This document shows positions 1-64,000 of a stretch of 64,000 bases of DNA, piece after piece. The translations under genes were made by a program, and so were the position numbers. The notes under the pieces are model-generated. The model saw only the letters and a list, made by a program, of their open reading frames with translations. It was not told where the DNA came from and did not search any database. Each line of letters opens with the position of its first letter. Position 1 is the stretch's first letter. The stretch comes from Stutzerimonas stutzeri (GTDB taxonomy: Bacteria > Pseudomonadota > Gammaproteobacteria > Pseudomonadales > Pseudomonadaceae), in assembly GCF_000952685.1 (NCBI RefSeq), contig NZ_JYHV01000037.1, positions 620,001 to 684,000 of the forward strand, in the 5' to 3' direction.

Positions 1-329
1 AGATCGCCAAGTCGATCAAGCCATCGCCACGCGGCGAGCTGGAGATCACCGACGTCAACAATGCCTATCTCAAGCGCGGCGACCTCAACGTCGAGCGCTT
101 CGGCCGCGGTTTCGCCTGGCTCGACACCGGCACCCACGACAGCCTGCTGGAAGCCTCGCAGTACGTGCAGACCATCGAGCATCGCCAAGGCCTGAAAGTC
201 GCCTGCCTGGAAGAGATCGCCTATCAGCACAAATGGATCGACCGCGAGCAGTTGCTGCGTCGCGCCGATGCCCTGGGCAAGACCGGCTATGGCCAGTACC
301 TGTTCAAGCTGGCCGGTGAAGACGCATGA
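1..329 (+). CDS. rfbA: Glucose-1-phosphate thymidylyltransferase, 3' end only
   Basis: This is the C-terminal part of RmlA/RfbA, which makes dTDP-glucose from glucose-1-phosphate and dTTP, the first step of dTDP-L-rhamnose synthesis. The reading frame is open from the window edge; whole codons begin at base 3. The visible stretch reads [14 protein letters not shown], then a [12 protein letters not shown] segment and a C-terminal KTGYGQYLF, all typical of the family. The stop codon TGA at 327-329 overlaps the ATG of rfbC (ATGA), indicating translational coupling within one operon. The 5' part lies outside the window. Confidence 0.93.
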
Positions 330-871
330 AGGTCATCGCCACCGATATCCCCGATGTGTTGATCATCGAGCCCAAGGTATTTGGCGATGAGCGCGGGTTC
401 TTCTACGAGAGCTTCAACGCCGCGGCTTTCGAGGCCGCGACAGGGGTCAAGCGCAGCTTCGTGCAGGACAACCATTCGAAGTCCCAGCGCGGCGTGCTGC
501 GCGGGCTCCACTACCAGATCCAGCAGCCGCAGGGAAAGCTGGTACGGGTGGTGGCCGGTGAAGTGTTCGACGTGGCCGTTGACCTTCGCCGCAGCTCGGC
601 GACCTTCGGGCGTTGGGTCGGCGTCAGTCTGAGCGCGCAGAACCAGCGCCAGCTGTGGATTCCCGAAGGCTTTGCTCACGGCTTCGTGGTGCTCAGCGAA
701 AGCGCCGAATTCCTTTACAAGACCACCGATTACTATGCGCCGGACCATGAGCGCTCATTGCTCTGGAACGACCCACAGATCGGCATCGAATGGCCGTTCC
801 AGGAGTTGCCGCAGCTGTCACAGAAGGACGCCGCGGGCAAGATCCTCAGCGAGGCGGAGCTGTTTGCATGA
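326..871 (+). CDS. rfbC: dTDP-4-dehydrorhamnose 3,5-epimerase
   Basis: RmlC/RfbC epimerises C3 and C5 of dTDP-4-keto-6-deoxyglucose in dTDP-rhamnose synthesis in the cytoplasm. The 181-residue length is standard. The family signatures are visible: an N-terminal [19 protein letters not shown] strand, [18 protein letters not shown] holding the catalytic His region (about residues 48-65), and later IPEGFAHGF and [13 protein letters not shown]. It starts inside the rfbA stop and its own stop overlaps the ATG of rfbD (ATGA at 868-871), so the three rml genes form a coupled operon in the order A-C-D. Confidence 0.96.
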
Positions 872-1779
872 AGATCCTCATCACCGGTAGCAAGGGGCAA
901 TTGTCTCAGGCGCTGCAGCTGGCACTCGCCGGTGAAGGAAAGGTCCTCGCACTGGGTCACAAGGTGCTGGATTTGGCCGAACCGACACAGATTCGTCACC
1001 AGGTTCGCCTGCTACGCCCCGACCTGATCATCAACGCCGCCGCTTATACCGCCGTCGACCCGGCGCAGGGCGATCGCGATCAGGCCTTCGCGGTGAATGC
1101 CACCGGCCCTGGCGTGTTGGCCGAAGAAGCCGCAGCGCTGGGTGTACCGCTGATTCACTACTCCACCGATTACGTCTTCGACGGGCACAAGACCGAGCCT
1201 TATTGCGAGGAGGATCAACCGGCCCCTTTGAGCGTATACGGGGCCAGCAAGCTGGCCGGCGAACAGGCGATTCAGGCAGTCGGCGGCGAGCATCTGATCC
1301 TGCGCACCAGCTGGGTCTACTCGTTGCAAGGGCGCAACTTCCTGCTGACCATGCAGCGGCTGCTGCAGGAACGCGAATCGCTGTCAGTGGTTGACGATGA
1401 GATCGGAGCACCGACCTGGGCCGGCACCATCGCCTCTGTCACGACGGAGATGATTCGCAAGTGGCGAAACGGAACCGGCGGGCCCAGCGGTTTGTACCAT
1501 CTGACCGCCACTGGCGAGACGTCTTGGTACGGCTTCGCCTGCAGCATCGCCCGACACCTGGAGCAGCGGGGCCTGCTGCGCGCCAACATCGCCCCCATTC
1601 TGTCCACGGATTACCCCACCGCCGCTCAGCGCCCCCTCAACTCACGCCTTAGCTGCGCACGGCTGCAGCGTGACTGGAATATCGAGCTGCCGGATTGGGA
1701 AGCTGCACTGCATCAGTGTCTCGGCAGTACCACCGAGGTGCTGGCAGAGCATAGCGTCCAGACCATACAGAGCGTTTGA
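868..1779 (+). CDS. rfbD: dTDP-4-dehydrorhamnose reductase
   Basis: RmlD/RfbD uses NAD(P)H to reduce dTDP-4-keto-L-rhamnose to dTDP-L-rhamnose, the donor for LPS or exopolysaccharide rhamnose. The 303-residue protein begins [16 protein letters not shown] with the Rossmann nucleotide loop, has NAAAYTAVD near residue 65, YSTDYVFDG near residue 100 and the YGASKLAGEQ active-site Tyr-Lys near residues 128-132. The frame is open further upstream, but the ATG at 868 that overlaps the rfbC stop matches the family N-terminus. A GC-rich hairpin without a T-run follows the stop codon. Confidence 0.96.
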   Translation: MKILITGSKGQLSQALQLALAGEGKVLALGHKVLDLAEPTQIRHQVRLLRPDLIINAAAYTAVDPAQGDRDQAFAVNATGPGVLAEEAAALGVPLIHYSTDYVFDGHKTEPYCEEDQPAPLSVYGASKLAGEQAIQAVGGEHLILRTSWVYSLQGRNFLLTMQRLLQERESLSVVDDEIGAPTWAGTIASVTTEMIRKWRNGTGGPSGLYHLTATGETSWYGFACSIARHLEQRGLLRANIAPILSTDYPTAAQRPLNSRLSCARLQRDWNIELPDWEAALHQCLGSTTEVLAEHSVQTIQSV

Positions 1780-1875
1780 ATTTGCCCGACCGGCTCAGCC
1801 GGCAAGGTTCCAGCACCGGAGCACCGGCGATGGGCTGAACGTGCATAATGTCGCCCGACTCACAGGCGCATCCGC

Positions 1876-3675
1876 ATGACACCATCCGAATCTCCTCGTC
1901 GCCCACGCTGGCGCAATCTGGCCCTGGTCGCTTTGCTGCTGGCGCCGCTGCTGTGGCCGCTGCAACAACTGGCCGAGCGCTACTACAGCAACGAACTGAT
2001 CGAGCAGAATCGCCAGACGCTCGATCTCTACGTGGCCAACCTGCTCGGTTCGCTACGCCGCTACGAAGTGCTGCCACGCATTCTCGGCGACCTACCGGCG
2101 CTGCGCACTGCGCTGCGCCAGCCAAGCAGTCCGGCCGTCAAGGATCAGGCCAATCGCCTGCTCGACCAGCTGCGCAAGGAAACCGGAGCCGACGTCATTT
2201 ATCTGATGGCACCGGACGGCGAAACGCTCGCCGCCTCCAACTGGAACGAGGAAGACAGCTTCGTCGGCCGCAACTTCGCCTTTCGGCCCTATTTCCGCGA
2301 AGCCATGGCCGGCAAGCTGGGCCGCTTCTTCGGCCTCGGCACCACCTCGGGCAAGCGCGGCTACTACTTTGGCGCGGCCGTACGCGATGGTGACAAGACA
2401 CTCGGCGTACTGGTAGTCAAGGTGGATCTGGACCACACCGAGACCCTGTGGGGCAGCACGCCTGAACAGCTGATGGTCACCGACTACTTCGGCGTGGTGA
2501 TCCTGACCTCCAAACCCGAATGGCGTTTTCGCGCCAGTCGCGCATTGGATGCCGACGAGCGTGAGCAGATCGCTTCCGAGCGGCCCTATCCGACGCTCGA
2601 CCCTCAGGCGCTGACGCTCGACATCGATGCCTGGCTGATCCAAAGCCGCGAGCTCAAGGAAACCGGTTGGACGGTGCGTATTCTGGCGCCGATCAGCCTG
2701 GTCGAGCGGCCGGTGCAGACGGTGGTGGCCATCGGCGCCGCCACCCTCGCCGCTCTGTTGCTGCTGCTCGGTTTGCTGATGCAGCGGCGCCGCCATTATC
2801 TGGAGCGCATTGCGCTGGATGCGAAGGCGCGACAGCAACTCGAGCGCCGCGTACAGGAACGCACGCAGGACCTCGAAGCGTTGAACAGCCGTCTCAAGGA
2901 AGAGGTGCTGGAACGCGAGCAGGCCCAGCAGGAACTGGTCCGCGCCCAGGACGAACTGCTGCAGGCCGGCAAGCTGTCGGCGTTGGGCACCATGTCGGCC
3001 AGCATCAGCCACGAACTCAATCAACCGCTGGGAGCGATTCGCAGCTATGCCGATAACGCTGGCGTGCTGCTCGACCAACAGCGCAATGAGGAAGCCCGCG
3101 ACAACCTCCGGCTGATCAGCGAGCTGACCGCGCGCATGGCGTCGATCATCGCCCATCTGCGCGCGTTCGCGCGGCGTGATCGGCATGCGCCGGAGCGGGT
3201 GGCGCTGCAACCGGCACTCGATGATGCGCTGGCGCTGTTGGCCAAGCGCCGCCAGGCCATGGGCGTCGAGCTGATTCGAGATCTTCCGGACGCGACGCTG
3301 TGGGTCCAGGCGGGCGAAACCCGTCTGCGTCAGATTATCTCCAACCTGCTGGCCAATGCGCTCGATGCGCTCAATGAGCGGCCGCCGGTACGGCGCATCT
3401 GGCTGCGCGCCGAACGCAAGGACGATGGGGTGTTACTCACGCTGCGCGACAATGGCCCCGGGTTTTCCGACGCAGCGTTGCAGCGCGCCCGCGAGCCCTT
3501 CTTCACCACCAAGACCAGCGCTCAGGGGTTGGGGCTCGGTTTGGCCATCTGCGATACCCTGACGCGTGCCCTGGACGGCGAGCTGACGATGACCAATCAT
3601 CCCGAGGGCGGCGCCCAGCTCAGCCTCTATCTGCGATCCGCCGATCCCGGCGTCACCTTCCCCAGCGAGGACTAG
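1876..3675 (+). CDS. dctB: C4-dicarboxylate sensor histidine kinase DctB
   Basis: Membrane sensor kinase that detects external C4-dicarboxylates and phosphorylates DctD. The 599 residues show a first membrane segment (about 14-31), a periplasmic sensor region of about 245 residues (double-PAS type in this family), a second membrane segment (about 279-304), a coiled-coil linker, then HisKA with SHELNQP (phospho-acceptor His379) and an ATPase domain with NLLANALDAL (N box), DNGPGF (G1) and QGLGLGLAI (G2). DctD starts two bases after the stop, so the pair is co-transcribed. The gene order with dctD and a TRAP system just downstream makes dicarboxylate sensing the natural call. No strong ribosome-binding site is visible at the start. 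Confidence 0.9.
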   Translation: MTPSESPRRPRWRNLALVALLLAPLLWPLQQLAERYYSNELIEQNRQTLDLYVANLLGSLRRYEVLPRILGDLPALRTALRQPSSPAVKDQANRLLDQLRKETGADVIYLMAPDGETLAASNWNEEDSFVGRNFAFRPYFREAMAGKLGRFFGLGTTSGKRGYYFGAAVRDGDKTLGVLVVKVDLDHTETLWGSTPEQLMVTDYFGVVILTSKPEWRFRASRALDADEREQIASERPYPTLDPQALTLDIDAWLIQSRELKETGWTVRILAPISLVERPVQTVVAIGAATLAALLLLLGLLMQRRRHYLERIALDAKARQQLERRVQERTQDLEALNSRLKEEVLEREQAQQELVRAQDELLQAGKLSALGTMSASISHELNQPLGAIRSYADNAGVLLDQQRNEEARDNLRLISELTARMASIIAHLRAFARRDRHAPERVALQPALDDALALLAKRRQAMGVELIRDLPDATLWVQAGETRLRQIISNLLANALDALNERPPVRRIWLRAERKDDGVLLTLRDNGPGFSDAALQRAREPFFTTKTSAQGLGLGLAICDTLTRALDGELTMTNHPEGGAQLSLYLRSADPGVTFPSED

Positions 3676-3676
3676 C

Positions 3677-5068
3677 ATGACCAGCCAGATCGACCCGCAG
3701 TTTCAGGTAGTCCTGGTCGATGACGATCCGCACCTGCGTAAGGCGTTGAGCCAGACACTCGATCTCGCCGGGCTCAAGGTGCTCAGCCTGGGCGACGCGC
3801 GCGGTCTGCCGGCGATGTTGCCGGTGGACTGGCCCGGCGTGGTGGTCAGCGACATCCGCATGCCCGGCCTGGACGGCCTCGAACTGCAGCAGCAGTTGCA
3901 CGCACTGGACAGCGAACTTCCGGTGCTGCTGATTACCGGCCACGGGGATATTCAGCTGGCGGTGCAGGCGATGCGCGCCGGTGCCTACGATTTTCTCGAA
4001 AAACCCTTTCCCAGCGAAGCGCTGCTCGACGGCGTACGCCGTGCGTTGGCCTTGCGCCAGCTGGTTCTAGACAACCGCAGCCTGCGCCTGGCGTTGGCCG
4101 ATCGTCAGCAACTCTCGGCCCGCCTGCTCGGACAGTCGCCGGCCATGCAGCGCCTGCGCGAACAGATTGGCGCGCTCGCCGGAACCCAGGCCGATGTGCT
4201 GATCCTCGGCGAAACCGGCGCCGGCAAGGAAGTGGTGGCGCGCGCGCTGCATGATCTGTCCAGCCGCCGCAGTGGCCCATTCGTCGCCATCAACGCCGGA
4301 GCGCTGGCCGAATCGGTGGTCGAGAGCGAACTCTTCGGCCACGAGGCCGGCGCCTTCACCGGTGCGCAGAAGCGCCGCATCGGCAAGTTCGAATTCGCTA
4401 ATGGCGGCACCCTGTTTCTCGACGAGATCGAGAGCATGAGCCTGGACGTGCAGGTCAAGCTGCTTCGCATGCTGCAGGAGCGGGTGGTCGAGCGCCTTGG
4501 TGGCAATCAGTCGATCGCGCTGGACATCCGGGTCATTGCCGCCACCAAGGAAGACCTGCGCCAAGCCGCCGATCAAGGCCGTTTCCGGGCCGACCTTTAC
4601 TATCGGCTAAACGTCGCGCCGCTGCGCATCCCACCGCTGCGCGAGCGTAGCGAGGACCTGTTGTTCCTGTTCCAGCATTTTGCCGAGACCGCTTCCAGCC
4701 GCCACGACTTGCCGATCCGTGAGCTACGGCCTGAGCAGCGCGCGCAACTGCTCAGGCATACCTGGCCAGGTAACGTCCGCGAGCTGCAAAACACCGCGGA
4801 GCGCTTTGCCCTCGGCCTCGAGCTGGGCCTTGAAGAGCCCGCACATGTCCCAGACGGTATCGCCGCAGCGACCGCCAGCACGCTCAACGAGCAAGTCGAT
4901 GGCTTCGAACGCGCGCTGATCGCCGCCGAGCTGGCCCGTCCCCACAGCTCGTTGCGCAGTGTGGCCGAAGCTCTTGGCCTGCCACGCAAGACCCTTCATG
5001 ACAAGTTGCGCAAGCATGGCCTGGTCTTCAACGATGCTGGCGGAACCTCGCCGGATGATGGCGACTAG
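3677..5068 (+). CDS. dctD: Sigma-54-dependent response regulator DctD
   Basis: NtrC-family activator of dicarboxylate transport genes. The 463 residues contain a receiver domain (phospho-acceptor Asp59 in VSDIRMPGLDG, Lys in FLEKPFP), an AAA+ domain with Walker A GETGAGKE (about 178-185), the sigma-54 contact loop GAFTGA (225-230) and FLDEIESM as Walker B, and a C-terminal Fis-type helix-turn-helix (SLRSVAEALGLPRKTLHDKL). It is co-transcribed with dctB. Its likely target is the TRAP operon immediately downstream, where a consensus sigma-54 promoter and a 22-bp dyad are found. Confidence 0.93.
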   Translation: MTSQIDPQFQVVLVDDDPHLRKALSQTLDLAGLKVLSLGDARGLPAMLPVDWPGVVVSDIRMPGLDGLELQQQLHALDSELPVLLITGHGDIQLAVQAMRAGAYDFLEKPFPSEALLDGVRRALALRQLVLDNRSLRLALADRQQLSARLLGQSPAMQRLREQIGALAGTQADVLILGETGAGKEVVARALHDLSSRRSGPFVAINAGALAESVVESELFGHEAGAFTGAQKRRIGKFEFANGGTLFLDEIESMSLDVQVKLLRMLQERVVERLGGNQSIALDIRVIAATKEDLRQAADQGRFRADLYYRLNVAPLRIPPLRERSEDLLFLFQHFAETASSRHDLPIRELRPEQRAQLLRHTWPGNVRELQNTAERFALGLELGLEEPAHVPDGIAAATASTLNEQVDGFERALIAAELARPHSSLRSVAEALGLPRKTLHDKLRKHGLVFNDAGGTSPDDGD

Positions 5069-5343
5069 CTGGCGGATTTCCGCCACGCATTGAGCAAGGA
5101 TCTCAGAAGACGAAGCGCCGCCATCGCGCCTCTGACAGCTGAGCCGCAGTGCCAACCCGCTCATCAATCGCGAATCCTCCTCCCGAGAACCGGCACTCCC
5201 AGGCCCCCGCATTCGCGAAAGGCGAAGCCCGGCTTGTTCAATGATGAATTTCCAGCGGCCAAGGGCGCCGAGTAGAGTCATCCGAAACGTGCATCACTCG
5301 AAAGATGAACGGAGCCGATCGCCAGCACAGCATTTCGCCGCTT

Positions 5344-5365
5344 GCGGCTTATGGCCATGAGCCGC
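5344..5365 (+). promoter_or_regulatory. 22-bp palindrome, candidate DctD upstream activator site
   Basis: The arms GCGGCT (5344-5349) and AGCCGC (5360-5365) flank a core containing the perfect palindrome ATGGCCAT, so 20 of 22 positions are self-complementary. It is centred about 135 bp upstream of the -12 element of the sigma-54 promoter, a normal distance for an NtrC-family activator working by DNA looping. A further short dyad, GCCGC-TT-GCGGC (5337-5348), overlaps its left edge. Binding by DctD is inferred from position and symmetry. Confidence 0.55.
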
Positions 5366-5441
5366 TGACAATACGCCAAACCTGCGAGCCAGACGGGCCG
5401 GCTGAGAATTATTCGTCAGTATTTTGCCATCATGCGAGTAA

Positions 5442-6626
<1,185 letters not shown>

Positions 6627-6634
6627 GCCCTGAC

Positions 6635-6664
6635 CGGAGGGAGCGGGGGCATTCGCTCCCTCCG
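6635..6664 (+). other. Strong intercistronic stem-loop after dctP
   Basis: An 11-bp perfect stem (CGGAGGGAGCG at 6635-6645 with CGCTCCCTCCG at 6654-6664) and an 8-base loop follow the dctP stop by 8 bases. There is no T-run, so it is better read as an mRNA 3'-end stabiliser or partial attenuator. That would raise binding-protein output over dctQM. The remaining roughly 190 bases to dctQ show no gene. Confidence 0.6.
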
Positions 6665-6858
6665 TTACGAGATTGGCAATACCGACAGCGCAGTGAAAAA
6701 CACAGCGGCCAGGCAAACGTCACGGCAAGCCGATCCAGGCTCTGCGCCTCGCCTAGAACAACATTTTTCATTGCTCTGTCATCCGGTTACCAGACCGGTT
6801 CATGGCGCACGTTCCGTACGCCTGTCGAAACAACGCATTCCATCGGGAGATGTCATCC

Positions 6859-7485
6859 ATGAACGCCCTCTGGCGGGTCTGGGACCATTTCGAGGAAGGA
6901 TTCATTGCCTTCCTGTTGGCCGCCATGACTCTGGTGACCTTCGTTTATGTGGTCCTGAACAACCTCTATACCGTTTTCTACAGCCTTGGTGACACCTTTG
7001 AGGCGGCCAGTGATTTCTTCTTCGCACTGGGCGACTTCATCATCGGTTTGGCCCAGGCGATGACCTGGAGCACCGCGCTGACCAAGGCCCTCTTCGCCTG
7101 GCTGATCTTCTCTGGCCTCGCCTACGGTGTACGCACTGCCGGGCACATCGGGGTCGATGCGCTGGTTAAGCTGGCCCCGCGCCACGTACAGCGCTACATC
7201 GGCGTGATCGCCTGCCTGGTCTGCCTGGGCTACGCCGGTCTACTGACTGTGGCCAGCTTCGAGTGGATCCAGGCCCTGTTCACCGCCAACATCGGTGCCG
7301 AAGATCTGGGCCATTTCGGCGTCAAACAGTGGCACATCGGCATGATCGTGCCGATCGGATTCGCCCTGGTCTTCATCCGTTTTGCCGAAATTTTCGTGCG
7401 CATCCTGCGCAACGAACAAACCGGCCTAGGCCTTGCAGACGAAGCGGCCGAAGCGGCCAAGCTCGGTGAAGAGGAGCCGAAGTAA
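6859..7485 (+). CDS. dctQ: TRAP transporter small permease DctQ
   Basis: Small four-helix membrane subunit of the TRAP transporter. The 208 residues contain about four hydrophobic segments (FIAFLLAAMTLVTFVYVVL at the N-terminus, ALFAWLIFSGLAYGV mid-protein, YIGVIACLVCLGYAGLLTV and IGMIVPIGFALVFIRFAEI near the C-terminus). Two ATGs, 6850 and 6859, are in frame. The Shine-Dalgarno GGGAG at 6845-6849 is correctly spaced only for the second, so 6859 is chosen. The protein is longer than average for DctQ because of a loop after the first helix, usual in the DctPQM subclass. Its stop TAA shares a base with the ATG of dctM. Confidence 0.9.
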   Translation: MNALWRVWDHFEEGFIAFLLAAMTLVTFVYVVLNNLYTVFYSLGDTFEAASDFFFALGDFIIGLAQAMTWSTALTKALFAWLIFSGLAYGVRTAGHIGVDALVKLAPRHVQRYIGVIACLVCLGYAGLLTVASFEWIQALFTANIGAEDLGHFGVKQWHIGMIVPIGFALVFIRFAEIFVRILRNEQTGLGLADEAAEAAKLGEEEPK

Positions 7486-8765
7486 TGACTATCCTGTTCC
7501 TCTTCCTGGCGCTCTTCGTGCTGATGTTCATCGGTGTGCCGGTGGCCATTTCCCTTGGCCTGGCCGGTTCGCTGACCATCTTCTTCTTCAGCCCCGATTC
7601 GGTGCGCTCACTGGCGATCAAGCTGTTCGAGACCTCCGAGCATTACACCCTGCTGGCGATTCCGTTCTTCCTGCTCGCTGGCGCCTTCATGACCACCGGC
7701 GGCGTGGCCAAGCGTCTCATCGACTTCGCCAACGCGACCGTCGGCCACATCCGTGGCGGTCTGGCCATCGGCGCGGTACTGGCGTGCATGCTGTTCGCGG
7801 CCCTGTCCGGTTCGTCGCCGGCTACCGTGGCGGCGGTCGGCTCCATCGCCATCGCCGGCATGGTCCGCTCCGGCTACCCCCAGGCCTTCGGCGCCGGCAT
7901 CGTATGTAATGCCGGTACCCTGGGCATTCTGATCCCGCCATCGATCGTCATGGTGGTGTACGCCGCGGCCACCGAAACCTCGGTAGGCAAGCTGTTCATG
8001 GCCGGTGTGGTTCCTGGCATTCTGCTGGGCGTCGGGCTGATGGTAGCGATCTACATCGTCGCGGTGAAAAAGAACCTGCCCGCCATGCCGCGCGCGACTC
8101 TGCGCCAATGGCTGTCGTCGGCCCGCAAGGCGCTGTGGGGCCTGCTGCTGATGGTGATCATCCTCGGCGGCATCTACTCGGGCATGTTCACCCCGACTGA
8201 AGCAGCTGCCGTGGCGGCGGTGTATTCGGCCTTCATCGCGCTGTTCGTCTATAAGGACATCAGCTTTCGCGACTGCCCGAAGGTGCTGCTGGAGTCGGGC
8301 AAGCTCACCATCATGCTGATGTTCATCATCGCCAACGCCATGCTCTTCGCGCATGTGTTGACCACCGAACAGATTCCGCAGCAGATCACCGCCATGGTGC
8401 TCGAGGCCGGCCTGCAACCGTGGATGTTTCTGCTGGTGGTGAACATCGTGCTGCTGATCGCCGGCGCCTTCATGGAGCCCTCGGCGATCATCCTGATCCT
8501 GGCACCGATCCTGTTCCCGATCGCCGTACAACTGGGTATCGACCCGATCCACCTGGGCATCATCATGGTGGTGAACATGGAGATCGGCCTGATCACCCCG
8601 CCGGTGGGTCTGAACCTGTTCGTCGCCTCAGCCGTGACCGGCATGCCGGTGACTCAGGTGATCCGGGCGGTGCTGCCGTGGTTGGCGCTGCTGCTGAGCT
8701 TCCTGATGATTATCACCTACGTGCCGGTGATATCCCTCGGCCTGCCGAACCTGCTGGGGATGTGA
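7485..8765 (+). CDS. dctM: TRAP transporter large permease DctM
   Basis: Large membrane subunit that carries out sodium-coupled C4-dicarboxylate import with DctQ and DctP. The 426 residues are hydrophobic throughout, with the family motifs FFLLAGAFMTTGG, ALSGSSPATVAAVGSI, GTLGILIPPSIVMVVYA and MFTPTEAAAVAAVY in order and a final NMEIGLITPPVGLNLFV. Length and motifs are standard. Translation is coupled to dctQ by the one-base overlap. A textbook intrinsic terminator follows the stop, closing the dctPQM operon. Confidence 0.96.
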   Translation: MTILFLFLALFVLMFIGVPVAISLGLAGSLTIFFFSPDSVRSLAIKLFETSEHYTLLAIPFFLLAGAFMTTGGVAKRLIDFANATVGHIRGGLAIGAVLACMLFAALSGSSPATVAAVGSIAIAGMVRSGYPQAFGAGIVCNAGTLGILIPPSIVMVVYAAATETSVGKLFMAGVVPGILLGVGLMVAIYIVAVKKNLPAMPRATLRQWLSSARKALWGLLLMVIILGGIYSGMFTPTEAAAVAAVYSAFIALFVYKDISFRDCPKVLLESGKLTIMLMFIIANAMLFAHVLTTEQIPQQITAMVLEAGLQPWMFLLVVNIVLLIAGAFMEPSAIILILAPILFPIAVQLGIDPIHLGIIMVVNMEIGLITPPVGLNLFVASAVTGMPVTQVIRAVLPWLALLLSFLMIITYVPVISLGLPNLLGM

Positions 8766-8790
8766 CACCCCAACGCAAGCTTTGCCTTAA

Positions 8791-8816
8791 GCCCGGCCCC
8801 TGTGCCGGGCTTTTTT
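8791..8816 (+). terminator. Intrinsic terminator of dctPQM
   Basis: GCCCGGC (8791-8797) pairs perfectly with GCCGGGC (8804-8810) across a six-base loop and is followed by six T residues (8811-8816). It lies 25 bases after the dctM stop codon. Confidence 0.93.
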
Positions 8817-8841
8817 ATCTGTCGTCGCAGCTATTCAGGTT

Positions 8842-9465
8842 TCAAAGCGCCAGCACATCCACCGGACGTCGGCGAAACCAGCCGGTCAGTGACAGTCGGT
8901 CGGTCTGGGTAACCAACACCTCGTGAGGGAAGTCGCCGGATAGAAACATCAGCAGATTGCCAGCCAGCGGTGCAATGTCGAGGCTGGAACCGTCGGCGAA
9001 ATGCATGCGCAGCTCGCCGCCATCAGTCGGTTGCCAGTCCGGATTCAGATAGAGCACCGCGCTTACGCAGCGGCTGTCGTCATCACGGAAACGATCCAGA
9101 TGGGTCTGATAAAAAGCACCGGGCGGATAGAGCGCGAAGTGGCATTCGAATTCTTCCAGACCGAGGAACAGCTCGCGATTGAGCGTTTGCCGCAGTTCGT
9201 CCATCAACGCTAGGTAGGCATCGCAGACCTCCGCCTGCCCCTCTTCCAGCCAGTGAATGTGGTCGCCGCGAATGCCTTCGCGCACCGCCTGCTCCTCGCC
9301 TCGGCCGACGCCGGCGGGCGCCAGCGCCCCTTCGGCATAGCGTCTGCGGCACTCGTCGGCCAGCTTTCGGGTCACATCACTGGACAGGAAAGAACTCTGC
9401 AGCGACCAGCCGCGTGCGGCCAGGTCGTCGATGATCGTAGAGAACGGCAAGGAAAGTGACTCCAA
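8842..9465 (-). CDS. 2OG-Fe(II) oxygenase family protein
   Basis: Probable iron- and 2-oxoglutarate-dependent dioxygenase of the prolyl-hydroxylase-like (P4Hc/SM-20) class. The double-stranded beta-helix ligands are visible: HLDRF (His and Asp) around residue 136, FPHEVL (distal His) around residue 184, and SLTGWFRRR with the Arg that would bind 2-oxoglutarate. Substrate is unknown; relatives include protein and small-molecule hydroxylases. The reading frame opens with TTG at 9463-9465 and no ATG fits the N-terminus. A second TTG at codon 6 is preceded by GGAG at good distance, so the start is uncertain by a few codons. It stands alone on the minus strand. Confidence 0.8.
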   Translation of the reverse strand: MESLSLPFSTIIDDLAARGWSLQSSFLSSDVTRKLADECRRRYAEGALAPAGVGRGEEQAVREGIRGDHIHWLEEGQAEVCDAYLALMDELRQTLNRELFLGLEEFECHFALYPPGAFYQTHLDRFRDDDSRCVSAVLYLNPDWQPTDGGELRMHFADGSSLDIAPLAGNLLMFLSGDFPHEVLVTQTDRLSLTGWFRRRPVDVLAL

Positions 9466-9603
9466 CGGGTCAGGATGACGCTTCCCTGCGGCCTCGGTGG
9501 GCCCGCAGGGAAACAGCGGCTGAGTCTAGCAGCAGTGCTTTCGCTCCTCGACAAGCCCGGGTCGCGGCGCTGAAAATAAACCGCCCGCCACAGAGGAGCT
9601 TCC

Positions 9604-10374
9604 ATGCGCGCCCTTATCGCTTGTGTATTACTCGCCTTCAGCCTGAACACGCTGGCCGATAGCTACGATGAACTTTACGAGGCTGCGGGCTGGACCGAAC
9701 AACGCGCCAATTTTTCCGATGCCCTGACCGCCGCCCAGCAGCGCTACAAGAACAGCCTCCCGCCGGCGGTCTATCAGGCCCTGGTGACCAACAGCAACCG
9801 ACGCTTCGCCGCTAACGCCATCGACCAGCGTGCCCAGCGCGCACTGCGCCAGAACCTGCCGGATCCTCAACCAGCGCTGGATTTCTTCCAGTCGACGCTG
9901 GGCCACAAGGTAGTCGCAGCCGAAACATTGGCCGGCCGACGCGAGCAGCTGGCCCGCTATGAAAATGGTTTGCCGCGAATGGAGGCCGGCAGCAATCGGC
10001 AGCTGTTGATTCGCCACCTGGCCCAGGCGTTACCGGCCGCCGAAGCCGGGGCCGAGGTGAGCCTGGCGCTGGCGGGGGTCGCAGCCGACAGTCTCAGCCA
10101 GATGATTCCCGGGCTGTTAGGCGGCGATCAGGCACAGGGACTGCTGGATAGCCAGCGCGAACGCTTGCAGCAACAGGTCGAGAGCGATCTGGACAATACC
10201 CTGCTGTATATCTATCGCGACCTGTCCGACGTGGAGCTGGAGAAATTCGTCGAGTTCGCCCAGTCAGAAGCCGGCCAGCGCTACTACCAGGCCGCGCTAC
10301 AAGCCCTGCGAGCAGGTCTCGCGGTCGGCATGAGCGGCAGCGCGGTCCAGGCACAAGCGGGCGCCGCGCGCTAG
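9604..10374 (+). CDS. Exported DUF2059-type protein
   Basis: Predicted periplasmic protein of unknown function. The 256 residues begin with a signal peptide (MRALIACVLLAFSLNTLA, cleavage near LADS). The C-terminal part LYIYRDLSDVELEKFVEFAQ followed by SEAGQRYYQAALQAL is the DUF2059 pattern (a Tyr-rich helix, then a Phe-x2-Ser-x2-Gly-x-Lys/Arg-like motif). A similar helix pair is weakly present in the N-terminal half, as in two-copy members. GAGGAG about six bases before the ATG supports the start. It sits alone between minus-strand genes. Confidence 0.7.
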   Translation: MRALIACVLLAFSLNTLADSYDELYEAAGWTEQRANFSDALTAAQQRYKNSLPPAVYQALVTNSNRRFAANAIDQRAQRALRQNLPDPQPALDFFQSTLGHKVVAAETLAGRREQLARYENGLPRMEAGSNRQLLIRHLAQALPAAEAGAEVSLALAGVAADSLSQMIPGLLGGDQAQGLLDSQRERLQQQVESDLDNTLLYIYRDLSDVELEKFVEFAQSEAGQRYYQAALQALRAGLAVGMSGSAVQAQAGAAR

Positions 10375-10382
10375 GGCTGAGG

Positions 10383-11321
10383 TTATCGCAGCCGTTCGCT
10401 GAGAAAATCGAAGTACGCGTCGCGTATGGCTTCGCGTTCGTTGACCAGATGATGACGCGCCTCTGGGAGGCGCAGGATCTCCGGCTCGCTGAACTTACGC
10501 TTGAGCACTGGTAGGTTGTGCTGCCAGTCGACGGTCATGTCAGCGTCCCCCTGAATGATGATCGGACTGTGCGGGCTACGCGGTGCGCCTTCGATTCGCG
10601 GGATCCAACGCGACAGCGCGCCGACCCAGGCAGTGGGCAGAATATCCGGCTGCAGCGGGTCGTTCGATTGAATGAAGTCGAGAAACGCCGGATCGCCCGA
10701 GTTCTCACTGAAGCGCCGGGGGATCTGTTTGACGAAACGGCGCATGACTTCGTAGCTCATTCTGGACCAACCCCAGGCGCGCGGTCGCACCAGCGGCGCC
10801 AGGAGAATACCGCGCCCCAGCTGCGGTTGCCGTGGATGGCTGAGCAGATAATCCAGCACGATTGCGGCGCCAGTGCTTTGTCCCAGCAGATGCCACGGCT
10901 GAGGTAATCGCAACGCGGCGGCCTCATGCAGCAGCCCCTGCAGAACCGTCTGATACTCATCGAACTCATTGATACTGGCGCGCGGCCCGCTGGACAGTCC
11001 ATGCCCCGGGAGGTCGCAGGCGAGTACCGCGAACCCCATGCGCAGGCCCCAGTCCACCACATGCCGGTAGAGGCCCATGTGGTCGTAGTAACCGTGCAGG
11101 ATCAGCAGCGTCGCCACCGGCTGTTCGGGATACCACGCCTGCGCGACCACCTTGTAGCCGTGTACCGCAAAGCACCCCAGCCGGCGTTGCACGTTGGCAT
11201 GCTGGGGTAGATCCAGACCGTAATACGCCTGATAAAAGCGGGCTTGCGAGGAAAGCTCGCCATCATGACTGAGCGGTTTCAGCTGTGCGCGGAGGGTGTC
11301 GGGATCGATTCGCGAGGGCAT
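10383..11321 (-). CDS. Alpha/beta hydrolase (monoacylglycerol lipase-like)
   Basis: Serine hydrolase of the lysophospholipase/PldB type. The 312 residues contain the oxyanion strand LILHGYYDHMGLYRH (about residues 72-86), the nucleophile elbow GQSTGA with its catalytic Ser near residue 148, an Asp region IIIQGDADMTVDW near residue 250 and the terminal catalytic His in LPEARHHLVNE near residue 290, so a full Ser-Asp-His triad is readable. Likely substrates are monoacylglycerols or lysophospholipids, from family knowledge only. It lacks a signal peptide and should be cytoplasmic. It is convergent with the preceding DUF2059 gene (8-base gap). Confidence 0.82.
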   Translation of the reverse strand: MPSRIDPDTLRAQLKPLSHDGELSSQARFYQAYYGLDLPQHANVQRRLGCFAVHGYKVVAQAWYPEQPVATLLILHGYYDHMGLYRHVVDWGLRMGFAVLACDLPGHGLSSGPRASINEFDEYQTVLQGLLHEAAALRLPQPWHLLGQSTGAAIVLDYLLSHPRQPQLGRGILLAPLVRPRAWGWSRMSYEVMRRFVKQIPRRFSENSGDPAFLDFIQSNDPLQPDILPTAWVGALSRWIPRIEGAPRSPHSPIIIQGDADMTVDWQHNLPVLKRKFSEPEILRLPEARHHLVNEREAIRDAYFDFLSERLR

Positions 11322-11421
11322 GACAGGATTTCTAGCTCGAATTGAACGGAATATTCAGCTCTGCAACGCGACGTGGCAAGCTGGCGTATTCCCTGATGCG
11401 TATCCGCTGAAGAGTGCCGCC

Positions 11422-12006
11422 ATGTCCGTCCGCAACAAATATCTGATCGCCGCACTCGTCGCGCTGCTCTGGGGCGGCGCCATGCTGGCCGCCTTCCGGT
11501 GGTTCGAAGCGCGTTATCTGAGGCCCTTCGAAAGCGAACGTGCGGCGCTGTTCTCAGGCGAAAAGCTGGCATTGCCCGAGGCCTTGAAAGGAGCCGGGCC
11601 GATCCGCTTGGTGCATTTCTGGGATCCCGCCTGCCCCTGCAACGCCGGCAACCAGCAACATCTGGCCGAGCTGGTACAGCGCTTCGGTGCCCGAGGCGTC
11701 AGTTTTTACGCACTGCAAAAACCGGGAAGCCACGGTCGTCTGCCGGAACAGCTGGCCGGCCTGCAGACCCTCAACGCCTTGCCGGGCGCGGAAGACCTGC
11801 CGGCCAGCCCGGCCGTGGGCATCTGGGATGCCAGTGGCCGGCTGGTGTACATCGGCCCCTATAGCGAAGGGGCGGTGTGCAATTCCAGCAACAGCTTCAT
11901 CGAGCCGATCCTCGAAGCGGTGCTGGCCGGCCGGCAGGTCAACGCCACGCACTCGCTCGCGGTGGGCTGCTTCTGTGACTGGAACGGTTACCTGCCGGAG
12001 GGCTGA
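11422..12006 (+). CDS. Membrane-anchored thioredoxin-fold protein (DUF6436-like)
   Basis: 194-residue protein with an N-terminal membrane anchor (YLIAALVALLWGGAMLAAFRW) followed by a thioredoxin-like periplasmic domain. The motif HFWDPACPCN (about residues 70-79) sits where a thioredoxin CxxC would be; here it is CPC, with further Cys residues at VCNSSN and VGCFCDWN near the C-terminus. It may act in thiol or disulfide handling at the membrane; I recall such proteins being labelled DUF6436 but cannot confirm it. The frame is open from 11296, but the ATG at 11422, preceded by TGAAGAG, begins the hydrophobic anchor. Confidence 0.65.
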   Translation: MSVRNKYLIAALVALLWGGAMLAAFRWFEARYLRPFESERAALFSGEKLALPEALKGAGPIRLVHFWDPACPCNAGNQQHLAELVQRFGARGVSFYALQKPGSHGRLPEQLAGLQTLNALPGAEDLPASPAVGIWDASGRLVYIGPYSEGAVCNSSNSFIEPILEAVLAGRQVNATHSLAVGCFCDWNGYLPEG

Positions 12007-12065
12007 GATACCGCTACAGTAGCCAACCTGCCGCGGCCAGGCATTCCGGCCGACCGGCCTACCGA

Positions 12066-12959
12066 TCAGCTATGCGCCGAGGGCGGCGTCGCCACGTTGC
12101 TGGTGGCTGGTTGCCAGTTCTGCTTGGCGCCCTCGTCCATGGCCTGCCGCATCGCGCGCACGCGACGCTTCTCGGCGCGGCGGCTGACGTACCAGGCAAT
12201 GAAGGTTGCCAGCGACACCACCAACAAAATCAGGCTCGCCACGGCATTGATCTCGGGCTTCACGCCGAGCCGGACCGCAGAGAAGATTTCCATCGGCAGC
12301 GTGGTCGAACCCGGCCCGGAGACGAAGCTGGCCAGGACCAGATCATCCAGTGACAGCGCGAACGAGAGCATCCCGCCAGCTGCCAGCGATGGTGCAATCA
12401 TCGGTATGGTGATCAGGAAGAACACCTTCCAGGGCCGTGCGCCAAGGTCCATCGCCGCCTCCTCGATGGACTGGTCGAGCTCGCGCAGCCGCGCCATCAC
12501 GACCACCGCGACATAAGCCGAGCAGAAGGTGGTGTGCGCGATCCAGATGGTCGTGATACCCCGCTGCGCCGGCCAACCGATCAATTGGGCCATCGCCACG
12601 AACAACAGCAGCAGCGACAGACCGGTGATCACTTCGGGCATTACCAGCGGTGCCGTCACCAGGCCACCGAATAACGTGCGGCCGCGGAAGTTGGGAATCC
12701 GAGTCAGTACGAACGCCGCCATGGTGCCCAGTGCCACTGCTGTGACTGCCGTGTAGAGTGCAATCTCCAGCGAGCGCATCACAGCCCCCATCAGCTGGCT
12801 ATTGTCCAGCAGCCCCGCATACCACTTCAGCGACCAGCCACCCCACACCGTCACCAGCCGCGAGGCGTTGAACGAGTAAATAACCAGCAACACCATCGGC
12901 AAATAGATGAACAGCAGCCCGAGGACCAGGATCAGGTTGGAAAAGCTGTAGCGCTTCAT
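12066..12959 (-). CDS. spuH: Polyamine ABC transporter permease SpuH (PotI family)
   Basis: Inner-membrane permease of the putrescine/spermidine importer. The 297 residues have six membrane segments and the EAA-type cytoplasmic loop EEAAMDLGARPWKVFFLITIP (about residues 168-188), which contacts the ATPase. It is the last gene of the spuABCDEFGH cluster on the minus strand. Its ATG lies inside an ATGA that ends a small duplicated copy of the spuG 3' end, which also supplies the GGAGGG ribosome-binding site. Family order and length match PotI and P. aeruginosa SpuH. Confidence 0.92.
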   Translation of the reverse strand: MKRYSFSNLILVLGLLFIYLPMVLLVIYSFNASRLVTVWGGWSLKWYAGLLDNSQLMGAVMRSLEIALYTAVTAVALGTMAAFVLTRIPNFRGRTLFGGLVTAPLVMPEVITGLSLLLLFVAMAQLIGWPAQRGITTIWIAHTTFCSAYVAVVVMARLRELDQSIEEAAMDLGARPWKVFFLITIPMIAPSLAAGGMLSFALSLDDLVLASFVSGPGSTTLPMEIFSAVRLGVKPEINAVASLILLVVSLATFIAWYVSRRAEKRRVRAMRQAMDEGAKQNWQPATSNVATPPSAHS

Positions 12960-13080
12960 AGCTTGCCCTCCAACTCTTTCGCCATGCTTGTGGGTAGAGT
13001 GCCGGTTGAACAGGGCAGCCAGCTAGTTAGGTGAGTCATAGCTTGCCCTCAAGCTCTTTGGCTTGGTTGCGGTTGAACAG
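12957..13080. repeat. Degenerate tandem duplication of the spuG-spuH junction
   Basis: The plus-strand segment CATAGCTTGCCCTC occurs at 12957-12970 and again at 13037-13050, and both copies are followed by a diverged CTCTTT block and GGTTGAACAG (13004-13013 and 13071-13080). Read on the minus strand, the spuG-distal copy re-encodes the end of SpuG, AKELEGKL followed by TGA. Its stop overlaps the spuH start exactly as the original junction would have, so roughly 80 bp were duplicated and the inner part has decayed. Confidence 0.85.
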
Positions 13081-13932
13081 AATGATCGGCACCAGCAGGA
13101 TCGCCAGCATCACCACCGCCAGAGCGGACGCCACCGGCCAGTCACGGTTGTTGAAGAACTCCTGCCAGAGCACTTTGCCGATCATCAGCGTCTCCGGTCC
13201 ACCGAGCAGTTCGGGGATGACGAACTCACCCACCACCGGAATGAACACCAGCATGCAGCCGGCGATGATGCCGTTCTTGGACAGCGGCACGGTGATCTTC
13301 CAGAACGCTTTCAGATTGCTGGCGCCGAGATCCGAGGCCGCCTCGAGCAGGCTCGTGTCATGCTTCACCAGGTTGGCATAGAGCGGCAGAATCATGAACG
13401 GCAGGTACGAATAAACCACGCCGATATAGACAGCCAAATCGGTGTTGAGGATGCGCAGCGGCTCGTCGATCAGCCCCATGCCCATCAGCAGGCCATTGAG
13501 GATGCCGTTGCTGCTGAGAATGCCCATCCAGGCGTAGACCCGGATCAGAATCGCCGTCCAGGTGGGCATCATGATCAGCAGCAACAGGACCGTCTGCAGA
13601 TCCTTGCGCGCCCGGGCGATGGCGTAGGCCATGGGATAGCCGACCGCCAGACAGATCAGGGTGCTGAAGAAGGCGATGCGCAGCGAGCCGGCGTAGGCCG
13701 CCCAGTACAGGTCATCCTCGCTGAGGAAAATGTAGTTGCCGAGGTTGATCACCAGCTGCAGCTGCTGCTCGGCGTAGGTGAATATCTCCGTATAGGGAGG
13801 TATCGCCACGTCCGCCTCGGCAAAGCTGATCTTCAGCACGATGGCGAACGGCAGCAGGAAAAACAGCATCAGCCAGATGAAGGGTACGCCGATGACCAGC
13901 CGGCGCCCGGTATTCAAGCGTGAGCGGTTCAT
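13036..13932 (-). CDS. spuG: Polyamine ABC transporter permease SpuG (PotH family)
   Basis: Second inner-membrane permease of the polyamine importer, pairing with SpuH. From the ATG at 13932 the protein has 298 residues with six membrane segments beginning LVIGVPFIWLMLFFLLPFAIVL and the EAA loop LEAASDLGASNLKAFWKITVPL near residue 190. The frame is open further upstream, but the chosen start overlaps the spuF stop (ATGA) and matches the family N-terminus. Its 3' end is duplicated just downstream, leaving a 76-base gap before spuH where the ancestral genes apparently overlapped. Confidence 0.92.
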   Translation of the reverse strand: MNRSRLNTGRRLVIGVPFIWLMLFFLLPFAIVLKISFAEADVAIPPYTEIFTYAEQQLQLVINLGNYIFLSEDDLYWAAYAGSLRIAFFSTLICLAVGYPMAYAIARARKDLQTVLLLLIMMPTWTAILIRVYAWMGILSSNGILNGLLMGMGLIDEPLRILNTDLAVYIGVVYSYLPFMILPLYANLVKHDTSLLEAASDLGASNLKAFWKITVPLSKNGIIAGCMLVFIPVVGEFVIPELLGGPETLMIGKVLWQEFFNNRDWPVASALAVVMLAILLVPIILFNRNQAKELEGKL

Positions 13933-15080
13933 GCCTGCAGTACCACGCCGCTGTCGTCCCACCAATAGACGAACACTTCTTCCTCCCATGTCGGCCATTT
14001 CACGTGGCGTTCGGCGTTGGCGAGAAAAGCCTGCACGATCATCCCCGACGAGAGCTTGATGTAGTAAACCGAATGCCCGCCCAGATAGGCGATGTCGTGC
14101 ACCACGCCCTTGGCCCAGTTGTAGCCCGGTCGCTGCAGCTCAGGGAGTTCGGTGCCGATCAGCAGCTTCTCTGGACGAATGGCATAGGTAATCTGTTTGT
14201 CCTGCGCACGGGTGCTGATGCCATGCCCGACGTAGATCGGATTCTCCAGACCGGGAGAGGCGATGACGGCGTGATCTTCCACGTCTTCGATCAGCTCGCC
14301 CTCGAACAGGTTGACGTTGCCTATGAACTCACAGACCAGCCGGCTTGCCGGAGTCTCGTAGATATCCATCGGACTGCCGACCTGGGCGATCCAGCCCAGA
14401 TGCATGATGGCGATACGTTCGGCCATGGTCATGGCCTCTTCCTGATCGTGGGTGACCATCACGCAGGTCACGCCGACCCGCTCGATGATCTGCACCAGTT
14501 CCAGCTGCATCTGCGAGCGCAGCTTCTTGTCCAGCGCGCCCATGGGCTCGTCGAGCAGCAACAGCTTGGGCCGCTTGGCCAGCGAGCGGGCCAGGGCGAC
14601 GCGCTGACGCTGGCCGCCGGACAGCTGATGCGGCTTGCGCTTGGCGTACTGACTCATCTGCACCAAGGTCAGCATCTCATCGACTCGCGCCTGCACCTCA
14701 TCCTTGGGCAGTCCGTCCTGCTTGAGGCCGAAGGCAATATTCTGCGCAACCGTCATGTGCGGGAACAGTGCATAGGACTGGAACATCATGTTGATCGGCC
14801 GCTCGTAAGGCGGCATGTCGGTGATGTCCTGACCGTCGAGAAAAATCCGCCCTTCGGTCGGTCGCTCGAAACCCGCCAGCATGCGCAGCAAGGTCGACTT
14901 GCCCGAGCCGGAACCGCCCAGCAGAGCGAAGATTTCGCCCTGATGGATGCTCAGCGAGACATCATCGACGGCCACCGTTTCGTCGAACTTCTTGGTGACG
15001 CGGTCGATCTTCAGCAGCACCTGTTTGTTCTGACTCTCGCCGGTGAGGGCTTTTTTGTAGGCGCTGGAGGCAACGGCCAT
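13929..15080 (-). CDS. spuF: Polyamine ABC transporter ATPase SpuF (PotG family)
   Basis: ATP-binding subunit energising SpuG/SpuH. The 383 residues contain Walker A GGSGSGKST (about 55-63), the Q-loop MMFQSYALFPHMT, the ABC signature LSGGQRQR (about 146-153), Walker B LLLLDEP and the switch His in VMVTHDQEEAM. A C-terminal regulatory TOBE-like region begins around residue 280 (IRPEKLLIG). Length and motifs are those of PotG and SpuF. Its stop overlaps the spuG start, so translation is coupled. Confidence 0.95.
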   Translation of the reverse strand: MAVASSAYKKALTGESQNKQVLLKIDRVTKKFDETVAVDDVSLSIHQGEIFALLGGSGSGKSTLLRMLAGFERPTEGRIFLDGQDITDMPPYERPINMMFQSYALFPHMTVAQNIAFGLKQDGLPKDEVQARVDEMLTLVQMSQYAKRKPHQLSGGQRQRVALARSLAKRPKLLLLDEPMGALDKKLRSQMQLELVQIIERVGVTCVMVTHDQEEAMTMAERIAIMHLGWIAQVGSPMDIYETPASRLVCEFIGNVNLFEGELIEDVEDHAVIASPGLENPIYVGHGISTRAQDKQITYAIRPEKLLIGTELPELQRPGYNWAKGVVHDIAYLGGHSVYYIKLSSGMIVQAFLANAERHVKWPTWEEEVFVYWWDDSGVVLQA

Positions 15081-15143
15081 GCGCGAACTCCCGATTGGAA
15101 AAAAGAATGGGCCCGGACAGCACCGGGAATATCGATTCGATAC

Positions 15144-15162
15144 GCGGCGGCAGCTCCGCCGC
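15144..15162 (-). other. Stem-loop between spuE and spuF
   Basis: GCGGCGG (15144-15150) pairs with CCGCCGC (15156-15162) across a five-base loop, 21 bases after the spuE stop as read on the minus strand. There is no T-run. It probably protects or attenuates the mRNA between the binding-protein gene and the membrane-complex genes. Confidence 0.5.
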
Positions 15163-15182
15163 GCTCGTGTTGTTCGCGGCTT

Positions 15183-16298
<1,116 letters not shown>

Positions 16299-16453
16299 TC
16301 AGCGGGCGAAAGGCGGGCTGTTTATTGGAAAAACCTCTAAAAATCAACTGGCACTGCGTAAAGAGCGATACGGCTACGCTCGAAAGGAGACACTGCATGC
16401 GGATCGCAAGCCAGAGATGCGGGTCCGTACATGGCCTCCTTCAGGGTTTTGTT

Positions 16454-16493
16454 GCCAACCCGCCAGACCTGCAAGGGGATCTGGCGAGTTGGC
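16454..16493 (-). other. Stem-loop downstream of spuD
   Basis: GCCAAC (16454-16459) plus CGCCAGA (16461-16467) pair with TCTGGCG (16480-16486) plus GTTGGC (16488-16493), giving a 13-bp stem with one mismatch and a 12-base loop. On the minus strand it follows the spuD stop by 6 bases. With no T-run it looks like an mRNA 3' stabiliser or attenuator rather than a full terminator. The rest of the spuD-spuE gap is featureless. Confidence 0.6.
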
Positions 16494-16499
16494 TGTGCA

Positions 16500-17723
<1,224 letters not shown>

Positions 17724-17779
17724 TCAGGCCAAAGCACGCGCGCAGTCTGGCAAGGTCGGGGGCCGTTTTTCAACAACCT

Positions 17780-17797
17780 GAGCGTGCTGGCACGCTC
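17780..17797 (-). other. Stem-loop between spuC and spuD
   Basis: GAGCGTGC (17780-17787) and GCACGCTC (17790-17797) form a perfect 8-bp stem with a two-base loop, partly extended by AACC/GGTT on either side. Read on the minus strand it is followed by a mixed GGTTGTTGAAAAACG tract. It may be a weak terminator or attenuator separating the catabolic genes (spuABC) from the transport genes (spuDEFGH). Confidence 0.45.
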
Positions 17798-17852
17798 ATT
17801 GGTTGCATTCATCCCGGCACCGGTGTGCATTGCCCGGTGCACCTCGCCCCGC

Positions 17853-19211
17853 TCAGCCGAGCGCGTCCTTGGCAGTCGCATCCAGACATAGGCGAACCTT
17901 GCCGATCAGCTCGTCGATCTGCTCTTCGTTTATCACCAGCGGCGGCGAAATGATCATGGTGTCGCCCACCGCCCGCATTACCAGGCCGTTACGGAAGCAA
18001 TGTTCGCGGCAGAGCATGCCCACTCCCGGATCAGCGAAACGCTCACGGGTTTTCTTGTTCTTTACCAACTCCAGCGCGCCGAGCATGCCGACGCCACGCG
18101 CCTCGCCCACCAACGGATGCTCGACCAACTCACGCCAGCGAGACAGCAAATAAGGTGCCGTCTTGCTCTTCACCTGCTCGACGATTTTCTCTTCACGCAT
18201 GATGCGGATGTTCTCCAGCGCCACCGCCGCGGCTACCGGGTGCCCCGAGTAGGTAAAGCCGTGATAGAACTCGCCGCCCTCGTTGAGGGTGTGCACCACT
18301 TCGTCGCGCACCACCACGCCGCCCATCGGCAGGTAGCCGGAGGTCAGGCCCTTGGCAATCGGCATCAGGTCAGGCGCATTGCCGTAGTAGTCGCTGCCGA
18401 ACCATTCTCCGGTGCGCCCGAAGCCACAGATCACTTCGTCGGCAATGAACAGGATGTCGTAGCGGGCAAGAATCTCGCGAATCTTCGGCCAGTAGCTGTC
18501 CGGCGGAATGATCACGCCGCCGGCGCCCTGGATCGGTTCGGCGATGAAGGCCGCGACCTTGTCCTCACCCACCTCGAGAATCTTCTGCTCCAGCTGCTCG
18601 GCCACACGAGCGCCGAACTCCTCCGGCTCCATGTCGCCGCCCTCACCGAACCAGTAGGGCTGGTCGATGTGCTCGATCCCCGGAATCGGACCATCGCCTT
18701 GTTCGTGCATGGCTTTCATCCCGCCGAGGCTGGCGCCAGCGATGGTCGACCCGTGATAGCCATTCCAGCGGCCAATGACCACCTTCTTCTGCGGCTGACC
18801 CTTGATCGCCCAGTAATGGCGCACCATGCGCAGCACGGTGTCGTTGGCTTCCGAACCCGAGCCGGTGAAGAACACATGGTTCATGCCGTCCGGCGCGATT
18901 TCGGCAATCGCCTTGGCGAGCGCGAGGGCCGGCGGGTGGGCAGTCTGGAAAAACAGGTTGTAGTAGGGCAGCTCGCGCATCTGCCGAGTCGCCGCCTCGA
19001 CCAGCTCCTCGCGGCCATAACCCAGATTGACGCACCAGAGCCCGGCCATCGCATCGAGGATCTTGTGACCCTCGCTGTCCCACAGATAAACGCCTTCGCC
19101 ACGGGTGATGATGCGCGTGCCCTTGGCGTTGAGTGCCTTGAAGTCGGTGAACGGCGGCAGGTGATGGTCGCGGCTCAGGGCTTGCCACTGCAGGGTTTGC
19201 GAATCGCTCAT
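17853..19211 (-). CDS. spuC: Putrescine-pyruvate aminotransferase SpuC
   Basis: Class III PLP-dependent aminotransferase that converts putrescine (or cadaverine) to 4-aminobutanal with pyruvate as acceptor. The 452 residues contain [18 protein letters not shown], the [15 protein letters not shown] phosphate-binding region (about residues 113-127), [15 protein letters not shown] and the PLP lysine in [17 protein letters not shown] (about residue 288), then [14 protein letters not shown]. It lies between spuB and spuD, as in P. aeruginosa. It is longer at the N-terminus than ornithine aminotransferases and matches the SpuC type. Confidence 0.92.
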
Positions 19212-19241
19212 CGATCACCTCTTGATCAGAATTTAGCTTGA

Positions 19242-19297
19242 AGCTGGAAGCTGGAAGTCAAAGCGCAACGCCGAAGTCCGGCTTCCGGCTTCCAGCT
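19242..19297. repeat. Inverted GGAAGCT-type repeat between spuB and spuC
   Basis: AGCTGGAAGCTGGAAG at 19242-19257 is opposed by CTTCCGGCTTCCAGCT at 19282-19297 (about 15 of 16 positions pair). The tandem unit AGCTGGA recurs as CTTCTAGCTTCTAGC near 49902-49931, so this belongs to a dispersed intergenic repeat family. It may act as an mRNA stem-loop between spuB and spuC. Confidence 0.7.
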
Positions 19298-19302
19298 GCT
19301 TT

Positions 19303-20658
19303 TCACACCGAGAGCATCAGGAATTCGCGCTCCCAGGAACTGATGACCCGGTGGTAGTTTTCCTGCTCGGCCCGTTTGACTGCGACGTAGCCGGTGATGA
19401 ATTTCGGGCTCAGGTACTTCTCCAGTTGTCGACAGCTCTCCATCCGTTCCAGCGCGGCTTCCAGAGTCAATGGCAGGCGCAGGTTGCGCCGTTCATAGCC
19501 CCGCCCCTTCACCGGCTGGCTCGGTGGCAACTCCTCGACCATGCCGATGTAGCCACACAGCAAGCTCGCCGCGATGGCCAGGTACGGGTTGGCATCAGCC
19601 CCCGGCAGACGGTTCTCGACGCGACGGTTCTGCGGGTCTGAATCCGGCACGCGCAGGCCGACGGTACGGTTCTCCTCACCCCATTCGACATTGACCGGCG
19701 CCGAGGTGTCAGGCAGGAACCGACGAAACGAATTGACGTTGGGTGCGAACAGCGGAAGGAGCTCGGGAATGTACTTCTGCAGGCCGCCGACGTGATGCAG
19801 GAACAGCTGGCTCATGGTGCCGTCGCTGTTGGAAAAGATATTGCGCCCGGTCTCGTCGATCACGCTCTGGTGCAGATGCATGGCGCTACCCGGCTCGCCG
19901 GTCATGGGCTTGGCCATGAAGGTAGCCGCGACGTTGTGCTTGAGCGCCGCCTCACGCATGGTGCGCTTGAACACCAGGATCTGATCGGCCAGATGCAGCG
20001 CTTCGCCATGACGGAAATTGATTTCCATCTGCGCGGTGCCTTCCTCATGAATCAGGGTGTCCAGATCCAGGCCCTGGGCTTCGCACCAGTCGTACATGTC
20101 TTCGAACAGCGGGTCGAATTCGTTGGCCGCATCGATGGAGAACGACTGCCGGCCGGTCTCCTGGCGGCCCGAGCGGCCGACTGGCGGCTGGAACGGCAAA
20201 TCCGGATCCTCGCAGCGCTTGGTCAGGTAGAACTCCATCTCCGGCGCGACGATAGGCTGCCAGCCTTTGTCGGCGTACATCTTCAAGACGCGCTTCAGGA
20301 TATTGCGTGGCGAGAGTTCGATGGGGTTGCCCATCTTGTCGTAGGTATCGTGAATCACCTGAGCCGTCGGTTCGATGGCCCAGGGCACCAGGAACACCGC
20401 ATCCGGATCGGGTCGGCAGAACATGTCGATATCGGCCGGGTCGAGGAGCTCGTAATAGATGTCGTCCTCGACATAATCGCCGGTCACGGTCTGCAGCAGC
20501 ACGCTCTCCGGCAGGCGCATGCCTTTCTCGTCGAGGAACTTGTTGGTGGGGGAAATCTTGCCGCGGGCGATGCCGGTCAAATCGCTGATCAGGCATTCCA
20601 CCTCGGTGATCTTGCGTTCTTTCAGCCAGCCGGTGAGCTGGTCGAGCTTGCTGGACAT
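19303..20658 (-). CDS. spuB: Gamma-glutamylpolyamine synthetase SpuB
   Basis: Glutamine-synthetase-fold ligase that joins glutamate to polyamines with ATP (PuuA/PauA type). The 451 residues contain the beta-grasp segment ECLISDLTGIARGKISP near the N-terminus, EMEFYLTKR for metal binding, HEEGTAQMEINFRH, MHLHQSVID and NRRVENRLPGADANPYLAIAA. The ATG at 20658, preceded by GAGGT, is chosen; the frame is open another 55 codons upstream without homology. It follows spuA closely and precedes spuC. Confidence 0.9.
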   Translation of the reverse strand: MSSKLDQLTGWLKERKITEVECLISDLTGIARGKISPTNKFLDEKGMRLPESVLLQTVTGDYVEDDIYYELLDPADIDMFCRPDPDAVFLVPWAIEPTAQVIHDTYDKMGNPIELSPRNILKRVLKMYADKGWQPIVAPEMEFYLTKRCEDPDLPFQPPVGRSGRQETGRQSFSIDAANEFDPLFEDMYDWCEAQGLDLDTLIHEEGTAQMEINFRHGEALHLADQILVFKRTMREAALKHNVAATFMAKPMTGEPGSAMHLHQSVIDETGRNIFSNSDGTMSQLFLHHVGGLQKYIPELLPLFAPNVNSFRRFLPDTSAPVNVEWGEENRTVGLRVPDSDPQNRRVENRLPGADANPYLAIAASLLCGYIGMVEELPPSQPVKGRGYERRNLRLPLTLEAALERMESCRQLEKYLSPKFITGYVAVKRAEQENYHRVISSWEREFLMLSV

Positions 20659-20698
20659 AACGACCTCGATGTATGAAACAGGCACCGTGCAACTGCGC

Positions 20699-21445
20699 TT
20701 AACGGCGCTCTGCATGCTCCCGGCATGCTCGGGCAAAGCCTTGGAACAACGCCAGATAATAAGGGTGGTCGTGCACTTTCCATTCCGGATGCCATTGCAC
20801 GCCGAGTGCGAAGCTTTGCGCATGCTCCACGGAGAAGGCTTCGATCAGCCCATCGGGCGCCAGCGCTTCGATGCGCAGCCCCCCCCCGAGGCGCTCGACG
20901 CCCTGACCGTGCACCGAATTGACCTCGATGCGCGGCGGCAGGCCGAGCCGCTCCAGCAGCCCGCCAGGCTGTACATGCAGGTCGTGGCTGAGCCCGTATT
21001 GAACCTCGACCGGATCTTCGGCGCGCTCGCGATGATCGGCGTAGGGGCCGGCTTCATGCACCTTCTGATGCAGGCTGCCACCGAACGCCACGTTCATCTC
21101 CTGAAACCCGCGGCAGACTCCAAATACCGGAAGGCCGGCCTCGACCGCCGCGCGAATCAGCGGCAGGGTCAGTTGGTCGCGAGAAGGGTCGTGCGGCGTG
21201 CCTTCGGCGCTGGCGGGTCCGCCATAGCGGTGAGGTTCGACGTTGGAAGGCGAGCCGGTGAGGAACAGCCCGTCTACGCTATCAAGAAGGGCGGCTGGAT
21301 CGATGAGATCATCCAGCGCCGGGATGACCAGCGGCAAACCCGCGATAGCGACTGCACGCAGGTACTTGTCGCCGGCAATGTGAAAGTTGTGGTGGCCAAT
21401 CTGCCTGGTACAGGCGGAAACGCCGATCAATGGCACGCGAGGCAT
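20699..21445 (-). CDS. spuA: Gamma-glutamyl-GABA hydrolase-like amidotransferase SpuA
   Basis: Class-I glutamine-amidotransferase fold hydrolase (PuuD family) that releases glutamate from gamma-glutamyl-GABA or related polyamine intermediates. In the 248 residues the nucleophile lies in PVFGVCRGFQEMNVAFGG (Cys near residue 114), with the His-Glu pair in GVQWHPEWK near residue 222. The start MPRVPLIGVSAC at 21445 matches the family; the longer frame upstream does not. Only a weak GACGAG ribosome-binding site precedes it. It is first in the spuABC... series and divergent from spuI. Confidence 0.88.
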   Translation of the reverse strand: MPRVPLIGVSACTRQIGHHNFHIAGDKYLRAVAIAGLPLVIPALDDLIDPAALLDSVDGLFLTGSPSNVEPHRYGGPASAEGTPHDPSRDQLTLPLIRAAVEAGLPVFGVCRGFQEMNVAFGGSLHQKVHEAGPYADHRERAEDPVEVQYGLSHDLHVQPGGLLERLGLPPRIEVNSVHGQGVERLGGGLRIEALAPDGLIEAFSVEHAQSFALGVQWHPEWKVHDHPYYLALFQGFARACREHAERR

Positions 21446-21696
21446 GGGATACTCGTCTTTCCGGATGGGGCTCGTCGGAGAGTAGTCTTGTTCATTTTTA
21501 TAGACAATAGCCGACCGTTGCCGCTTCGGAAAGCTGAGTAAGCGCTTTGCGATTTTTTCTCGAACCGCCCCAAAAACGCCCATTGTGGGCCTCGACGGGG
21601 CATTTCGAGGCGCTATTGACAGCGACCTGGCTTTTCGATTGACTCCGAGACAAGCTATTTGATGATTGAAATTTTTAACAATTAAGGTGCTTCATC
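21446..21696. promoter_or_regulatory. Divergent spuA-spuI control region
   Basis: This 251-base, relatively A+T-rich gap must carry both promoters. The element GCTATTG-N-C appears twice, once facing each gene: GCTATTGAC at 21613-21621 toward spuI and GCTATTGTC on the minus strand (plus 21503-21511) toward spuA. TATAAA on the minus strand (plus 21497-21502) directly follows the spuA-facing copy. TTGACA at 21616-21621 overlaps the spuI-facing copy, but no good -10 follows it, which suggests activator dependence. These are candidates only. Confidence 0.4.
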
Positions 21697-23073
21697 ATGC
21701 TCCCGCCGCCGCGTGCCGTTCAGCTCAACGAAGCGAACGCATTTCTCAAGGAACACCCGGAGGTCCAATACGTCGACCTGCTGATCGCAGACATGAATGG
21801 TGTCGTTCGAGGCAAGCGCATCGAGCGCGCCAGCCTGCATCGGGTGTATGAAAAAGGTATTAACCTCCCCGCCTCGCTGTTTGCCCTCGACATCAATGGC
21901 ATCACCGTGGAAAGCACCGGGCTGGGGATGGACATCGGTGATTCCGACCGAACCTGCTTCCCCATCCCCAACACGCTGAGCAACGAACCCTGGCAGAAGC
22001 GCCCCACCGCGCAGCTACTGATGACCATGCACGAGCGCGACGGCTCGCCGTTCTTCGCCGATCCGCGTGAGGTGCTGCGCCAGGTGGTGAGCAAGTTCGA
22101 CGAGTTGGGCCTGACCATTTGCGCGGCCTTCGAACTGGAGTTCTACCTGATCGATCAAGAGAACGTGAACGGCCGTCCGCAACCGCCACGCTCACCGATC
22201 TCCGGCAAGCGCCCGCACTCCACGCAGGTCTATCTGATCGATGACCTCGACGAATACGTCGATTGCCTGCAGGACATTCTCGAGGGCGCCAAGGAACAGG
22301 GCATTCCCGCCGATGCCATCGTCAAGGAAAGCGCCCCGGCGCAATTCGAGGTCAACCTCCACCACGTCGCCGACCCGATCAAGGCGTGTGACTATGCGGT
22401 GCTACTCAAGCGGCTGATCAAGAACATTGCCTACGACCATGAGATGGACACCACCTTTATGGCCAAGCCCTACCCGGGCCAGGCCGGTAACGGGTTGCAC
22501 GTGCACATTTCGCTACTGGACAAGAACGGCAACAATATCTTCGCCACCGATAATCCGCTGGAAAGCGAGACGCTGCGCCACGCCATTGGCGGCATTCAGC
22601 AGACCATGGCCGCGTCGATGGCCTTCCTCTGCCCTAACGTCAACTCTTACCGCCGGTTCGGTGCTCAGTTCTACGTACCGAATGCGCCCTGCTGGGGTCT
22701 GGACAACCGCACCGTGGCACTACGAGTGCCGACCGACAGCCCGGACGCCGTGCGCATCGAGCATCGTGTAGCCGGCGCCGACGCCAACCCCTACCTGCTG
22801 CTGGCGGGCGTACTGGCCGGGGTTCACCACGGATTGACCAACAAGATCGCCCCGGACGAGCCGATCGAGGGCAACTCTTACGAGCAGGTCGAGCAGAGCC
22901 TGCCGACCAACCTGCGCGATGCCCTGCGCGAGCTGGACGACAGCGAGATCATGGCGCGCTATATCGACTCCACGTACATCGACATCTTCGTCGCTTGCAA
23001 AGAGAGTGAACTGGCCGAATTCGAACACTCGATCTCCGACCTGGAATACAACTGGTATCTGCACACCGTGTGA
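21697..23073 (+). CDS. spuI: Gamma-glutamylpolyamine synthetase SpuI
   Basis: Second glutamine-synthetase-like ligase, paralogous to SpuB, predicted to gamma-glutamylate putrescine and related amines. The 458 residues contain YVDLLIADMNGVVRGKRIER at the N-terminus, FELEFYLIDQEN (metal ligand), KESAPAQFEVNLHHVADP, GLHVHISLLDKNG and RIEHRVAGADANPYLLLAG. It is divergent from spuABC, as in P. aeruginosa where spuI flanks the cluster. The start at 21697 is short and well placed, with AAGGTG upstream. It marks the left edge of the accessory block; a GC-rich hairpin follows. Confidence 0.9.
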   Translation: MLPPPRAVQLNEANAFLKEHPEVQYVDLLIADMNGVVRGKRIERASLHRVYEKGINLPASLFALDINGITVESTGLGMDIGDSDRTCFPIPNTLSNEPWQKRPTAQLLMTMHERDGSPFFADPREVLRQVVSKFDELGLTICAAFELEFYLIDQENVNGRPQPPRSPISGKRPHSTQVYLIDDLDEYVDCLQDILEGAKEQGIPADAIVKESAPAQFEVNLHHVADPIKACDYAVLLKRLIKNIAYDHEMDTTFMAKPYPGQAGNGLHVHISLLDKNGNNIFATDNPLESETLRHAIGGIQQTMAASMAFLCPNVNSYRRFGAQFYVPNAPCWGLDNRTVALRVPTDSPDAVRIEHRVAGADANPYLLLAGVLAGVHHGLTNKIAPDEPIEGNSYEQVEQSLPTNLRDALRELDDSEIMARYIDSTYIDIFVACKESELAEFEHSISDLEYNWYLHTV

Positions 23074-23081
23074 CGCCCCGG

Positions 23082-23105
23082 GCCCCGCACCCGAGCGTGC
23101 GGGGC
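23082..23105 (+). terminator. Hairpin terminator-like structure after spuI
   Basis: GCCCCGCAC (23082-23090) pairs perfectly with GTGCGGGGC (23097-23105) over a six-base loop, starting 8 bases after the spuI stop. The following TCGCTGTTTC is only weakly T-rich. It lies between convergent genes and may serve both strands. Confidence 0.6.
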
Positions 23106-23113
23106 TCGCTGTT

Positions 23114-23521
23114 TCAGCGGCGCATCTGCAGCATTTTCCATCCGTTTCCGGATGGATCACGGAAACCGGCATCCACGTTGCCGTACCGATCTTCGGGCTC
23201 CTGCGTAAATTCCACACCCTGGTCGCGCATCCGCGTGTAGGCCTCACGGCAATCGTCGACAACCAGCACGAGGGGCGGCATCGCGCCTTTGGCTACCATT
23301 GCGAGCAGTGTCTGTGCGGTCGCCGCATCGTGAGTCGGCGGTCCCGGCAAGAGCAGCCCGAGCTGGAATGTCGGCTGCTCGGGATGCTGTACCGTGAGCC
23401 AGCGGTAATCGCCGTTGCGCACGTCCGTGTGAACGCGAAAGCCGAGTTTCGTGACATAGAACGCCAGCGCTTCATCCTGGTCCCGAACGTACAAACCAGC
23501 CACTTCGATACCTTGAGTCAT
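23114..23521 (-). CDS. VOC (glyoxalase/bleomycin-resistance) family protein
   Basis: 135-residue vicinal-oxygen-chelate fold protein. It begins GIEVAGLYVRDQDEALAFYVTKLGF and ends DRYGNVDAGFRDPSGNGWKMLQ, the two beta-alpha-beta-beta-beta modules of the family. Members bind or modify small electrophiles or antibiotics; substrate is unknown here. The ATG at 23521 overlaps the stop of the upstream AraC-type regulator (ATGA), so the two genes are coupled, and the regulator may control this enzyme. The frame remains open far upstream but only as an antisense shadow of the regulator. Confidence 0.82.
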   Translation of the reverse strand: MTQGIEVAGLYVRDQDEALAFYVTKLGFRVHTDVRNGDYRWLTVQHPEQPTFQLGLLLPGPPTHDAATAQTLLAMVAKGAMPPLVLVVDDCREAYTRMRDQGVEFTQEPEDRYGNVDAGFRDPSGNGWKMLQMRR

Positions 23522-24009
23522 AGAGCCTCCTTTTCTTGGGCTCCCGTTATATCGCCCGCTTTCCGACGTCGCTTCTCCGAAACTGCCATTGTCAGGGCGG
23601 GTCGCAGCGCTGCGCCGAGGACACAGGCGGGTACGCGACCGGGGTCTTGCATCCTGGACCGCTCGTACGCTCGGATCTCGCCCGGATTCCTGCCGGTTAT
23701 GTCGCGGAAGGTGCGCCCGAACGTGCCCAGGCTTCGCCAACCTGTGCGATAGGCGATCTCGGTGATGGGCAGGTCAGTTTCTCGCAGCAATGTCGTGGCT
23801 CGCTCGATGCGTCGCGTGAGCAGGTAGCGATGTGGTGGAACGCCGAACGCCTGCTTGAACGATCGTGCGAAATGGGCCGCAGAAATGCAGCTGACGCGCG
23901 CCAACCGCCAGACAGGCCAATCCTCGGCCGGTGCGGCATCCATCCTATCCTTCGCGCGCAGCAGTCGACGCAGCAACTCGGGACTCTGGCTGGCGGTTTC
24001 TCCACTCAT
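23518..24009 (-). CDS. AraC-family transcriptional regulator (short)
   Basis: 163-residue DNA-binding protein made essentially of the AraC double helix-turn-helix near its N-terminus: VWRLARVSCISAAHFARSFK as the first helix-turn-helix, then GVPPHRYLLTRRIERATTLL and LPITEIAYRTGWRSLGTFGR as the second, ending FRDITGRNPGEIRA (about residues 30-125). There is no N-terminal cupin, so ligand sensing, if any, is in the roughly 40 residues that follow. It is the upstream partner of the VOC gene it overlaps by 4 bases and probably regulates it. Confidence 0.8.
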   Translation of the reverse strand: MSGETASQSPELLRRLLRAKDRMDAAPAEDWPVWRLARVSCISAAHFARSFKQAFGVPPHRYLLTRRIERATTLLRETDLPITEIAYRTGWRSLGTFGRTFRDITGRNPGEIRAYERSRMQDPGRVPACVLGAALRPALTMAVSEKRRRKAGDITGAQEKEAL

Positions 24010-24102
24010 GCAGGATCCAAGGTTGAGTCCGGTTTCCCCGAATCAAGCCGCGGGCCGACTCGATTCAGTCATCAGCCCAGTGCGCAACGGTGCGCCTGAT
24101 CA

Positions 24103-24506
24103 TCAGGCGGTTATCACCACCGAGGGCGCACTGCGCTCGGCCGGTCCATGAAAGACGGCCTCGATATTGTTTCCATCAGGATCCAGGACGAACGCGCCAA
24201 AGTAGCCGGGATGATAAGGCCGTTCGCCCGGCGCGCCATTATCCCGACCGCCCGCCGCAAGCGCTGCCAGATGAAAGCGTTGCACCGTTTCGCGATCGGG
24301 CGCCTGAAAAGCGAGATGAACCCGGGTGATATAGCCATCGGCTTTGTCCACGAACAACTCATCGGCGTGAAAGAAGCCTGGCCCCTCTTGCAGTGCATCC
24401 TCGTGCCCCAACGCCGCGAACACCGCGCGATAGAAGTTTTGCTGGCGTCAAGATCGGCGACCCGTAGGTGGATATGGTCAAAGAGCCTGCCTCGGTGAAA
24501 CTGCAT
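24103..24506 (-). pseudogene. VOC family protein with a single frameshift
   Basis: The N-terminal piece (MQFHRGRLFDHIHLRVADLD, from 24506) and the C-terminal piece (FAALGHEDALQEGPGFFHAD to the end at 24103) lie in different frames. Together they make one normal VOC protein of about 134 residues. The break is near 24434: adding one T to the minus-strand sequence AAAACTTCTATCG (as AAAACTTTCTATCG) restores KTFYRAVFAALG. It is therefore a one-base deletion, or a sequencing error. As read, the gene is broken after about 25 residues. Confidence 0.8.
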
Positions 24507-24598
24507 GACGATCTCCTCGTAAGTAAGAGCCTGTAGAAAACACTTTGCAGAGCGACGCCAGACTTGAAGCGCCTTGCTGTTCTGCCGGAAATGCTGCG

Positions 24599-24961
24599 TC
24601 AGGGCTCGAGCGACTTGGCTACCCTGGCCGAACGAGTCTTGCGCGGCTTGGCGGCTTTCGGGGCAGGCATGAGCGCTGCGGTTTCAATGATGAGACGGCG
24701 AAGCACATCGGTATCGTCCAGCAGCTCGTCAGCGACAGGATAGTGCTTCGCGCCGGGATACGGCGGCCGTTGTGGCAGCTCGGGCGCAAGATCGGAGGCG
24801 GCCTGGGATGGCTTGACGAAGAGGCTGTTGTCACAAGCGAACGCCACGACCTTGCCGTCAAGATAGAGTGCGTACTCTCCGAACATCTTTCGATAGGTCA
24901 GGCGACCACCCAGGCCAACCTGTTCAGCGATGTATTCCACGAAGTCGCGGCTACTGGCCAT
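24599..24961 (-). CDS. TfoX N-terminal domain family protein
   Basis: 120-residue protein matching the TfoX/Sxy N-terminal domain: FVEYIAEQVG near the start, then the diagnostic LTYRKMFGEYALYLDGKVVA (about residues 22-41), SLFVKPSQAA and a Pro-rich region. In Haemophilus and E. coli TfoX/Sxy promotes competence gene expression, but solitary N-terminal-domain proteins like this are widespread and mostly of unknown role. The C-terminal 20 residues are very basic (KAAKPRKTRSARVAK). The start MASSRDFVEY at 24961 is 13 bases from the preceding VOC stop, so the two form one transcription unit. Confidence 0.8.
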   Translation of the reverse strand: MASSRDFVEYIAEQVGLGGRLTYRKMFGEYALYLDGKVVAFACDNSLFVKPSQAASDLAPELPQRPPYPGAKHYPVADELLDDTDVLRRLIIETAALMPAPKAAKPRKTRSARVAKSLEP

Positions 24962-24974
24962 ACCTTCCTCGCAC

Positions 24975-25343
24975 TCACATCTGAGTCGGGTTTTGCTCAT
25001 GCTGCAGGATATTGACCAGCTTGCCCATCGGGTCCCTGACATAGAAGCGCCGAACACCCCAGGGCTCGATGACCGGGCCGTATTCCAAGGCGATACCCGC
25101 ATCCTGAACACGACGCAGGGCGTCAGATAAGTCATCCACCTCAATGGAAAGATCCGGGACAGCCGTGCCGGAGCCGCCCTGGCTTGCGAAGCTTACCTGC
25201 GCGGTCATGTTCGCCGGACTCGTATAGGTACGAATCCAGCCATGATCCATTGCCAGGTCAAGCCCCAGAACGTCTTTGTAGAATGCATGCGCAACAGCCG
25301 GATCGGCGACGGAAACGTTGGCCACGATGCGTTTGACCTTCAT
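24975..25343 (-). CDS. VOC family protein
   Basis: 122-residue vicinal-oxygen-chelate protein: VKRIVANVSVADPAVAHAFY at the N-terminus and RRFYVRDPMGKLVNILQH at the C-terminus with the conserved DPxGxxxN pattern. The substrate is unknown; the relatives are often annotated as glyoxalase-like or antibiotic-resistance proteins. The start at 25343 is preceded by GGGAG at 5-base spacing; a GTG or ATG slightly upstream would also be possible. It is the third VOC gene in 2.3 kb and is closely followed by the TfoX-like gene. Confidence 0.82.
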   Translation of the reverse strand: MKVKRIVANVSVADPAVAHAFYKDVLGLDLAMDHGWIRTYTSPANMTAQVSFASQGGSGTAVPDLSIEVDDLSDALRRVQDAGIALEYGPVIEPWGVRRFYVRDPMGKLVNILQHEQNPTQM

Positions 25344-25405
25344 GCGAACTCCCATAGGAGGCGACGCGCCATAGGCGATTGCCAGTAACCGATTTAAATC
25401 CCAGG

Positions 25406-25714
25406 TCAGCGTTGTGCATCATTTTCAGCGAGCAACGAATGAGCTGTGAGCTCGGCTTCGATGAACGCTGCAATCATGGCGCGATAAACGTTTTCCACCA
25501 CGCGAGGGTTTGCCCCCTGCTCTTGCGCAAGCAAGCCGACCTTCGCGATGACCTGTTCTACCCGATCAGGGGCTTTTACTTCGGCCACCGTCGCTTTGAA
25601 GGATGCTGCTTGCGCGACGAACGCTCCTCGCTCGGCGAGTAACGTCACTATTTCTCTATCCACCCGGTCGATGTTGTCGCGAACTTCGCCGAGTGAATGA
25701 CATTTGATGCCCAT
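25406..25714 (-). CDS. Chorismate mutase, AroQ class (stand-alone)
   Basis: 102-residue all-helical chorismate mutase domain, converting chorismate to prephenate or, in PchB-like members, splitting isochorismate. Readable signatures are RDNIDRVDREIVTLLAERG with the active-site Arg (about residues 12-30), a VKAPDRVEQVI segment and NPRVVENVYRAMIAAFIEAE. The genome should carry its main mutase fused to PheA, so this is an accessory copy. Two starts are possible, GTG 25720 and ATG 25714; GAGG is properly spaced only for the latter. Confidence 0.82.
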   Translation of the reverse strand: MGIKCHSLGEVRDNIDRVDREIVTLLAERGAFVAQAASFKATVAEVKAPDRVEQVIAKVGLLAQEQGANPRVVENVYRAMIAAFIEAELTAHSLLAENDAQR

Positions 25715-25774
25715 CAGCACATACCTCGTTTTTCCATCTGACGTGTGGGTAAAGCGCTCGCGTTAGCGTGCCTG

Positions 25775-26464
25775 CTACGGCGAATCGTTAGTCGCCAACT
25801 CTGCAATGAATATGATCGAGAGCGGTTCTCTGCTCGTCGGGTGGACCGGCTCGCGCAATTCGACAAGCCGCAAGCCACTTTCCGATAGCAGCGTCGCCCA
25901 GCTTGCCAAAGTTCTGAAATACCAGGGCGGAGGATCCGTGAAAGCCGAGTCGAAACCATCCCATGACCCTTCTCGCCAGCCCTCCAGATACGGCAAATGC
26001 CCGCAGGCGGCTATCGGGTGAAGCGTTTGTACGACGAACGCGCCCTGCCGACGCAACAGCGATGGCATCGCCTTGCACAGAACCTCGACCGACTCCTTTC
26101 CCAGCAAGGAAAAATTGCAGACGACGAGATCGAAGGCTTCTTCCAGAATGCCCGCCGCAATCGCTTCGTAGGTCGCCGCGCGGAAGCGTCCAGCTCCGGC
26201 CGCTTGGGCGTGCTGAAGCAAGTCCGGGATGGCATCCACGCCAAGCACATGGACGCCTTTGGCCGCCAGCTCGCGGACCAGCCACCCCTCTCCGCAACCG
26301 ACATCCAGAACGGAACGGGGCGCGCGGCTCATGACTGCGTTGACTATCGCTTCATCCGTAGCCAGCTTGCGGCTCGCGACCTGCCCGCCACGCACCGCCA
26401 CCACCCATTGATGAGCATTTTTTCTCCACGAGTCGATTATTTGCTGGTCGCGGCACATGTCCAT
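25775..26464 (-). CDS. SAM-dependent methyltransferase (class I)
   Basis: About 229 residues with the Rossmann methyltransferase core: SVLDVGCGEGWLVRELAAKG (motif I, SAM-binding), HVLGVDAIPDLL (motif II Asp), FDLVVCNFSLLG (motif IV) and LLRRQGAFVVQTLHP (motif V). The target is not predictable. Starts at 26464 (ATGGACATG) or 26458 are possible; the longer frame upstream overlaps the preceding gene. It begins 5 bases after the stop of the DUF1772-like gene, so the two are co-transcribed. Its last codons contain CGACTAACG. Confidence 0.8.
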   Translation of the reverse strand: MDMCRDQQIIDSWRKNAHQWVVAVRGGQVASRKLATDEAIVNAVMSRAPRSVLDVGCGEGWLVRELAAKGVHVLGVDAIPDLLQHAQAAGAGRFRAATYEAIAAGILEEAFDLVVCNFSLLGKESVEVLCKAMPSLLRRQGAFVVQTLHPIAACGHLPYLEGWREGSWDGFDSAFTDPPPWYFRTLASWATLLSESGLRLVELREPVHPTSREPLSIIFIAELATNDSP

Positions 26465-26469
26465 GTCGA

Positions 26470-26958
26470 TCAAGTGGATCGCTCCTCTGCGTCGCCAGCG
26501 TTCGGTGGAAGTTCGGCGAGAATGGAGATCACCAACGCCGCCAGTGCGACTATCTGCAGGATCGCGCGCGCGGCATGCGCAAACTCCCACTGATTGCGCA
26601 GCCGCGTCCAGTCAGCAGGCAACGTCTCAGGCGACAGAGGCACCAGCGCTGCGTTCACTGGAGCGACCCATATCCAGAAAGTCGCATGCGTCGCGATCAG
26701 GCAAGTGGCGGCAAGCAACGTCCAGAGAAACGCCGTTCGGTGGCTGCGAAGGGCAACAACGAGCACCAGCACAGCGACAACCGCGCCGATCTCGCAAACA
26801 CCTGAGACCTTGCCATAGGTCGGATAGAGCGTTTGTAGCAGGCCAAGCCATTGAGCACCGTTATAGGTGAGCTTGGCCGGCAGTTCCAGAAGGTGGGCGA
26901 ACGCCGCGCTCAGGCTGAGGGCCGTCAGCATGATCGTGAGAAATCGCAGTGATTTCAT
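26470..26958 (-). CDS. DUF1772-like membrane protein
   Basis: 162-residue integral membrane protein with four predicted helices: LTIMLTALSLSAAFAHLLEL, IGAVVAVLVLVVAL, FLWTLLAATCLIATHATFWI and ILQIVALAALVISI. The pattern of an early HLLELPAKL and a mid-protein NQWEFAHAARAILQ resembles DUF1772 (anthrone-oxygenase-like) proteins; function is unknown. The start at 26958 is the first Met preceding the first helix, with GGGAGCAAG upstream. It overlaps nothing and leads directly into the methyltransferase. Confidence 0.68.
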   Translation of the reverse strand: MKSLRFLTIMLTALSLSAAFAHLLELPAKLTYNGAQWLGLLQTLYPTYGKVSGVCEIGAVVAVLVLVVALRSHRTAFLWTLLAATCLIATHATFWIWVAPVNAALVPLSPETLPADWTRLRNQWEFAHAARAILQIVALAALVISILAELPPNAGDAEERST

Positions 26959-27051
26959 CGTCTTGCTCCCGATGTGGCAAGCGCATGGCACTTCTTAAGC
27001 CGAGCCGTCAAGAGACGGTCCTGATGGGCAAGCACGTCCACCCACGCCTTT

Positions 27052-27675
27052 TTATGCGCGCTTGGCCAGCAGCGCCCATACACCCGCGATGGACAGAAGG
27101 GACCCGCCAGCCAGATTGAACCGCCGCTGTGCACGTGGCGAAGACAGCACCTTTCGAGCCGAGCCAGCAAAGACCGCGTACAAGGTCGCATTGAGCGTAG
27201 CCATGACCACGAACGTGATGGCAAGCACCCAAAGCTGCTGCGTGACACCCGCGCTCGGATCTATGAACTGAGGCAAGAAGGCTACGAAGAACACAATGCC
27301 CTTCGGGTTCAGCGCGGTTACGAGGTAGGTGTTCGCGAACAGCTTCCAACGTGAGCCCGGCGCGGCTGGTACGACCCGTTCAGTTGCCGAAATACCTGCG
27401 CGCAGGAGCTTGACGCCAAGATAGAGCAGATACAGACCGCCGGCCCACTTGACGACGGTGAACCAGAAGGCCGAAGTGGCGAGCAACGCGCCCAGCCCGA
27501 GAAGCGAGACAAGCAAGGCGGTTGAGTCACCCAGCGCCACAGCAGCAACGAGCGGCACATTGGCTCGCCGCCCATGAGCCATGGAGTAGCTGATGACCGT
27601 GAGAATGGTTGGGCCCGGGATGATCAGCAGGAGCGCAGACGCGGCGGCGAAGGCAAACCAGAGTTCGATGGACAT
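27052..27675 (-). CDS. LysE/RhtB-family amino-acid exporter
   Basis: 207-residue inner-membrane exporter with six hydrophobic segments. The N-terminal LLLIIPGPTILTVISYSMAHG is the LysE/RhtB signature, and ANTYLVTALNPKGIVFFVAFLPQF (about residues 113-136) is the second conserved block. Such proteins export amino acids such as homoserine, threonine or lysine; substrate not assignable. AAGGAA precedes the ATG. A GTTAGCT heptamer, an integron-core-like sequence, lies 18 bases upstream of the start (plus 27694-27700), as expected for a gene cassette. It neighbours a second, related exporter. Confidence 0.88.
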   Translation of the reverse strand: MSIELWFAFAAASALLLIIPGPTILTVISYSMAHGRRANVPLVAAVALGDSTALLVSLLGLGALLATSAFWFTVVKWAGGLYLLYLGVKLLRAGISATERVVPAAPGSRWKLFANTYLVTALNPKGIVFFVAFLPQFIDPSAGVTQQLWVLAITFVVMATLNATLYAVFAGSARKVLSSPRAQRRFNLAGGSLLSIAGVWALLAKRA

Positions 27676-27747
27676 GTGCGGTATTCCTTAAACAGCTAAC
27701 GTTCGAACGAGAACGTGTCGTATATCCTGACGTTTGAGATGGGCGGG

Positions 27748-28362
27748 TTATTTCTCGCTGAGGGCGAGCTTGGCTCCGAGACAGGCAAAAGCGGCGGAGA
27801 AACTGTAGCGGAGCCACCGCTGCACGGTGGTGGACTCGATAACCATCCGGCGGAACGCATGGGCAACGAGCCCATAGATGACGAAGACAGTGAAAGTCAT
27901 GGCCATGAACACCCCGCTGAGGAACAGCAGCTGCAACAGCGGCCGGGCCGTATTGGGCTCGATGAACTGAGGCAGGAACGCGAGAAAGAAGATGGTGAGC
28001 TTGGGGTTGAGGATGTTCAGTAGGAAGGCCTTGATGACCAGCTCCACGGCAGAGACCTTCGACAAGGTGCCATCGACGGCGAAGGCGGAACGGTCGCGCC
28101 AAGTGACGTAGGCGACGTAAAAGAGGTACGCGACGCCTGCGTACTTCAGCACCTGGAACGCCAAGGCACTGGTGTGCATGACGGCTGCCAGGCCGAGCAC
28201 GGTGGCAAGAAGGTGCGGCACTATTCCGGCAGTGCACCCCAACGCGGCGTAGACACTGGCTCGGCGTCCCTGAGTAAGCCCTGTGGAGACGGTATAGATG
28301 ACGCCCGTGCCGGGGATGAGCACAACGATGAGGGAAGTGAGAAGGAACTCGACACTGACCAT
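27748..28362 (-). CDS. LysE/RhtB-family amino-acid exporter
   Basis: 204-residue exporter of the same superfamily as the next gene: VEFLLTSLIVVLIPGTGVIY at the N-terminus, ALGCTAGIVPHLLATVLGLAA in the first half, and FLLNILNPKLTIFFLAFLPQF as the second conserved block. Substrate unknown. GGAG lies six bases before the ATG. The sequence GTTAGCC (plus 28400-28406) lies 37 bases upstream of the start codon and could be an integron core-like boundary. The two exporters have diverged strongly from each other, so a recent local duplication is unlikely. Confidence 0.88.
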   Translation of the reverse strand: MVSVEFLLTSLIVVLIPGTGVIYTVSTGLTQGRRASVYAALGCTAGIVPHLLATVLGLAAVMHTSALAFQVLKYAGVAYLFYVAYVTWRDRSAFAVDGTLSKVSAVELVIKAFLLNILNPKLTIFFLAFLPQFIEPNTARPLLQLLFLSGVFMAMTFTVFVIYGLVAHAFRRMVIESTTVQRWLRYSFSAAFACLGAKLALSEK

Positions 28363-28690
28363 GTTTGCTCCGTGCGCTACGCTTTGCGGCCTTGGTGACG
28401 GCTAACGATAGAACATGAGGCGGGTGTTGGCTCGTTCCATTGCGTGCAAACGGAGCGGTGTGAAATCCAGGAATGCGTTCTCCTCACACCACGCTTCTAT
28501 ACCAAGGCGTCGGTGATTGAAGAGCGGGGAGAACCGACCTGGCCGCCGTCTTCTACTCGGAAACCAACCCCGGCGCAAAACGCCACACAGCGCAACCTCA
28601 GCAACGACCCCGAGCGCTCGATGTAGGGCTGGCGTTTGGTTAAGGGCCGGGGTTGGCGAGCGGAAGGAACGGTCATACGAGCGGGCTTAG
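28363..28690. other. 328-base gap with no gene
   Basis: This gap between the second exporter and the possible nuclease-fold gene contains no credible coding region. The only open frame (plus, about 60 codons) has no ribosome-binding site or recognisable sequence. It holds the nested inverted-repeat element at 28564-28656 and the GTTAGCC core-like heptamer at 28400-28406. Confidence 0.6.
28564..28656. repeat. Nested inverted-repeat element (93 bp)
   Basis: The outer arms CCAACCCCGGC (28564-28574) and GCCGGGGTTGG (28646-28656) are perfect complements. Inside them AAACGCCA (28578-28585) and TGGCGTTT (28630-28637) are again perfect complements, with short unequal spacers of 3 and 8 bases between outer and inner arms. 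A perfect 10-bp palindrome CGAGCGCTCG lies in the apical part (28611-28620). The two-stem layout with asymmetric spacers recalls an attC hairpin or a MITE-like palindrome, but no GTTRRRY core is present. Confidence 0.75.
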
Positions 28691-29203
28691 CTACCCAGCA
28701 AACGAAGCGAGGGTTTTGAGCACATGGTTGGAGTTCTTTAATTCTGCGCCAATGTCTCGAACACGGCTGTCGGACAATAACGCTCCCCGAATATGCAGAA
28801 TATGGCCGTTAACATGCGCCCGATAGATGCTGTAGTCCGCGATTACGACGTGAGGGATGGATACAGCCACAACAACTTCATACGACTCGTCAAAAATAAC
28901 AGCGACGAGCTCATCGAAGTCCATTTTCTCCAGATTCCGTATTACCCCTAACTGTCTAGATCGATTGTCGGCAGTTACGCGGCGGGCCTTTATTTGAAAT
29001 TTTCGACCGGAATCAGACTCAGCGTCATGGCCTGCCGCTGAGTTCTTTGCGAGCTTTAAATTCAAGGCTGAAGAAACCAGCCATTCGGCATAATCACCGA
29101 CAGGATTATTTTTCGTTCGAAGAATGCCCCTGTTTCTAAGCTCGCCTATTACGACGGCCTGGAGATTGAGCAGTTCTCGCGTAGTAAAGGTGGCTAGGTC
29201 CAT
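28691..29203 (-). CDS. Unknown protein with possible PD-(D/E)XK nuclease core
   Basis: 170-residue protein, visibly less G+C-rich than the flanking core genes. After a helical start (LLNLQAVVIGELRNRG) come GDYAEWLVSSAL and then GHDAESDSGRKFQIKARRV. An Asp-containing strand followed by QIK is how many restriction-endonuclease-like folds present their catalytic Asp and (E/Q)xK. A second half with RQLGVIRNLEKMDFDELVAVIFD supports a beta-rich core. I recall a DUF6998 label for similar proteins but cannot verify it. It begins 13 bases after the attC core site, as cassette genes do. Confidence 0.6.
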   Translation of the reverse strand: MDLATFTTRELLNLQAVVIGELRNRGILRTKNNPVGDYAEWLVSSALNLKLAKNSAAGHDAESDSGRKFQIKARRVTADNRSRQLGVIRNLEKMDFDELVAVIFDESYEVVVAVSIPHVVIADYSIYRAHVNGHILHIRGALLSDSRVRDIGAELKNSNHVLKTLASFAG

Positions 29204-29216
29204 GTCGTTAAAGCCT

Positions 29217-29276
29217 CTCTAACGCCTCAATTAAGCCGCGCCACGGAACGGCGTCGGTCGGAATGAATTGCTAGCT
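29217..29276 (-). other. Integron attC (59-be) recombination site
   Basis: Read on the minus strand, this 60-bp segment has an inverse-core-like AGCTAGC (29276-29270), AATTCATTC, an L box CGACCGACGCC, a short loop GTTCCGT, the complementary GGCGCGGCTTAA, and the core site GTTAGAG (29223-29217). Box order, length and bases closely follow the well-known aadA-type attC. The inverse core has decayed (AGCTAGC instead of RYYYAAC). The next gene's ribosome-binding site overlaps the core, as in a genuine cassette. No integrase gene is in the window. Confidence 0.85.
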
Positions 29277-29302
29277 CCTTCTCATAGGCCAGATGCAAAG
29301 GG

Positions 29303-29845
29303 CTATAGATTGCCCTCATCCGGAATCAAAGCCAGAAGGTCGGTAACATCGACATTCCTACCCGCCTGAGATAGCAGCGTCGTTACCTGACCGCGGTGGT
29401 GAGTCTGATGGTTGAAGAAGTGAAGAATCAGGCTCGAAAACCGTTTATTACCCGGAACTCCTTTGGTGTTGCGGTAGCTGAGGCCGAGCTCCAAGTCGTC
29501 ATTGGAGAGCTCACTGACCCAACTGCAGATCTGGCGATCCAACCAGAACCTTCGCTCGGACAAGGCGGCAACGTCTTCAAAAAGTATCTGATCCAGGCGA
29601 CTCGGATATGGAAGCTCGACGATTTCGCGCAGAGCGGGCAGGCCGTGCGGCGGTGTAGCAAAGCGCTTCAGCCAAATGATATCGGCAACCAGGATGTGGT
29701 TCAGCGTACCCAAAATCGAACCAAAAAAAGCTCCACGGTCCATCGCCAGTTCATCTCTACCTAGCTGACCCGCAGCCTGATAGATCTTTGAATTCATCCA
29801 TTGGTTGTAGGAAGCCATTAATTCGAAGTGATTTTTCAAGCTCAT
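29303..29845 (-). CDS. DinB-family protein
   Basis: 180-residue four-helix-bundle protein of the DinB/YfiT class. The metal-binding histidines are visible in LGTLNHILVADIIWLKRF (about residues 47-64) and in ILHFFNHQTHHRGQVTTLLS (about residues 140-159). Many relatives are thiol-dependent transferases or have unknown roles, and they are common integron cassette genes. The gene ends 26 bases before the attC site, so gene plus attC make up one putative cassette. GAGCAGG precedes the start at 29845. Confidence 0.85.
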   Translation of the reverse strand: MSLKNHFELMASYNQWMNSKIYQAAGQLGRDELAMDRGAFFGSILGTLNHILVADIIWLKRFATPPHGLPALREIVELPYPSRLDQILFEDVAALSERRFWLDRQICSWVSELSNDDLELGLSYRNTKGVPGNKRFSSLILHFFNHQTHHRGQVTTLLSQAGRNVDVTDLLALIPDEGNL

Positions 29846-30145
29846 CGGAGACCTGCTCAGCCGTCAGTTACCCATCACATGTACCGAGCCTACCGACTGG
29901 TGCTGCGTCCAGAATGGGCTCCACCGACTCCGTCCGGTCTATCAATTCTCGCCTCTGTTACTTTAGACGACGTCTTGGCCGGAGCATGTAACCGGCTCAT
30001 ACCCCGAATCTCCGCCTTGTCACCGCGGCAGCTCCAAGCAGGGGGATAGCGTGCTGGTAGGGACCGACAACGGCGTTAATCCTGGCGGCGGGCAAGACGG
30101 CCATAGCCGTTGCATCTGGCGCCGCCCTAGCATCCAATAGGATCC
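29846..30145. other. Gap between accessory block and aguR, no gene seen
   Basis: These 300 bases separate the last accessory gene (DinB, minus) from aguR (plus) and mark the right edge of the accessory block. I see no ORF with a ribosome-binding site, no integrase remnant and no GTTRRRY core upstream of DinB. Both divergent promoters should lie here, but no convincing -35/-10 pair stands out. Confidence 0.5.
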
Positions 30146-30793
30146 ATGAGCGCAGCCACCCCTTCCTCGAACATTCCCACCAGCCGCAAGCCTCGCGCCA
30201 GTAGCCAGGCGCGGATTGCGCAGATTCTCGCGGCGGCCCGCGAACTGCTCGCCGAACAGGGGGTGGTTGGCCTGTCGATCTACAGCGTGGCAGAGCGGGC
30301 GGCGATTCCGCCGTCCTCCGTCTATCATTTCTTCGCCAGCGTACCGGCGCTGCTCCGCGCGCTAACGGCCGACGTGCATGCGGCCTTTCGGGCCAGCCTT
30401 GAGCAGCCCGTCGACCCACAGACGTTGAACCGCTGGCAAGACCTGTCCCGGCTGATCGAACGACGCATGCTGATGATCTATGAGGACGATGCCGCGGCCC
30501 GGCAACTGATCCTGACACAGCATGGCCTGACCGAAGTCACCCAGGCGGACCGCCAGCACGACGTCGAACTCGGTGAACTGATGCGGGTCCTTTTTGAACG
30601 GCATTTCCATCTTCCCCCACTGCCCGGCGATATCGAGGTGTTCGCCCTCGCGCTGGAACTGGGCGACCGGGTGTATGCGCGGTCCGTGCAGGAGCACGGT
30701 CATATTACGAAGCGAATGGCGGAAGAAGGCATGCGAGTATTCGATGCGTATCTGGGTCTTTATCTTCCGCCGTTTCTGCCCAAACGTGATTAG
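30146..30793 (+). CDS. aguR: TetR-family regulator, likely AguR
   Basis: 215-residue TetR-family repressor with the helix-turn-helix at the N-terminus: RIAQILAAARELLAEQGVVG followed by LSIYSVAERAAIPPSSVYHFF (about residues 26-66). It lies directly upstream of aguB and aguA in the same direction. In P. aeruginosa AguR represses aguBA and responds to agmatine and N-carbamoylputrescine, so the symbol is by synteny. An 11-bp sequence present in opposite orientations between this gene and aguB may be its operator. Confidence 0.8.
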   Translation: MSAATPSSNIPTSRKPRASSQARIAQILAAARELLAEQGVVGLSIYSVAERAAIPPSSVYHFFASVPALLRALTADVHAAFRASLEQPVDPQTLNRWQDLSRLIERRMLMIYEDDAAARQLILTQHGLTEVTQADRQHDVELGELMRVLFERHFHLPPLPGDIEVFALALELGDRVYARSVQEHGHITKRMAEEGMRVFDAYLGLYLPPFLPKRD

Positions 30794-30806
30794 TCGAACG
30801 CATGAC

Positions 30807-30881
30807 CGATACTTATCGATAACCGGTGGTCATCTAAGCAGACCTGGCAAAAAATAACGCTTCAAAAGCGGATAAGTATCG
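30807..30881. promoter_or_regulatory. Inverted 11-bp half-sites between aguR and aguB
   Basis: CGATACTTATC at 30807-30817 is the exact reverse complement of GATAAGTATCG at 30871-30881. The left copy overlaps the perfect palindrome TTATCGATAA (30813-30822). The pair lies in the 148-base intergenic region upstream of aguB, where AguR would be expected to bind. Operator role is inferred. Confidence 0.55.
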
Positions 30882-30941
30882 AATAAATTCCGCTCCGCCC
30901 GAGGTAGGGTTCACACTCACGCCGCATCCGCGAGGTTTTCC

Positions 30942-31820
30942 ATGTCCCGCACCGTTACCGTCGCCGCTACCCAGATGGCTTGCTCCTGGGATCGCCAAGC
31001 CAACATTGCCAATGCCGAGAAGCTGGTTCGCGAAGCAGCCGCCAAGGGCGCGCAGGTAATCCTGATCCAGGAGCTGTTCGAGACGCCCTACTTCTGCCAG
31101 AAACCGAATCCGGAGTATCTGCAGCTGGCCACCACGGTCGAGGAGAACCCGGCGATCCAGCATTTCCAGCGAATCGCCGCCGAGCTGCAGGTGGTGCTGC
31201 CGGTCAGCTTCTTCGAGGTCGCCGGCCGTGCGCGTTTCAATTCCATCGCCATCATCGATGCCGACGGCAAGGTCCTCGGCGTCTATCGCAAAAGTCACAT
31301 TCCAGACGGCCCCGGCTATCACGAGAAGTACTACTTCAACCCGGGCGACACCGGCTTCAAGGTTTGGAACACCCGCTACGCCAAGATCGGCGTGGCCATT
31401 TGCTGGGACCAGTGGTTCCCCGAGACGGCGCGCAGCATGGCGCTGATGGGCGCCGAGCTGCTGTTCTACCCTACCGCCATCGGCAGCGAGCCGCATGACC
31501 CCAACATCACCTCGCGCGACCACTGGCAGCGCGTTCAGCAGGGCCATGCCGGCGCCAACCTGATGCCGCTGATCGCCAGCAACCGCATCGGCAAGGAAGA
31601 GCAGGACGGCTACGACATCACCTTCTATGGCTCGTCCTTTATTGCCGACCAGTTCGGCGCCAAGGTCGAGGAAATGGACGAAACCAGCGAAGGTGTGCTG
31701 GTGCACGAGTTCGATCTCGATCAGCTGGAGCACATCCGCAGTGCCTGGGGCGTGTTCCGTGACCGCCGGCCGAACCTGTACAGCCCGATCAAGACATTGG
31801 ATGGTTCGCTGGAGTCCTGA
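30942..31820 (+). CDS. aguB: N-carbamoylputrescine amidase AguB
   Basis: Nitrilase-superfamily amidase converting N-carbamoylputrescine to putrescine, CO2 and ammonia. The 292 residues show the Glu-Lys-Cys triad: ILIQELFETPYFC (Glu near residue 43), YRKSHIPDGPGYHEKYYF (Lys near residue 116) and KIGVAICWDQWFPE (Cys near residue 153). Length and motifs match AguB. CGAGG precedes the ATG by eight bases. It lies between aguR and aguA, completing agmatine to putrescine conversion. Confidence 0.95.
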   Translation: MSRTVTVAATQMACSWDRQANIANAEKLVREAAAKGAQVILIQELFETPYFCQKPNPEYLQLATTVEENPAIQHFQRIAAELQVVLPVSFFEVAGRARFNSIAIIDADGKVLGVYRKSHIPDGPGYHEKYYFNPGDTGFKVWNTRYAKIGVAICWDQWFPETARSMALMGAELLFYPTAIGSEPHDPNITSRDHWQRVQQGHAGANLMPLIASNRIGKEEQDGYDITFYGSSFIADQFGAKVEEMDETSEGVLVHEFDLDQLEHIRSAWGVFRDRRPNLYSPIKTLDGSLES

Positions 31821-31962
31821 GCCCGGCCTCTGATCGGCACAGGATGCAACCGCACAGCTTTGGTGCGGCTGAATCCTGTCCGGCGTGGTCAGATAGTTCG
31901 TCCCTGATGAATGGCCGATCGTATCCCGGCCTCGAAAATTGCCGTCCTTGCCAGGTAAACCC

Positions 31963-33078
31963 ATGACCACACTGACCACGACCCCGCGCGCCGACGACTA
32001 CCACATGCCTGCCGAATGGGCCCCGCACAGCCAGACCTGGATGGTCTGGCCGCAGCGCCCGGACAACTGGCGCGACCAGGGCACGCCGGCGCAAGCGGCC
32101 TTTACCGCGGTGGCCAAAGCCATTGCGCGCTTCGAGCCCGTCACCGTCTGTGCCACCGCCGAGCAGTACGTGACCGCGCGGGAACAGCTGGACGACGCGC
32201 GCATCCGGCTGGTGGAGATCAGTAGCGACGACGCCTGGGTGCGCGACACGGGGCCGACCTTCGTGATCAACGGCAAGGGCGGTTTACGGGGTGTCGACTG
32301 GACGTTCAATGCCTGGGGCGGGCTGGAGGGCGGGCTCTACGAAGATTGGCAGCGCGACGATGAGGTGGCACGCAAGATCCTCGAAATAGAGCGCTGCGAT
32401 CGCTACCGCACCGAGGGCTTCGTGCTTGAAGGCGGCTCGATTCACGTCGACGGCGAAGGCACCCTGATCACCACCGAGGAGTGTCTGCTCAACCACAACC
32501 GCAACCCACACCTGTCCCGCGAAGAAATCGAAGCGGTTCTCGCCGATTATCTAGCGATCGACAAGGTCATCTGGTTGCCGCACGGCCTGTACAACGACGA
32601 GACCGACGGCCATGTGGACAATTTCTGCTGCTTCGTCCGTCCAGGCGAAGTGCTGCTGGCCTGGACCGACGATCGCGACAACCCCAACTACGAGCGTTGC
32701 CAGGCCGCCATGCGCGTGCTGGAGCAGGCACGGGATGCGTGGGATCGTCCGCTGACCGTACACAAGATGCCGATTCCCGGCCCGCTGCACGCTACCGAGC
32801 AGGAATGCGCCGGTGTCGTGCCGCTGGTGGGCACCCAGCCGCGTGATCCCTCGATCCGCCTGGCGGGCAGCTACGTGAACTTCCTGATCGTCAATGGGGG
32901 CATCATCGCCCCGTCGTTCGGTGATCCGCTGGATCAGGAAGCTGAAACCATCCTGGCGCGACTGTTTCCCAATCACCAGGTGGTCATGGTGCCGGGTCGC
33001 GAGATTCTGCTCGGCGGCGGCAACATCCACTGCATTACCCAACAGCAGCCCGCCGCGTCGAGCCGCTCTTCGGCGTAG
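31963..33078 (+). CDS. aguA: Agmatine deiminase AguA
   Basis: Peptidyl-arginine-deiminase-fold enzyme hydrolysing agmatine to N-carbamoylputrescine and ammonia. The 371 residues contain [20 protein letters not shown] near the N-terminus, [48 protein letters not shown] and the nucleophile Cys in [13 protein letters not shown] near the C-terminus. The start at 31963 is the Met that begins the family alignment; an in-frame Met lies 24 bases earlier. The 142-base gap from aguB holds no evident terminator, so the genes are probably co-transcribed. Confidence 0.95.
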
Positions 33079-33105
33079 CGCACCCATCAGAGAAGGTCGC
33101 CGGCC

Positions 33106-33780
33106 ATGCTTTTCAGAGCCGTTCTACTGTGCATGTTGCTGGCACCACCGGTTCAGGCGATCGAGGCCTATTCGTGCCGCAACGGCTTATTCCCGGCATT
33201 CGCAGGTCAGGTGCGCCAGGCCGAAGTGGTCGCTGATAGCGGCCAGCGGGTGCATTTCAGAAACGACGCCGCCGGCTGCCCCGAAGATGAGTCCTGCCTG
33301 CAGAAGGCCTATCTCGTGGATGGCGACAGGCTCCTTGTCGGCAACCAGGCGGATGGCTGGGCATGCGTCTGGTACTTCGCCGAGAAACGCGAGTTCGTCG
33401 GATGGCTGCCCGCACGCAATGTCAGCAGCAGAACCGCGCCAACACCCTCGACTGATGTCTGGATCGGCCGCTGGCTGCCGATTGCGGGCGGCAACAGCAT
33501 CGTCATCAGCCGTCCCTCGCCGACCGGCCCGCTTTTCGCCGAGGGCGAGGCGATCTGGTATGGCGGTCTCAACAGCCATGGCGAGCGGATCATGCATGTC
33601 GGTGCATTCGCGGGCAAGGCACAGCCTTCCGACGATCTGCTGAAGATCGCCGAGGGTGATGGCGACCACGACTGCAGTGTCACCTTGCAGTACGTTGCCG
33701 GTAATCTGGTCGTGAGCGACAACAGCCATTGCGGCGGGATGAATGTTCGGTTCGACGACGTCTACCGCGAAGCACCCTAA
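33106..33780 (+). CDS. Exported hypothetical protein
   Basis: 224-residue protein with a short signal peptide (MLFRAVLLCMLLAPPVQA, cleavage before IEAYSC). The mature part has six Cys residues, including AGCPEDESC, WACVWYF, HDCSVTL and SHCGGMNV, so periplasmic disulfides are likely. The central stretch GDRLLVGNQADGWACVWYFA then EFVGWLPARNV resembles an SH3-like domain. I do not recognise a family or function. GAAGG precedes the ATG; it follows aguA by 27 bases and could be read with it. Confidence 0.6.
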   Translation: MLFRAVLLCMLLAPPVQAIEAYSCRNGLFPAFAGQVRQAEVVADSGQRVHFRNDAAGCPEDESCLQKAYLVDGDRLLVGNQADGWACVWYFAEKREFVGWLPARNVSSRTAPTPSTDVWIGRWLPIAGGNSIVISRPSPTGPLFAEGEAIWYGGLNSHGERIMHVGAFAGKAQPSDDLLKIAEGDGDHDCSVTLQYVAGNLVVSDNSHCGGMNVRFDDVYREAP

Positions 33781-33908
33781 CGCTCTGTCTGATCTCGCTT
33801 CCTTGAAGCGCAGCCGATCTGGTCTAGAGTTCAGGCTTTCAGACGGCGGCGGCGCCAGCACCGCGGTCGCCATCCCGATCACCTGACTATGAACAGGAAC
33901 ATGCTGCT

Positions 33909-34508
33909 GTGCTGATGCCCCGTTCTGCCCGGCCGGCTTTGTTGGCCCTTGCGCTTGTCACCGGCGGCTGCGATGACGATGGCGACCCCGGCGCCGATCC
34001 CAGCGCTGACTACGTCCCGCCGACCCTGGAGCAACTTCCCAACTGCAACCAGATAGGCGCAACGCTTGGGCCGGTGATCGACGGCCTGGTGCTGGTCGAC
34101 GAAGAAGACGGCGGCCGCTATGACAATGTGAATGTCTACGGCATCAACTGCACCTGGCTATCTAAGGAAACGCAATCCGGCAACGCGTTCGAGATGGTCA
34201 AGGGCGGCGGCTTGGCCATCGCCATCAGCGTGGACCCGGAGCCGTCGGACGCGATGCTGCTTCGACAGATGGGGATGATCTACGACGATCACAGGGTTGA
34301 GGACATTGGTGGATTCGTCGTGGACCCGAGCAAGCAGCTGGATCCTGATGCCCAGCTGGGCATCGTTGGCCCGCAGGTAGTTGTCGGCAGAGTCACCGTT
34401 ACCGCGGCGGCGGGAGGCATTGCGCTGCAGAAAGTCGAGAGCATGCGGGGCATCACCAACGACCAAGCCATTGAAGGTGCGGTTGCCGTTCACAAGATGC
34501 TTCGTTGA
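33909..34508 (+). CDS. Putative lipoprotein of unknown function
   Basis: 199-residue protein with a lipoprotein signal: a short basic and hydrophobic start and the lipobox LVTGGC, Cys near residue 21, followed by an acidic stretch DDDGDPGADPSAD. The rest is predicted beta-rich with two further Cys residues (LPNCNQ, GINCTW), and is not recognised. CAGGA at 33894-33898 fits the GTG start at 33909; an ATG two codons later is also possible. The lack of Asp at +2 of the mature protein would not be expected; Asp at +2 as seen (C-D) suggests inner-membrane retention by the E. coli rule. Confidence 0.55.
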   Translation: MLMPRSARPALLALALVTGGCDDDGDPGADPSADYVPPTLEQLPNCNQIGATLGPVIDGLVLVDEEDGGRYDNVNVYGINCTWLSKETQSGNAFEMVKGGGLAIAISVDPEPSDAMLLRQMGMIYDDHRVEDIGGFVVDPSKQLDPDAQLGIVGPQVVVGRVTVTAAAGGIALQKVESMRGITNDQAIEGAVAVHKMLR

Positions 34509-34593
34509 CGTCACAGAAACTGAACGGGCAAGACAATGAACAAACTAAGCGCAGCGACAGCGCAGAATATAAAAACAGGAAACAGGAGCGAAC

Positions 34594-34977
34594 ATGTCTT
34601 TAGCGACAGGGCTGCAAACGCTTTCCATGGCCGGCGTACTCATGCTGATCAGCCTCAGCGGACAGGCTCAGGAACCGAGTCATCAGATGATGATGTCGAA
34701 CATGCACGCCCAACTGGCGAACTTCGGCGGCTCTATGCACACGACGGCCAAGGTCTGCGGGGGTTCCTCGGACGAGCAGCTGGCCGAGCAAAAAGAGAAG
34801 CAAAGAGCCCTGTCGATCCAAAACGGTATGGACGCGGCCGCTTTTGACAAAGCCTTCAACGCCGGCGCAAGCGAGGCGAAAGCAAAATGGGCAACCATTC
34901 CGGCGTCTGAACGGCAGGCCAAATGCAATGAGTTCAAGCAAGAGATGGAAGGGTTAGCTCAGCAGTTCACGCAGTGA
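34594..34977 (+). CDS. Small exported hypothetical protein
   Basis: 127 residues starting with a signal peptide (MSLATGLQTLSMAGVLMLIS, cleavage near GQAQ). The mature part is helical and charged, with Met-rich HQMMMSNMHAQLANFGGSM and two Cys residues (AKVCGG, RQAKCNEF) that could form a disulfide. No family is recognised. AGGAG six bases upstream of the ATG makes translation likely. It may be co-transcribed with the preceding lipoprotein gene; a perfect 10-bp hairpin follows. Confidence 0.6.
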   Translation: MSLATGLQTLSMAGVLMLISLSGQAQEPSHQMMMSNMHAQLANFGGSMHTTAKVCGGSSDEQLAEQKEKQRALSIQNGMDAAAFDKAFNAGASEAKAKWATIPASERQAKCNEFKQEMEGLAQQFTQ

Positions 34978-34983
34978 CAGCAT

Positions 34984-35015
34984 CCGCGACCGACGGCATA
35001 GGCCATCGGTCGCGG
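34984..35015. terminator. Hairpin between convergent genes
   Basis: CCGCGACCGA (34984-34993) pairs perfectly with TCGGTCGCGG (35006-35015) across a 12-base loop. It lies between the convergent hypothetical gene and the diguanylate cyclase. There is no T-run, so termination is less certain than mRNA-end protection. Confidence 0.5.
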
Positions 35016-35046
35016 CAAGCGACGCCGTACCAGCCCGAGGCGCCAC

Positions 35047-36045
35047 TCAGGACACGATCACCTGATTTTTGCCCAGACGCTTGGCCGTATACATGGCCGC
35101 GTCGGCGCGGGCGAACAGCGCGCTGAGGTCCGGGTCGCTGGCCCGGAGGTAGGTCACGCCAAGGCTGATGGTGACGCCGAAGCGCTGGCCGTCCGGGCTG
35201 GTGAAGACCAGCCGCTGGATTTCGCGCTGCAGGCGCTCGGCGATCTGCTCGGCGAGGTCTGGCTGGCAACCGGGTAGCAGCAAGGCAAATTCTTCACCGC
35301 CAATGCGGCCGAACAGGTCGCCACGGCGCAACACGGATGAACCGCACTGGGCCACGCGCTGCAACACCTGATCGCCCATCTGATGGCCATGGGTATCGTT
35401 GATCCGTTTGAAGTCGTCGATGTCCAGCAGCTGAAACGCCAGCGAGGTGGCGTATTGCCGAGCCAGGTCGAACTCACGCTGGGCGCATTCGAAGAAGTAG
35501 CGGCGGTTGCTGCTTTGAGTCAGCACGTCGACGGTGGCCAGACGCTGCAGCTCACCTTCGAGCTGCTTCTTTTCCGTAATGTCTTCGGCGATCCCGACAA
35601 TGATCGGCCCGCGCGAGTTGTCCGCATTGCGTGCGATGAAGCACTTGTCGCTAAGCCAGCGCAGCTGCCCGTCGGCGCGGATGATGCGATATTCGCGCGC
35701 TTCGACGGAGCCCTTTTCCAGCACTTCGAGCAAGCTCTGCTGCGCGTATTCCGAATCGTCCGGATAAATGCTGTTGCGCCACTCGCCGAAATCCGCCAGC
35801 AACAAAGCGGCCGAGCGACCGAACACCTGCTCGTACGCCGGGCTGACATAGATCATCTGCTGGGCTTGCCAGTCGAAGGCCCAGAGCACCGCGTTGACGG
35901 CACCCATGAGGGTACTGAACAGCTGCTCTCGCTCGCTGAGGCGCTCGACCTCGGCGCGCGCGTGCATCAAAGCCAACAAAGTTTGCGCCTCGGTCGGAGG
36001 CACAATGCCAGCCCCCACTTCGCTTCGCTGCTTCACGAAATTCAT
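35047..36045 (-). CDS. PAS-GGDEF diguanylate cyclase
   Basis: Cytoplasmic sensor that makes the second messenger c-di-GMP from two GTP. The protein (332 residues from the ATG at 36045; a GTG at 36072 is also possible) has one PAS domain (MYVSPAYEQVFGR-like core, IIVGIAEDITEKKQLE at its end, about residues 45-165) and a GGDEF domain with the active-site variant GGEEF. The inhibitory I-site RxxD is present exactly five residues upstream (RRGD then LFGRI), so product feedback is likely. It has no membrane segment. It is not in an obvious operon. Confidence 0.88.
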   Translation of the reverse strand: MNFVKQRSEVGAGIVPPTEAQTLLALMHARAEVERLSEREQLFSTLMGAVNAVLWAFDWQAQQMIYVSPAYEQVFGRSAALLLADFGEWRNSIYPDDSEYAQQSLLEVLEKGSVEAREYRIIRADGQLRWLSDKCFIARNADNSRGPIIVGIAEDITEKKQLEGELQRLATVDVLTQSSNRRYFFECAQREFDLARQYATSLAFQLLDIDDFKRINDTHGHQMGDQVLQRVAQCGSSVLRRGDLFGRIGGEEFALLLPGCQPDLAEQIAERLQREIQRLVFTSPDGQRFGVTISLGVTYLRASDPDLSALFARADAAMYTAKRLGKNQVIVS

Positions 36046-36185
36046 ACCTGCGTTCCGAAAGGCGCCAGGCACCAGCGGAGACCCGCAGGGGCAGCTGTCG
36101 CGTTAGCACCAGAATGCCCATCAGAGAGTGCCAGATGGGCAAAGTTCCAGTTCGCCCTCCCGTCAGTGATCGTGTCGATCGAAGG

Positions 36186-37376
36186 TCATGCCAGGGCGAC
36201 GGCTGGTCTTAATGAGTAGGTTTTCAGGTGCTCGGCAAACTCGCGTAGCGACTGGATACCGCTGGCTTCGGCGTCCTGAACCCATTGCTTGATCGCCGCG
36301 AGCATGTCATGCCCGTTGGCGCTGGTACGGGTCCAGATCTGCTGCAACGCCAAGCGCTGCTCGTAGATCACCCGCAGCGACTGGCTCTGTTCGAGGATCA
36401 CGGCGATACGCGCCTGTTGCTCGTGCTGCAGCAGGCTCGGCTCGCGCGACAGCAGCCGTTTGGCCCGGCGGAACTGATGACGCACCGATGCATCGGCGCG
36501 ATCCAGCTCCAGGCGCACCAACGGCTTGATGACCAATTTGCGGTACTGCGCCATGATCTGGAAGCGGTTGTTGAGAATAGCCATGGCACTGTCCATGTCC
36601 AGCTGATGCTTGGGCGTGACGCGATGGGCGATAGGCGCGGTGCGGTTCACCTTCGCCAGCCCGAACAGACTGAACAACTTGATCCAGGCCCAACCCATGT
36701 CGAATTCCCACTTGCGCACCGACAGCTTGGCCGAGTTCGGATAGGTATGGTGATTGTTGTGCAACTCTTCGCCGCCGATGAGGATGCCCCACGGCACTAG
36801 ATTGGTCGCCGCGTCGCGGCACTCGAAGTTGCGATAGCCCACAGCGTGCCCCAGCCCGTTGACCACCCCTGCGGCCCAGAGCGGGATCCAGATCATCTGC
36901 ACCGCCCAGACCGTCAGGCCCAGGACACCGAACAGCGCCAGATCGAGGCCGAGCATCAGCACGATGCCCAGGTTGGGGAAACGCGAATACAGATTGCGCT
37001 CGATCCAGTCGTCCGGACAGTTCTTGCCGTAGATGCGCAGGGTTTCTTCGTTTTTCGCCTCTTCCATATACAGCTCGGCGCCCCGCCGCAGGACCGTGCC
37101 CAGGCCCTTCTGCACCGGACTGTGCGGATCGTCCGGGGTTTCGCATTTGGCGTGGTGCTTGCGATGAATGGCGGTCCATTCGCGAGTGTTCATCGCCGTG
37201 GTCAGCCACAGCCAGAAACGGAAGAAATGCTTGAGCCCTGCGTTGAGCTCGAGCGAACGGTGAGCGGAATAACGATGGAGGTAGACGGTAACGGCAACGA
37301 TCGTCACGTGAGTCAAAAGCAGGGTGGCGGCGATCACCCCCCAGGCCGAAAGGTCGAGGAAACCGGTGTACCACAT
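36186..37376 (-). CDS. Membrane fatty-acid desaturase
   Basis: Acyl-CoA or acyl-lipid delta-9-type desaturase of the inner membrane. The 396 residues carry the three His boxes that bind the di-iron centre: HRYSAH (about residues 34-39), HRKHH (about residues 71-75) and HNNHH (about residues 206-210), between hydrophobic segments. A C-terminal region of about 130 residues (ADASVRHQFRRAKRLLSREP onward) is helical and of unknown role. Length and layout resemble Pseudomonas DesB-type enzymes, but the subtype cannot be fixed from sequence alone. A 26-bp interrupted palindrome lies about 95 bases upstream. Confidence 0.87.
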   Translation of the reverse strand: MWYTGFLDLSAWGVIAATLLLTHVTIVAVTVYLHRYSAHRSLELNAGLKHFFRFWLWLTTAMNTREWTAIHRKHHAKCETPDDPHSPVQKGLGTVLRRGAELYMEEAKNEETLRIYGKNCPDDWIERNLYSRFPNLGIVLMLGLDLALFGVLGLTVWAVQMIWIPLWAAGVVNGLGHAVGYRNFECRDAATNLVPWGILIGGEELHNNHHTYPNSAKLSVRKWEFDMGWAWIKLFSLFGLAKVNRTAPIAHRVTPKHQLDMDSAMAILNNRFQIMAQYRKLVIKPLVRLELDRADASVRHQFRRAKRLLSREPSLLQHEQQARIAVILEQSQSLRVIYEQRLALQQIWTRTSANGHDMLAAIKQWVQDAEASGIQSLREFAEHLKTYSLRPAVALA

Positions 37377-37469
37377 AGTTGTTGCAGCCTCGCAGCGAAG
37401 AGAAACACAGGCCGGCAATGCCAGCACCCGAACATTATCTGCTTATGGCGGCGTATTGCCGCACCCGCC

Positions 37470-37495
37470 CGTCGCAAGATATCGATTTTGCGACG
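37470..37495. promoter_or_regulatory. Interrupted palindrome upstream of the desaturase
   Basis: CGTCGCAA (37470-37477) and TTGCGACG (37488-37495) are perfect 8-bp inverted arms around a 10-base A+T-rich centre. The position about 95 bases before the desaturase start fits a dimeric repressor or activator site, for example a TetR-type lipid-responsive regulator. The binding protein is unknown. Confidence 0.55.
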
Positions 37496-37868
37496 AGGCC
37501 AAGGCCCGTCCGGCGGCCAGCTGCCGGCGCGAGCGCAACGGATGGCCGCCGTCGCCCGGTCGCGGCTGCGCTATGGACAGCTCTAGTCCGGCATTTGCAG
37601 CGTGTAGCCTGCAGATGCCACTCACCTGAGCCCGGTAAATGAGCCGCGAGAAGGGCTCGCACGGGGAAATTCTCGTCTGGCCGCGAAGTCGAACGCTGTG
37701 AAGCCTTGGGACGAAACCGCAACTGCGGGCGGCTGCGCATCGGCTCGGCCCGTTTTCGAACAGCTGCCCCGCATCAGCCGAACGTCAGCAACCCCGGGCT
37801 ATTCCGTCTGTAAGGCTATTTTTCGTGAGCGATGTGCCAGCATACCTGCAAGGTGGCAAACTGCTCGT

Positions 37869-37882
37869 TTCGAGCGCTCGAA
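37869..37882 (+). promoter_or_regulatory. 14-bp perfect palindrome before the signalling cluster
   Basis: TTCGAGCGCTCGAA is perfectly self-complementary and ends 11 bases before the GGAGG ribosome-binding site of the first response regulator. It could be an operator or a short 5'-UTR hairpin for the cluster. Confidence 0.45.
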
Positions 37883-37904
37883 GTATTGTTGTCGGAGGTC
37901 CCGC

Positions 37905-38291
37905 ATGACCGAGCTGAAACGGATTATGCACGTCGAGGACGACCCCTCCATCCAGGCGGTGGTCAAGGTCGCGCTGGAGATGATCGGTGGTTATCAGGTG
38001 CTGTCCTGCTCGTCCGGCCTGCAGGCCTTGGAGGAGGTTGAACGCTTCGTCCCCCACTTCATCCTGCTCGACGTGATGATGCCCGGCATGGGCGGCACTG
38101 AGACCCTGACCAAACTCGGCGAGCGGATTGACCTGGCACAGGTACCGGTGGCCTTCATGACCGCCAAGGTACAGCCCGGCGAGATCGAACATCTGCGCAA
38201 CCTCGGCGCGCGCGACGTCATCATCAAGCCCTTCGACCCGATGCGTCTGGCCAGCCAGATCCAAGCCATCTGGGACGCCGACGGCGATTAG
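37905..38291 (+). CDS. CheY-like single-domain response regulator
   Basis: 128-residue receiver domain alone, with acidic pocket HVEDD, phospho-acceptor Asp56 in ILLDVMMPGMGG, Thr in FMTAKV and Lys in IIKPFDP. It has no output domain, so it should relay phosphate or bind a partner. Its sequence is strongly similar to the regulator at 40725, including the shared FDP and LA-QI/L-N W ending, so the two are paralogs. GGAGG at 37894-37898 supports the ATG at 37905 over the longer open frame. It opens the nine-gene cluster ending with the glycosyltransferase. Confidence 0.88.
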   Translation: MTELKRIMHVEDDPSIQAVVKVALEMIGGYQVLSCSSGLQALEEVERFVPHFILLDVMMPGMGGTETLTKLGERIDLAQVPVAFMTAKVQPGEIEHLRNLGARDVIIKPFDPMRLASQIQAIWDADGD

Positions 38292-38334
38292 CCGTCATCG
38301 ACCAGCCCTCAGCCCAGCGAGAAAGGACCGCCAG

Positions 38335-40728
38335 ATGGAGTCACCGAAATCGATGCCCGCCCCCCGTGAGCTGTCCCGACTCGCTGCGCTGCTGCGCTAC
38401 GAGATTCTCGACACGCCGGACGAGTCCGCCTTCGACGATTTCGCCCAATTGGCTGCATACATCTGCGACACCCCGATCGCCCTGATCTCGCTGGTGGACG
38501 ACCATCGCCAGTGGTTCAAAAGTCGCATTGGTCTGGAGGTCAGCGAGACGCCACGGGACATCTCCTTCTGCACTCATACCATCGAAGGTCAGGGCATTTT
38601 CGAGATCGATGACGCGAGCCAGGATCAGCGCTTTCGCGACAACCCGCTGGTGACCGACGACCCGCACATCCGTTTCTACGCCGGCGCGCCGTTGACCACC
38701 CCGGATGGCTACAACCTCGGCACGCTGTGCGTGATCGACCGCCAGCCGCGTCAGCTCAGCGAGGCGCAACGCGGCGCCTTGGTGCGCTTGAGCCGCCAGA
38801 TCATGCGTCTGTTCGAGGAGCGTCTGCAGGCGCACCGCTATGCCGAGCAGGCAGCGCTGCAGCAGGCCCTGCTCAACAGCGCCGCGAGTGCGATGCTGGT
38901 CACCACCGCCGAAGGACGGATATCGGGGGTCAACCCGACGGCCGAGCGCCTGTTCGGCTATTCCGAGCAGATGCTGATCGGTCATCCACTGACCTCGGTA
39001 CTGTTTCCGCCGGCCGCGCTGGCCCGCCGCGCAGCCATCCTCAGTAACGAACTGGGTGAGCCCGTCGCGCCGGGGTTCGCCGTGCTGACCGCGCCGCTGC
39101 TCGAAGGGCGTCGCGAGATGCGCGAATGGCGCCTGCTGCATCGCAACGGCGACAGCGTGCCCGTACTGTTGAATGTCTCGGCGATCCATGACGAACACGA
39201 GCTGCTACGCGGCTACATCGTCAGCGCCTATGATCTGGCCCATCAGGAGCACTTGCAGCTACGTCTGCAGCAGATTGCCGCGCAAGTCCCAGGCATGCTG
39301 TTCCAGTTCTGCTGGAAGCCCGATGGCAACAGCTCATTCCCCTACCTCAGCGAAGGCGTCGAAGACATTTACGGGCTGGGCGCGGCCGAGATGGCGCCAA
39401 GCATTGGTCCGGTCTACGAACGGGTTCATCCCGAGGATCGCGAGCATGTGCTGGCGAGCATCCGCCACGCAGCCTCGACGCTCACGCCGTGGCATTTCGA
39501 GCACCGGATCAACCATCCGCGCAAGGGCTGTATCTGGGTCGAGGCGCGCGCCACGCCGATGTGTCAGGCAGATGGCTCGGTGCTCTGGCACGGGTTGGTG
39601 ACCGACATCACCGAGCGCAAAGCCGAGCAGCTGGAGCTGGACAAGCAGCAGGAAATGAATCGACGCCTACTTGAGGCGCTGTCCGAGGCCGTCGTGGCCT
39701 GCGATGCCGAAGGCAATCTGACCCTGTTCAATCACACCGCCCGACGCTGGCACGGGCTCGACGCGCAACGCCTTGCACCGGAACAGTGGCCGAACGTCTA
39801 CCGCCTCTACCAAGCCGACGGCGTGACGCCGATGGCTTACGACGAGGTCCCGCTGATGCGCGCGCTGCGTGGCGAGCAGATCCGCAACGTGGAAATGGCC
39901 ATCGTGCTGCACGGCAAGGCCCGCCATGTGCTGGCCAACGCCGATCCAATGTATGCATCCAATGGCCAGCAGAGCGGTGCGGTGGTGGTGCTGCATGACA
40001 TCACCGAACGCAAGCAGATCGAAAACCTGCAGCGTGATTTCGTTTCGACCGTCAGCCATGAACTGCGCACGCCGCTGACCTCTATCACCGCTTCGCTGGG
40101 GCTGATTTGCGGGCAGGTGATGGGCGAGGTGCCGGAGCATCTGCAGGAGTTGCTCGAGATCGCCCACCAGAACAGCAAACGCCTGAGCGCGCTGATCGAT
40201 GACCTGCTCGACATCGACAAGCTCAACGCCGGCAAGATGCGCTTCGAGTTTCAGCGGCAACCGCTGCAGCCATTGCTGGAGCAAGCCCTTCGTAGCAACC
40301 AGGGGTACGCCGAGAGCTATGCTGTCACTATCGAACTGCGCAGTTGTCCGGCCGTATTGATCGAGGTCGATACGATGCGTCTGGAACAGGTGTTGAGCAA
40401 TCTGTTGTCCAACGCGGCGAAATATTCACCGCCTGGTGAAACCGTTGAACTGTGGGCCGAGGCGATCGGAGAGCACAGGGTACGCGTAAGCGTGCAAGAC
40501 AAGGGACCGGGAATCGCCGATGCATTCCGCGCGCGGATATTCAGCAAGTTCGCCCAGGCGGACGCCTCCGATACCCGGCAACAAGGCGGCACCGGCCTGG
40601 GATTGGCCATCAGCAAGGAGTTGATCGAGCATATGGCCGGACAGATCGGTTTCGATTCGACACCCGGTGCAGGCGCCTGTTTCTGGTTCGAGCTGCCCTG
40701 CCATCCGCTGCACGAGCCTCGGACGTGA
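38335..40728 (+). CDS. GAF-multi-PAS sensor histidine kinase
   Basis: 797-residue soluble histidine kinase with no membrane segment. Order of domains: GAF (about residues 20-165, CDTPIALISLVDDHRQWFKS), PAS (about 178-290), a PAS with C-terminal PAC (about 300-425, ending in VTDITERKAEQ), a third PAS (about 435-560, ending VVLHDITERKQIE), HisKA with SHELRTPLTS (His575), and an ATPase domain with NLLSNAAKYS, DKGPGI and GGTGLGLAI. Its stop overlaps the next regulator's GTG (GTGA), so kinase and regulator are translated together. The cytoplasmic GAF and PAS domains suggest sensing of an internal signal. Confidence 0.9.
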   Translation: MESPKSMPAPRELSRLAALLRYEILDTPDESAFDDFAQLAAYICDTPIALISLVDDHRQWFKSRIGLEVSETPRDISFCTHTIEGQGIFEIDDASQDQRFRDNPLVTDDPHIRFYAGAPLTTPDGYNLGTLCVIDRQPRQLSEAQRGALVRLSRQIMRLFEERLQAHRYAEQAALQQALLNSAASAMLVTTAEGRISGVNPTAERLFGYSEQMLIGHPLTSVLFPPAALARRAAILSNELGEPVAPGFAVLTAPLLEGRREMREWRLLHRNGDSVPVLLNVSAIHDEHELLRGYIVSAYDLAHQEHLQLRLQQIAAQVPGMLFQFCWKPDGNSSFPYLSEGVEDIYGLGAAEMAPSIGPVYERVHPEDREHVLASIRHAASTLTPWHFEHRINHPRKGCIWVEARATPMCQADGSVLWHGLVTDITERKAEQLELDKQQEMNRRLLEALSEAVVACDAEGNLTLFNHTARRWHGLDAQRLAPEQWPNVYRLYQADGVTPMAYDEVPLMRALRGEQIRNVEMAIVLHGKARHVLANADPMYASNGQQSGAVVVLHDITERKQIENLQRDFVSTVSHELRTPLTSITASLGLICGQVMGEVPEHLQELLEIAHQNSKRLSALIDDLLDIDKLNAGKMRFEFQRQPLQPLLEQALRSNQGYAESYAVTIELRSCPAVLIEVDTMRLEQVLSNLLSNAAKYSPPGETVELWAEAIGEHRVRVSVQDKGPGIADAFRARIFSKFAQADASDTRQQGGTGLGLAISKELIEHMAGQIGFDSTPGAGACFWFELPCHPLHEPRT

Positions 40729-41114
40729 AGCCGCTGCGGCGAATCCTGCATGTCGAAGACGTGCCTTCCATCCGGGTGGTGACCCGGGTCGCCCTGGAAA
40801 AAATTGGTGGCTTCGAGGTGCTCAGCTGCGCCTCTGGCCAGGAAGCGCTGGATCAGGTCCAACACTTCGCCCCGGACATGATTCTGATGGACATGATGCT
40901 GCCGCGAATGAGCGGTATGGAGCTGCTGTGCCAGCTGGCGCAGCTGATCGACTTGCGGGCCACGCCGGTGGTACTACTCACCGGCCAGTCGCACACGCCC
41001 ACCGATCCGGAAGAATTCCGGCGGCTCGGTGTGCGCAAGATGCTTCACAAACCCTTCGACCCCTTACAGCTGGCGGCGCAGCTGAATGAAGTATGGAATG
41101 CTGAGCATGAATGA
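40725..41114 (+). CDS. CheY-like single-domain response regulator
   Basis: 129-residue receiver domain starting with GTG at 40725 inside the kinase stop. Asp56 in MILMDMMLPRMSG is the phospho-acceptor; Thr in VLLTGQS and Lys in MLHKPFDP complete the site. The third acidic residue seen in its paralog at 37905 (VEDD) is Val here (VEDV), but the essential pair is retained. It is likely the immediate partner of the preceding kinase. Its last 8 bases overlap the start of the Hpt-GGDEF gene. Confidence 0.87.
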   Translation: MKPLRRILHVEDVPSIRVVTRVALEKIGGFEVLSCASGQEALDQVQHFAPDMILMDMMLPRMSGMELLCQLAQLIDLRATPVVLLTGQSHTPTDPEEFRRLGVRKMLHKPFDPLQLAAQLNEVWNAEHE

Positions 41115-42741
41115 CAGCGCCAACGAAGCGTTGCACGACAAACTGCAAGCTCTGAACGAGAAGTTTGCCGACCGCCTGGAAGAGGAATTGGCGGCCCTCG
41201 AACAAGGTGCCGAGCGGTTGTTGCTAATTCATGAGCAGGAGCAGCGCCGGCAGATGGTGATTGATCTTCACCAACGTCTGCACCGCCTGGCGGGCACGGC
41301 GGGCACCTTCGGCTTCACCGCTCTGGGCGAGCAGTCGCGGTTGCTCGAGCAGCGTGCCGATTGCTGGCTGAACGCGGCCAGGCCCAGCGGTCAGGCACTC
41401 TCCGCGCTGACTCAGGCCATCCACCAACTGGGCGCTGCCGCGCAGACCGGAACCCTCGGCCAGGCCGAGCCATCGGAGAACCACGAACAATTGCCGGCAG
41501 GCTGCCGCATTTATCTACTCGAAAAAAATGTCGAAGCCGGACAGGAAATGTGCCGAACATTGAGCAATTTCGGCTACGACGTGCTGCTGTTTCCGGAACC
41601 CCACCTTCTGCAGACCGCTATCCAGGGGCAGTTGCCAGACGCCCTGATCGTCAGCCAGCACGAGGCTGAGCTCGAGGAGGTGGACAGGCTGCAGCAGACC
41701 CTGGAATCGCCGTTGCCCCTGCTGGTGATCGGCCATCACGTCGATTTCGACAGTCAGTTGGCGGCCGTACGCGCCGGCGCTAAAGGCTATTTCACGCGTC
41801 CGCTGGACGTTACCCAGCTGGAAAACAAGCTGGAAAACTGCCTCAACCTGCAGCTAAGCGAGCCATACCGAGTGCTGATCGTCGATGACGATACCGATCT
41901 GGCGGCGCGTTACAGCCTGGTGCTGCGCAATTCGCAGATGCTGGTGCAGACCCTGACCGATCCCAGCCAGCTGTTCGAGGTCATGCGGGCGTTCAATCCC
42001 GAGGTGGTGCTGCTCGACATGAACATGCCAGATTTCACCGGGCTCGAACTGGCCCAGATGATTCGGCTCAATGACGAGTGGTTGCGCGTGACGCTCATCT
42101 ACCTCTCCGGCGAAACCGACATCAACCGGCAAATGGCGGCGCTGCTCAAGGCGGGCGACGATTTCATCACCAAACCCATCGGCGACGGCGCCTTGACCGC
42201 CGCGGTGCTTTCCCATGCACAGCGAGCCCGCGCGCTGAGTATGGCGCTGTCGCGCGACAGCCTCACCGGGCTGCTCAAACATGCCGATATCAAGGAGCAG
42301 GTCGCCTTGGAAGTGGAGCGCGCGCTGCGCAGCGGCAAACCCGCGAGCGTGGTCATGCTCGATCTCGACCATTTCAAGCAGGTCAACGACCAGTACGGCC
42401 ACGCGGCCGGTGACAATGTCATCCGATCGCTGGCCAACCTGATGCGTCAGCGCCTGCGCCGCATCGACAGCCTCGGCCGCTATGGTGGCGAGGAATTCGT
42501 CGCGGTATTGCCTGACTGCAACCTGGAGCAGGCCAGGCAGATCTTCGATGAAATCCGTCAACGCTTCTCAGCGCTACCCTTCCATGCAGATTCCAGGGTG
42601 TTCAGCGTGTCGCTGAGTGCCGGCATCAGCGAGACCGACGGCCATTCCAGCTCATCGGCATTGCTGGAGCGAGCCGATCAGGCCCTCTATGCCGCCAAGC
42701 ACAACGGCCGCGATCAGGTTCAGATCGCGTTACCGGGCTAA
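41107..42741 (+). CDS. Hpt-receiver-receiver-GGDEF diguanylate cyclase
   Basis: 544-residue signalling protein. It begins with an Hpt domain (HRLAGTAGTFGF, phospho-His59), then a degenerate receiver (about 134-255) that lacks the acidic pair (IYLLEKN) and the phospho-acceptor Asp, then a canonical receiver (about 257-375, VLIVDDD, Asp304, Lys in FITKPIG), and a GGDEF domain with active GGEEF (460-464) and the I-site RRID five residues before it. Phosphate can thus pass to this protein through Hpt or receiver and set c-di-GMP production. The ATG at 41107 overlaps the previous gene; Mets 9 and 21 bases earlier are alternatives. Confidence 0.9.
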   Translation: MNDSANEALHDKLQALNEKFADRLEEELAALEQGAERLLLIHEQEQRRQMVIDLHQRLHRLAGTAGTFGFTALGEQSRLLEQRADCWLNAARPSGQALSALTQAIHQLGAAAQTGTLGQAEPSENHEQLPAGCRIYLLEKNVEAGQEMCRTLSNFGYDVLLFPEPHLLQTAIQGQLPDALIVSQHEAELEEVDRLQQTLESPLPLLVIGHHVDFDSQLAAVRAGAKGYFTRPLDVTQLENKLENCLNLQLSEPYRVLIVDDDTDLAARYSLVLRNSQMLVQTLTDPSQLFEVMRAFNPEVVLLDMNMPDFTGLELAQMIRLNDEWLRVTLIYLSGETDINRQMAALLKAGDDFITKPIGDGALTAAVLSHAQRARALSMALSRDSLTGLLKHADIKEQVALEVERALRSGKPASVVMLDLDHFKQVNDQYGHAAGDNVIRSLANLMRQRLRRIDSLGRYGGEEFVAVLPDCNLEQARQIFDEIRQRFSALPFHADSRVFSVSLSAGISETDGHSSSSALLERADQALYAAKHNGRDQVQIALPG

Positions 42742-42910
42742 TCGCCTCGTCGCGCGAAACCAGGCGAACCGCTGCGCAGTCCGGGACTCCAACTACACTG
42801 TATTAAATCTTGCAGCCACGTCGCACGCCCCAGGTTTGCAGCGCTGGACGTAGCTAAAGCCGATTCCATTGCGGTCCATGCCTTTTCAACCGGCGGAAGG
42901 AGTATCGGTT

Positions 42911-45781
42911 TTGCATGCAAAACCCGCTATACGCTGGCATCCGCTCGCCTTCCTGTTTGCGTTCATGCTGCTCGTCGCCCTCGGCTGGCAGGGCAAGCGA
43001 ACCACAGAAGCAGTGCTGAAAACCAACCAGTCCGTCAGTTACAGTCTGGAAGTCATCACGGCCATCCAGGCCATGTTTTCCTCATTGCAGGACATCGAAA
43101 CCGGGGCCCGTGGTTTTGTCCTGACCGGCGTACCCGACTATCTGGAACCCTACGAGCGCGGGCTGAGGCAAGTCGAAGCACGCCGTCGTGAATTGCAGAC
43201 GCTGCTCGATAATCGCGAATATCCCAACCGTCACTGGTTCGAGCAGCTCGACCGGAACGTGGCCGAGCGCCTGGTGATCGCCGCCGGTAACATCCAGACA
43301 CGCCGCAACGCTGGACTGCAAGCTGCCGCCGAGCACTCGCGCCTGTCCGGTGGCAAGCAGGTCATGGACAATTTACGAGCGCTCCTCGGGGCGGTCGAGC
43401 AGCGCGAGCGAAAACAGCTCGCCGCCGCCAACCGCGCATTGGCCGAGACGATCGAGCACAGCAGGCGGCAGGCTTTGATCGGCAGCCTGACGGTGGCAGG
43501 CTTGTTCTTCGCAGCCCTGTGGGCGACTCGCCGCAATTTGCAGATCCGCTACGCACTGGCGGACAAAGCGCAGGCCGGGAAGGCGCGCCTGGATGCCCTG
43601 TTGCAGGCCATCCCCGACAACCTGTACGCCATCGACAAGCAGCAGCGAGTCACCGCGTTGTCCCAGGCGAGCGACAGTCGCAGCCCGGCACCCAGTGCCA
43701 TCGAGCCGCTGCTGTTGGGCCTGCTACAGCAGGCGGACGACGCCCTGGCGTTCTCGCGAACGACCTGGTGTGAAGCGGATAGCCAGCGCACCTTCGAGGT
43801 GCGCCTGGCGCCCACCGGTCTTGGCGATCACCTGGCAATCGCCCGCGACGTCACCGCACTCCAACGCAGCCACGACAAACTCGAAGACCAGAAGATGTTC
43901 CTGCGGCGAGTGGTGGACACCGATGAGAACCTGATTTTCGTACGCGATGCGCAGGGCCGCTTCCTGCTGTGCAACAACGCCTTCGCCGCCCTGCTCGACA
44001 GTCATCCGAGTGCCATCGAGCGATGCAGAGCCGAGGACGTTATTGGTGCCCAGCGGGTGCTGCCCCTGTTGCAGGGTGAAATGGAGCTGCTCAGCGGCAA
44101 CGGCGAACTGCGCATCACCGAGGTCGGGCTGACCGATGCACAGGGCCATGAGCGTTGGTTGCAGGTGGTCAAGCGCCCCATGACGATGTCCAGCGGCGCT
44201 TGCCACGTCGTCACCGTGGCGGTCGATATGTCGCTCAGGCGACGCATGGAACAGATGAAGGCCGAATTCATCGCCACCGTCAGCCACGAGCTGCGCACAC
44301 CGCTGACCGCCATTCGCGGCGCACTCGGGATGCTGGTCGGCGGCATCGGCGGCGAGATCGGCGAAGGGACGCGTCCACTGCTCGATATCGCCCACAAGAA
44401 TAGCGAGCGCCTGGTGCGCCTGATCAATGACATTCTCGATATCGAGAAGCTGGAAGCTGGACGCTTGCGGTTCCACTTCAGCCATTGCGATGTACAGGCG
44501 CTGATCGAACAGGCCCTGCTCGACATCAGGCCCTACGCGGACGATTACGCTGTCAGCCTGAAGCTCGTTCAGCCTGCCGATCCGCTCCGGGCCGAGGTCG
44601 ATCTAGACCCCGACCGCTTTGCCCAGGTGATGGCCAATCTGCTCTCCAATGCGATCAAGCACTCACCGGCCGGCGGCGTGGTCAGCGTCGAGCTGCACAG
44701 CGACGACGGCAACCTCGAGATTGGCGTGCAGGACCAGGGCCAGGGTATTCCAGAGGCGTTCCATGCGCGCATCTTCGAGCGTTTCGCCCAGGCCGATTCC
44801 TCCGATGCGCGCAGACGTGGCGGCACTGGGTTGGGCTTGGCGATCACCCGGTCGCTGGTGCACCAGATGCGCGGTCAGATCGGCTTCGACTCGCAGGAAG
44901 GCCAGGGCACGCGTTTCTGGCTACGTCTGCCACGAGTACGGACGCCGGCAATCAGTCCGACGATGGCGGAGCGGGCATTGCCGGACGACGGGACGAGCCG
45001 GCCAGCAGCGCGCATTCTGATACTTGAACCCGATGCGCCCGCCGCTGCGCAGCTGGCGAATATCCTTGAGCAGCACGGCTACACGACATTGCTCGCCGAA
45101 ACCGCCGCCCAGGCCCGTGCGCTGTTGGCCGAATACAGCGTCCAGGCACTGACCCTTAGCCCCGCGCTGAACGATGAGGACAGCATCGCTTTCCTGCAGA
45201 ACCTGCGCAGCCAGAACCTCTATCGGCATTTGCCAGTGCTGATCGTCAGCCTGCAACCGCAGCGCCGCGACAATGACGACGGCACCCTGCGCGGCGGTGC
45301 GGTGGGCGTAATCGACTGGCTGCACAAGCCGGTCGATCCGTCACGGGTCATGGAGGTGGTGCGTGCCTGTCTCGATCCCCGGGGAGCCCGCGCGCGCATC
45401 TTGCATGTCGAGGACGACGAAGATCTGCAGGCGTTGCTGGTCCGATTGGTCGCACCCCTGGACATCGAGTTGCAGTGCGCCGCCAGTCTGGCCGAAGCCC
45501 GCCGCCTGCTGGACCGCCAGCACTTCGACCTGGCGATCATCGACCTGCTACTGCCCGACGGTGATGGTAGCGAACTGTTCGATCAGTTGGCTCAGACCCT
45601 GCCACCCCCGCCGGTGATCATCTTTTCCGCGCTGGATTCGCCTGTGCAAGACAGCCGCCTGGCGCTGCGCCAGCTGGTCAAGACCCGCCATGACGGCAAA
45701 GAGCTTGCCGAACTGATCCAGCAGTTGCTTCAACACTGGCCGCCTGGTCAGGCCCCAGATACCGAAGAGGTCAACGCATGA
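42911..45781 (+). CDS. CHASE3 hybrid histidine kinase with two receivers
   Basis: 956-residue membrane kinase: membrane segment (about 9-26), CHASE3-type periplasmic domain (about 30-170, with LQDIETGARGFVLTG), second membrane segment (about 188-208), PAS-like region, HisKA with SHELRTPLTA (His459), ATPase domain (GGTGLGLAI), a pseudo-receiver lacking the phospho-acceptor Asp (LTLSPALND), and a C-terminal receiver with Asp878 (IIDLLLPDG). AAGGAG at 42897-42902 is spaced eight bases from TTG 42911, which decides the start; the in-frame ATG at 42878 and TTG at 42869 have no ribosome-binding site. Its stop overlaps the next regulator (ATGA). Confidence 0.88.
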   Translation: MHAKPAIRWHPLAFLFAFMLLVALGWQGKRTTEAVLKTNQSVSYSLEVITAIQAMFSSLQDIETGARGFVLTGVPDYLEPYERGLRQVEARRRELQTLLDNREYPNRHWFEQLDRNVAERLVIAAGNIQTRRNAGLQAAAEHSRLSGGKQVMDNLRALLGAVEQRERKQLAAANRALAETIEHSRRQALIGSLTVAGLFFAALWATRRNLQIRYALADKAQAGKARLDALLQAIPDNLYAIDKQQRVTALSQASDSRSPAPSAIEPLLLGLLQQADDALAFSRTTWCEADSQRTFEVRLAPTGLGDHLAIARDVTALQRSHDKLEDQKMFLRRVVDTDENLIFVRDAQGRFLLCNNAFAALLDSHPSAIERCRAEDVIGAQRVLPLLQGEMELLSGNGELRITEVGLTDAQGHERWLQVVKRPMTMSSGACHVVTVAVDMSLRRRMEQMKAEFIATVSHELRTPLTAIRGALGMLVGGIGGEIGEGTRPLLDIAHKNSERLVRLINDILDIEKLEAGRLRFHFSHCDVQALIEQALLDIRPYADDYAVSLKLVQPADPLRAEVDLDPDRFAQVMANLLSNAIKHSPAGGVVSVELHSDDGNLEIGVQDQGQGIPEAFHARIFERFAQADSSDARRRGGTGLGLAITRSLVHQMRGQIGFDSQEGQGTRFWLRLPRVRTPAISPTMAERALPDDGTSRPAARILILEPDAPAAAQLANILEQHGYTTLLAETAAQARALLAEYSVQALTLSPALNDEDSIAFLQNLRSQNLYRHLPVLIVSLQPQRRDNDDGTLRGGAVGVIDWLHKPVDPSRVMEVVRACLDPRGARARILHVEDDEDLQALLVRLVAPLDIELQCAASLAEARRLLDRQHFDLAIIDLLLPDGDGSELFDQLAQTLPPPPVIIFSALDSPVQDSRLALRQLVKTRHDGKELAELIQQLLQHWPPGQAPDTEEVNA

Positions 45782-46167
45782 GTGATTCCGGAAGCCAGCG
45801 CATTCTGATGGTGGAGGACGAAGAGGACATCGCATTCCTCATCCGCTTCATGCTCGAGCGCCATGGGTTCAGCGTCGAGCATGCGGTCGACGGTCGTCAG
45901 GCCCTGGAGAAACTGAGCAGCTCCAGCCCGCCCGACCTGACGCTGATGGACATCATGTTGCCCTATCACGATGGCCTGGAGCTGATCGAACGGCTGCGCG
46001 CCCAGCCCGGCTGGGAACGCGTTCCGGTACTCATGCTCACGGCCAAGGCGCGTGAAGTGGACATCGTCCGGGCGCTGGAACTGGGCGCCGATGATTACGT
46101 AACCAAACCCTTCCAACCGGAGGAACTGCTGGCGCGTATCCGTCGCCTGCTGAGGAGGCCACGATGA
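45778..46167 (+). CDS. CheY-like single-domain response regulator
   Basis: 129-residue receiver with MVEDEED pocket, Asp58 in LTLMDIMLPYHDG, Thr in MLTAKA and Lys in YVTKPFQPEELLARI. It resembles the receiver half of OmpR-type regulators but ends before any DNA-binding domain. Start and stop overlap both neighbours by 4 bases (ATGA), so it is translated in step with the hybrid kinase and the outer-membrane gene. It presumably receives phosphate from the hybrid kinase and acts on the export or synthase proteins. Confidence 0.88.
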   Translation: MSDSGSQRILMVEDEEDIAFLIRFMLERHGFSVEHAVDGRQALEKLSSSSPPDLTLMDIMLPYHDGLELIERLRAQPGWERVPVLMLTAKAREVDIVRALELGADDYVTKPFQPEELLARIRRLLRRPR

Positions 46168-47294
46168 ATCGCCTGCTTCTGGCGCTGCCCTTGTGCCTCT
46201 TGCCGTCGTTGACGCTGGCGGATGTCGCGACCGCTCAACGGCAGGTCGCGGCACAGCAATTCGATGCCGCCGGGGCGACCCTTGAAACCCACCTGGCCAG
46301 CCAGCCCGATGACAGCGAAGCACAATTTCTGCTGGCCCGCGTTCGTGCCTGGCAGGGCAACCCCGAGCAGGCGCTGCCCCTTTACGAGCAGTTACTGCAA
46401 CGCGAGCCGAACAATGCCGACTATCTGCTCGGGCAGGGCCAGGCGCTGCTCTGGGCCGGAGATCCGCAGACAGCGTTGACGGCTCTCGAGCGGGCCGCCG
46501 AGATCGCGCCGGATTATGCCGACATCCAGCAGGTCATACAGCAGGCCCGTGCCGCGCTGACATCACCGGCAACCGCGACCGCGCCACCTGTCATAGCGCC
46601 GACGCAGCGCCGCCATGAGCTCGAACTGTCCGCCCGCCAGGACTGGCTGGACAGCGGTTTCGACAACTGGCGTAGTCAGCGCCTGGATTATGCCTCGACG
46701 CAACCGGAAGGCCTCGGCTGGTACGGTGCCCTGCTGCGCGAACAGCGCTTCGGCGAATGGGATCAGGGTGTCGAGGCGGGTGCGGTGATCGCCCTGGATG
46801 ACAACTGGACCCTCCAGCCCGAGATCGGCTACCAGCCATCGCCCTACTTTCTGCCTGAATGGCACGCCGATCTACGCCTGCAACGACGGCTACCGGCGGG
46901 CTTTCTCGGCGCCGCCAGTATCAGACGCACCGAGTACGAAACCACCCGAGTCGATCGGCTGGCGCTCAGCGCCGAGCGCTACTGGAACTCGTGGCGCGCC
47001 GGCTACACGCTGAACGTGACCGACGTCGCCAACGCCGGTACGCCGATCGGCCACGACTTGGCGCTGGATTACTACTACGCCGGGCTCAACTACGCGGGGC
47101 TTCGCCTGACAGTCGGCGAGGAAGAAGCCGTCGAGGAGCAACGGTTGATCACCAGCGACGTGCGCGCCCTCAGCCTGCAAGGCCGGCACTGGCTCGACAA
47201 CCGGTGGGCACTCACCTGGGAGATCGGCCATCACCGCCAGGGTGACTATTACACGCGGCGTTGGCTGCAGCTCGGCGTCCGCCATGCTTTCTGA
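46164..47294 (+). CDS. TPR and YaiO-type outer-membrane beta-barrel protein
   Basis: 376-residue exported protein: signal peptide (MNRLLLALPLCLLPSLTLA), a periplasmic helical part with about three TPR units (ATLETHLASQPDDSEAQFLLARV, then LYEQLLQREPNNADYLLGQ and LERAAEIAPDYADIQQV, residues 25-125), a Pro/Ala linker, and a C-terminal barrel from about residue 150 rich in alternating aromatic strands and ending with a terminal Phe (LQLGVRHAF), the BAM recognition pattern. This matches the YaiO family. TPR plus barrel is the layout of polysaccharide exporters such as PgaA and BcsC, so it is a candidate export pore. Confidence 0.82.
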   Translation: MNRLLLALPLCLLPSLTLADVATAQRQVAAQQFDAAGATLETHLASQPDDSEAQFLLARVRAWQGNPEQALPLYEQLLQREPNNADYLLGQGQALLWAGDPQTALTALERAAEIAPDYADIQQVIQQARAALTSPATATAPPVIAPTQRRHELELSARQDWLDSGFDNWRSQRLDYASTQPEGLGWYGALLREQRFGEWDQGVEAGAVIALDDNWTLQPEIGYQPSPYFLPEWHADLRLQRRLPAGFLGAASIRRTEYETTRVDRLALSAERYWNSWRAGYTLNVTDVANAGTPIGHDLALDYYYAGLNYAGLRLTVGEEEAVEEQRLITSDVRALSLQGRHWLDNRWALTWEIGHHRQGDYYTRRWLQLGVRHAF

Positions 47295-48402
47295 ATTGGA
47301 TTGCCCGATCTGGCTTTGCGAGGTGCCGCGCATTGCCTGGCTGGCCATATGGCCGGAAGACGGCATGCTGCAATTGGCGCTTTATTGCGCCGTGGGCCTG
47401 GGTGGCCTGACCTCTCTGGTGATGCTCCAGGTCTTGCTGCTCGGTGAGGTCGCCAGGCGCCGTTCAGCACGGCGGCAATCGTTCAACGAGCAATGGCGAC
47501 CTTTCTTCGCGCTGTGCAGCCTCGGTGACGAGCTACCCGAGCCGGTGCCTGCGCTGCCTCGCAATCGCCAGCTGTGGTTTCTGCTGCAATGGAACCGCAC
47601 CCAACTGCAATTGCGCGGTACCGCGCGCGAGCGCATGAATCGCGCCCTCGTCGCCCTTGATATGGACCGCCACGCCCTGGGATTGCTGCGCGGGCGGGTG
47701 CGAAGCAAGCTGATCGGGCTGACCTGCCTGCGCCATCTTGCCGATCCCGCCCACTGGGAGGCGGTGCAGTCGCTGTTGATGAACCGCAACGCGATCGTCT
47801 CACTGACGGCGGCACAGACGCTGATCGCCATGGATGCGCCGCGTGCGATGCAACTTATCCTGCCGGCGGCCGTTGCGCGTTCCGACTGGGCGTTGCCACG
47901 CCTGGCCAGTCTCTGCCAGCAGGCCGGTGAACAGGCCGTGACCCTGCCCTTGCTGATCGCCCTTGCCGGTTCTGAAGATCCACGCCGCGAGCGCTTGGTG
48001 GGTTTGCTGGTCTATGGCGATCCCCGTCACGCAGCGCCGTGGGCGCGCGCGCGTCTGGAGGAAGACGCCGCGCCGGAGCAGTTGCAGGTCGCCCTGCGTT
48101 GCCTCTGCGAACTGGGCGATCCGCGTGATCGAGCGCGGCTGTTACGCGCGCTGCAGCATAGCCATGCCGAGGTGCGCCTGGAGGCGCTGCGGGCACTGCA
48201 CAACCAGGCGCGCAGCGACGACAACGCCCTGTTCATGCCGCTGCTGAGCGACAGCAACTGGTGGGTTCGACAAGCCGCCGCGGACAGCCTGGCGGCGCTG
48301 CCCGGCACCACACCGGAACGTCTGGAGCAACTGCTCGATCAGGTGCAAGACCGCTACGGTCAAGACGCACTGCGCCGAGCCATCGCGGAGGTGCGGCGGT
48401 GA
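47284..48402 (+). CDS. HEAT-repeat inner-membrane protein
   Basis: Roughly 372 residues: an N-terminal membrane segment (LALYCAVGLGGLTSLVMLQVLLLG) and a large cytoplasmic alpha-solenoid of HEAT-like repeats (for example LIGLTCLRHLADPAHWEAVQ, LQVALRCLCELGDPRDRARLL, LEALRALHNQAR, WVRQAAADSLAALPG). Such solenoids scaffold protein complexes. The ATG at 47284 overlaps the barrel gene by 11 bases; an in-frame ATG at 47365 with GGAAG upstream is another good candidate. The stop overlaps the glycosyltransferase GTG (GTGA). Position between exporter and synthase suggests an adaptor that links the synthase to the regulators. Confidence 0.75.
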   Translation: MLSELDCPIWLCEVPRIAWLAIWPEDGMLQLALYCAVGLGGLTSLVMLQVLLLGEVARRRSARRQSFNEQWRPFFALCSLGDELPEPVPALPRNRQLWFLLQWNRTQLQLRGTARERMNRALVALDMDRHALGLLRGRVRSKLIGLTCLRHLADPAHWEAVQSLLMNRNAIVSLTAAQTLIAMDAPRAMQLILPAAVARSDWALPRLASLCQQAGEQAVTLPLLIALAGSEDPRRERLVGLLVYGDPRHAAPWARARLEEDAAPEQLQVALRCLCELGDPRDRARLLRALQHSHAEVRLEALRALHNQARSDDNALFMPLLSDSNWWVRQAAADSLAALPGTTPERLEQLLDQVQDRYGQDALRRAIAEVRR

Positions 48403-49799
48403 GCGGCGATTGGCTGTGGTGGCTGCAACTGGGATTCATCCTCTATTTTCTACTGCTCAACGGTATGTACCTGCTGCTCAATATGTTGTCGATGGCCAGC
48501 CTGACGGGCTACATCCGCCAGCGCACCGAAACCGGCGAAATCGCGCCCTACCTCGGTGTCGAGCCGCCGGTGTCGGTGCTGATGCCGGCCTTCAACGAGG
48601 AGGCGACGATCCGCACCTCGGTGCGCTCGATGTTGCAGTTGCAGTATCCCGAGTTCGAAGTGGTGGTGATCAACGACGGCTCGAAGGACAACACCCTTGC
48701 CGTACTGATCGACGAGTTCGAGCTGGTGCCGCATCCCGAGCCACTGCGCCAGGCCGTCGCTCATCAGCCGGTCGCGACCATCTATCGCTCGCGCCGCTAT
48801 GGCAATCTGCGCGTGATCGACAAGGCCAACGGTGGTAAAGCGGACGCGCTCAATGCCGGCATCAACGCCGCGCGTCACGGCTTGTTCTGCGGCGTCGACG
48901 CCGACTCCATCCTTCAGCGTGACAGCCTGCTGCGCGTGGTGCAGCCGTTTCTGGAAGACGAGCGCACCGTGGCGGCAGGTGGCACCGTGCGCATCGCCAA
49001 CGGCTCGCAAGTGCGCGGCAGCTTTCTGATCCGTGCCGGCTTACCAAGCAACTGGCTGGCACGCTTCCAGATCGTCGAGTATTTGCGCGCCTTTCTCTTT
49101 GGCCGCCTCGGCTGGTCGCCGATGAACGCAGTGTTGATCATTTCCGGCGCCTTCGGCCTGTTCGACAAGGAGCGGGTCATGGATGTTGGCGGCTATCGCA
49201 CCGACACGGTCGGCGAGGACATGGAACTGGTGGTGCGGCTGCATCGCTATCACCGGGAAAAGCGCATTCCCTATCGCATCCGCTACCTCCCGGATCCGAT
49301 CTGCTGGACCGAGTGTCCAGAAGACATCGGCACCCTGGGGCGCCAGCGCAGCCGCTGGCAGCGTGGGCTGGCGGAAAGCCTGACCCGCCACGCTCGCCTC
49401 GCGTTCAGCCCGCGCGGAGGCACGCCGGGCTGGCTGGCCTGGCCATTCATGGCGCTGTTCGAGTGGCTGGGGCCGCTGATCGAGCTGGTCGGCTATGGCT
49501 TCATGATCGGTGGTTTCATGCTTGGCGCGGTCTCCTACGCGGCGCTGGCGACCTTCCTGCTGGTCGCCATCGGCATGGGCATTCTGTTGTCGGTGAACGG
49601 GCTGCTGCTGGAAACCATGTCGTTCCGCGTCTATGAGCGGCGGCGCGACATGTTGAGGCTGTTTCTCATGGCCGTGCTGGAAAATTTCGGCTACCGCCAG
49701 TTGAATACACTGTGGCGCTGCCGTGGGCTATGGCAATGGTTTTCGCGGCGCAAGCATCAATGGGGCGCGATGCGCCGCAGCGGTCGTTGGGGGCAGTAG
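48399..49799 (+). CDS. GT2 family processive glycosyltransferase
   Basis: 466-residue membrane glycosyltransferase of the hyaluronan/poly-GlcNAc/cellulose synthase superfamily. An N-terminal membrane helix pair precedes the GT-A domain: VSVLMPAFNEEATIRTSVRS, VVVINDGSKDNT, DxD as Asp167-Ala-Asp169 in GVDADS, catalytic Asp274 in GEDMEL, and the QRSRW motif (316-320) of processive enzymes, followed by several C-terminal membrane helices. No PilZ domain is visible. The GTG start overlaps the HEAT gene stop. It should polymerise a sugar at the inner membrane; the sugar cannot be predicted. Confidence 0.88.
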   Translation: MSGDWLWWLQLGFILYFLLLNGMYLLLNMLSMASLTGYIRQRTETGEIAPYLGVEPPVSVLMPAFNEEATIRTSVRSMLQLQYPEFEVVVINDGSKDNTLAVLIDEFELVPHPEPLRQAVAHQPVATIYRSRRYGNLRVIDKANGGKADALNAGINAARHGLFCGVDADSILQRDSLLRVVQPFLEDERTVAAGGTVRIANGSQVRGSFLIRAGLPSNWLARFQIVEYLRAFLFGRLGWSPMNAVLIISGAFGLFDKERVMDVGGYRTDTVGEDMELVVRLHRYHREKRIPYRIRYLPDPICWTECPEDIGTLGRQRSRWQRGLAESLTRHARLAFSPRGGTPGWLAWPFMALFEWLGPLIELVGYGFMIGGFMLGAVSYAALATFLLVAIGMGILLSVNGLLLETMSFRVYERRRDMLRLFLMAVLENFGYRQLNTLWRCRGLWQWFSRRKHQWGAMRRSGRWGQ

Positions 49800-49817
49800 G
49801 CAGGTTGGAGCTGGAAG

Positions 49818-49892
49818 CGTAGGGTGAATCACGCCCCATCGATCCACCGTAACGAACTCAAGGTGGATGTAAAAAGCGACATCCACCCTACG
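49818..49892. repeat. Dispersed palindromic repeat, copy 1
   Basis: The 75-bp unit begins CGTAGGGTGAAT and ends ATCCACCCTACG, with an inner GATCCACC/GGTGGATG pair, so it can fold into a long hairpin. A second copy with the same ends and the shared block GATGTAAAA-GCGACATCCACCCTAC is at 56444-56530. It is flanked by GGAGCTGGAAG (from 49806) and CTTCTAGCTTCTAGC (49902-49916), members of the same repeat family as 19242-19297. Confidence 0.82.
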
Positions 49893-49937
49893 GCTTCTTT
49901 ACTTCTAGCTTCTAGCTTTCGACTTCTAGCCGCTCCA

Positions 49938-51431
49938 TCAAAGCTTGATCCAGGTGGCCTTCAGCTCGGTGTATTTGTCGAACGCATGCAGGGACTTGTC
50001 GCGGCCGTTGCCGGACTGCTTGAAGCCCCCGAACGGCGCGGTCATGTCGCCGCCGTCGTACTGGTTGACCCAGACGCTACCGGCACGCAATGCCTTGGCG
50101 GTCAGGTGCGCCTTGGACAGATCCGCCGTCCACACCGCCGCGGCAAGGCCGTAGGGGGTATCGTTGGCGATGGCCACGGCTTCGGCCGCGGTGTCGAAAG
50201 TGATCACCGACAGCACCGGACCGAAGATCTCTTCCCGGGCGATCTTCATGGCATTGCTGACGCCATCGAAAATGGTCGGTTCGACGTATAGTCCGCCAGT
50301 GTCCTGCAGGGTCCGCTGGCCACCGATCAGCACTTGGGCGCCATCATTGCGCCCCGCCTCGATGTAGCCGAGCACGGTATCGAGCTGCTGGGTGTCGACC
50401 AGGGCGCCAACGTTGGTGGCCGGGTCCAGCGGATTGCCCGGCTTCCACCCCTTGAGCGCCTCGACCACCAGCGGCAGGAAGCGCTCCTTCACTGAGCTCT
50501 CGACCAGCAGGCGCGAGCCGGCGGTGCAAACCTCGCCCTGGTTGAAAGCAATGGCACTGGCCGCCGACTCGGCAGCCGCCTGCAGGTCCGGCGCATCGGC
50601 GAAGACGATGTTCGGGCTCTTGCCGCCCGCCTCCAGCCAGACGCGTTTCATGTTCGACTCGCCCGCGTAGATCATCAGCTGCTTAGCGACCCGGGTTGAG
50701 CCGGTGAACACCAGTGTGTCGACGTCCATGTGCAGCGCTAGCGCCTTGCCGACCGTATGACCATAACCGGGCAGCACGTTGAACACACCTGGCGGGATGC
50801 CGGCTTCGATGGCAAGTTGCGCCACGCGGATCGCGCTCAGCGGTGATTTCTCGGAGGGTTTGAGTACCACCGAGTTACCGGTGGACAACGCCGGGCCGAG
50901 TTTCCAGCAGGCCATCATCAGGGGGAAATTCCAAGGCACGATGGCTGCCACCACGCCGACCGGCTCGCGGGTAACCAGGCCCAGCTGATTGTGCGGGGTG
51001 GCCGCCACTTCATCGTAAATCTTATCGATGGCTTCGCCGGACCAACGCAACGCCCGCGCCGCACCGGGAATGTCCACGCCCAGGGCATCGCTGATCGGCT
51101 TGCCCATGTCGAGGGTTTCCAACAGCGCCAGCTCTTGCGCATTGGCTTCCAACAGATCGGCGAAACGGATCATCACGGCCTTGCGCTTGGCCGGCGCCAG
51201 CCGCGACCAGACGCCGGATTCGAAGGCCATGCGCGCGCTGATCACGGCACGATCGGCATCAGCCTCATCGCAGCTCGCCACTTGCGCCAGTACCCGCCCG
51301 TCGACAGGGCTGATGCAGTCGAAACTGGCTCCAGCCGTGGATGCCGTGTATTCGCCCTGGATGAAGGCCCGGCCTTCGATGTGCAGATCGCGAGCGCGCT
51401 GTTGCCAGTCGGCAAGTGTCAGGGTGGTCAT
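49938..51431 (-). CDS. kauB: Aldehyde dehydrogenase, gamma-glutamyl-aminobutyraldehyde type (KauB/PuuC-like)
   Basis: NAD(P)-dependent aldehyde dehydrogenase of 497 residues, best fitting KauB/PuuC, which oxidises aminobutyraldehyde and its gamma-glutamyl form in polyamine breakdown. Motifs: VPWNFPLMMACWKLGPALSTG, FTGSTRVAKQLM cofactor region, general-base Glu in WLEAGGKSPN and nucleophile Cys in FNQGEVCTAGSR (near residue 300), then EEIFGPVL. The start at 51431 is the Met matching the family. It is divergent from an omega-aminotransferase, an arrangement that echoes PA5312-PA5313 of P. aeruginosa as I recall it. Exact substrate is inferred. Confidence 0.82.
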   Translation of the reverse strand: MTTLTLADWQQRARDLHIEGRAFIQGEYTASTAGASFDCISPVDGRVLAQVASCDEADADRAVISARMAFESGVWSRLAPAKRKAVMIRFADLLEANAQELALLETLDMGKPISDALGVDIPGAARALRWSGEAIDKIYDEVAATPHNQLGLVTREPVGVVAAIVPWNFPLMMACWKLGPALSTGNSVVLKPSEKSPLSAIRVAQLAIEAGIPPGVFNVLPGYGHTVGKALALHMDVDTLVFTGSTRVAKQLMIYAGESNMKRVWLEAGGKSPNIVFADAPDLQAAAESAASAIAFNQGEVCTAGSRLLVESSVKERFLPLVVEALKGWKPGNPLDPATNVGALVDTQQLDTVLGYIEAGRNDGAQVLIGGQRTLQDTGGLYVEPTIFDGVSNAMKIAREEIFGPVLSVITFDTAAEAVAIANDTPYGLAAAVWTADLSKAHLTAKALRAGSVWVNQYDGGDMTAPFGGFKQSGNGRDKSLHAFDKYTELKATWIKL

Positions 51432-51518
51432 GGGGCATCCTCGGTATCTGTCGAACAATCAGAAGAGCACCCTAAACCAGCAGTGCCAGGCCTATCAATA
51501 TTTTTTACGAAACTGCTG

Positions 51519-51547
51519 TTGACGCCTTGTTTTGTGCGTTTTATCAA
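51519..51547 (+). promoter_or_regulatory. Candidate sigma-70 promoter of the aminotransferase
   Basis: TTGACG (51519-51524), a 17-base spacer and TATCAA (51542-51547) lie 84 bases before the aminotransferase start, in the 199-base divergent region. The -35 matches consensus at five of six positions and the -10 at four of six. Confidence 0.5.
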
Positions 51548-51630
51548 ACATAGACTCGCCGAAACCGCTGTGCGCTGGAATGACGTCGCGTTACAGCATA
51601 GCCGTCAAAACTGTCCTGTCGGAGCGAGTC

Positions 51631-52956
51631 ATGGCCAACGATCTGCACGCTGCCGCGTCTGCCGAACACTTCTGGATGCCCTTTACCGCCAATCGCCAGT
51701 TCAAAGGCAGCCCGCGCCTGCTCGAAAGCGCCGAGGGCATGTATTACACCGCCAGCGATGGACGCCAGGTGATCGATGGCACCGCCGGGCTCTGGTGCTG
51801 CAATGCCGGTCATGGTCGCCGCGAAATTACCGAGGCGGTCAGCCGACAAATCGCCCGCATGGACTTCGCACCGACCTTCCAGATGGGTCATCCGCTGGCC
51901 TTCGAACTGGCCGAGCGGCTGGCGCAGATCAGCCCGACCGGACTGAACCGGGTGTTTTTTACCAACTCGGGCTCGGAGTCCGCCGACACCGCATTGAAAA
52001 TCGCCCTGGCCTACCAACGCGCCATCGGCCAGGGCAGTCGCACCCGCCTGATCGGTCGCGAGCTGGCCTATCACGGGGTCGGCTTCGGTGGCATTTCGGT
52101 CGGCGGCATGGCCAACAACCGCAAGGCCTTCGGCGCGCTGCTGCCGGGCGTCGATCATCTGCCGCATACCTTGGACGTCCAACGCAACGCCTTCAGCCGT
52201 GGCCTGCCGCAGCACGGCATGGAAAAAGCCGACGAGCTGGAGCGCCTGGTCACGCTGCATGGTGCGGAGAACATCGCGGCGGTGATCGTTGAACCGATGT
52301 CCGGCTCGGCCGGCGTCGTTCTACCGCCGCTGGGCTACTTGCAGCGTCTGCGCGACATCACCGCCAAACACGGCATCCTGCTGATATTCGATGAGGTGAT
52401 CACCGGTTTCGGGCGCGTCGGTGAAGCTTTCGCCGCGCAGCGCTGGGGCGTCACGCCGGACATTATCACTTGCGCCAAAGGCCTGACCAACGGGGCGATC
52501 CCTATGGGTGCGGTGTTCGTCGCCGAAACGATTCACGACGCCTTCATGCAAGGCCCGGAAGGCGGCATCGAATTCTTCCACGGCTACACCTATTCCGGTC
52601 ACCCGGTGGCCTGCGCCGCTGCGCTGGCGGCCCAAGAGATCTACCAGCGGGACAACCTGTTCCAGAAGGCCATCGAGATCGAGGATTATTGGCAGGACGC
52701 GCTGTTCAGCCTGCAGAGTCTGCCCAACGTCACCGATATCCGGACCGTTGGCCTGGTCGCCGGCGTCCAGTTCGCCGCCCACCCTGAGGGCGCCGGCAGG
52801 CGCGGCTACGAGGTGTTCCGCCAATGCTTCGAGGATGGCCTCCTAGCGCGCGCCAGCGGCGACACCATCGCCCTGTCGCCAGCACTGATCGTCGAGCGTG
52901 AACACATCGACGCGATGATCGAGCGCCTGGCTGACGCCATCCGCAAGACAGCCTGA
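51631..52956 (+). CDS. Omega-amino acid--pyruvate aminotransferase
   Basis: Class III PLP aminotransferase of 441 residues resembling beta-alanine/omega-amino-acid:pyruvate transaminases (BauA, GabT2 types). Motifs: HFWMPFTANRQFKGSPRLLE (N-terminal substrate loop), GLWCCNAGHGRREI, FFTNSGSESADTALKIALAY (phosphate binding), DEVITGFGRVGEAF and the PLP Lys in ITCAKGLTNGAIPMGAV, then [20 protein letters not shown] precedes the ATG. Paired divergently with the KauB-type dehydrogenase, it likely handles amino groups of polyamine or beta-alanine intermediates. Choice between BauA and GabT2 type is open. Confidence 0.85.
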   Translation: MANDLHAAASAEHFWMPFTANRQFKGSPRLLESAEGMYYTASDGRQVIDGTAGLWCCNAGHGRREITEAVSRQIARMDFAPTFQMGHPLAFELAERLAQISPTGLNRVFFTNSGSESADTALKIALAYQRAIGQGSRTRLIGRELAYHGVGFGGISVGGMANNRKAFGALLPGVDHLPHTLDVQRNAFSRGLPQHGMEKADELERLVTLHGAENIAAVIVEPMSGSAGVVLPPLGYLQRLRDITAKHGILLIFDEVITGFGRVGEAFAAQRWGVTPDIITCAKGLTNGAIPMGAVFVAETIHDAFMQGPEGGIEFFHGYTYSGHPVACAAALAAQEIYQRDNLFQKAIEIEDYWQDALFSLQSLPNVTDIRTVGLVAGVQFAAHPEGAGRRGYEVFRQCFEDGLLARASGDTIALSPALIVEREHIDAMIERLADAIRKTA

Positions 52957-52978
52957 CAGGAGCGCTAGCGCAGAAACG

Positions 52979-53003
52979 AAAAAACCCGCCGAGGCGGGTT
53001 TTT
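52979..53003. terminator. Bidirectional terminator
   Basis: CCCGCC (52985-52990) and GGCGGG (52993-52998) form a short GC stem flanked by A6 on the left and T5 on the right, so it works for both the aminotransferase (plus) and rpmG (minus), which converge here. Confidence 0.9.
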
Positions 53004-53020
53004 CTTCAAGGGCCGATCAA

Positions 53021-53176
53021 TTACTTGATCTTGGCTTCCTTGTAGATCACGTGCTTACGCACAACCGGATCGTACTTCTTGATTTCGATCTTGTCGGGCG
53101 TGGTGCGCTTGTTCTTGTCGGTGGTGTAGAAATGGCCGGTACCGGCGCTGGACACCAAACGGATCAGGTCACGCAT
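53021..53176 (-). CDS. rpmG: 50S ribosomal protein L33
   Basis: Reading the minus strand from the ATG at 53176 gives a 51-residue basic protein beginning [19 protein letters not shown], with [19 protein letters not shown] and ending KEAKIK. This is bacterial L33 of the large ribosomal subunit. It lacks the CxxC zinc pairs, so it is the zinc-independent form. It lies 11 bases after rpmB, and AAGGAGAAC precedes the start; the two form the usual rpmBG operon. Confidence 0.97.
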
Positions 53177-53187
53177 GATAGTTCTCC

Positions 53188-53424
53188 TTAAACCTTTTCG
53201 CCGCGAGCGCGGAGTTCAGCCAGAACGGCGTCGATGCCGCGCTTGTCGATGACGCGCATGCCCTTGGCAGTCAGGCGCAGACGGACGAAGCGGTTCTCGG
53301 ACTCGACCCAGAAGCGGTGATGCTGCAGGTTCGGCAGAAAACGACGACGGGTTTTGTTGTTCGCGTGGGAAATGTTGTTCCCGGTTACCGGACCCTTACC
53401 GGTAACTTGACAGACTCTCGACAT
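53188..53424 (-). CDS. rpmB: 50S ribosomal protein L28
   Basis: 78-residue L28 beginning [20 protein letters not shown], with [20 protein letters not shown] and ending RARGEKV. Length and sequence are typical for gammaproteobacteria. Only one of the possible zinc Cys residues is present (Cys5), matching the zinc-free form as in rpmG next door. It is first in the rpmB-rpmG operon, transcribed from a sigma-70 promoter about 150 bases upstream. Confidence 0.97.
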
Positions 53425-53574
53425 GCCTCAGCCCTCTAAAACCACATGCCCAACCCGGCATGGGTTGGCCGCTTGAATTCAAATGTCTTTTTTGGCGCTC
53501 AGCGCCACGTTTCGTTGGGGTCTTACCGGCTACGCGGCAAGCGAAGAAACCGGGCCCCTAGAAAAGAGCGCTGC

Positions 53575-53603
53575 TTTATATCAGAAAGCCCCCCGAGCAA
53601 CAA
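53575..53603 (-). promoter_or_regulatory. Sigma-70 promoter of rpmBG
   Basis: On the minus strand TTGTTG (plus 53598-53603), a 17-base spacer and TATAAA (plus 53575-53580) are followed by the GC-rich GCAGCGC discriminator typical of stringently controlled ribosomal promoters. The leader to rpmB is about 145 bases. The rest of the 595-base gap 53425-54019 shows no gene; it becomes A+T-rich near 53870-53935, where the iclR promoter should lie. Confidence 0.7.
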
Positions 53604-54019
53604 GCGCGGAGTGACTTTTCCTCGCTGGCCCCGCTCGTCTCGAACACCCGCCAGGCCGCACCGTGGCCGGATCGCATGAATTCGCCATTCGTCGCCTCGC
53701 GGACTTAGTCGTCTACCTTATATAGGCTTATAGCGTCGAAACGGACTGCCGCAGCTGCAGCGGCCAAGGACATTGCCCGGCAGGCGCTCGCCATCAGCGG
53801 CTAAGCCTCCAATCATTGGCGTCCAGGCATCCGAAATCCTCGGAGGAAAAGGCTTCCGGCCACATAGAGCGAATTATTATTTTACTGTGCGGAATTCAGA
53901 TTCGCTTTTATTGACTATCATGGAATAAAGTTCCCCGCAGCAACGGGTCCATGCCAGGCTTCGGGGCGATCTGCTATCGTTCGCCCCCGCTGCCCACTAC
54001 CAGACAGACTGACACCACC

Positions 54020-54802
54020 ATGAGCGATGTTGAAGAGATCGAGAACCCCAAGGACCGCAAGTTCGTCGAGGCCCTGTCTCGCGGCCTGGATGTGTTGCGC
54101 GCCTTCACCCACGGCTCGGTGGTGATGGGCAATCAGGACATCGCTCGCATCACCGGCTTGCCCAAGCCTACGGTGTCGCGCATGACCTACACCCTGACCA
54201 AGCTCGGCTACCTCAGCTACTCCCAGCAACTGGAGAAGTACCAGCTCGATTCCGGCGTGTTGGCCTTGGGTTATGCCTATGTGTCCAACCTGCGCGTGCG
54301 CCAGCTGGCCAAGCCGTATATGGACGAGTTTTCTCGTCGCACCAATACCTCCGTGGGCCTTACCTGCCGCGATCGGCTGTCGATGATCTACGTCGAGAAC
54401 TGTCGTCCACCCGAGATTTCGACGCTGCGGATGGATGCAGGTGTGCGCCTGCCGCTGGCCACCACCTCGGCAGGCCGCGCCTTTCTCGCCGCCACACCGG
54501 AAAAAGAGCGTGAGCACCTGATGGCCGCGCTGGAAACCAAATACGGCGAAGACTGGCCCACCATGAAAAAGTCGCTACAGGAGTCCTTCGAGGAATTCCG
54601 TCAGCATGGCTTCTGCCTGTCCCTCGGCGATTGGGACCGCAATGTAATGGCCGCTGGCGTGCCGCTGCACCTGGCCGACGGCAGCATCATGGCGTTGACC
54701 TGTGGCGCACCGTCGTTCCAGCTCAGCGAAGAAACGCTCAGGGGCTCATTGGCGCACCAGTTGGAAATGCTCGCACGTGACATCGAGAGTCTCGGCGTCT
54801 GA
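54020..54802 (+). CDS. IclR-family transcriptional regulator
   Basis: 260-residue regulator with an N-terminal winged helix-turn-helix (VEALSRGLDVLRAFTHGSVV, then NQDIARITGLPKPTVSRMTYTL, about residues 12-75) and a C-terminal IclR effector domain (MIYVENCRPPEISTLRMDAG, LATTSAGRAFLAATPEKERE). Members such as PcaR, PcaU and KdgR sense aromatic or sugar-acid metabolites; the ligand is unknown here. The ATG at 54020 is preferred to an in-frame one at 53951. It is convergent with the TetR gene and has no obvious target among its neighbours, unless the fatty-acyl operon. Confidence 0.88.
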   Translation: MSDVEEIENPKDRKFVEALSRGLDVLRAFTHGSVVMGNQDIARITGLPKPTVSRMTYTLTKLGYLSYSQQLEKYQLDSGVLALGYAYVSNLRVRQLAKPYMDEFSRRTNTSVGLTCRDRLSMIYVENCRPPEISTLRMDAGVRLPLATTSAGRAFLAATPEKEREHLMAALETKYGEDWPTMKKSLQESFEEFRQHGFCLSLGDWDRNVMAAGVPLHLADGSIMALTCGAPSFQLSEETLRGSLAHQLEMLARDIESLGV

Positions 54803-54818
54803 CCTACGCGGGCAACCA

Positions 54819-55397
54819 CTAGGCTTTGACACTCGCCCAGGCGATGTCGGCGAGCAGATCGCGGCAATCGGCCAACGGCGTTCGCGCACGCCCGGCCAAC
54901 CAGTTACGGGCCATGTCGTGACAGGGCCCGATCACCACTGCAAGGAAGCAGTCGCCGGGCATGCGGCGAAAGGCGCCGCTGTCGCGATGGCGACGCAGAA
55001 TCGCAGCAACTCGCTCGCCATGGGTTCGATTCACCTCACGTAGACGCTCGCCCATTTCTCCCGCCTCGACCCGACCACGGTTATGCAGCACGAAGCGCGC
55101 CCAGTCCGGGTTCGCCACCACCCAATCGATATAGCTGGTAACGAAGAGTTTTACGCAGGCCTCGGCCTCCAGCGTCTCGATCAGCCCGGCCTCCAGCAAT
55201 GCGGCATACTCGCCGATGCCTTCCAGATACAGCGCCGCAATGATCCGCTCGCGGTTGCCGAAATGGTGATAAAGGCTGCCGATGCTCGCGCCGGAACGGT
55301 CGCGGATCATCTCGATGGTGGTGGCTTCCACTCCGTTTTCGGTGAAACAGGCCAGCGCGGCCTGGAGAATTTCCTGCTTGCGACTGCTTCGGGCCAT
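54819..55397 (-). CDS. TetR-family transcriptional regulator
   Basis: 192-residue repressor with the TetR helix-turn-helix at the N-terminus (KQEILQAALACFTENGVEATT, IEMIRDRSGASIGSLYHHFGN, about residues 7-48) and a helical ligand-binding domain. The ligand is unknown. It is divergent from an alpha/beta hydrolase gene, and an inverted repeat CTAGAA-N5-TTCTAG sits between the starts, so it probably autoregulates and controls the hydrolase. Confidence 0.88.
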   Translation of the reverse strand: MARSSRKQEILQAALACFTENGVEATTIEMIRDRSGASIGSLYHHFGNRERIIAALYLEGIGEYAALLEAGLIETLEAEACVKLFVTSYIDWVVANPDWARFVLHNRGRVEAGEMGERLREVNRTHGERVAAILRRHRDSGAFRRMPGDCFLAVVIGPCHDMARNWLAGRARTPLADCRDLLADIAWASVKA

Positions 55398-55421
55398 CGG
55401 CGCTCCGATTAGAATAATGTT

Positions 55422-55438
55422 CTAGAATTAATTTCTAG
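55422..55438. promoter_or_regulatory. Operator-like inverted repeat between tetR and hydrolase
   Basis: CTAGAA (55422-55427) and TTCTAG (55433-55438) are perfect inverted arms around five bases. An overlapping second palindrome TTCTAGAA (55420-55427) lies on the left arm. The position, 25 bases upstream of the TetR start and about 50 before the hydrolase start, suits a repressor of both. Confidence 0.65.
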
Positions 55439-55489
55439 TGTTCGTATACTGCACCGATCCAGGCACAACAAAAAGGACCGGAGAAGAAT

Positions 55490-56392
55490 ATGGCGACGAT
55501 ACAGGCCGAAGCACGCTCAATCGACAACGGTAACGGCCATCAGCTGGCCAGTTGCTGGTATCACCCCGCCGATACACCTCGCGGTGCCGTGTTGATCGCT
55601 CCAGCGATGGCTGTGAAGCAGGACTTCTACGCCCATTTCGCCAGTTGGCTCGCCGAGCGCGGATTTCTAGTGGTGACCTTCGACTACCTCGGCATGGGCC
55701 GGTCCCGCCATATTCCTTTACGCCAGCTCGAGGTGAACATTCTCGACTGGGCCCGCCACGACTGCAGCGCCGTACTGGCAAACGTTGCGGAAGCGGCCGG
55801 AACGCTACCGCTTTATTGGATTGGCCACAGTGTCGGTGCGCAGATCCTGCCGTTGGTCAAAGGCCATGAGCAACTCGCCCGTATCGTCACCATTGCCGCA
55901 GGCAGCGGTTACTGGCGCGATAACAGTCCACAGATTCGTCGCCAAGCCTGGTTGCTCTGGCATGGGTTGGCTCCGCTGCTCACGCCTCTGTTCGGCTATT
56001 TCCCCGGTGGGCGTATCGGTGCAGTCGGCGACCTGCCGGCGGGCGTCATTCGTCAGTGGCGTCGCTGGTGCTTGCATCCTGATTACCTGGTTGGCATCGA
56101 GGGCGACCCCATGCGCCGTGCGTTCGCCGAGGTACAGACGCCGCTGACGTCCTTGTCGTTTACTGACGACGAGATGATGTCGGCGCGCAATACCGAGTCC
56201 TTGCATGGCTTCTACACCGCCGCACCGAAACAGATGCGCCGCATCGCCCCAGACGAAGTCGGTGCCGATCGCATCGGCCACTTCGGGTTCTTCCGCCGCG
56301 CCTTCGCACCTACACTCTGGACGCAGTATTTGTTGCCGGAGCTGGAGCAGAGCCACCAGGGCCAAACTGGTGCGCTGGCAACGGCGACGTAG
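55490..56392 (+). CDS. Alpha/beta hydrolase
   Basis: 300-residue serine hydrolase. Strands GAVLIAPAMAVKQDFYAHFA and VTFDYLGMGRS lead to the nucleophile elbow YWIGHSVGAQIL (Ser near residue 112). A late Asp (FTDDEMMS) and His (RIGHFGFFR near residue 264) complete a likely triad. It resembles uncharacterised COG4757-type hydrolases; substrate unknown. Divergent from the TetR gene that probably controls it. A dispersed repeat follows the stop. Confidence 0.8.
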   Translation: MATIQAEARSIDNGNGHQLASCWYHPADTPRGAVLIAPAMAVKQDFYAHFASWLAERGFLVVTFDYLGMGRSRHIPLRQLEVNILDWARHDCSAVLANVAEAAGTLPLYWIGHSVGAQILPLVKGHEQLARIVTIAAGSGYWRDNSPQIRRQAWLLWHGLAPLLTPLFGYFPGGRIGAVGDLPAGVIRQWRRWCLHPDYLVGIEGDPMRRAFAEVQTPLTSLSFTDDEMMSARNTESLHGFYTAAPKQMRRIAPDEVGADRIGHFGFFRRAFAPTLWTQYLLPELEQSHQGQTGALATAT

Positions 56393-56443
56393 CCTCATCG
56401 CCACCCACGACATCATCTACGTGAGCCGCAAATCGCCTGCGAT

Positions 56444-56530
56444 CGTAGGGTGGATCACGCTTCACCGATCCACCGCAATGCGGCGGCGCCAAGCCACCCG
56501 CGCGGATGTAAAAGGCGACATCCACCCTAC
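56444..56530. repeat. Dispersed palindromic repeat, copy 2
   Basis: This 87-bp unit begins CGTAGGGTGGATCACG and ends GACATCCACCCTAC, the same termini as copy 1 at 49818-49892. The two share GATGTAAAA-GCGACATCCACCC but differ in the loop. The inverted ends allow a hairpin. It sits between the convergent hydrolase and acyl-CoA dehydrogenase genes. Confidence 0.82.
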
Positions 56531-56544
56531 CGGCGCCAGCCGAC

Positions 56545-56568
56545 AAAAAACCCGCTCCTGAGAGCGGG
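56545..56568 (-). terminator. Intrinsic terminator of the fatty-acyl operon
   Basis: CCCGCTC (56551-56557) and GAGCGGG (56562-56568) form a 7-bp stem with a four-base loop. On the minus strand the stem is followed by six T residues (A6 at plus 56545-56550). It lies 24 bases after the last acyl-CoA dehydrogenase stop. Confidence 0.9.
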
Positions 56569-56591
56569 TTCTTGCGTTGCAAGCTGGCCGA

Positions 56592-57734
56592 TTACGCCAC
56601 CTGCATCAACTTCGCATAGGCCTTCAGATGATGATCATCATCACCGAACTGGTGGGCGATCATCACCAGGCGCTTGGCGTGGTGGGCGAGGTTGTATTCC
56701 CAAGTCATGCCGATGCCGCCGTGCAACTGGATGGCTTCCTCGGCCACCTTGCGCGCGGCGCGGGCGCAGATGTACTTCGCCGCGGCGATGATACGACGGC
56801 GGTCGTCGTTGTCTTCACCATCGGCAAAGGTCGCGGCGAGGATCGCCATGCTGGTGGCCTGCTCCAGCTCGGTCTGCATGTCCACCATGCGGTGCTGCAG
56901 CACTTGGAACTTGCCGATCGGCACGCCGAACTGCTTGCGCGTCTTCAGGTAGTCGAGGGTCAGCTTGCAAGCTTCGTCCATGCTGCCCAACGCGTCGGCG
57001 CATTGCGCGGCGATAGCGCGGCCCTGCTGGTAGCGCAGCGCCGGGAGTGCGCTGCCGACTTCGCCAAGCAGCGCGTCGGCGCCGACCTGTACGTTGTCGA
57101 GGAACAGCTCGCAGCCCCTGCGCCCGTCGATGGTCGGGTAGACGCGGCGGCTGACGCCTCGGGCGTTCGGATCGACAAGGAACAAGCTGATGCCGGCTTC
57201 GTCGCGGCTGTCGCCGGAAGTGCGCGCGGAGACGATGATCTGCCCGGCGCTGTGGCCGCCGATCACTACGGCCTTGCGTCCGGACAGGCGATAACCGCCG
57301 TTGACCGCTTCAGCCTTGGTCTGTACATCGTTGAGGTTGTAATGACTCTGCGGCTCGTCGAGCGCCACCGCCAGTTGCAGAGAACCGGCGGCGACCTGGG
57401 GCAGCAGGTCCTGCTTCTGCGCGTCTGAACCGAGCTGGCTGAGCAAGCCGCCGCCAAAGATCACCGATTGCAGATACGGCTCCAGCGTCAGGCCACGGCC
57501 CAGCTCGGTCATGACCAGCATGGTTTCCACGCCGCCGCCGCCAAAGCCGCCGATCTCCTCGGCAAACGGCACGGCGGTCAGGCCCAGCTCTCCCAGCTGG
57601 CCCCAGAACTCGGCGGAGAAGCCCAGTTCCGACTCGCTGAATTTCTCGCGCTGCTCGAACGGGTAGGCGTCGCGCACCAGACGCGCCGCGGTGTCTTGCA
57701 GCATTTGCTGTTCTTCAGTCAGTTTGAAGTCCAT
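56592..57734 (-). CDS. Acyl-CoA dehydrogenase (second of pair)
   Basis: 380-residue FAD-dependent acyl-CoA dehydrogenase. N-terminal MDFKLTEEQQMLQDTAARLV, the mid-domain AVALDEPQSHYNL, and C-terminal AAKYICARAARKVAEEAIQL then HGGIGMTWEYNLAHHAKRL are visible. The usual catalytic Glu motif (YEGT-type) near the C-terminus is absent, as in subunits of heteromeric enzymes of the FadE26/FadE27 sort. The gene starts 12 bases after the other dehydrogenase, so a two-subunit enzyme is plausible. It is the last gene of the operon. Confidence 0.87.
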   Translation of the reverse strand: MDFKLTEEQQMLQDTAARLVRDAYPFEQREKFSESELGFSAEFWGQLGELGLTAVPFAEEIGGFGGGGVETMLVMTELGRGLTLEPYLQSVIFGGGLLSQLGSDAQKQDLLPQVAAGSLQLAVALDEPQSHYNLNDVQTKAEAVNGGYRLSGRKAVVIGGHSAGQIIVSARTSGDSRDEAGISLFLVDPNARGVSRRVYPTIDGRRGCELFLDNVQVGADALLGEVGSALPALRYQQGRAIAAQCADALGSMDEACKLTLDYLKTRKQFGVPIGKFQVLQHRMVDMQTELEQATSMAILAATFADGEDNDDRRRIIAAAKYICARAARKVAEEAIQLHGGIGMTWEYNLAHHAKRLVMIAHQFGDDDHHLKAYAKLMQVA

Positions 57735-57746
57735 TGCGGTGCCCCC

Positions 57747-58943
57747 TTACAGCTCGAGAATCATCTTCGAGACGATGTTCTTCTGGATTTCGTTGGAGCC
57801 GCCGAAAATCGACAGCTTGCGCATGTTGAAGTAATCGCCGGCCAGCGACGCGCTGTAGTCGGCGTGCAGCAACTCGCCGTCGTAGTCCAGCTGCAGCTCC
57901 TCTTCGAGGAAGGGCAACGCGTAGGGCCCGATGACCTTGCGCAGCAGGTGGGTGATGGCCTGACGGATCTCGGTGCCCTTGACCTTGAGGATCGACGACT
58001 CGGCGCCGGGCACGCCGCCTTCCTTCGCCGCGGCGAGGATGCGCAGGGTGCTCATTTCTATGGCCATCAGCTGCATTTCTACTTCCGCGACCTGAGCGCG
58101 GAACAGCGGGTCTTCGAGCATCGGCTTGCCGTCGCACACTTCCTTCATGGCGATGCGCTTGAGATGCGCCAGCGCGGCCTTGGAGGCACCGATGCCGGCC
58201 AGGCCCGTGCGCTCGTGGGTCAAGAGGTACTTGGCGCAGGTCCACCCCTGATTTTCCTCGCCGACGAGGTTCTCCACCGGCACGCGAACGTTGTCGAAGA
58301 AGACCTCGTTGACCTCGTGATCGCCATCGAGGGTGATGATCGGCCGCACGCTGATACCGGGGCTCTTCATGTCGATCAGCAGGAAGCTGATGCCGCGCTG
58401 CTGCTGGGCTTCGGGGTCGGTGCGCACCAGGCAGAAGATCATGTTGGCGTGCTGCCCGAGGGTGGTCCAGGTCTTCTGGCCGTTGACGACGTAGTGGTCG
58501 CCATCGCGCACGGCACGGGTCTTGAGGCTGGCAAGGTCGGAACCGGCGCCCGGCTCGGAATAGCCCTGGCACCACCAGTCTTCACCCGAGAGGATGCGCG
58601 GCAGGTAATGATCCTTCTGCTGCTGGGTGCCGAACTTGATGATCACCGGTGCGACCATGTTGACGCCGAACGGCACGCTACGCGGCGCGCCAAAGGCGGC
58701 GCATTCCTCGTCGAAGATGTGCTTTTCCACTGGGCCCCAGGTGGTGCCGCCCAGCTCCACCGGCCAGCCCGGCGCGTACCAGCCGCGCTTGACCAGGATC
58801 TGCTGCCAGCGCTGGTGATCTTCCTTGGACATGTGCTTGCCGAGCTTGACCTTGGCGGCGATGTCCGCCGGCAGCTCGTTGGTGAGGAAGGCGCGCACTT
58901 CATCGCGGAAGGCGAGCTCTTCGGCCGTGTAGTTGACGTTCAT
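57747..58943 (-). CDS. Acyl-CoA dehydrogenase (first of pair)
   Basis: 398-residue acyl-CoA dehydrogenase. MNVNYTAEELAFRDEVRAFL at the N-terminus, WCQGYSEPGAGSDLASLKTR (FAD/substrate region, about residues 124-143), GQKTWTTLGQHAN, then CAKYLLTHERTGLAG and the C-terminal FGGSNEIQKNIVSKMILEL. The last motif has Gly where medium-chain enzymes have the catalytic Glu (YEGT). The frame is open far upstream as a shadow of the neighbouring gene; the ATG at 58943 with AAGGACCTTCCC before it is the true start. It lies 43 bases after the bifunctional gene. Confidence 0.88.
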   Translation of the reverse strand: MNVNYTAEELAFRDEVRAFLTNELPADIAAKVKLGKHMSKEDHQRWQQILVKRGWYAPGWPVELGGTTWGPVEKHIFDEECAAFGAPRSVPFGVNMVAPVIIKFGTQQQKDHYLPRILSGEDWWCQGYSEPGAGSDLASLKTRAVRDGDHYVVNGQKTWTTLGQHANMIFCLVRTDPEAQQQRGISFLLIDMKSPGISVRPIITLDGDHEVNEVFFDNVRVPVENLVGEENQGWTCAKYLLTHERTGLAGIGASKAALAHLKRIAMKEVCDGKPMLEDPLFRAQVAEVEMQLMAIEMSTLRILAAAKEGGVPGAESSILKVKGTEIRQAITHLLRKVIGPYALPFLEEELQLDYDGELLHADYSASLAGDYFNMRKLSIFGGSNEIQKNIVSKMILEL

Positions 58944-58986
58944 GGGAAGGTCCTCATGGTGCGTTCGGTTTGCAGGCGGGCGGTGC

Positions 58987-61092
58987 TCACTGCCCGGCCT
59001 GCCATTCGGTGAAGGTGCGGCCTTCGGCGGCCAGTTTTTCCAGCAGCGGCGCGGGCTTCCACCAGTCGCCGCAACGTGCGTGCAGTTCCTTGACCCGCGC
59101 CAGCACGGTGTCCAGCCCGACGCTGTCGGCATAGAACATCGGGCCGCCGCGGAAGGCCGGGAAACCGTAGCCGTTGAGGTAGATGACATCGATGTCGCTG
59201 GAGCGCTGGGCGATGCCTTCTTCGAGGATCTTCGCGCCTTCGTTGACCAGCGCGAAGATGCAGCGCTCGACGATGTACTGCTCGTCCAGCGCCTTTCGCT
59301 CGATGCCCTTCTCCTGCGACGCTGCTTCCAGCATAGGCGCGAGTTCAGGGTTCTCCAGCGGCGTGCGGTTGCCCGGCTCGTAGCGGTAGTAACCGGCACC
59401 GGTCTTCTGCCCGAGCATGCCTGCGGCGCAGAGCTTGTCGGAGACGGTGGGGAAATCCAGATGTGCCGGCAGCGTCGCGCGCTGGCGCTTGCGGATCGCC
59501 TGGCCGATGTCGAGGCCGGACAGGTCGCGCATGGCGAACGGCCCCATGGCCATGCCGAAGTTGCGCAGTGCACCGTCGACCTGTTGCGGCGTGGCGCCCT
59601 CTTCCAAGAGGAATTCCGCCTCGCGGCCGTACTGGAAGACCATGCGGTTACCGACGAAGCCGTCGCACACACCGACCACCACCGAGACCTTTTTCAACTG
59701 CTTGCCGATGGCCATGGCGGTCGCCAGCACTTCATTGCTGGTCTTCTCGCCGCGCACCACTTCGAGCAGGCGCATGACGTTGGCGGGGCTGAAGAAATGC
59801 AGCCCGACCACATCTTCAGGACGCTCGGTGAAGGCGGCAATGGCGTTCAGATCAAGTGATGAGGTGTTGGAAGCGAGGATCGCGCCGGGTTTGCACACCG
59901 CATCCAGCTGTTCGAAGACCTGCTGCTTGACGCCCATTTCCTCGAATACCGCTTCGACCACCACATCAGCATCGGCGAGCACGGCGTAATCGGTCACGCC
60001 CGTGATCAGCGCGAGGCGCTTTTCCATTGTGTCTTCTGTCAGGCTGCCGCGCTTGACGCTCGCCGCATAGGTATCTCGAGCGCGCTGCAGGCCACGTTGC
60101 AGGGCCTCGTCATTGAGTTCCAACAGCTTCACCGGCACACCGACATTGGCGAAGCTCAGGGCGATCCCGACGCCCATGGTGCCGCCGCCGATCACCGCGG
60201 CCGTCTTGATCGGGCGTGGCTTCACATCGGACGGCAGGTCATTGATCTTGCCGGCCTGGCGCTCGGCGAAGAATGAATGAACCAACGCACCCCGCTGTGG
60301 CGAGTTCAGGCACTCGGCGAACAGCTCACGCTCACGCTTGAGACCTTCGGCCAGCGGCAGCTTGGTTGCCGCCTCGACCGCCGCGATACAACGCAGCGGC
60401 GAGAACAGCCCAGGCATACGTTTGGCGACTTCGGCATGCTTGGCGCGGATCAGCGCCTCATTGTCGGCACCCTCCAAGCCGCGGGTCTGCTCGCCGGTGC
60501 GACGCGGTGCGCGGCCTTCTTCGACCATACGGCGGGCATAGGCCAGGCCGCTTTCGCGCAGATCACCCTCGAAAAGCTCATCGACGATGCTGTGCTCAAC
60601 CGCCTCGGCAGCACTGATCGGCGTGCCACTGACGATCATGTCCAGCGCCTTCTCGACGCCGGCCAGACGCGGCAGGCGCTGCGTGCCACCGGCGCCGGGC
60701 AACAAGCCCAGCTTCACTTCAGGCAGCCCGACCTTGGAATCCTTGCGGGCGATGCGGTAATGGCAGCCCAGCGCGACTTCCAATCCGCCGCCCAAGGCGG
60801 TGCCATGAATGACGGCGACGCTCGGCTTGCTGCTGCCTTCAATGACCTCGATCACCTCCGGCAGGCTCGGCGCCTGCGGCGGCTTGCCGAACTCCTTGAT
60901 GTCAGCGCCGGCAATAAAGGTATTGCCTTCGCACACCAGCACCACGGCGCGCACCTGCGGATCCGCCTCGGCGCTCTGAAAGGCCTGCAACAGACCTTCG
61001 CGCACGGCATGGCCGAGCGCATTGACCGGTGGGTTGTTGACCGTGATCAGAGCAATCTCGCCCTGAAGTTCGAGCCGTACGACGTCCGTCAT
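58987..61092 (-). CDS. Bifunctional enoyl-CoA hydratase / 3-hydroxyacyl-CoA dehydrogenase
   Basis: 701-residue FadB/FadJ-like beta-oxidation enzyme. The N-terminal crotonase domain has NNPPVNALG, FIAGADIKEFG (oxyanion/CoA region), HGTALGGGLEVALGCHYRIA and PEVKLGLLPGAGGTQRLPR with the catalytic Glu. The dehydrogenase part begins AVIGGGTMGVGIALSFA (NAD fold, about residue 298), then SNTSSLDLNAIA, GLHFFSPANVMRLLEVV and GFVGNRM. It hydrates enoyl-CoA and oxidises 3-hydroxyacyl-CoA. With two acyl-CoA dehydrogenases behind it, it forms a dedicated fatty-acyl degradation operon; no thiolase is in the operon. Confidence 0.93.
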   Translation of the reverse strand: MTDVVRLELQGEIALITVNNPPVNALGHAVREGLLQAFQSAEADPQVRAVVLVCEGNTFIAGADIKEFGKPPQAPSLPEVIEVIEGSSKPSVAVIHGTALGGGLEVALGCHYRIARKDSKVGLPEVKLGLLPGAGGTQRLPRLAGVEKALDMIVSGTPISAAEAVEHSIVDELFEGDLRESGLAYARRMVEEGRAPRRTGEQTRGLEGADNEALIRAKHAEVAKRMPGLFSPLRCIAAVEAATKLPLAEGLKRERELFAECLNSPQRGALVHSFFAERQAGKINDLPSDVKPRPIKTAAVIGGGTMGVGIALSFANVGVPVKLLELNDEALQRGLQRARDTYAASVKRGSLTEDTMEKRLALITGVTDYAVLADADVVVEAVFEEMGVKQQVFEQLDAVCKPGAILASNTSSLDLNAIAAFTERPEDVVGLHFFSPANVMRLLEVVRGEKTSNEVLATAMAIGKQLKKVSVVVGVCDGFVGNRMVFQYGREAEFLLEEGATPQQVDGALRNFGMAMGPFAMRDLSGLDIGQAIRKRQRATLPAHLDFPTVSDKLCAAGMLGQKTGAGYYRYEPGNRTPLENPELAPMLEAASQEKGIERKALDEQYIVERCIFALVNEGAKILEEGIAQRSSDIDVIYLNGYGFPAFRGGPMFYADSVGLDTVLARVKELHARCGDWWKPAPLLEKLAAEGRTFTEWQAGQ

Positions 61093-61108
61093 GGCAGGCC
61101 TCCGCTTT

Positions 61109-61137
61109 GTGAAATGTGATTGGATTTATGATTTCAC
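61109..61137 (-). promoter_or_regulatory. Inverted repeat upstream of the fatty-acyl operon
   Basis: GTGAAAT (61109-61115) and ATTTCAC (61131-61137) are perfect 7-bp arms with a 15-base A+T-rich centre, just 17 bases before the start of the bifunctional gene. It could be the operator of a TetR- or FadR-type regulator. Apart from the gabD terminator described separately, the other bases of the 297-base gap show nothing else. Confidence 0.5.
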
Positions 61138-61343
61138 GGAATCATGTTTCGCACAGCAGAATAATCGAGTCATTTCTGCATGTCGAGAGACTGGCAATAA
61201 TCCCCTCGGCTAGCAAGCGACATAAACCATGCCGCGCTCGGGGCATAACCGAGGCTTGGTAACTCTGCCATGCGAGATGGGCAGAGGAGCGGCGCTCAGG
61301 GCACGCCGGTCATCAGGCAATGACGAAACCGGAACGAAAAAAA

Positions 61344-61370
61344 GAGCCAGCCCTGGATAGGAACTGGCTC
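61344..61370 (-). terminator. Intrinsic terminator of gabD
   Basis: GAGCCAG (61344-61350) and CTGGCTC (61364-61370) form a 7-bp stem; on the minus strand the stem runs into seven T residues (A7 at plus 61337-61343). It is 20 bases after the gabD stop. Confidence 0.9.
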
Positions 61371-61389
61371 CTCGTGGAACAGTGCGGGT

Positions 61390-62838
61390 TTACAACCCCA
61401 GGCAGAGGTATTTGATTTCCAGATAATCCTCGATGCCGTACTTCGAGCCCTCGCGGCCCAGACCGGAGGACTTCACGCCACCGAACGGCGCCACCTCGGT
61501 GGAAATCATCCCGGTGTTGATGCCGATCATCCCCGACTCGATGGCTTCGGCCACGCGGAACACGCGCCCCAGGTCGCGGGCATAAAAGTACGCAGCCAGA
61601 CCGAACTCAGTGTCGTTCGCCAGAGCGATGCCCTCGGCCTCGTCCTTGAAGCGGAACAGCGGCGCCAGCGGACCGAAGGTTTCTTCCTTGGCCACCTTGG
61701 CGTTATGCGGCACGTTAACCATCAATGTCGGTTCGAAATAGCTGCCACCCATCTGATGCGCCTTGCCACCGGTAACCACTTGCGCGCCGTTAGCGACTGC
61801 ATCTTCGATATGCTCCCTGACCTTGGCCGCGGCCCGGTCGTCGATCAGCGGGCCGATGTCGGTGCCCTCTTCCAGTCCGTTGCCGACCTTGAGCTTTTCC
61901 ACTGCAGCCTGGAATTTTTTGGCGAAATCATCGTAGACGCCGTCCTGCACATAGATGCGGTTGACGCAGACACAGGTCTGGCCGGCATTGCGGTATTTGG
62001 ACTGCATCGCGCCTTTCACCGCCTCGTCGAGATCGGCATCGTCGAATACCAGGAACGGCGCGTTACCACCCAGCTCCAGCGATACCTTCTTGATCCCCGG
62101 CGCGCATTGCGCCATCAGCTTCGCGCCGACTTCGGTGGAACCGGTGAAGGTGATCTTGCGCACGGTCGGGTTGGCGGTCAGCTCGTCGCCGATGTCGCCG
62201 GCCGAGCCAGTAATGACGCTGAACACGCCTTTCGGGATGCCGGCACGCTCAGCCAGTTCGGCCAGCGCCAACGCAGAAAACGGTGTCTGGCTCGCCGGTT
62301 TGAGCACCATGGTGCAACCGGCCGCCAATGCCGGGCCGGCCTTGCGGGTGATCATCGCCGCCGGGAAGTTCCACGGCGTGATGGCCGCGGTGACGCCGAT
62401 TGGCTGCTTGATGACGATGATGCGCTTGTCTTTCTGATGGCCTGGGATGGTATCGCCATAGATGCGCTTGGCCTCTTCGGCGAACCACTCGATAAAGGAG
62501 GCGGCGTAGGCGATCTCGCCCTTGGATTCAGCCAGCGGCTTGCCCTGCTCCAGGGTCATCAGCCGGCCCAGATCGTCCTGGTTCTCCATCATCAGCTCGA
62601 ACCAGCGACGCAGCTTCTGCGAGCGCTCCTTGGCGGTCAGATCACGCCAGGCCGGCAGTGCGCGCTCGGCCGCTTCGATGGCACGGCGGGTTTCGGCGGC
62701 GCCCATCTTCGGCACGGTACCGAGAATCTCGTTGCTGGCCGGGTTGTTGACCTTGATGGTCTGGCCGCTGTCCGCGTCCTGCCAGGCGCCGTCGATATAA
62801 GCCTGCTGGCGGAACAGCGAAGTGTCTTTGAGTTGCAT
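61390..62838 (-). CDS. gabD: Succinate-semialdehyde dehydrogenase GabD
   Basis: 482-residue NADP-type aldehyde dehydrogenase that oxidises succinate semialdehyde to succinate at the end of GABA degradation. Motifs: ITPWNFPAAMITRKAGPALAAG, FTGSTEVGAKLM, general-base Glu in SLELGGNAPFLVFD and nucleophile Cys in NAGQTCVCVNR (with the adjacent second Cys seen in GabD), then VKSSGLGREGSKYG at the C-terminus. The ATG at 62838 is preceded by AGGAGACTGCC; the upstream open frame is spurious. No gabT accompanies it here. It links the polyamine pathway to the TCA cycle. Confidence 0.92.
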   Translation of the reverse strand: MQLKDTSLFRQQAYIDGAWQDADSGQTIKVNNPASNEILGTVPKMGAAETRRAIEAAERALPAWRDLTAKERSQKLRRWFELMMENQDDLGRLMTLEQGKPLAESKGEIAYAASFIEWFAEEAKRIYGDTIPGHQKDKRIIVIKQPIGVTAAITPWNFPAAMITRKAGPALAAGCTMVLKPASQTPFSALALAELAERAGIPKGVFSVITGSAGDIGDELTANPTVRKITFTGSTEVGAKLMAQCAPGIKKVSLELGGNAPFLVFDDADLDEAVKGAMQSKYRNAGQTCVCVNRIYVQDGVYDDFAKKFQAAVEKLKVGNGLEEGTDIGPLIDDRAAAKVREHIEDAVANGAQVVTGGKAHQMGGSYFEPTLMVNVPHNAKVAKEETFGPLAPLFRFKDEAEGIALANDTEFGLAAYFYARDLGRVFRVAEAIESGMIGINTGMISTEVAPFGGVKSSGLGREGSKYGIEDYLEIKYLCLGL

Positions 62839-63125
62839 GGCAGTCTCCTGAGAGCCGGCGCGATGCCGGGAATTGGACCGAGGCCGTCTGGCCGATACGG
62901 GGGCGATCAACATTGGAACCGTCCGACCTTGTCAGAGCGAGGGATGACCTCAGGGTTCCTGCTATGGGGCGAAGCGTTTGAAATCTCGAACGAATGCTAG
63001 GCCTATCGCCCGATAACAGGCAACACCATGTTCGGAAAAATTAACGCGCCATAGCCCAGCCTGATGGCCGCTCGACTTGCCACCGCAGCCCTCACGCGAT
63101 CCGCCACCCAGCTGTCCAAGCGCCA
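62839..63125. other. Intergenic region before tRNA-Arg, no gene seen
   Basis: The bases between the gabD start and the tRNA promoter contain no ORF with support and no repeat. The gabD promoter should lie near 62870-62960, but no clear -35/-10 pair is visible. Confidence 0.5.
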
Positions 63126-63154
63126 TGGACGACCGCGGAGGACATGCGTATGAT
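63126..63154 (+). promoter_or_regulatory. Promoter of tRNA-Arg
   Basis: TGGACG (63126-63131), a 17-base spacer and TATGAT (63149-63154) lie 14 bases before the mature tRNA 5' end, followed by GC-rich sequence as in many stable-RNA promoters. Confidence 0.6.
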
Positions 63155-63167
63155 TGCGCCCCGCAAC

Positions 63168-63244
63168 GCACTCGTAGCTCAGCTGGATAGAGTACTGCCC
63201 TCCGAAGGCAGGGGTCGTGGGTTCGAATCCCGCCGAGTGCGCCA
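63168..63244 (+). tRNA. tRNA-Arg (anticodon CCG)
   Basis: A 77-base cloverleaf. Acceptor stem GCACTCG (63168-63174) pairs with CGAGTGC (63234-63240); the D arm contains AGCTCAGCTGGATAGAGT. Anticodon stem CTGCC/GGCAG (63195-63199, 63207-63211) has the loop CTCCGAA, anticodon CCG at 63202-63204. The T arm GTGGGTTCGAATCCCGC is canonical, and CCA is encoded at 63242-63244. It reads CGG codons. Confidence 0.97.
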
Positions 63245-63254
63245 TCTTCAACGC

Positions 63255-63284
63255 AAAAGCCCCGGATGAAAGTCCGGGGCTTTT
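63255..63284. terminator. Bidirectional terminator after tRNA-Arg
   Basis: GCCCCGGA (63259-63266) pairs with TCCGGGGC (63273-63280) across a six-base loop, with A4 on the left and T4 on the right. It ends the tRNA transcript and can also act on the minus-strand transporter gene. Confidence 0.88.
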
Positions 63285-63297
63285 GCGTTTCGCGTCA

Positions 63298-63321
63298 TGC
63301 CATTGCCATTGCCATTGCCAT
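63298..63321. repeat. Hexamer microsatellite (TGCCAT x4)
   Basis: Four exact tandem copies of TGCCAT lie between the terminator and the end of the CitMHS gene, outside coding sequence. Confidence 0.9.
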
Positions 63322-63329
63322 CGCGGCGA

Positions 63330-64000
63330 TCAGACCTGCACCGCACCGATCGCCAGGGCGAAGGCCAGCATGACCAGGCTCACGCCCCACGCCCAGAAGA
63401 AGGTGAAGGCGATGTGCTTGCGCAGCTCGACGCCGGCCAGGGCGAGCGCCAGGTAGACGCTCGGGACCACGGGGCTGATGGCGAAGCCGGTGTTTTCACC
63501 GATCAGCATGGCCCGTGCGACAGCCTCCAGCGGCACACCTGCGGCCACCGCGACGTCGCGGATCACCGGCAGCAAGGCGAAGTAGTAGGCATCCGGGGAG
63601 AAAATCATGCCCAGCGGGACGCCGAAGGCACCGATAATCACGTGCAGGAACTGCGCCGAGCCGGCGGGCAGGATCTCGATCAGCGCGAGCGCCATGCCGT
63701 CGGACATCTTCGCGCCGGACAACACGCCCAGCAGTACCGCCGCGGCCATCATCACCAGCACCATCTGCAGCGCATCCGAAGCGTGGGCCTTGAGCCGTTC
63801 GGCCTGGGCGTCCAGCGAGACGAAATTGAGCGGCAGTGCGATACCCAGGCCGACCATGAAACAGGCGTACAGGGGAAAGATACCGGTGAACAGACAGGCC
63901 AGGATCGCGCCCGTCAGGGCTACGTTGAGCCAGTAGCGCAGCGTCCTGGGCGACAGCGCGTGTTCGCGCGGCTCGGGCTGGGTCGACGCGAAGTCGATCG
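63330..64000 (-). CDS. CitMHS-family citrate transporter, 3' end only
   Basis: C-terminal 223 or so codons of a citrate-Mg/Ca:H+ symporter; the 5' part lies beyond the window and the frame stays open to base 64000. The visible part has hydrophobic helices, including IFPLYACFMVGLGIALPLNF, QMVLVMMAAAVLLGVLSGAK, FLHVIIGAFGVPLGMIFSPD and MLIGENTGFAISPVVPSVYL, whose GAFGVPLG and SPDAYYFALLP motifs are typical of CitMHS. Substrate (citrate or a similar tricarboxylate with a divalent cation) follows the family. Confidence 0.85.
   Translation of the reverse strand, partial: IDFASTQPEPREHALSPRTLRYWLNVALTGAILACLFTGIFPLYACFMVGLGIALPLNFVSLDAQAERLKAHASDALQMVLVMMAAAVLLGVLSGAKMSDGMALALIEILPAGSAQFLHVIIGAFGVPLGMIFSPDAYYFALLPVIRDVAVAAGVPLEAVARAMLIGENTGFAISPVVPSVYLALALAGVELRKHIAFTFFWAWGVSLVMLAFALAIGAVQV

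What the first reader, a model, noticed from the sequence alone, without database searches (positions are those of the whole stretch)
37905..49799. Nine-gene phosphorelay, c-di-GMP and GT2 polysaccharide cluster with YaiO barrel and HEAT adaptor
Nine plus-strand genes run with stop-start overlaps at five junctions: CheY-like, GAF/PAS kinase, CheY-like, Hpt-REC-REC-GGDEF, CHASE3 hybrid kinase, CheY-like, TPR/YaiO outer-membrane barrel, HEAT-repeat membrane protein, processive GT2. The synthase (DxD, QRSRW) and the TPR-barrel resemble the inner and outer halves of cellulose or PNAG secretion, but PilZ/BcsB, PgaB and a cellulase-like gene are missing and a HEAT scaffold takes their place. E. coli has yaiO near a GT2 gene (yaiP), a loose precedent. 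Inference: a self-contained, regulated exopolysaccharide system in which phosphotransfer sets local c-di-GMP and the HEAT protein couples signal to synthase. I know of no described system with this exact set.
Basis: partly seen in the sequence, partly recalled or inferred. Interest (0 to 1): 0.78.

Follow-up and report, generated by a model that had tools for sequence, protein, structure and literature searches.

The report
HEAT-partnered polysaccharide synthase operon
A Stutzerimonas gene cluster encodes what looks like a machine for making and exporting a surface sugar polymer, whose enzyme always travels with a helical-repeat (HEAT) membrane protein and usually with a lone two-component switch protein, and the same set occurs in bacteria and archaea that are only distantly related, apparently without having been described.

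Summary
The nine genes are real and in the stated order (37905-49799, Stutzerimonas). The set has two parts. The outer four (REC1, GAF/PAS kinase, REC2, Hpt-REC-REC-GGDEF) are a Stutzerimonas addition, absent even from S. nitrititolerans. The inner part (CHASE3 hybrid kinase, lone REC, TPR-YaiO barrel, HEAT, GT2) is the core and recurs in other families of the order. HEAT and GT2 are inseparable: 13 of 13 close GT2 homologues in 299 Pseudomonadota genomes have a HEAT gene directly upstream, against 0 of 4 weaker ones; so do 12 of 12 inspected on plasmids (haloarchaea, Bacillota, Deinococcota, Bacteroidota, alphaproteobacteria, Legionella), against 0 of 8 weaker ones. HEAT-linked GT2s form one branch apart from E. 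coli PgaC, YaiP, NfrB and BcsA. The YaiO barrel is present where there is an outer membrane and missing in archaea and Bacillota. A lone, mostly phosphorylatable REC lies in 24 of 33 clusters; no diguanylate cyclase is part of the core. Best reading: an undescribed synthase-dependent exopolysaccharide system with a HEAT co-subunit under direct two-component control, c-di-GMP input being a local extra. The product, the HEAT-GT2 contact and the REC action are inferred.

The parts
37905..38291 (+). REC1, stand-alone CheY-like receiver; start of the Stutzerimonas-specific upstream block
   Evidence: PF00072 82.9 bits; conserved in 19/21 named Stutzerimonas loci, absent in S. nitrititolerans L063
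38335..40728 (+). HK1, GAF(weak)-PAS x3-HisKA-HATPase sensor kinase
   Evidence: Pfam; synteny
40725..41114 (+). REC2, stand-alone receiver, GTGA overlap with HK1; the least conserved slot
   Evidence: PF00072 78.6 bits; sequence; 46-51% identity where detected
41107..42741 (+). DGC: Hpt - degenerate REC - REC - GGDEF (GGEEF and RxxD intact by eye)
   Evidence: Hpt, REC and GGDEF in Pfam; ATG 41107 overlaps REC2 stop
42911..45781 (+). HK2: CHASE3-PAS-HisKA-HATPase-REC(degenerate)-REC hybrid kinase; start uncertain (TTG 42869, ATG 42878 or TTG 42911 behind AAGGAG)
   Evidence: Pfam; sequence; kept with the core in S. nitrititolerans and in family f37 loci L065, L066
45778..46167 (+). REC3: core stand-alone receiver (E13 D14 D58 T88 K110), no output domain
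   Evidence: PF00072 108.8 bits; present in 24/33 HEAT-GT2 clusters, full catalytic set in 23/28 RECs
46164..47294 (+). TPR + YaiO outer-membrane beta-barrel, candidate polymer exporter
   Evidence: PF19413 97.1 bits, TIGR04390 149.9 bits, both over cut-off; TPR_19
47284..48402 (+). HEAT-repeat protein: one N-terminal TM helix (about 35-53 of 372), K/R-rich on the C-terminal side, then a cytoplasmic alpha-solenoid 93-371
   Evidence: PF13646/PF02985; model pLDDT 86.8; TM and charge pattern in 27/29 homologues
48399..49799 (+). GT2, processive-type membrane synthase (DAD, QRSRW)
   Evidence: PF00535, PF13641; nearest named NCBIfam model PgaC/IcaA at 144.9 bits, far below its 422.3 cut-off; own branch in the tree

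Best explanation
The core is a synthase-dependent exopolysaccharide system. GT2 in the inner membrane polymerises and translocates a glycan (HexNAc-type at a guess). The HEAT protein, anchored beside it by one N-terminal helix with its solenoid in the cytoplasm, is an obligate co-subunit. The TPR-YaiO protein carries the chain through the periplasm and outer membrane, and is therefore missing where there is no outer membrane. Control is by phosphorelay: the neighbouring kinase (or Hpt) phosphorylates the lone receiver REC3, which has no output domain and so must act on a protein; the likeliest target is the HEAT solenoid, switching the GT2. In Stutzerimonas a second signalling block with a diguanylate cyclase has been added. 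Shown here: gene content, order, co-occurrence, branch structure, conserved TM, conserved receiver residues. Inferred: polymer export, HEAT-GT2 contact, REC-HEAT contact, substrate.
For: HEAT and GT2 present or absent together in the genus: 24 of 37 genomes have both, adjacent and with REC3 and YaiO; the 13 that lack HEAT lack this GT2, their best GT2 scoring 88 bits or less against 918-992 in the positives tested. Phylum sample: 13/13 GT2 homologues of at least 249 bits have HEAT directly upstream, 0/4 at 119 bits or less, HEAT confirmed by Pfam in divergent cases. Plasmid records: 12/12 inspected GT2s of at least 250 bits (one, Emticicia, with HEAT only at 24.6 bits, below cut-off) against 0/8 at about 107-160 bits. 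HEAT-linked GT2s are one side of a branch in a 50-row tree, one change against 14.3 in shuffles, support 83. HEAT and GT2 distances correlate, r = 0.81 over 33 clusters. TPR/YaiO in 26/28 diderm clusters and 0/5 archaeal and Bacillota ones. In the phylum sample 9 of 11 YaiO-positive genomes have it beside HEAT-GT2. Lone REC in 24/33 clusters, 23/28 with a full phosphorylation site; kinase or Hpt genes often adjacent.
Against: No experiment and no complex model; the GT2 model failed (pLDDT 42), so there is no structural support for a HEAT-GT2 interface. Nine of 33 clusters have no nearby lone REC (including Bacillota, Deinococcus, Bacteroides, Legionella), so REC control is not universal and HEAT must do something without it. 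The branch support for the HEAT-GT2 clade is moderate (SH-aLRT 83, quick method) and outgroup sampling is thin. Distance correlation is expected from shared descent alone. The product is unknown, and a glycolipid or surface-glycan modification is not excluded.
Confidence: 0.62

Rival explanations
1. One reading: the phosphorelay works through the cluster's own diguanylate cyclase, and local c-di-GMP is what turns the synthase on, as for BcsA, PgaCD or NfrB.
For: An apparently active GGEEF protein with Hpt and REC domains is syntenic with the synthase in 19/21 Stutzerimonas loci. Precedent: DgcJ locally activates NfrB in E. coli (PMC8669469).
Against: The cyclase is absent in S. nitrititolerans L063 and in the other-family clusters L065, L066, L067, and is not part of the wider core. 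No PilZ or MshEN c-di-GMP receptor domain in any of the nine proteins.
Confidence: 0.2
2. The HEAT protein is an assembly or stability factor (or a link to the periplasmic/outer half) for GT2, not a signal receiver; the kinases and receivers control something else, such as transcription or motility.
For: HEAT-GT2 persists without any lone REC in 9/33 clusters, e.g. Deinococcus, Bacteroides, Planococcus, Legionella.
Against: A lone REC sits at the same place in 24/33 clusters, including three haloarchaea, and has no DNA-binding or enzymatic output of its own.
Confidence: 0.25
3. GT2 is not an exopolysaccharide synthase but adds sugars to a lipid or surface glycan (LPS, glycolipid), with YaiO as a modification-related barrel.
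For: Product unknown; the PgaC model is matched only far below cut-off.
Against: QxxRW and DxD motifs of processive synthases; TPR-barrel context like PgaA/BcsC/NfrA (only weak TPR matches); barrel lost where there is no outer membrane.
Confidence: 0.12

Closest known systems
Pga/Ica (poly-N-acetylglucosamine) system, E. coli pgaABCD
   Same: Membrane GT2 synthase plus TPR-barrel exporter; PgaC/IcaA is the best named NCBIfam match for GT2
   Different: 144.9 bits against a 422.3 cut-off; no PgaB deacetylase, no PgaD; a HEAT partner instead; E. coli PgaC lies outside the HEAT-GT2 branch
NfrBA (N4 glycan receptor) system, E. coli
   Same: GT2 plus large outer-membrane exporter, minimal gene set, locally controlled (PMC8669469)
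   Different: NfrB carries its own MshEN c-di-GMP domain and its operon has no HEAT or lone REC; no such domain here; NfrB falls outside the branch (long branch)
Bcs cellulose system
   Same: Inner GT2, outer TPR-barrel
   Different: No PilZ, BcsB or BcsZ here; the same genome has a separate BcsA-like gene (by eye)
E. coli yaiO-yaiP
   Same: YaiO barrel near a GT2 gene
   Different: No HEAT, no REC; YaiP falls outside the HEAT-GT2 branch; E. coli K-12 yaiX between them is split by IS2
Xag/sfz (stalk) clusters
   Same: Small GT2-centred exopolysaccharide cluster
   Different: BcsB-like and XagB/C/D-like genes; no HEAT protein is reported in the cluster descriptions (PMC8250860, PMC4643136)

Membership tests
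YaiO family outer-membrane barrel | Match to PF19413 and TIGR04390 above curated cut-off | tested here: met
   97.1 vs 23.9 bits; 149.9 vs 32 bits
Pga/Ica PNAG system | PgaC/IcaA model TIGR03937 above cut-off | tested here: not met
   144.9 vs 422.3 bits
Pga/Ica PNAG system | PgaB/IcaB deacetylase and PgaD in the operon | tested here: not met
   None among the nine proteins; not sought elsewhere in the genome
Bcs cellulose system | CelA/BcsA catalytic model, PilZ, BcsB | tested here: not met
   TIGR03030 47.2 vs 699.1 bits; no PilZ or BcsB
Nfr system | MshEN domain on the GT2 | tested here: not met
   No MshEN among Pfam matches
Synthase-dependent exopolysaccharide secretion (general kind) | Membrane GT2 with DxD and QxxRW, and TPR outer-membrane barrel | tested here: met
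   DAD 166-168, QRSRW 315-319; TPR-YaiO
Synthase-dependent exopolysaccharide secretion (general kind) | A secreted polymer made by the GT2 | not testable with these tools
   Needs a bench assay
HEAT-linked GT2 branch (defined here) | HEAT gene directly upstream of GT2; GT2 inside the branch | tested here: met

The most novel reading that the evidence does not exclude
A cross-domain family of polysaccharide synthases, from haloarchaea to Bacteroidota and Pseudomonadota, is defined by an obligate membrane-anchored HEAT co-subunit and is switched directly by a lone phosphorylated receiver docking on that HEAT solenoid, a route of control for matrix polymer synthesis that does not need c-di-GMP.
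Probability: 0.35. Interest if true: 0.85.

Novelty: new variant of a known kind. Interest (0 to 1): 0.7.

Why it matters
Synthase-dependent exopolysaccharides are usually discussed as c-di-GMP-controlled (Bcs, Pga, Nfr). Here a whole GT2 branch, found in bacteria and archaea, comes with a HEAT protein and mostly with a lone receiver. If the receiver acts on HEAT, two-component signalling would set polymer synthesis directly. It also gives most YaiO barrels in the sample a concrete partner set, and offers a two-gene marker (HEAT-GT2) for finding unannotated matrix systems, including archaeal ones.

Tried and rejected
Fold comparison of the HEAT model gave only generic repeat solenoids (alphaRep, importin-alpha, armadillo), no functional lead. 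HEAT searched in plasmid records with the single window sequence: no match, although GT2-led searches showed HEAT genes there, so single-sequence HEAT search is too weak. Rfam: nothing in 36000-51000; sigma-70 scan: no site. Xag/sfz stalk clusters and the S. stutzeri MJL19 'sea' polymer were considered as the same system: sfz/xag has a different gene set; sea has no locus tags in the main text that was read and is equated by its authors with A1501's 'pel' cluster, so identity is unlikely but not excluded.

Full report
WHAT IS THERE. The window lies in a genome of the genus Stutzerimonas: its gene set is syntenic with 18 named Stutzerimonas (or formerly Pseudomonas) records that share both flanks. 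All nine genes reported are present on the plus strand. Domains by Pfam/NCBIfam: REC; GAF(weak)-PAS-HisKA-HATPase; REC; Hpt-REC-GGDEF with a further degenerate receiver; CHASE3-PAS-HisKA-HATPase-REC-REC; REC; TPR-YaiO; HEAT; GT2. Reading the junctions gives six overlaps and two gaps. The HEAT start is most likely ATG 47284: this Met is present in the relatives aligned, and the apparent N-terminal extension lies over the YaiO 3' end.

TWO MODULES. In 21 named loci, the upstream block REC1-HK1-GGDEF is syntenic with the core in 19, is cut by a contig edge in L055, and is missing in S. nitrititolerans L063, which keeps HK2-REC3-YaiO-HEAT-GT2. Two sampled genomes of family f37 carry CHASE3 kinase-REC-YaiO-HEAT-GT2 without the upstream block (GT2 83 and 79% identical, HEAT 51 and 46%), and a family f44 genome carries kinase-REC-REC-YaiO-HEAT-GT2 (GT2 61%, HEAT 29%). 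So the diguanylate cyclase is an accessory, not the core.

HEAT AND GT2 ARE INSEPARABLE. Within the genus, 24 of 37 genomes have HEAT, all with REC3, YaiO and GT2 adjacent; the 13 without HEAT have no GT2 of this kind (best 88 bits or less). In 299 Pseudomonadota genomes GT2 scores fall into two groups, at least 249 bits (13 genomes) and at most 119 bits (4 genomes). All 13 of the first have a HEAT ORF directly upstream, none of the second. Several of these loci had contributed to the HEAT profile; L147, L148, L151 and L152 had not, and Pfam finds HEAT in the corresponding proteins independently. In plasmid records the scores also split (at least 250 against at most about 160 bits). All 12 inspected of the first group have a HEAT-type gene upstream: Halosolutus, Salinirubellus, Haloarcula, Mesorhizobium, Devosia, Erythrobacter, Legionella, Deinococcus, Paenibacillus, Planococcus, Bacteroides, and Emticicia with only a sub-threshold HEAT match. 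None of 8 inspected of the second group has one. A 50-row GT2 tree puts the 33 HEAT-linked proteins on one side of a branch (support 83; one change against a shuffled mean of 14.3), with E. coli PgaC, YaiP, NfrB and BcsA and local paralogues on the other. Long branches and moderate support mean that a single origin is favoured, not proven. HEAT and GT2 pairwise distances correlate (r = 0.81, 33 clusters), which shared descent alone could give.

THE OTHER CORE PARTS. A TPR-barrel of YaiO type (in a few cases only the TPR part is recognised, e.g. Deinococcus) is present in 26 of 28 clusters from organisms with an outer membrane, and in none of 5 from haloarchaea and Bacillota. From the other side, 9 of 11 YaiO-positive genomes in the phylum sample have YaiO beside HEAT-GT2; the two exceptions (G984, G928) have only a weakly related GT2 nearby, like E. 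coli. A lone REC is present in 24 of 33 clusters and 23 of 28 receivers examined keep the full phosphorylation site. Kinases and Hpt genes flank many of them.

HEAT PROTEIN. The window protein models well (pLDDT 86.8): a long helix 27-80 holding one predicted TM segment, then a solenoid 93-371. A TM segment near the N-terminus is found in 27 of 29 homologues, generally with Lys/Arg on its C-terminal side, which by the positive-inside rule puts the solenoid in the cytoplasm, where the GT2 catalytic domain is. Residues R298, D323, V328 and R329 are kept in 27-28 of 29; part of this is the generic HEAT consensus.

MECHANISM (inferred). GT2 polymerises, HEAT is its co-subunit, TPR-YaiO exports. 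A receiver without an output domain must act on a protein; the only constant cytoplasmic partner besides GT2 is HEAT. Hence phospho-REC3 acting on HEAT to switch GT2 is the most economical model, but 9 of 33 clusters lack a nearby REC, so HEAT must have a REC-independent role too. Substrate: PgaC/IcaA is the nearest named model (far below cut-off), and one haloarchaeal cluster is followed by a sugar-phosphate nucleotidyltransferase and glmS, which hints at an amino sugar; the Legionella cluster sits among a nucleotide-sugar dehydrogenase and epimerases, so the polymer probably differs between lineages.

LITERATURE. Searches of the open-access library for HEAT with YaiO, GT2, exopolysaccharide and receiver terms found no description. 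Subscription papers are not covered, so 'undescribed' means undescribed in what could be searched. Comparison systems: Nfr (PMC8669469), sfz/xag (PMC8250860, PMC4643136), S. stutzeri bcs and sea (PMC12125118).

VERDICT. Observation confirmed; interpretation partly supported and widened: the interesting unit is not the nine-gene Stutzerimonas cluster but the HEAT-GT2 pair with its lone receiver, found in both bacteria and archaea.

Noticed in passing
L109 10538-13577 and L111 4018-7142: A second GT2 (PgaC-like in the tree) and a TPR protein lie next to and facing the HEAT-GT2 cassette in one gammaproteobacterial genus, as if two exopolysaccharide systems were paired.
   Followed up: partly
L132 725-3784 and L138 688-2754: In Paenibacillus and Planococcus the HEAT-GT2 pair is preceded by a large protein without any Pfam match (in Planococcus also a CotH-family gene); it may be the Gram-positive counterpart of the exporter.
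   Followed up: partly
L139 1-8082: Legionella adelaidensis plasmid carries YaiO-HEAT-GT2 between a nucleotide-sugar dehydrogenase and epimerases, with no receiver.
   Followed up: no
L133 6519-9493: Haloarchaeal REC-HEAT-GT2 cluster followed by a sugar-phosphate nucleotidyltransferase and glmS, hinting at an amino-sugar polymer.
   Followed up: no
L001 and L003 (own genome, G000:C26:563240 and G000:C17:87026): The window's genome has a separate BcsA-like cellulose synthase with a PilZ-like C-terminus and an OpgH-like protein (identified by eye).
   Followed up: partly
L173 4845-6873: In E. coli K-12 the gene between yaiO and yaiP (yaiX) is split by IS2.
   Followed up: no
window 35047-36072: A PAS-GGDEF gene on the minus strand (read from its translation) lies just upstream, across the desaturase gene, and may add to c-di-GMP signalling in the region.
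   Followed up: no
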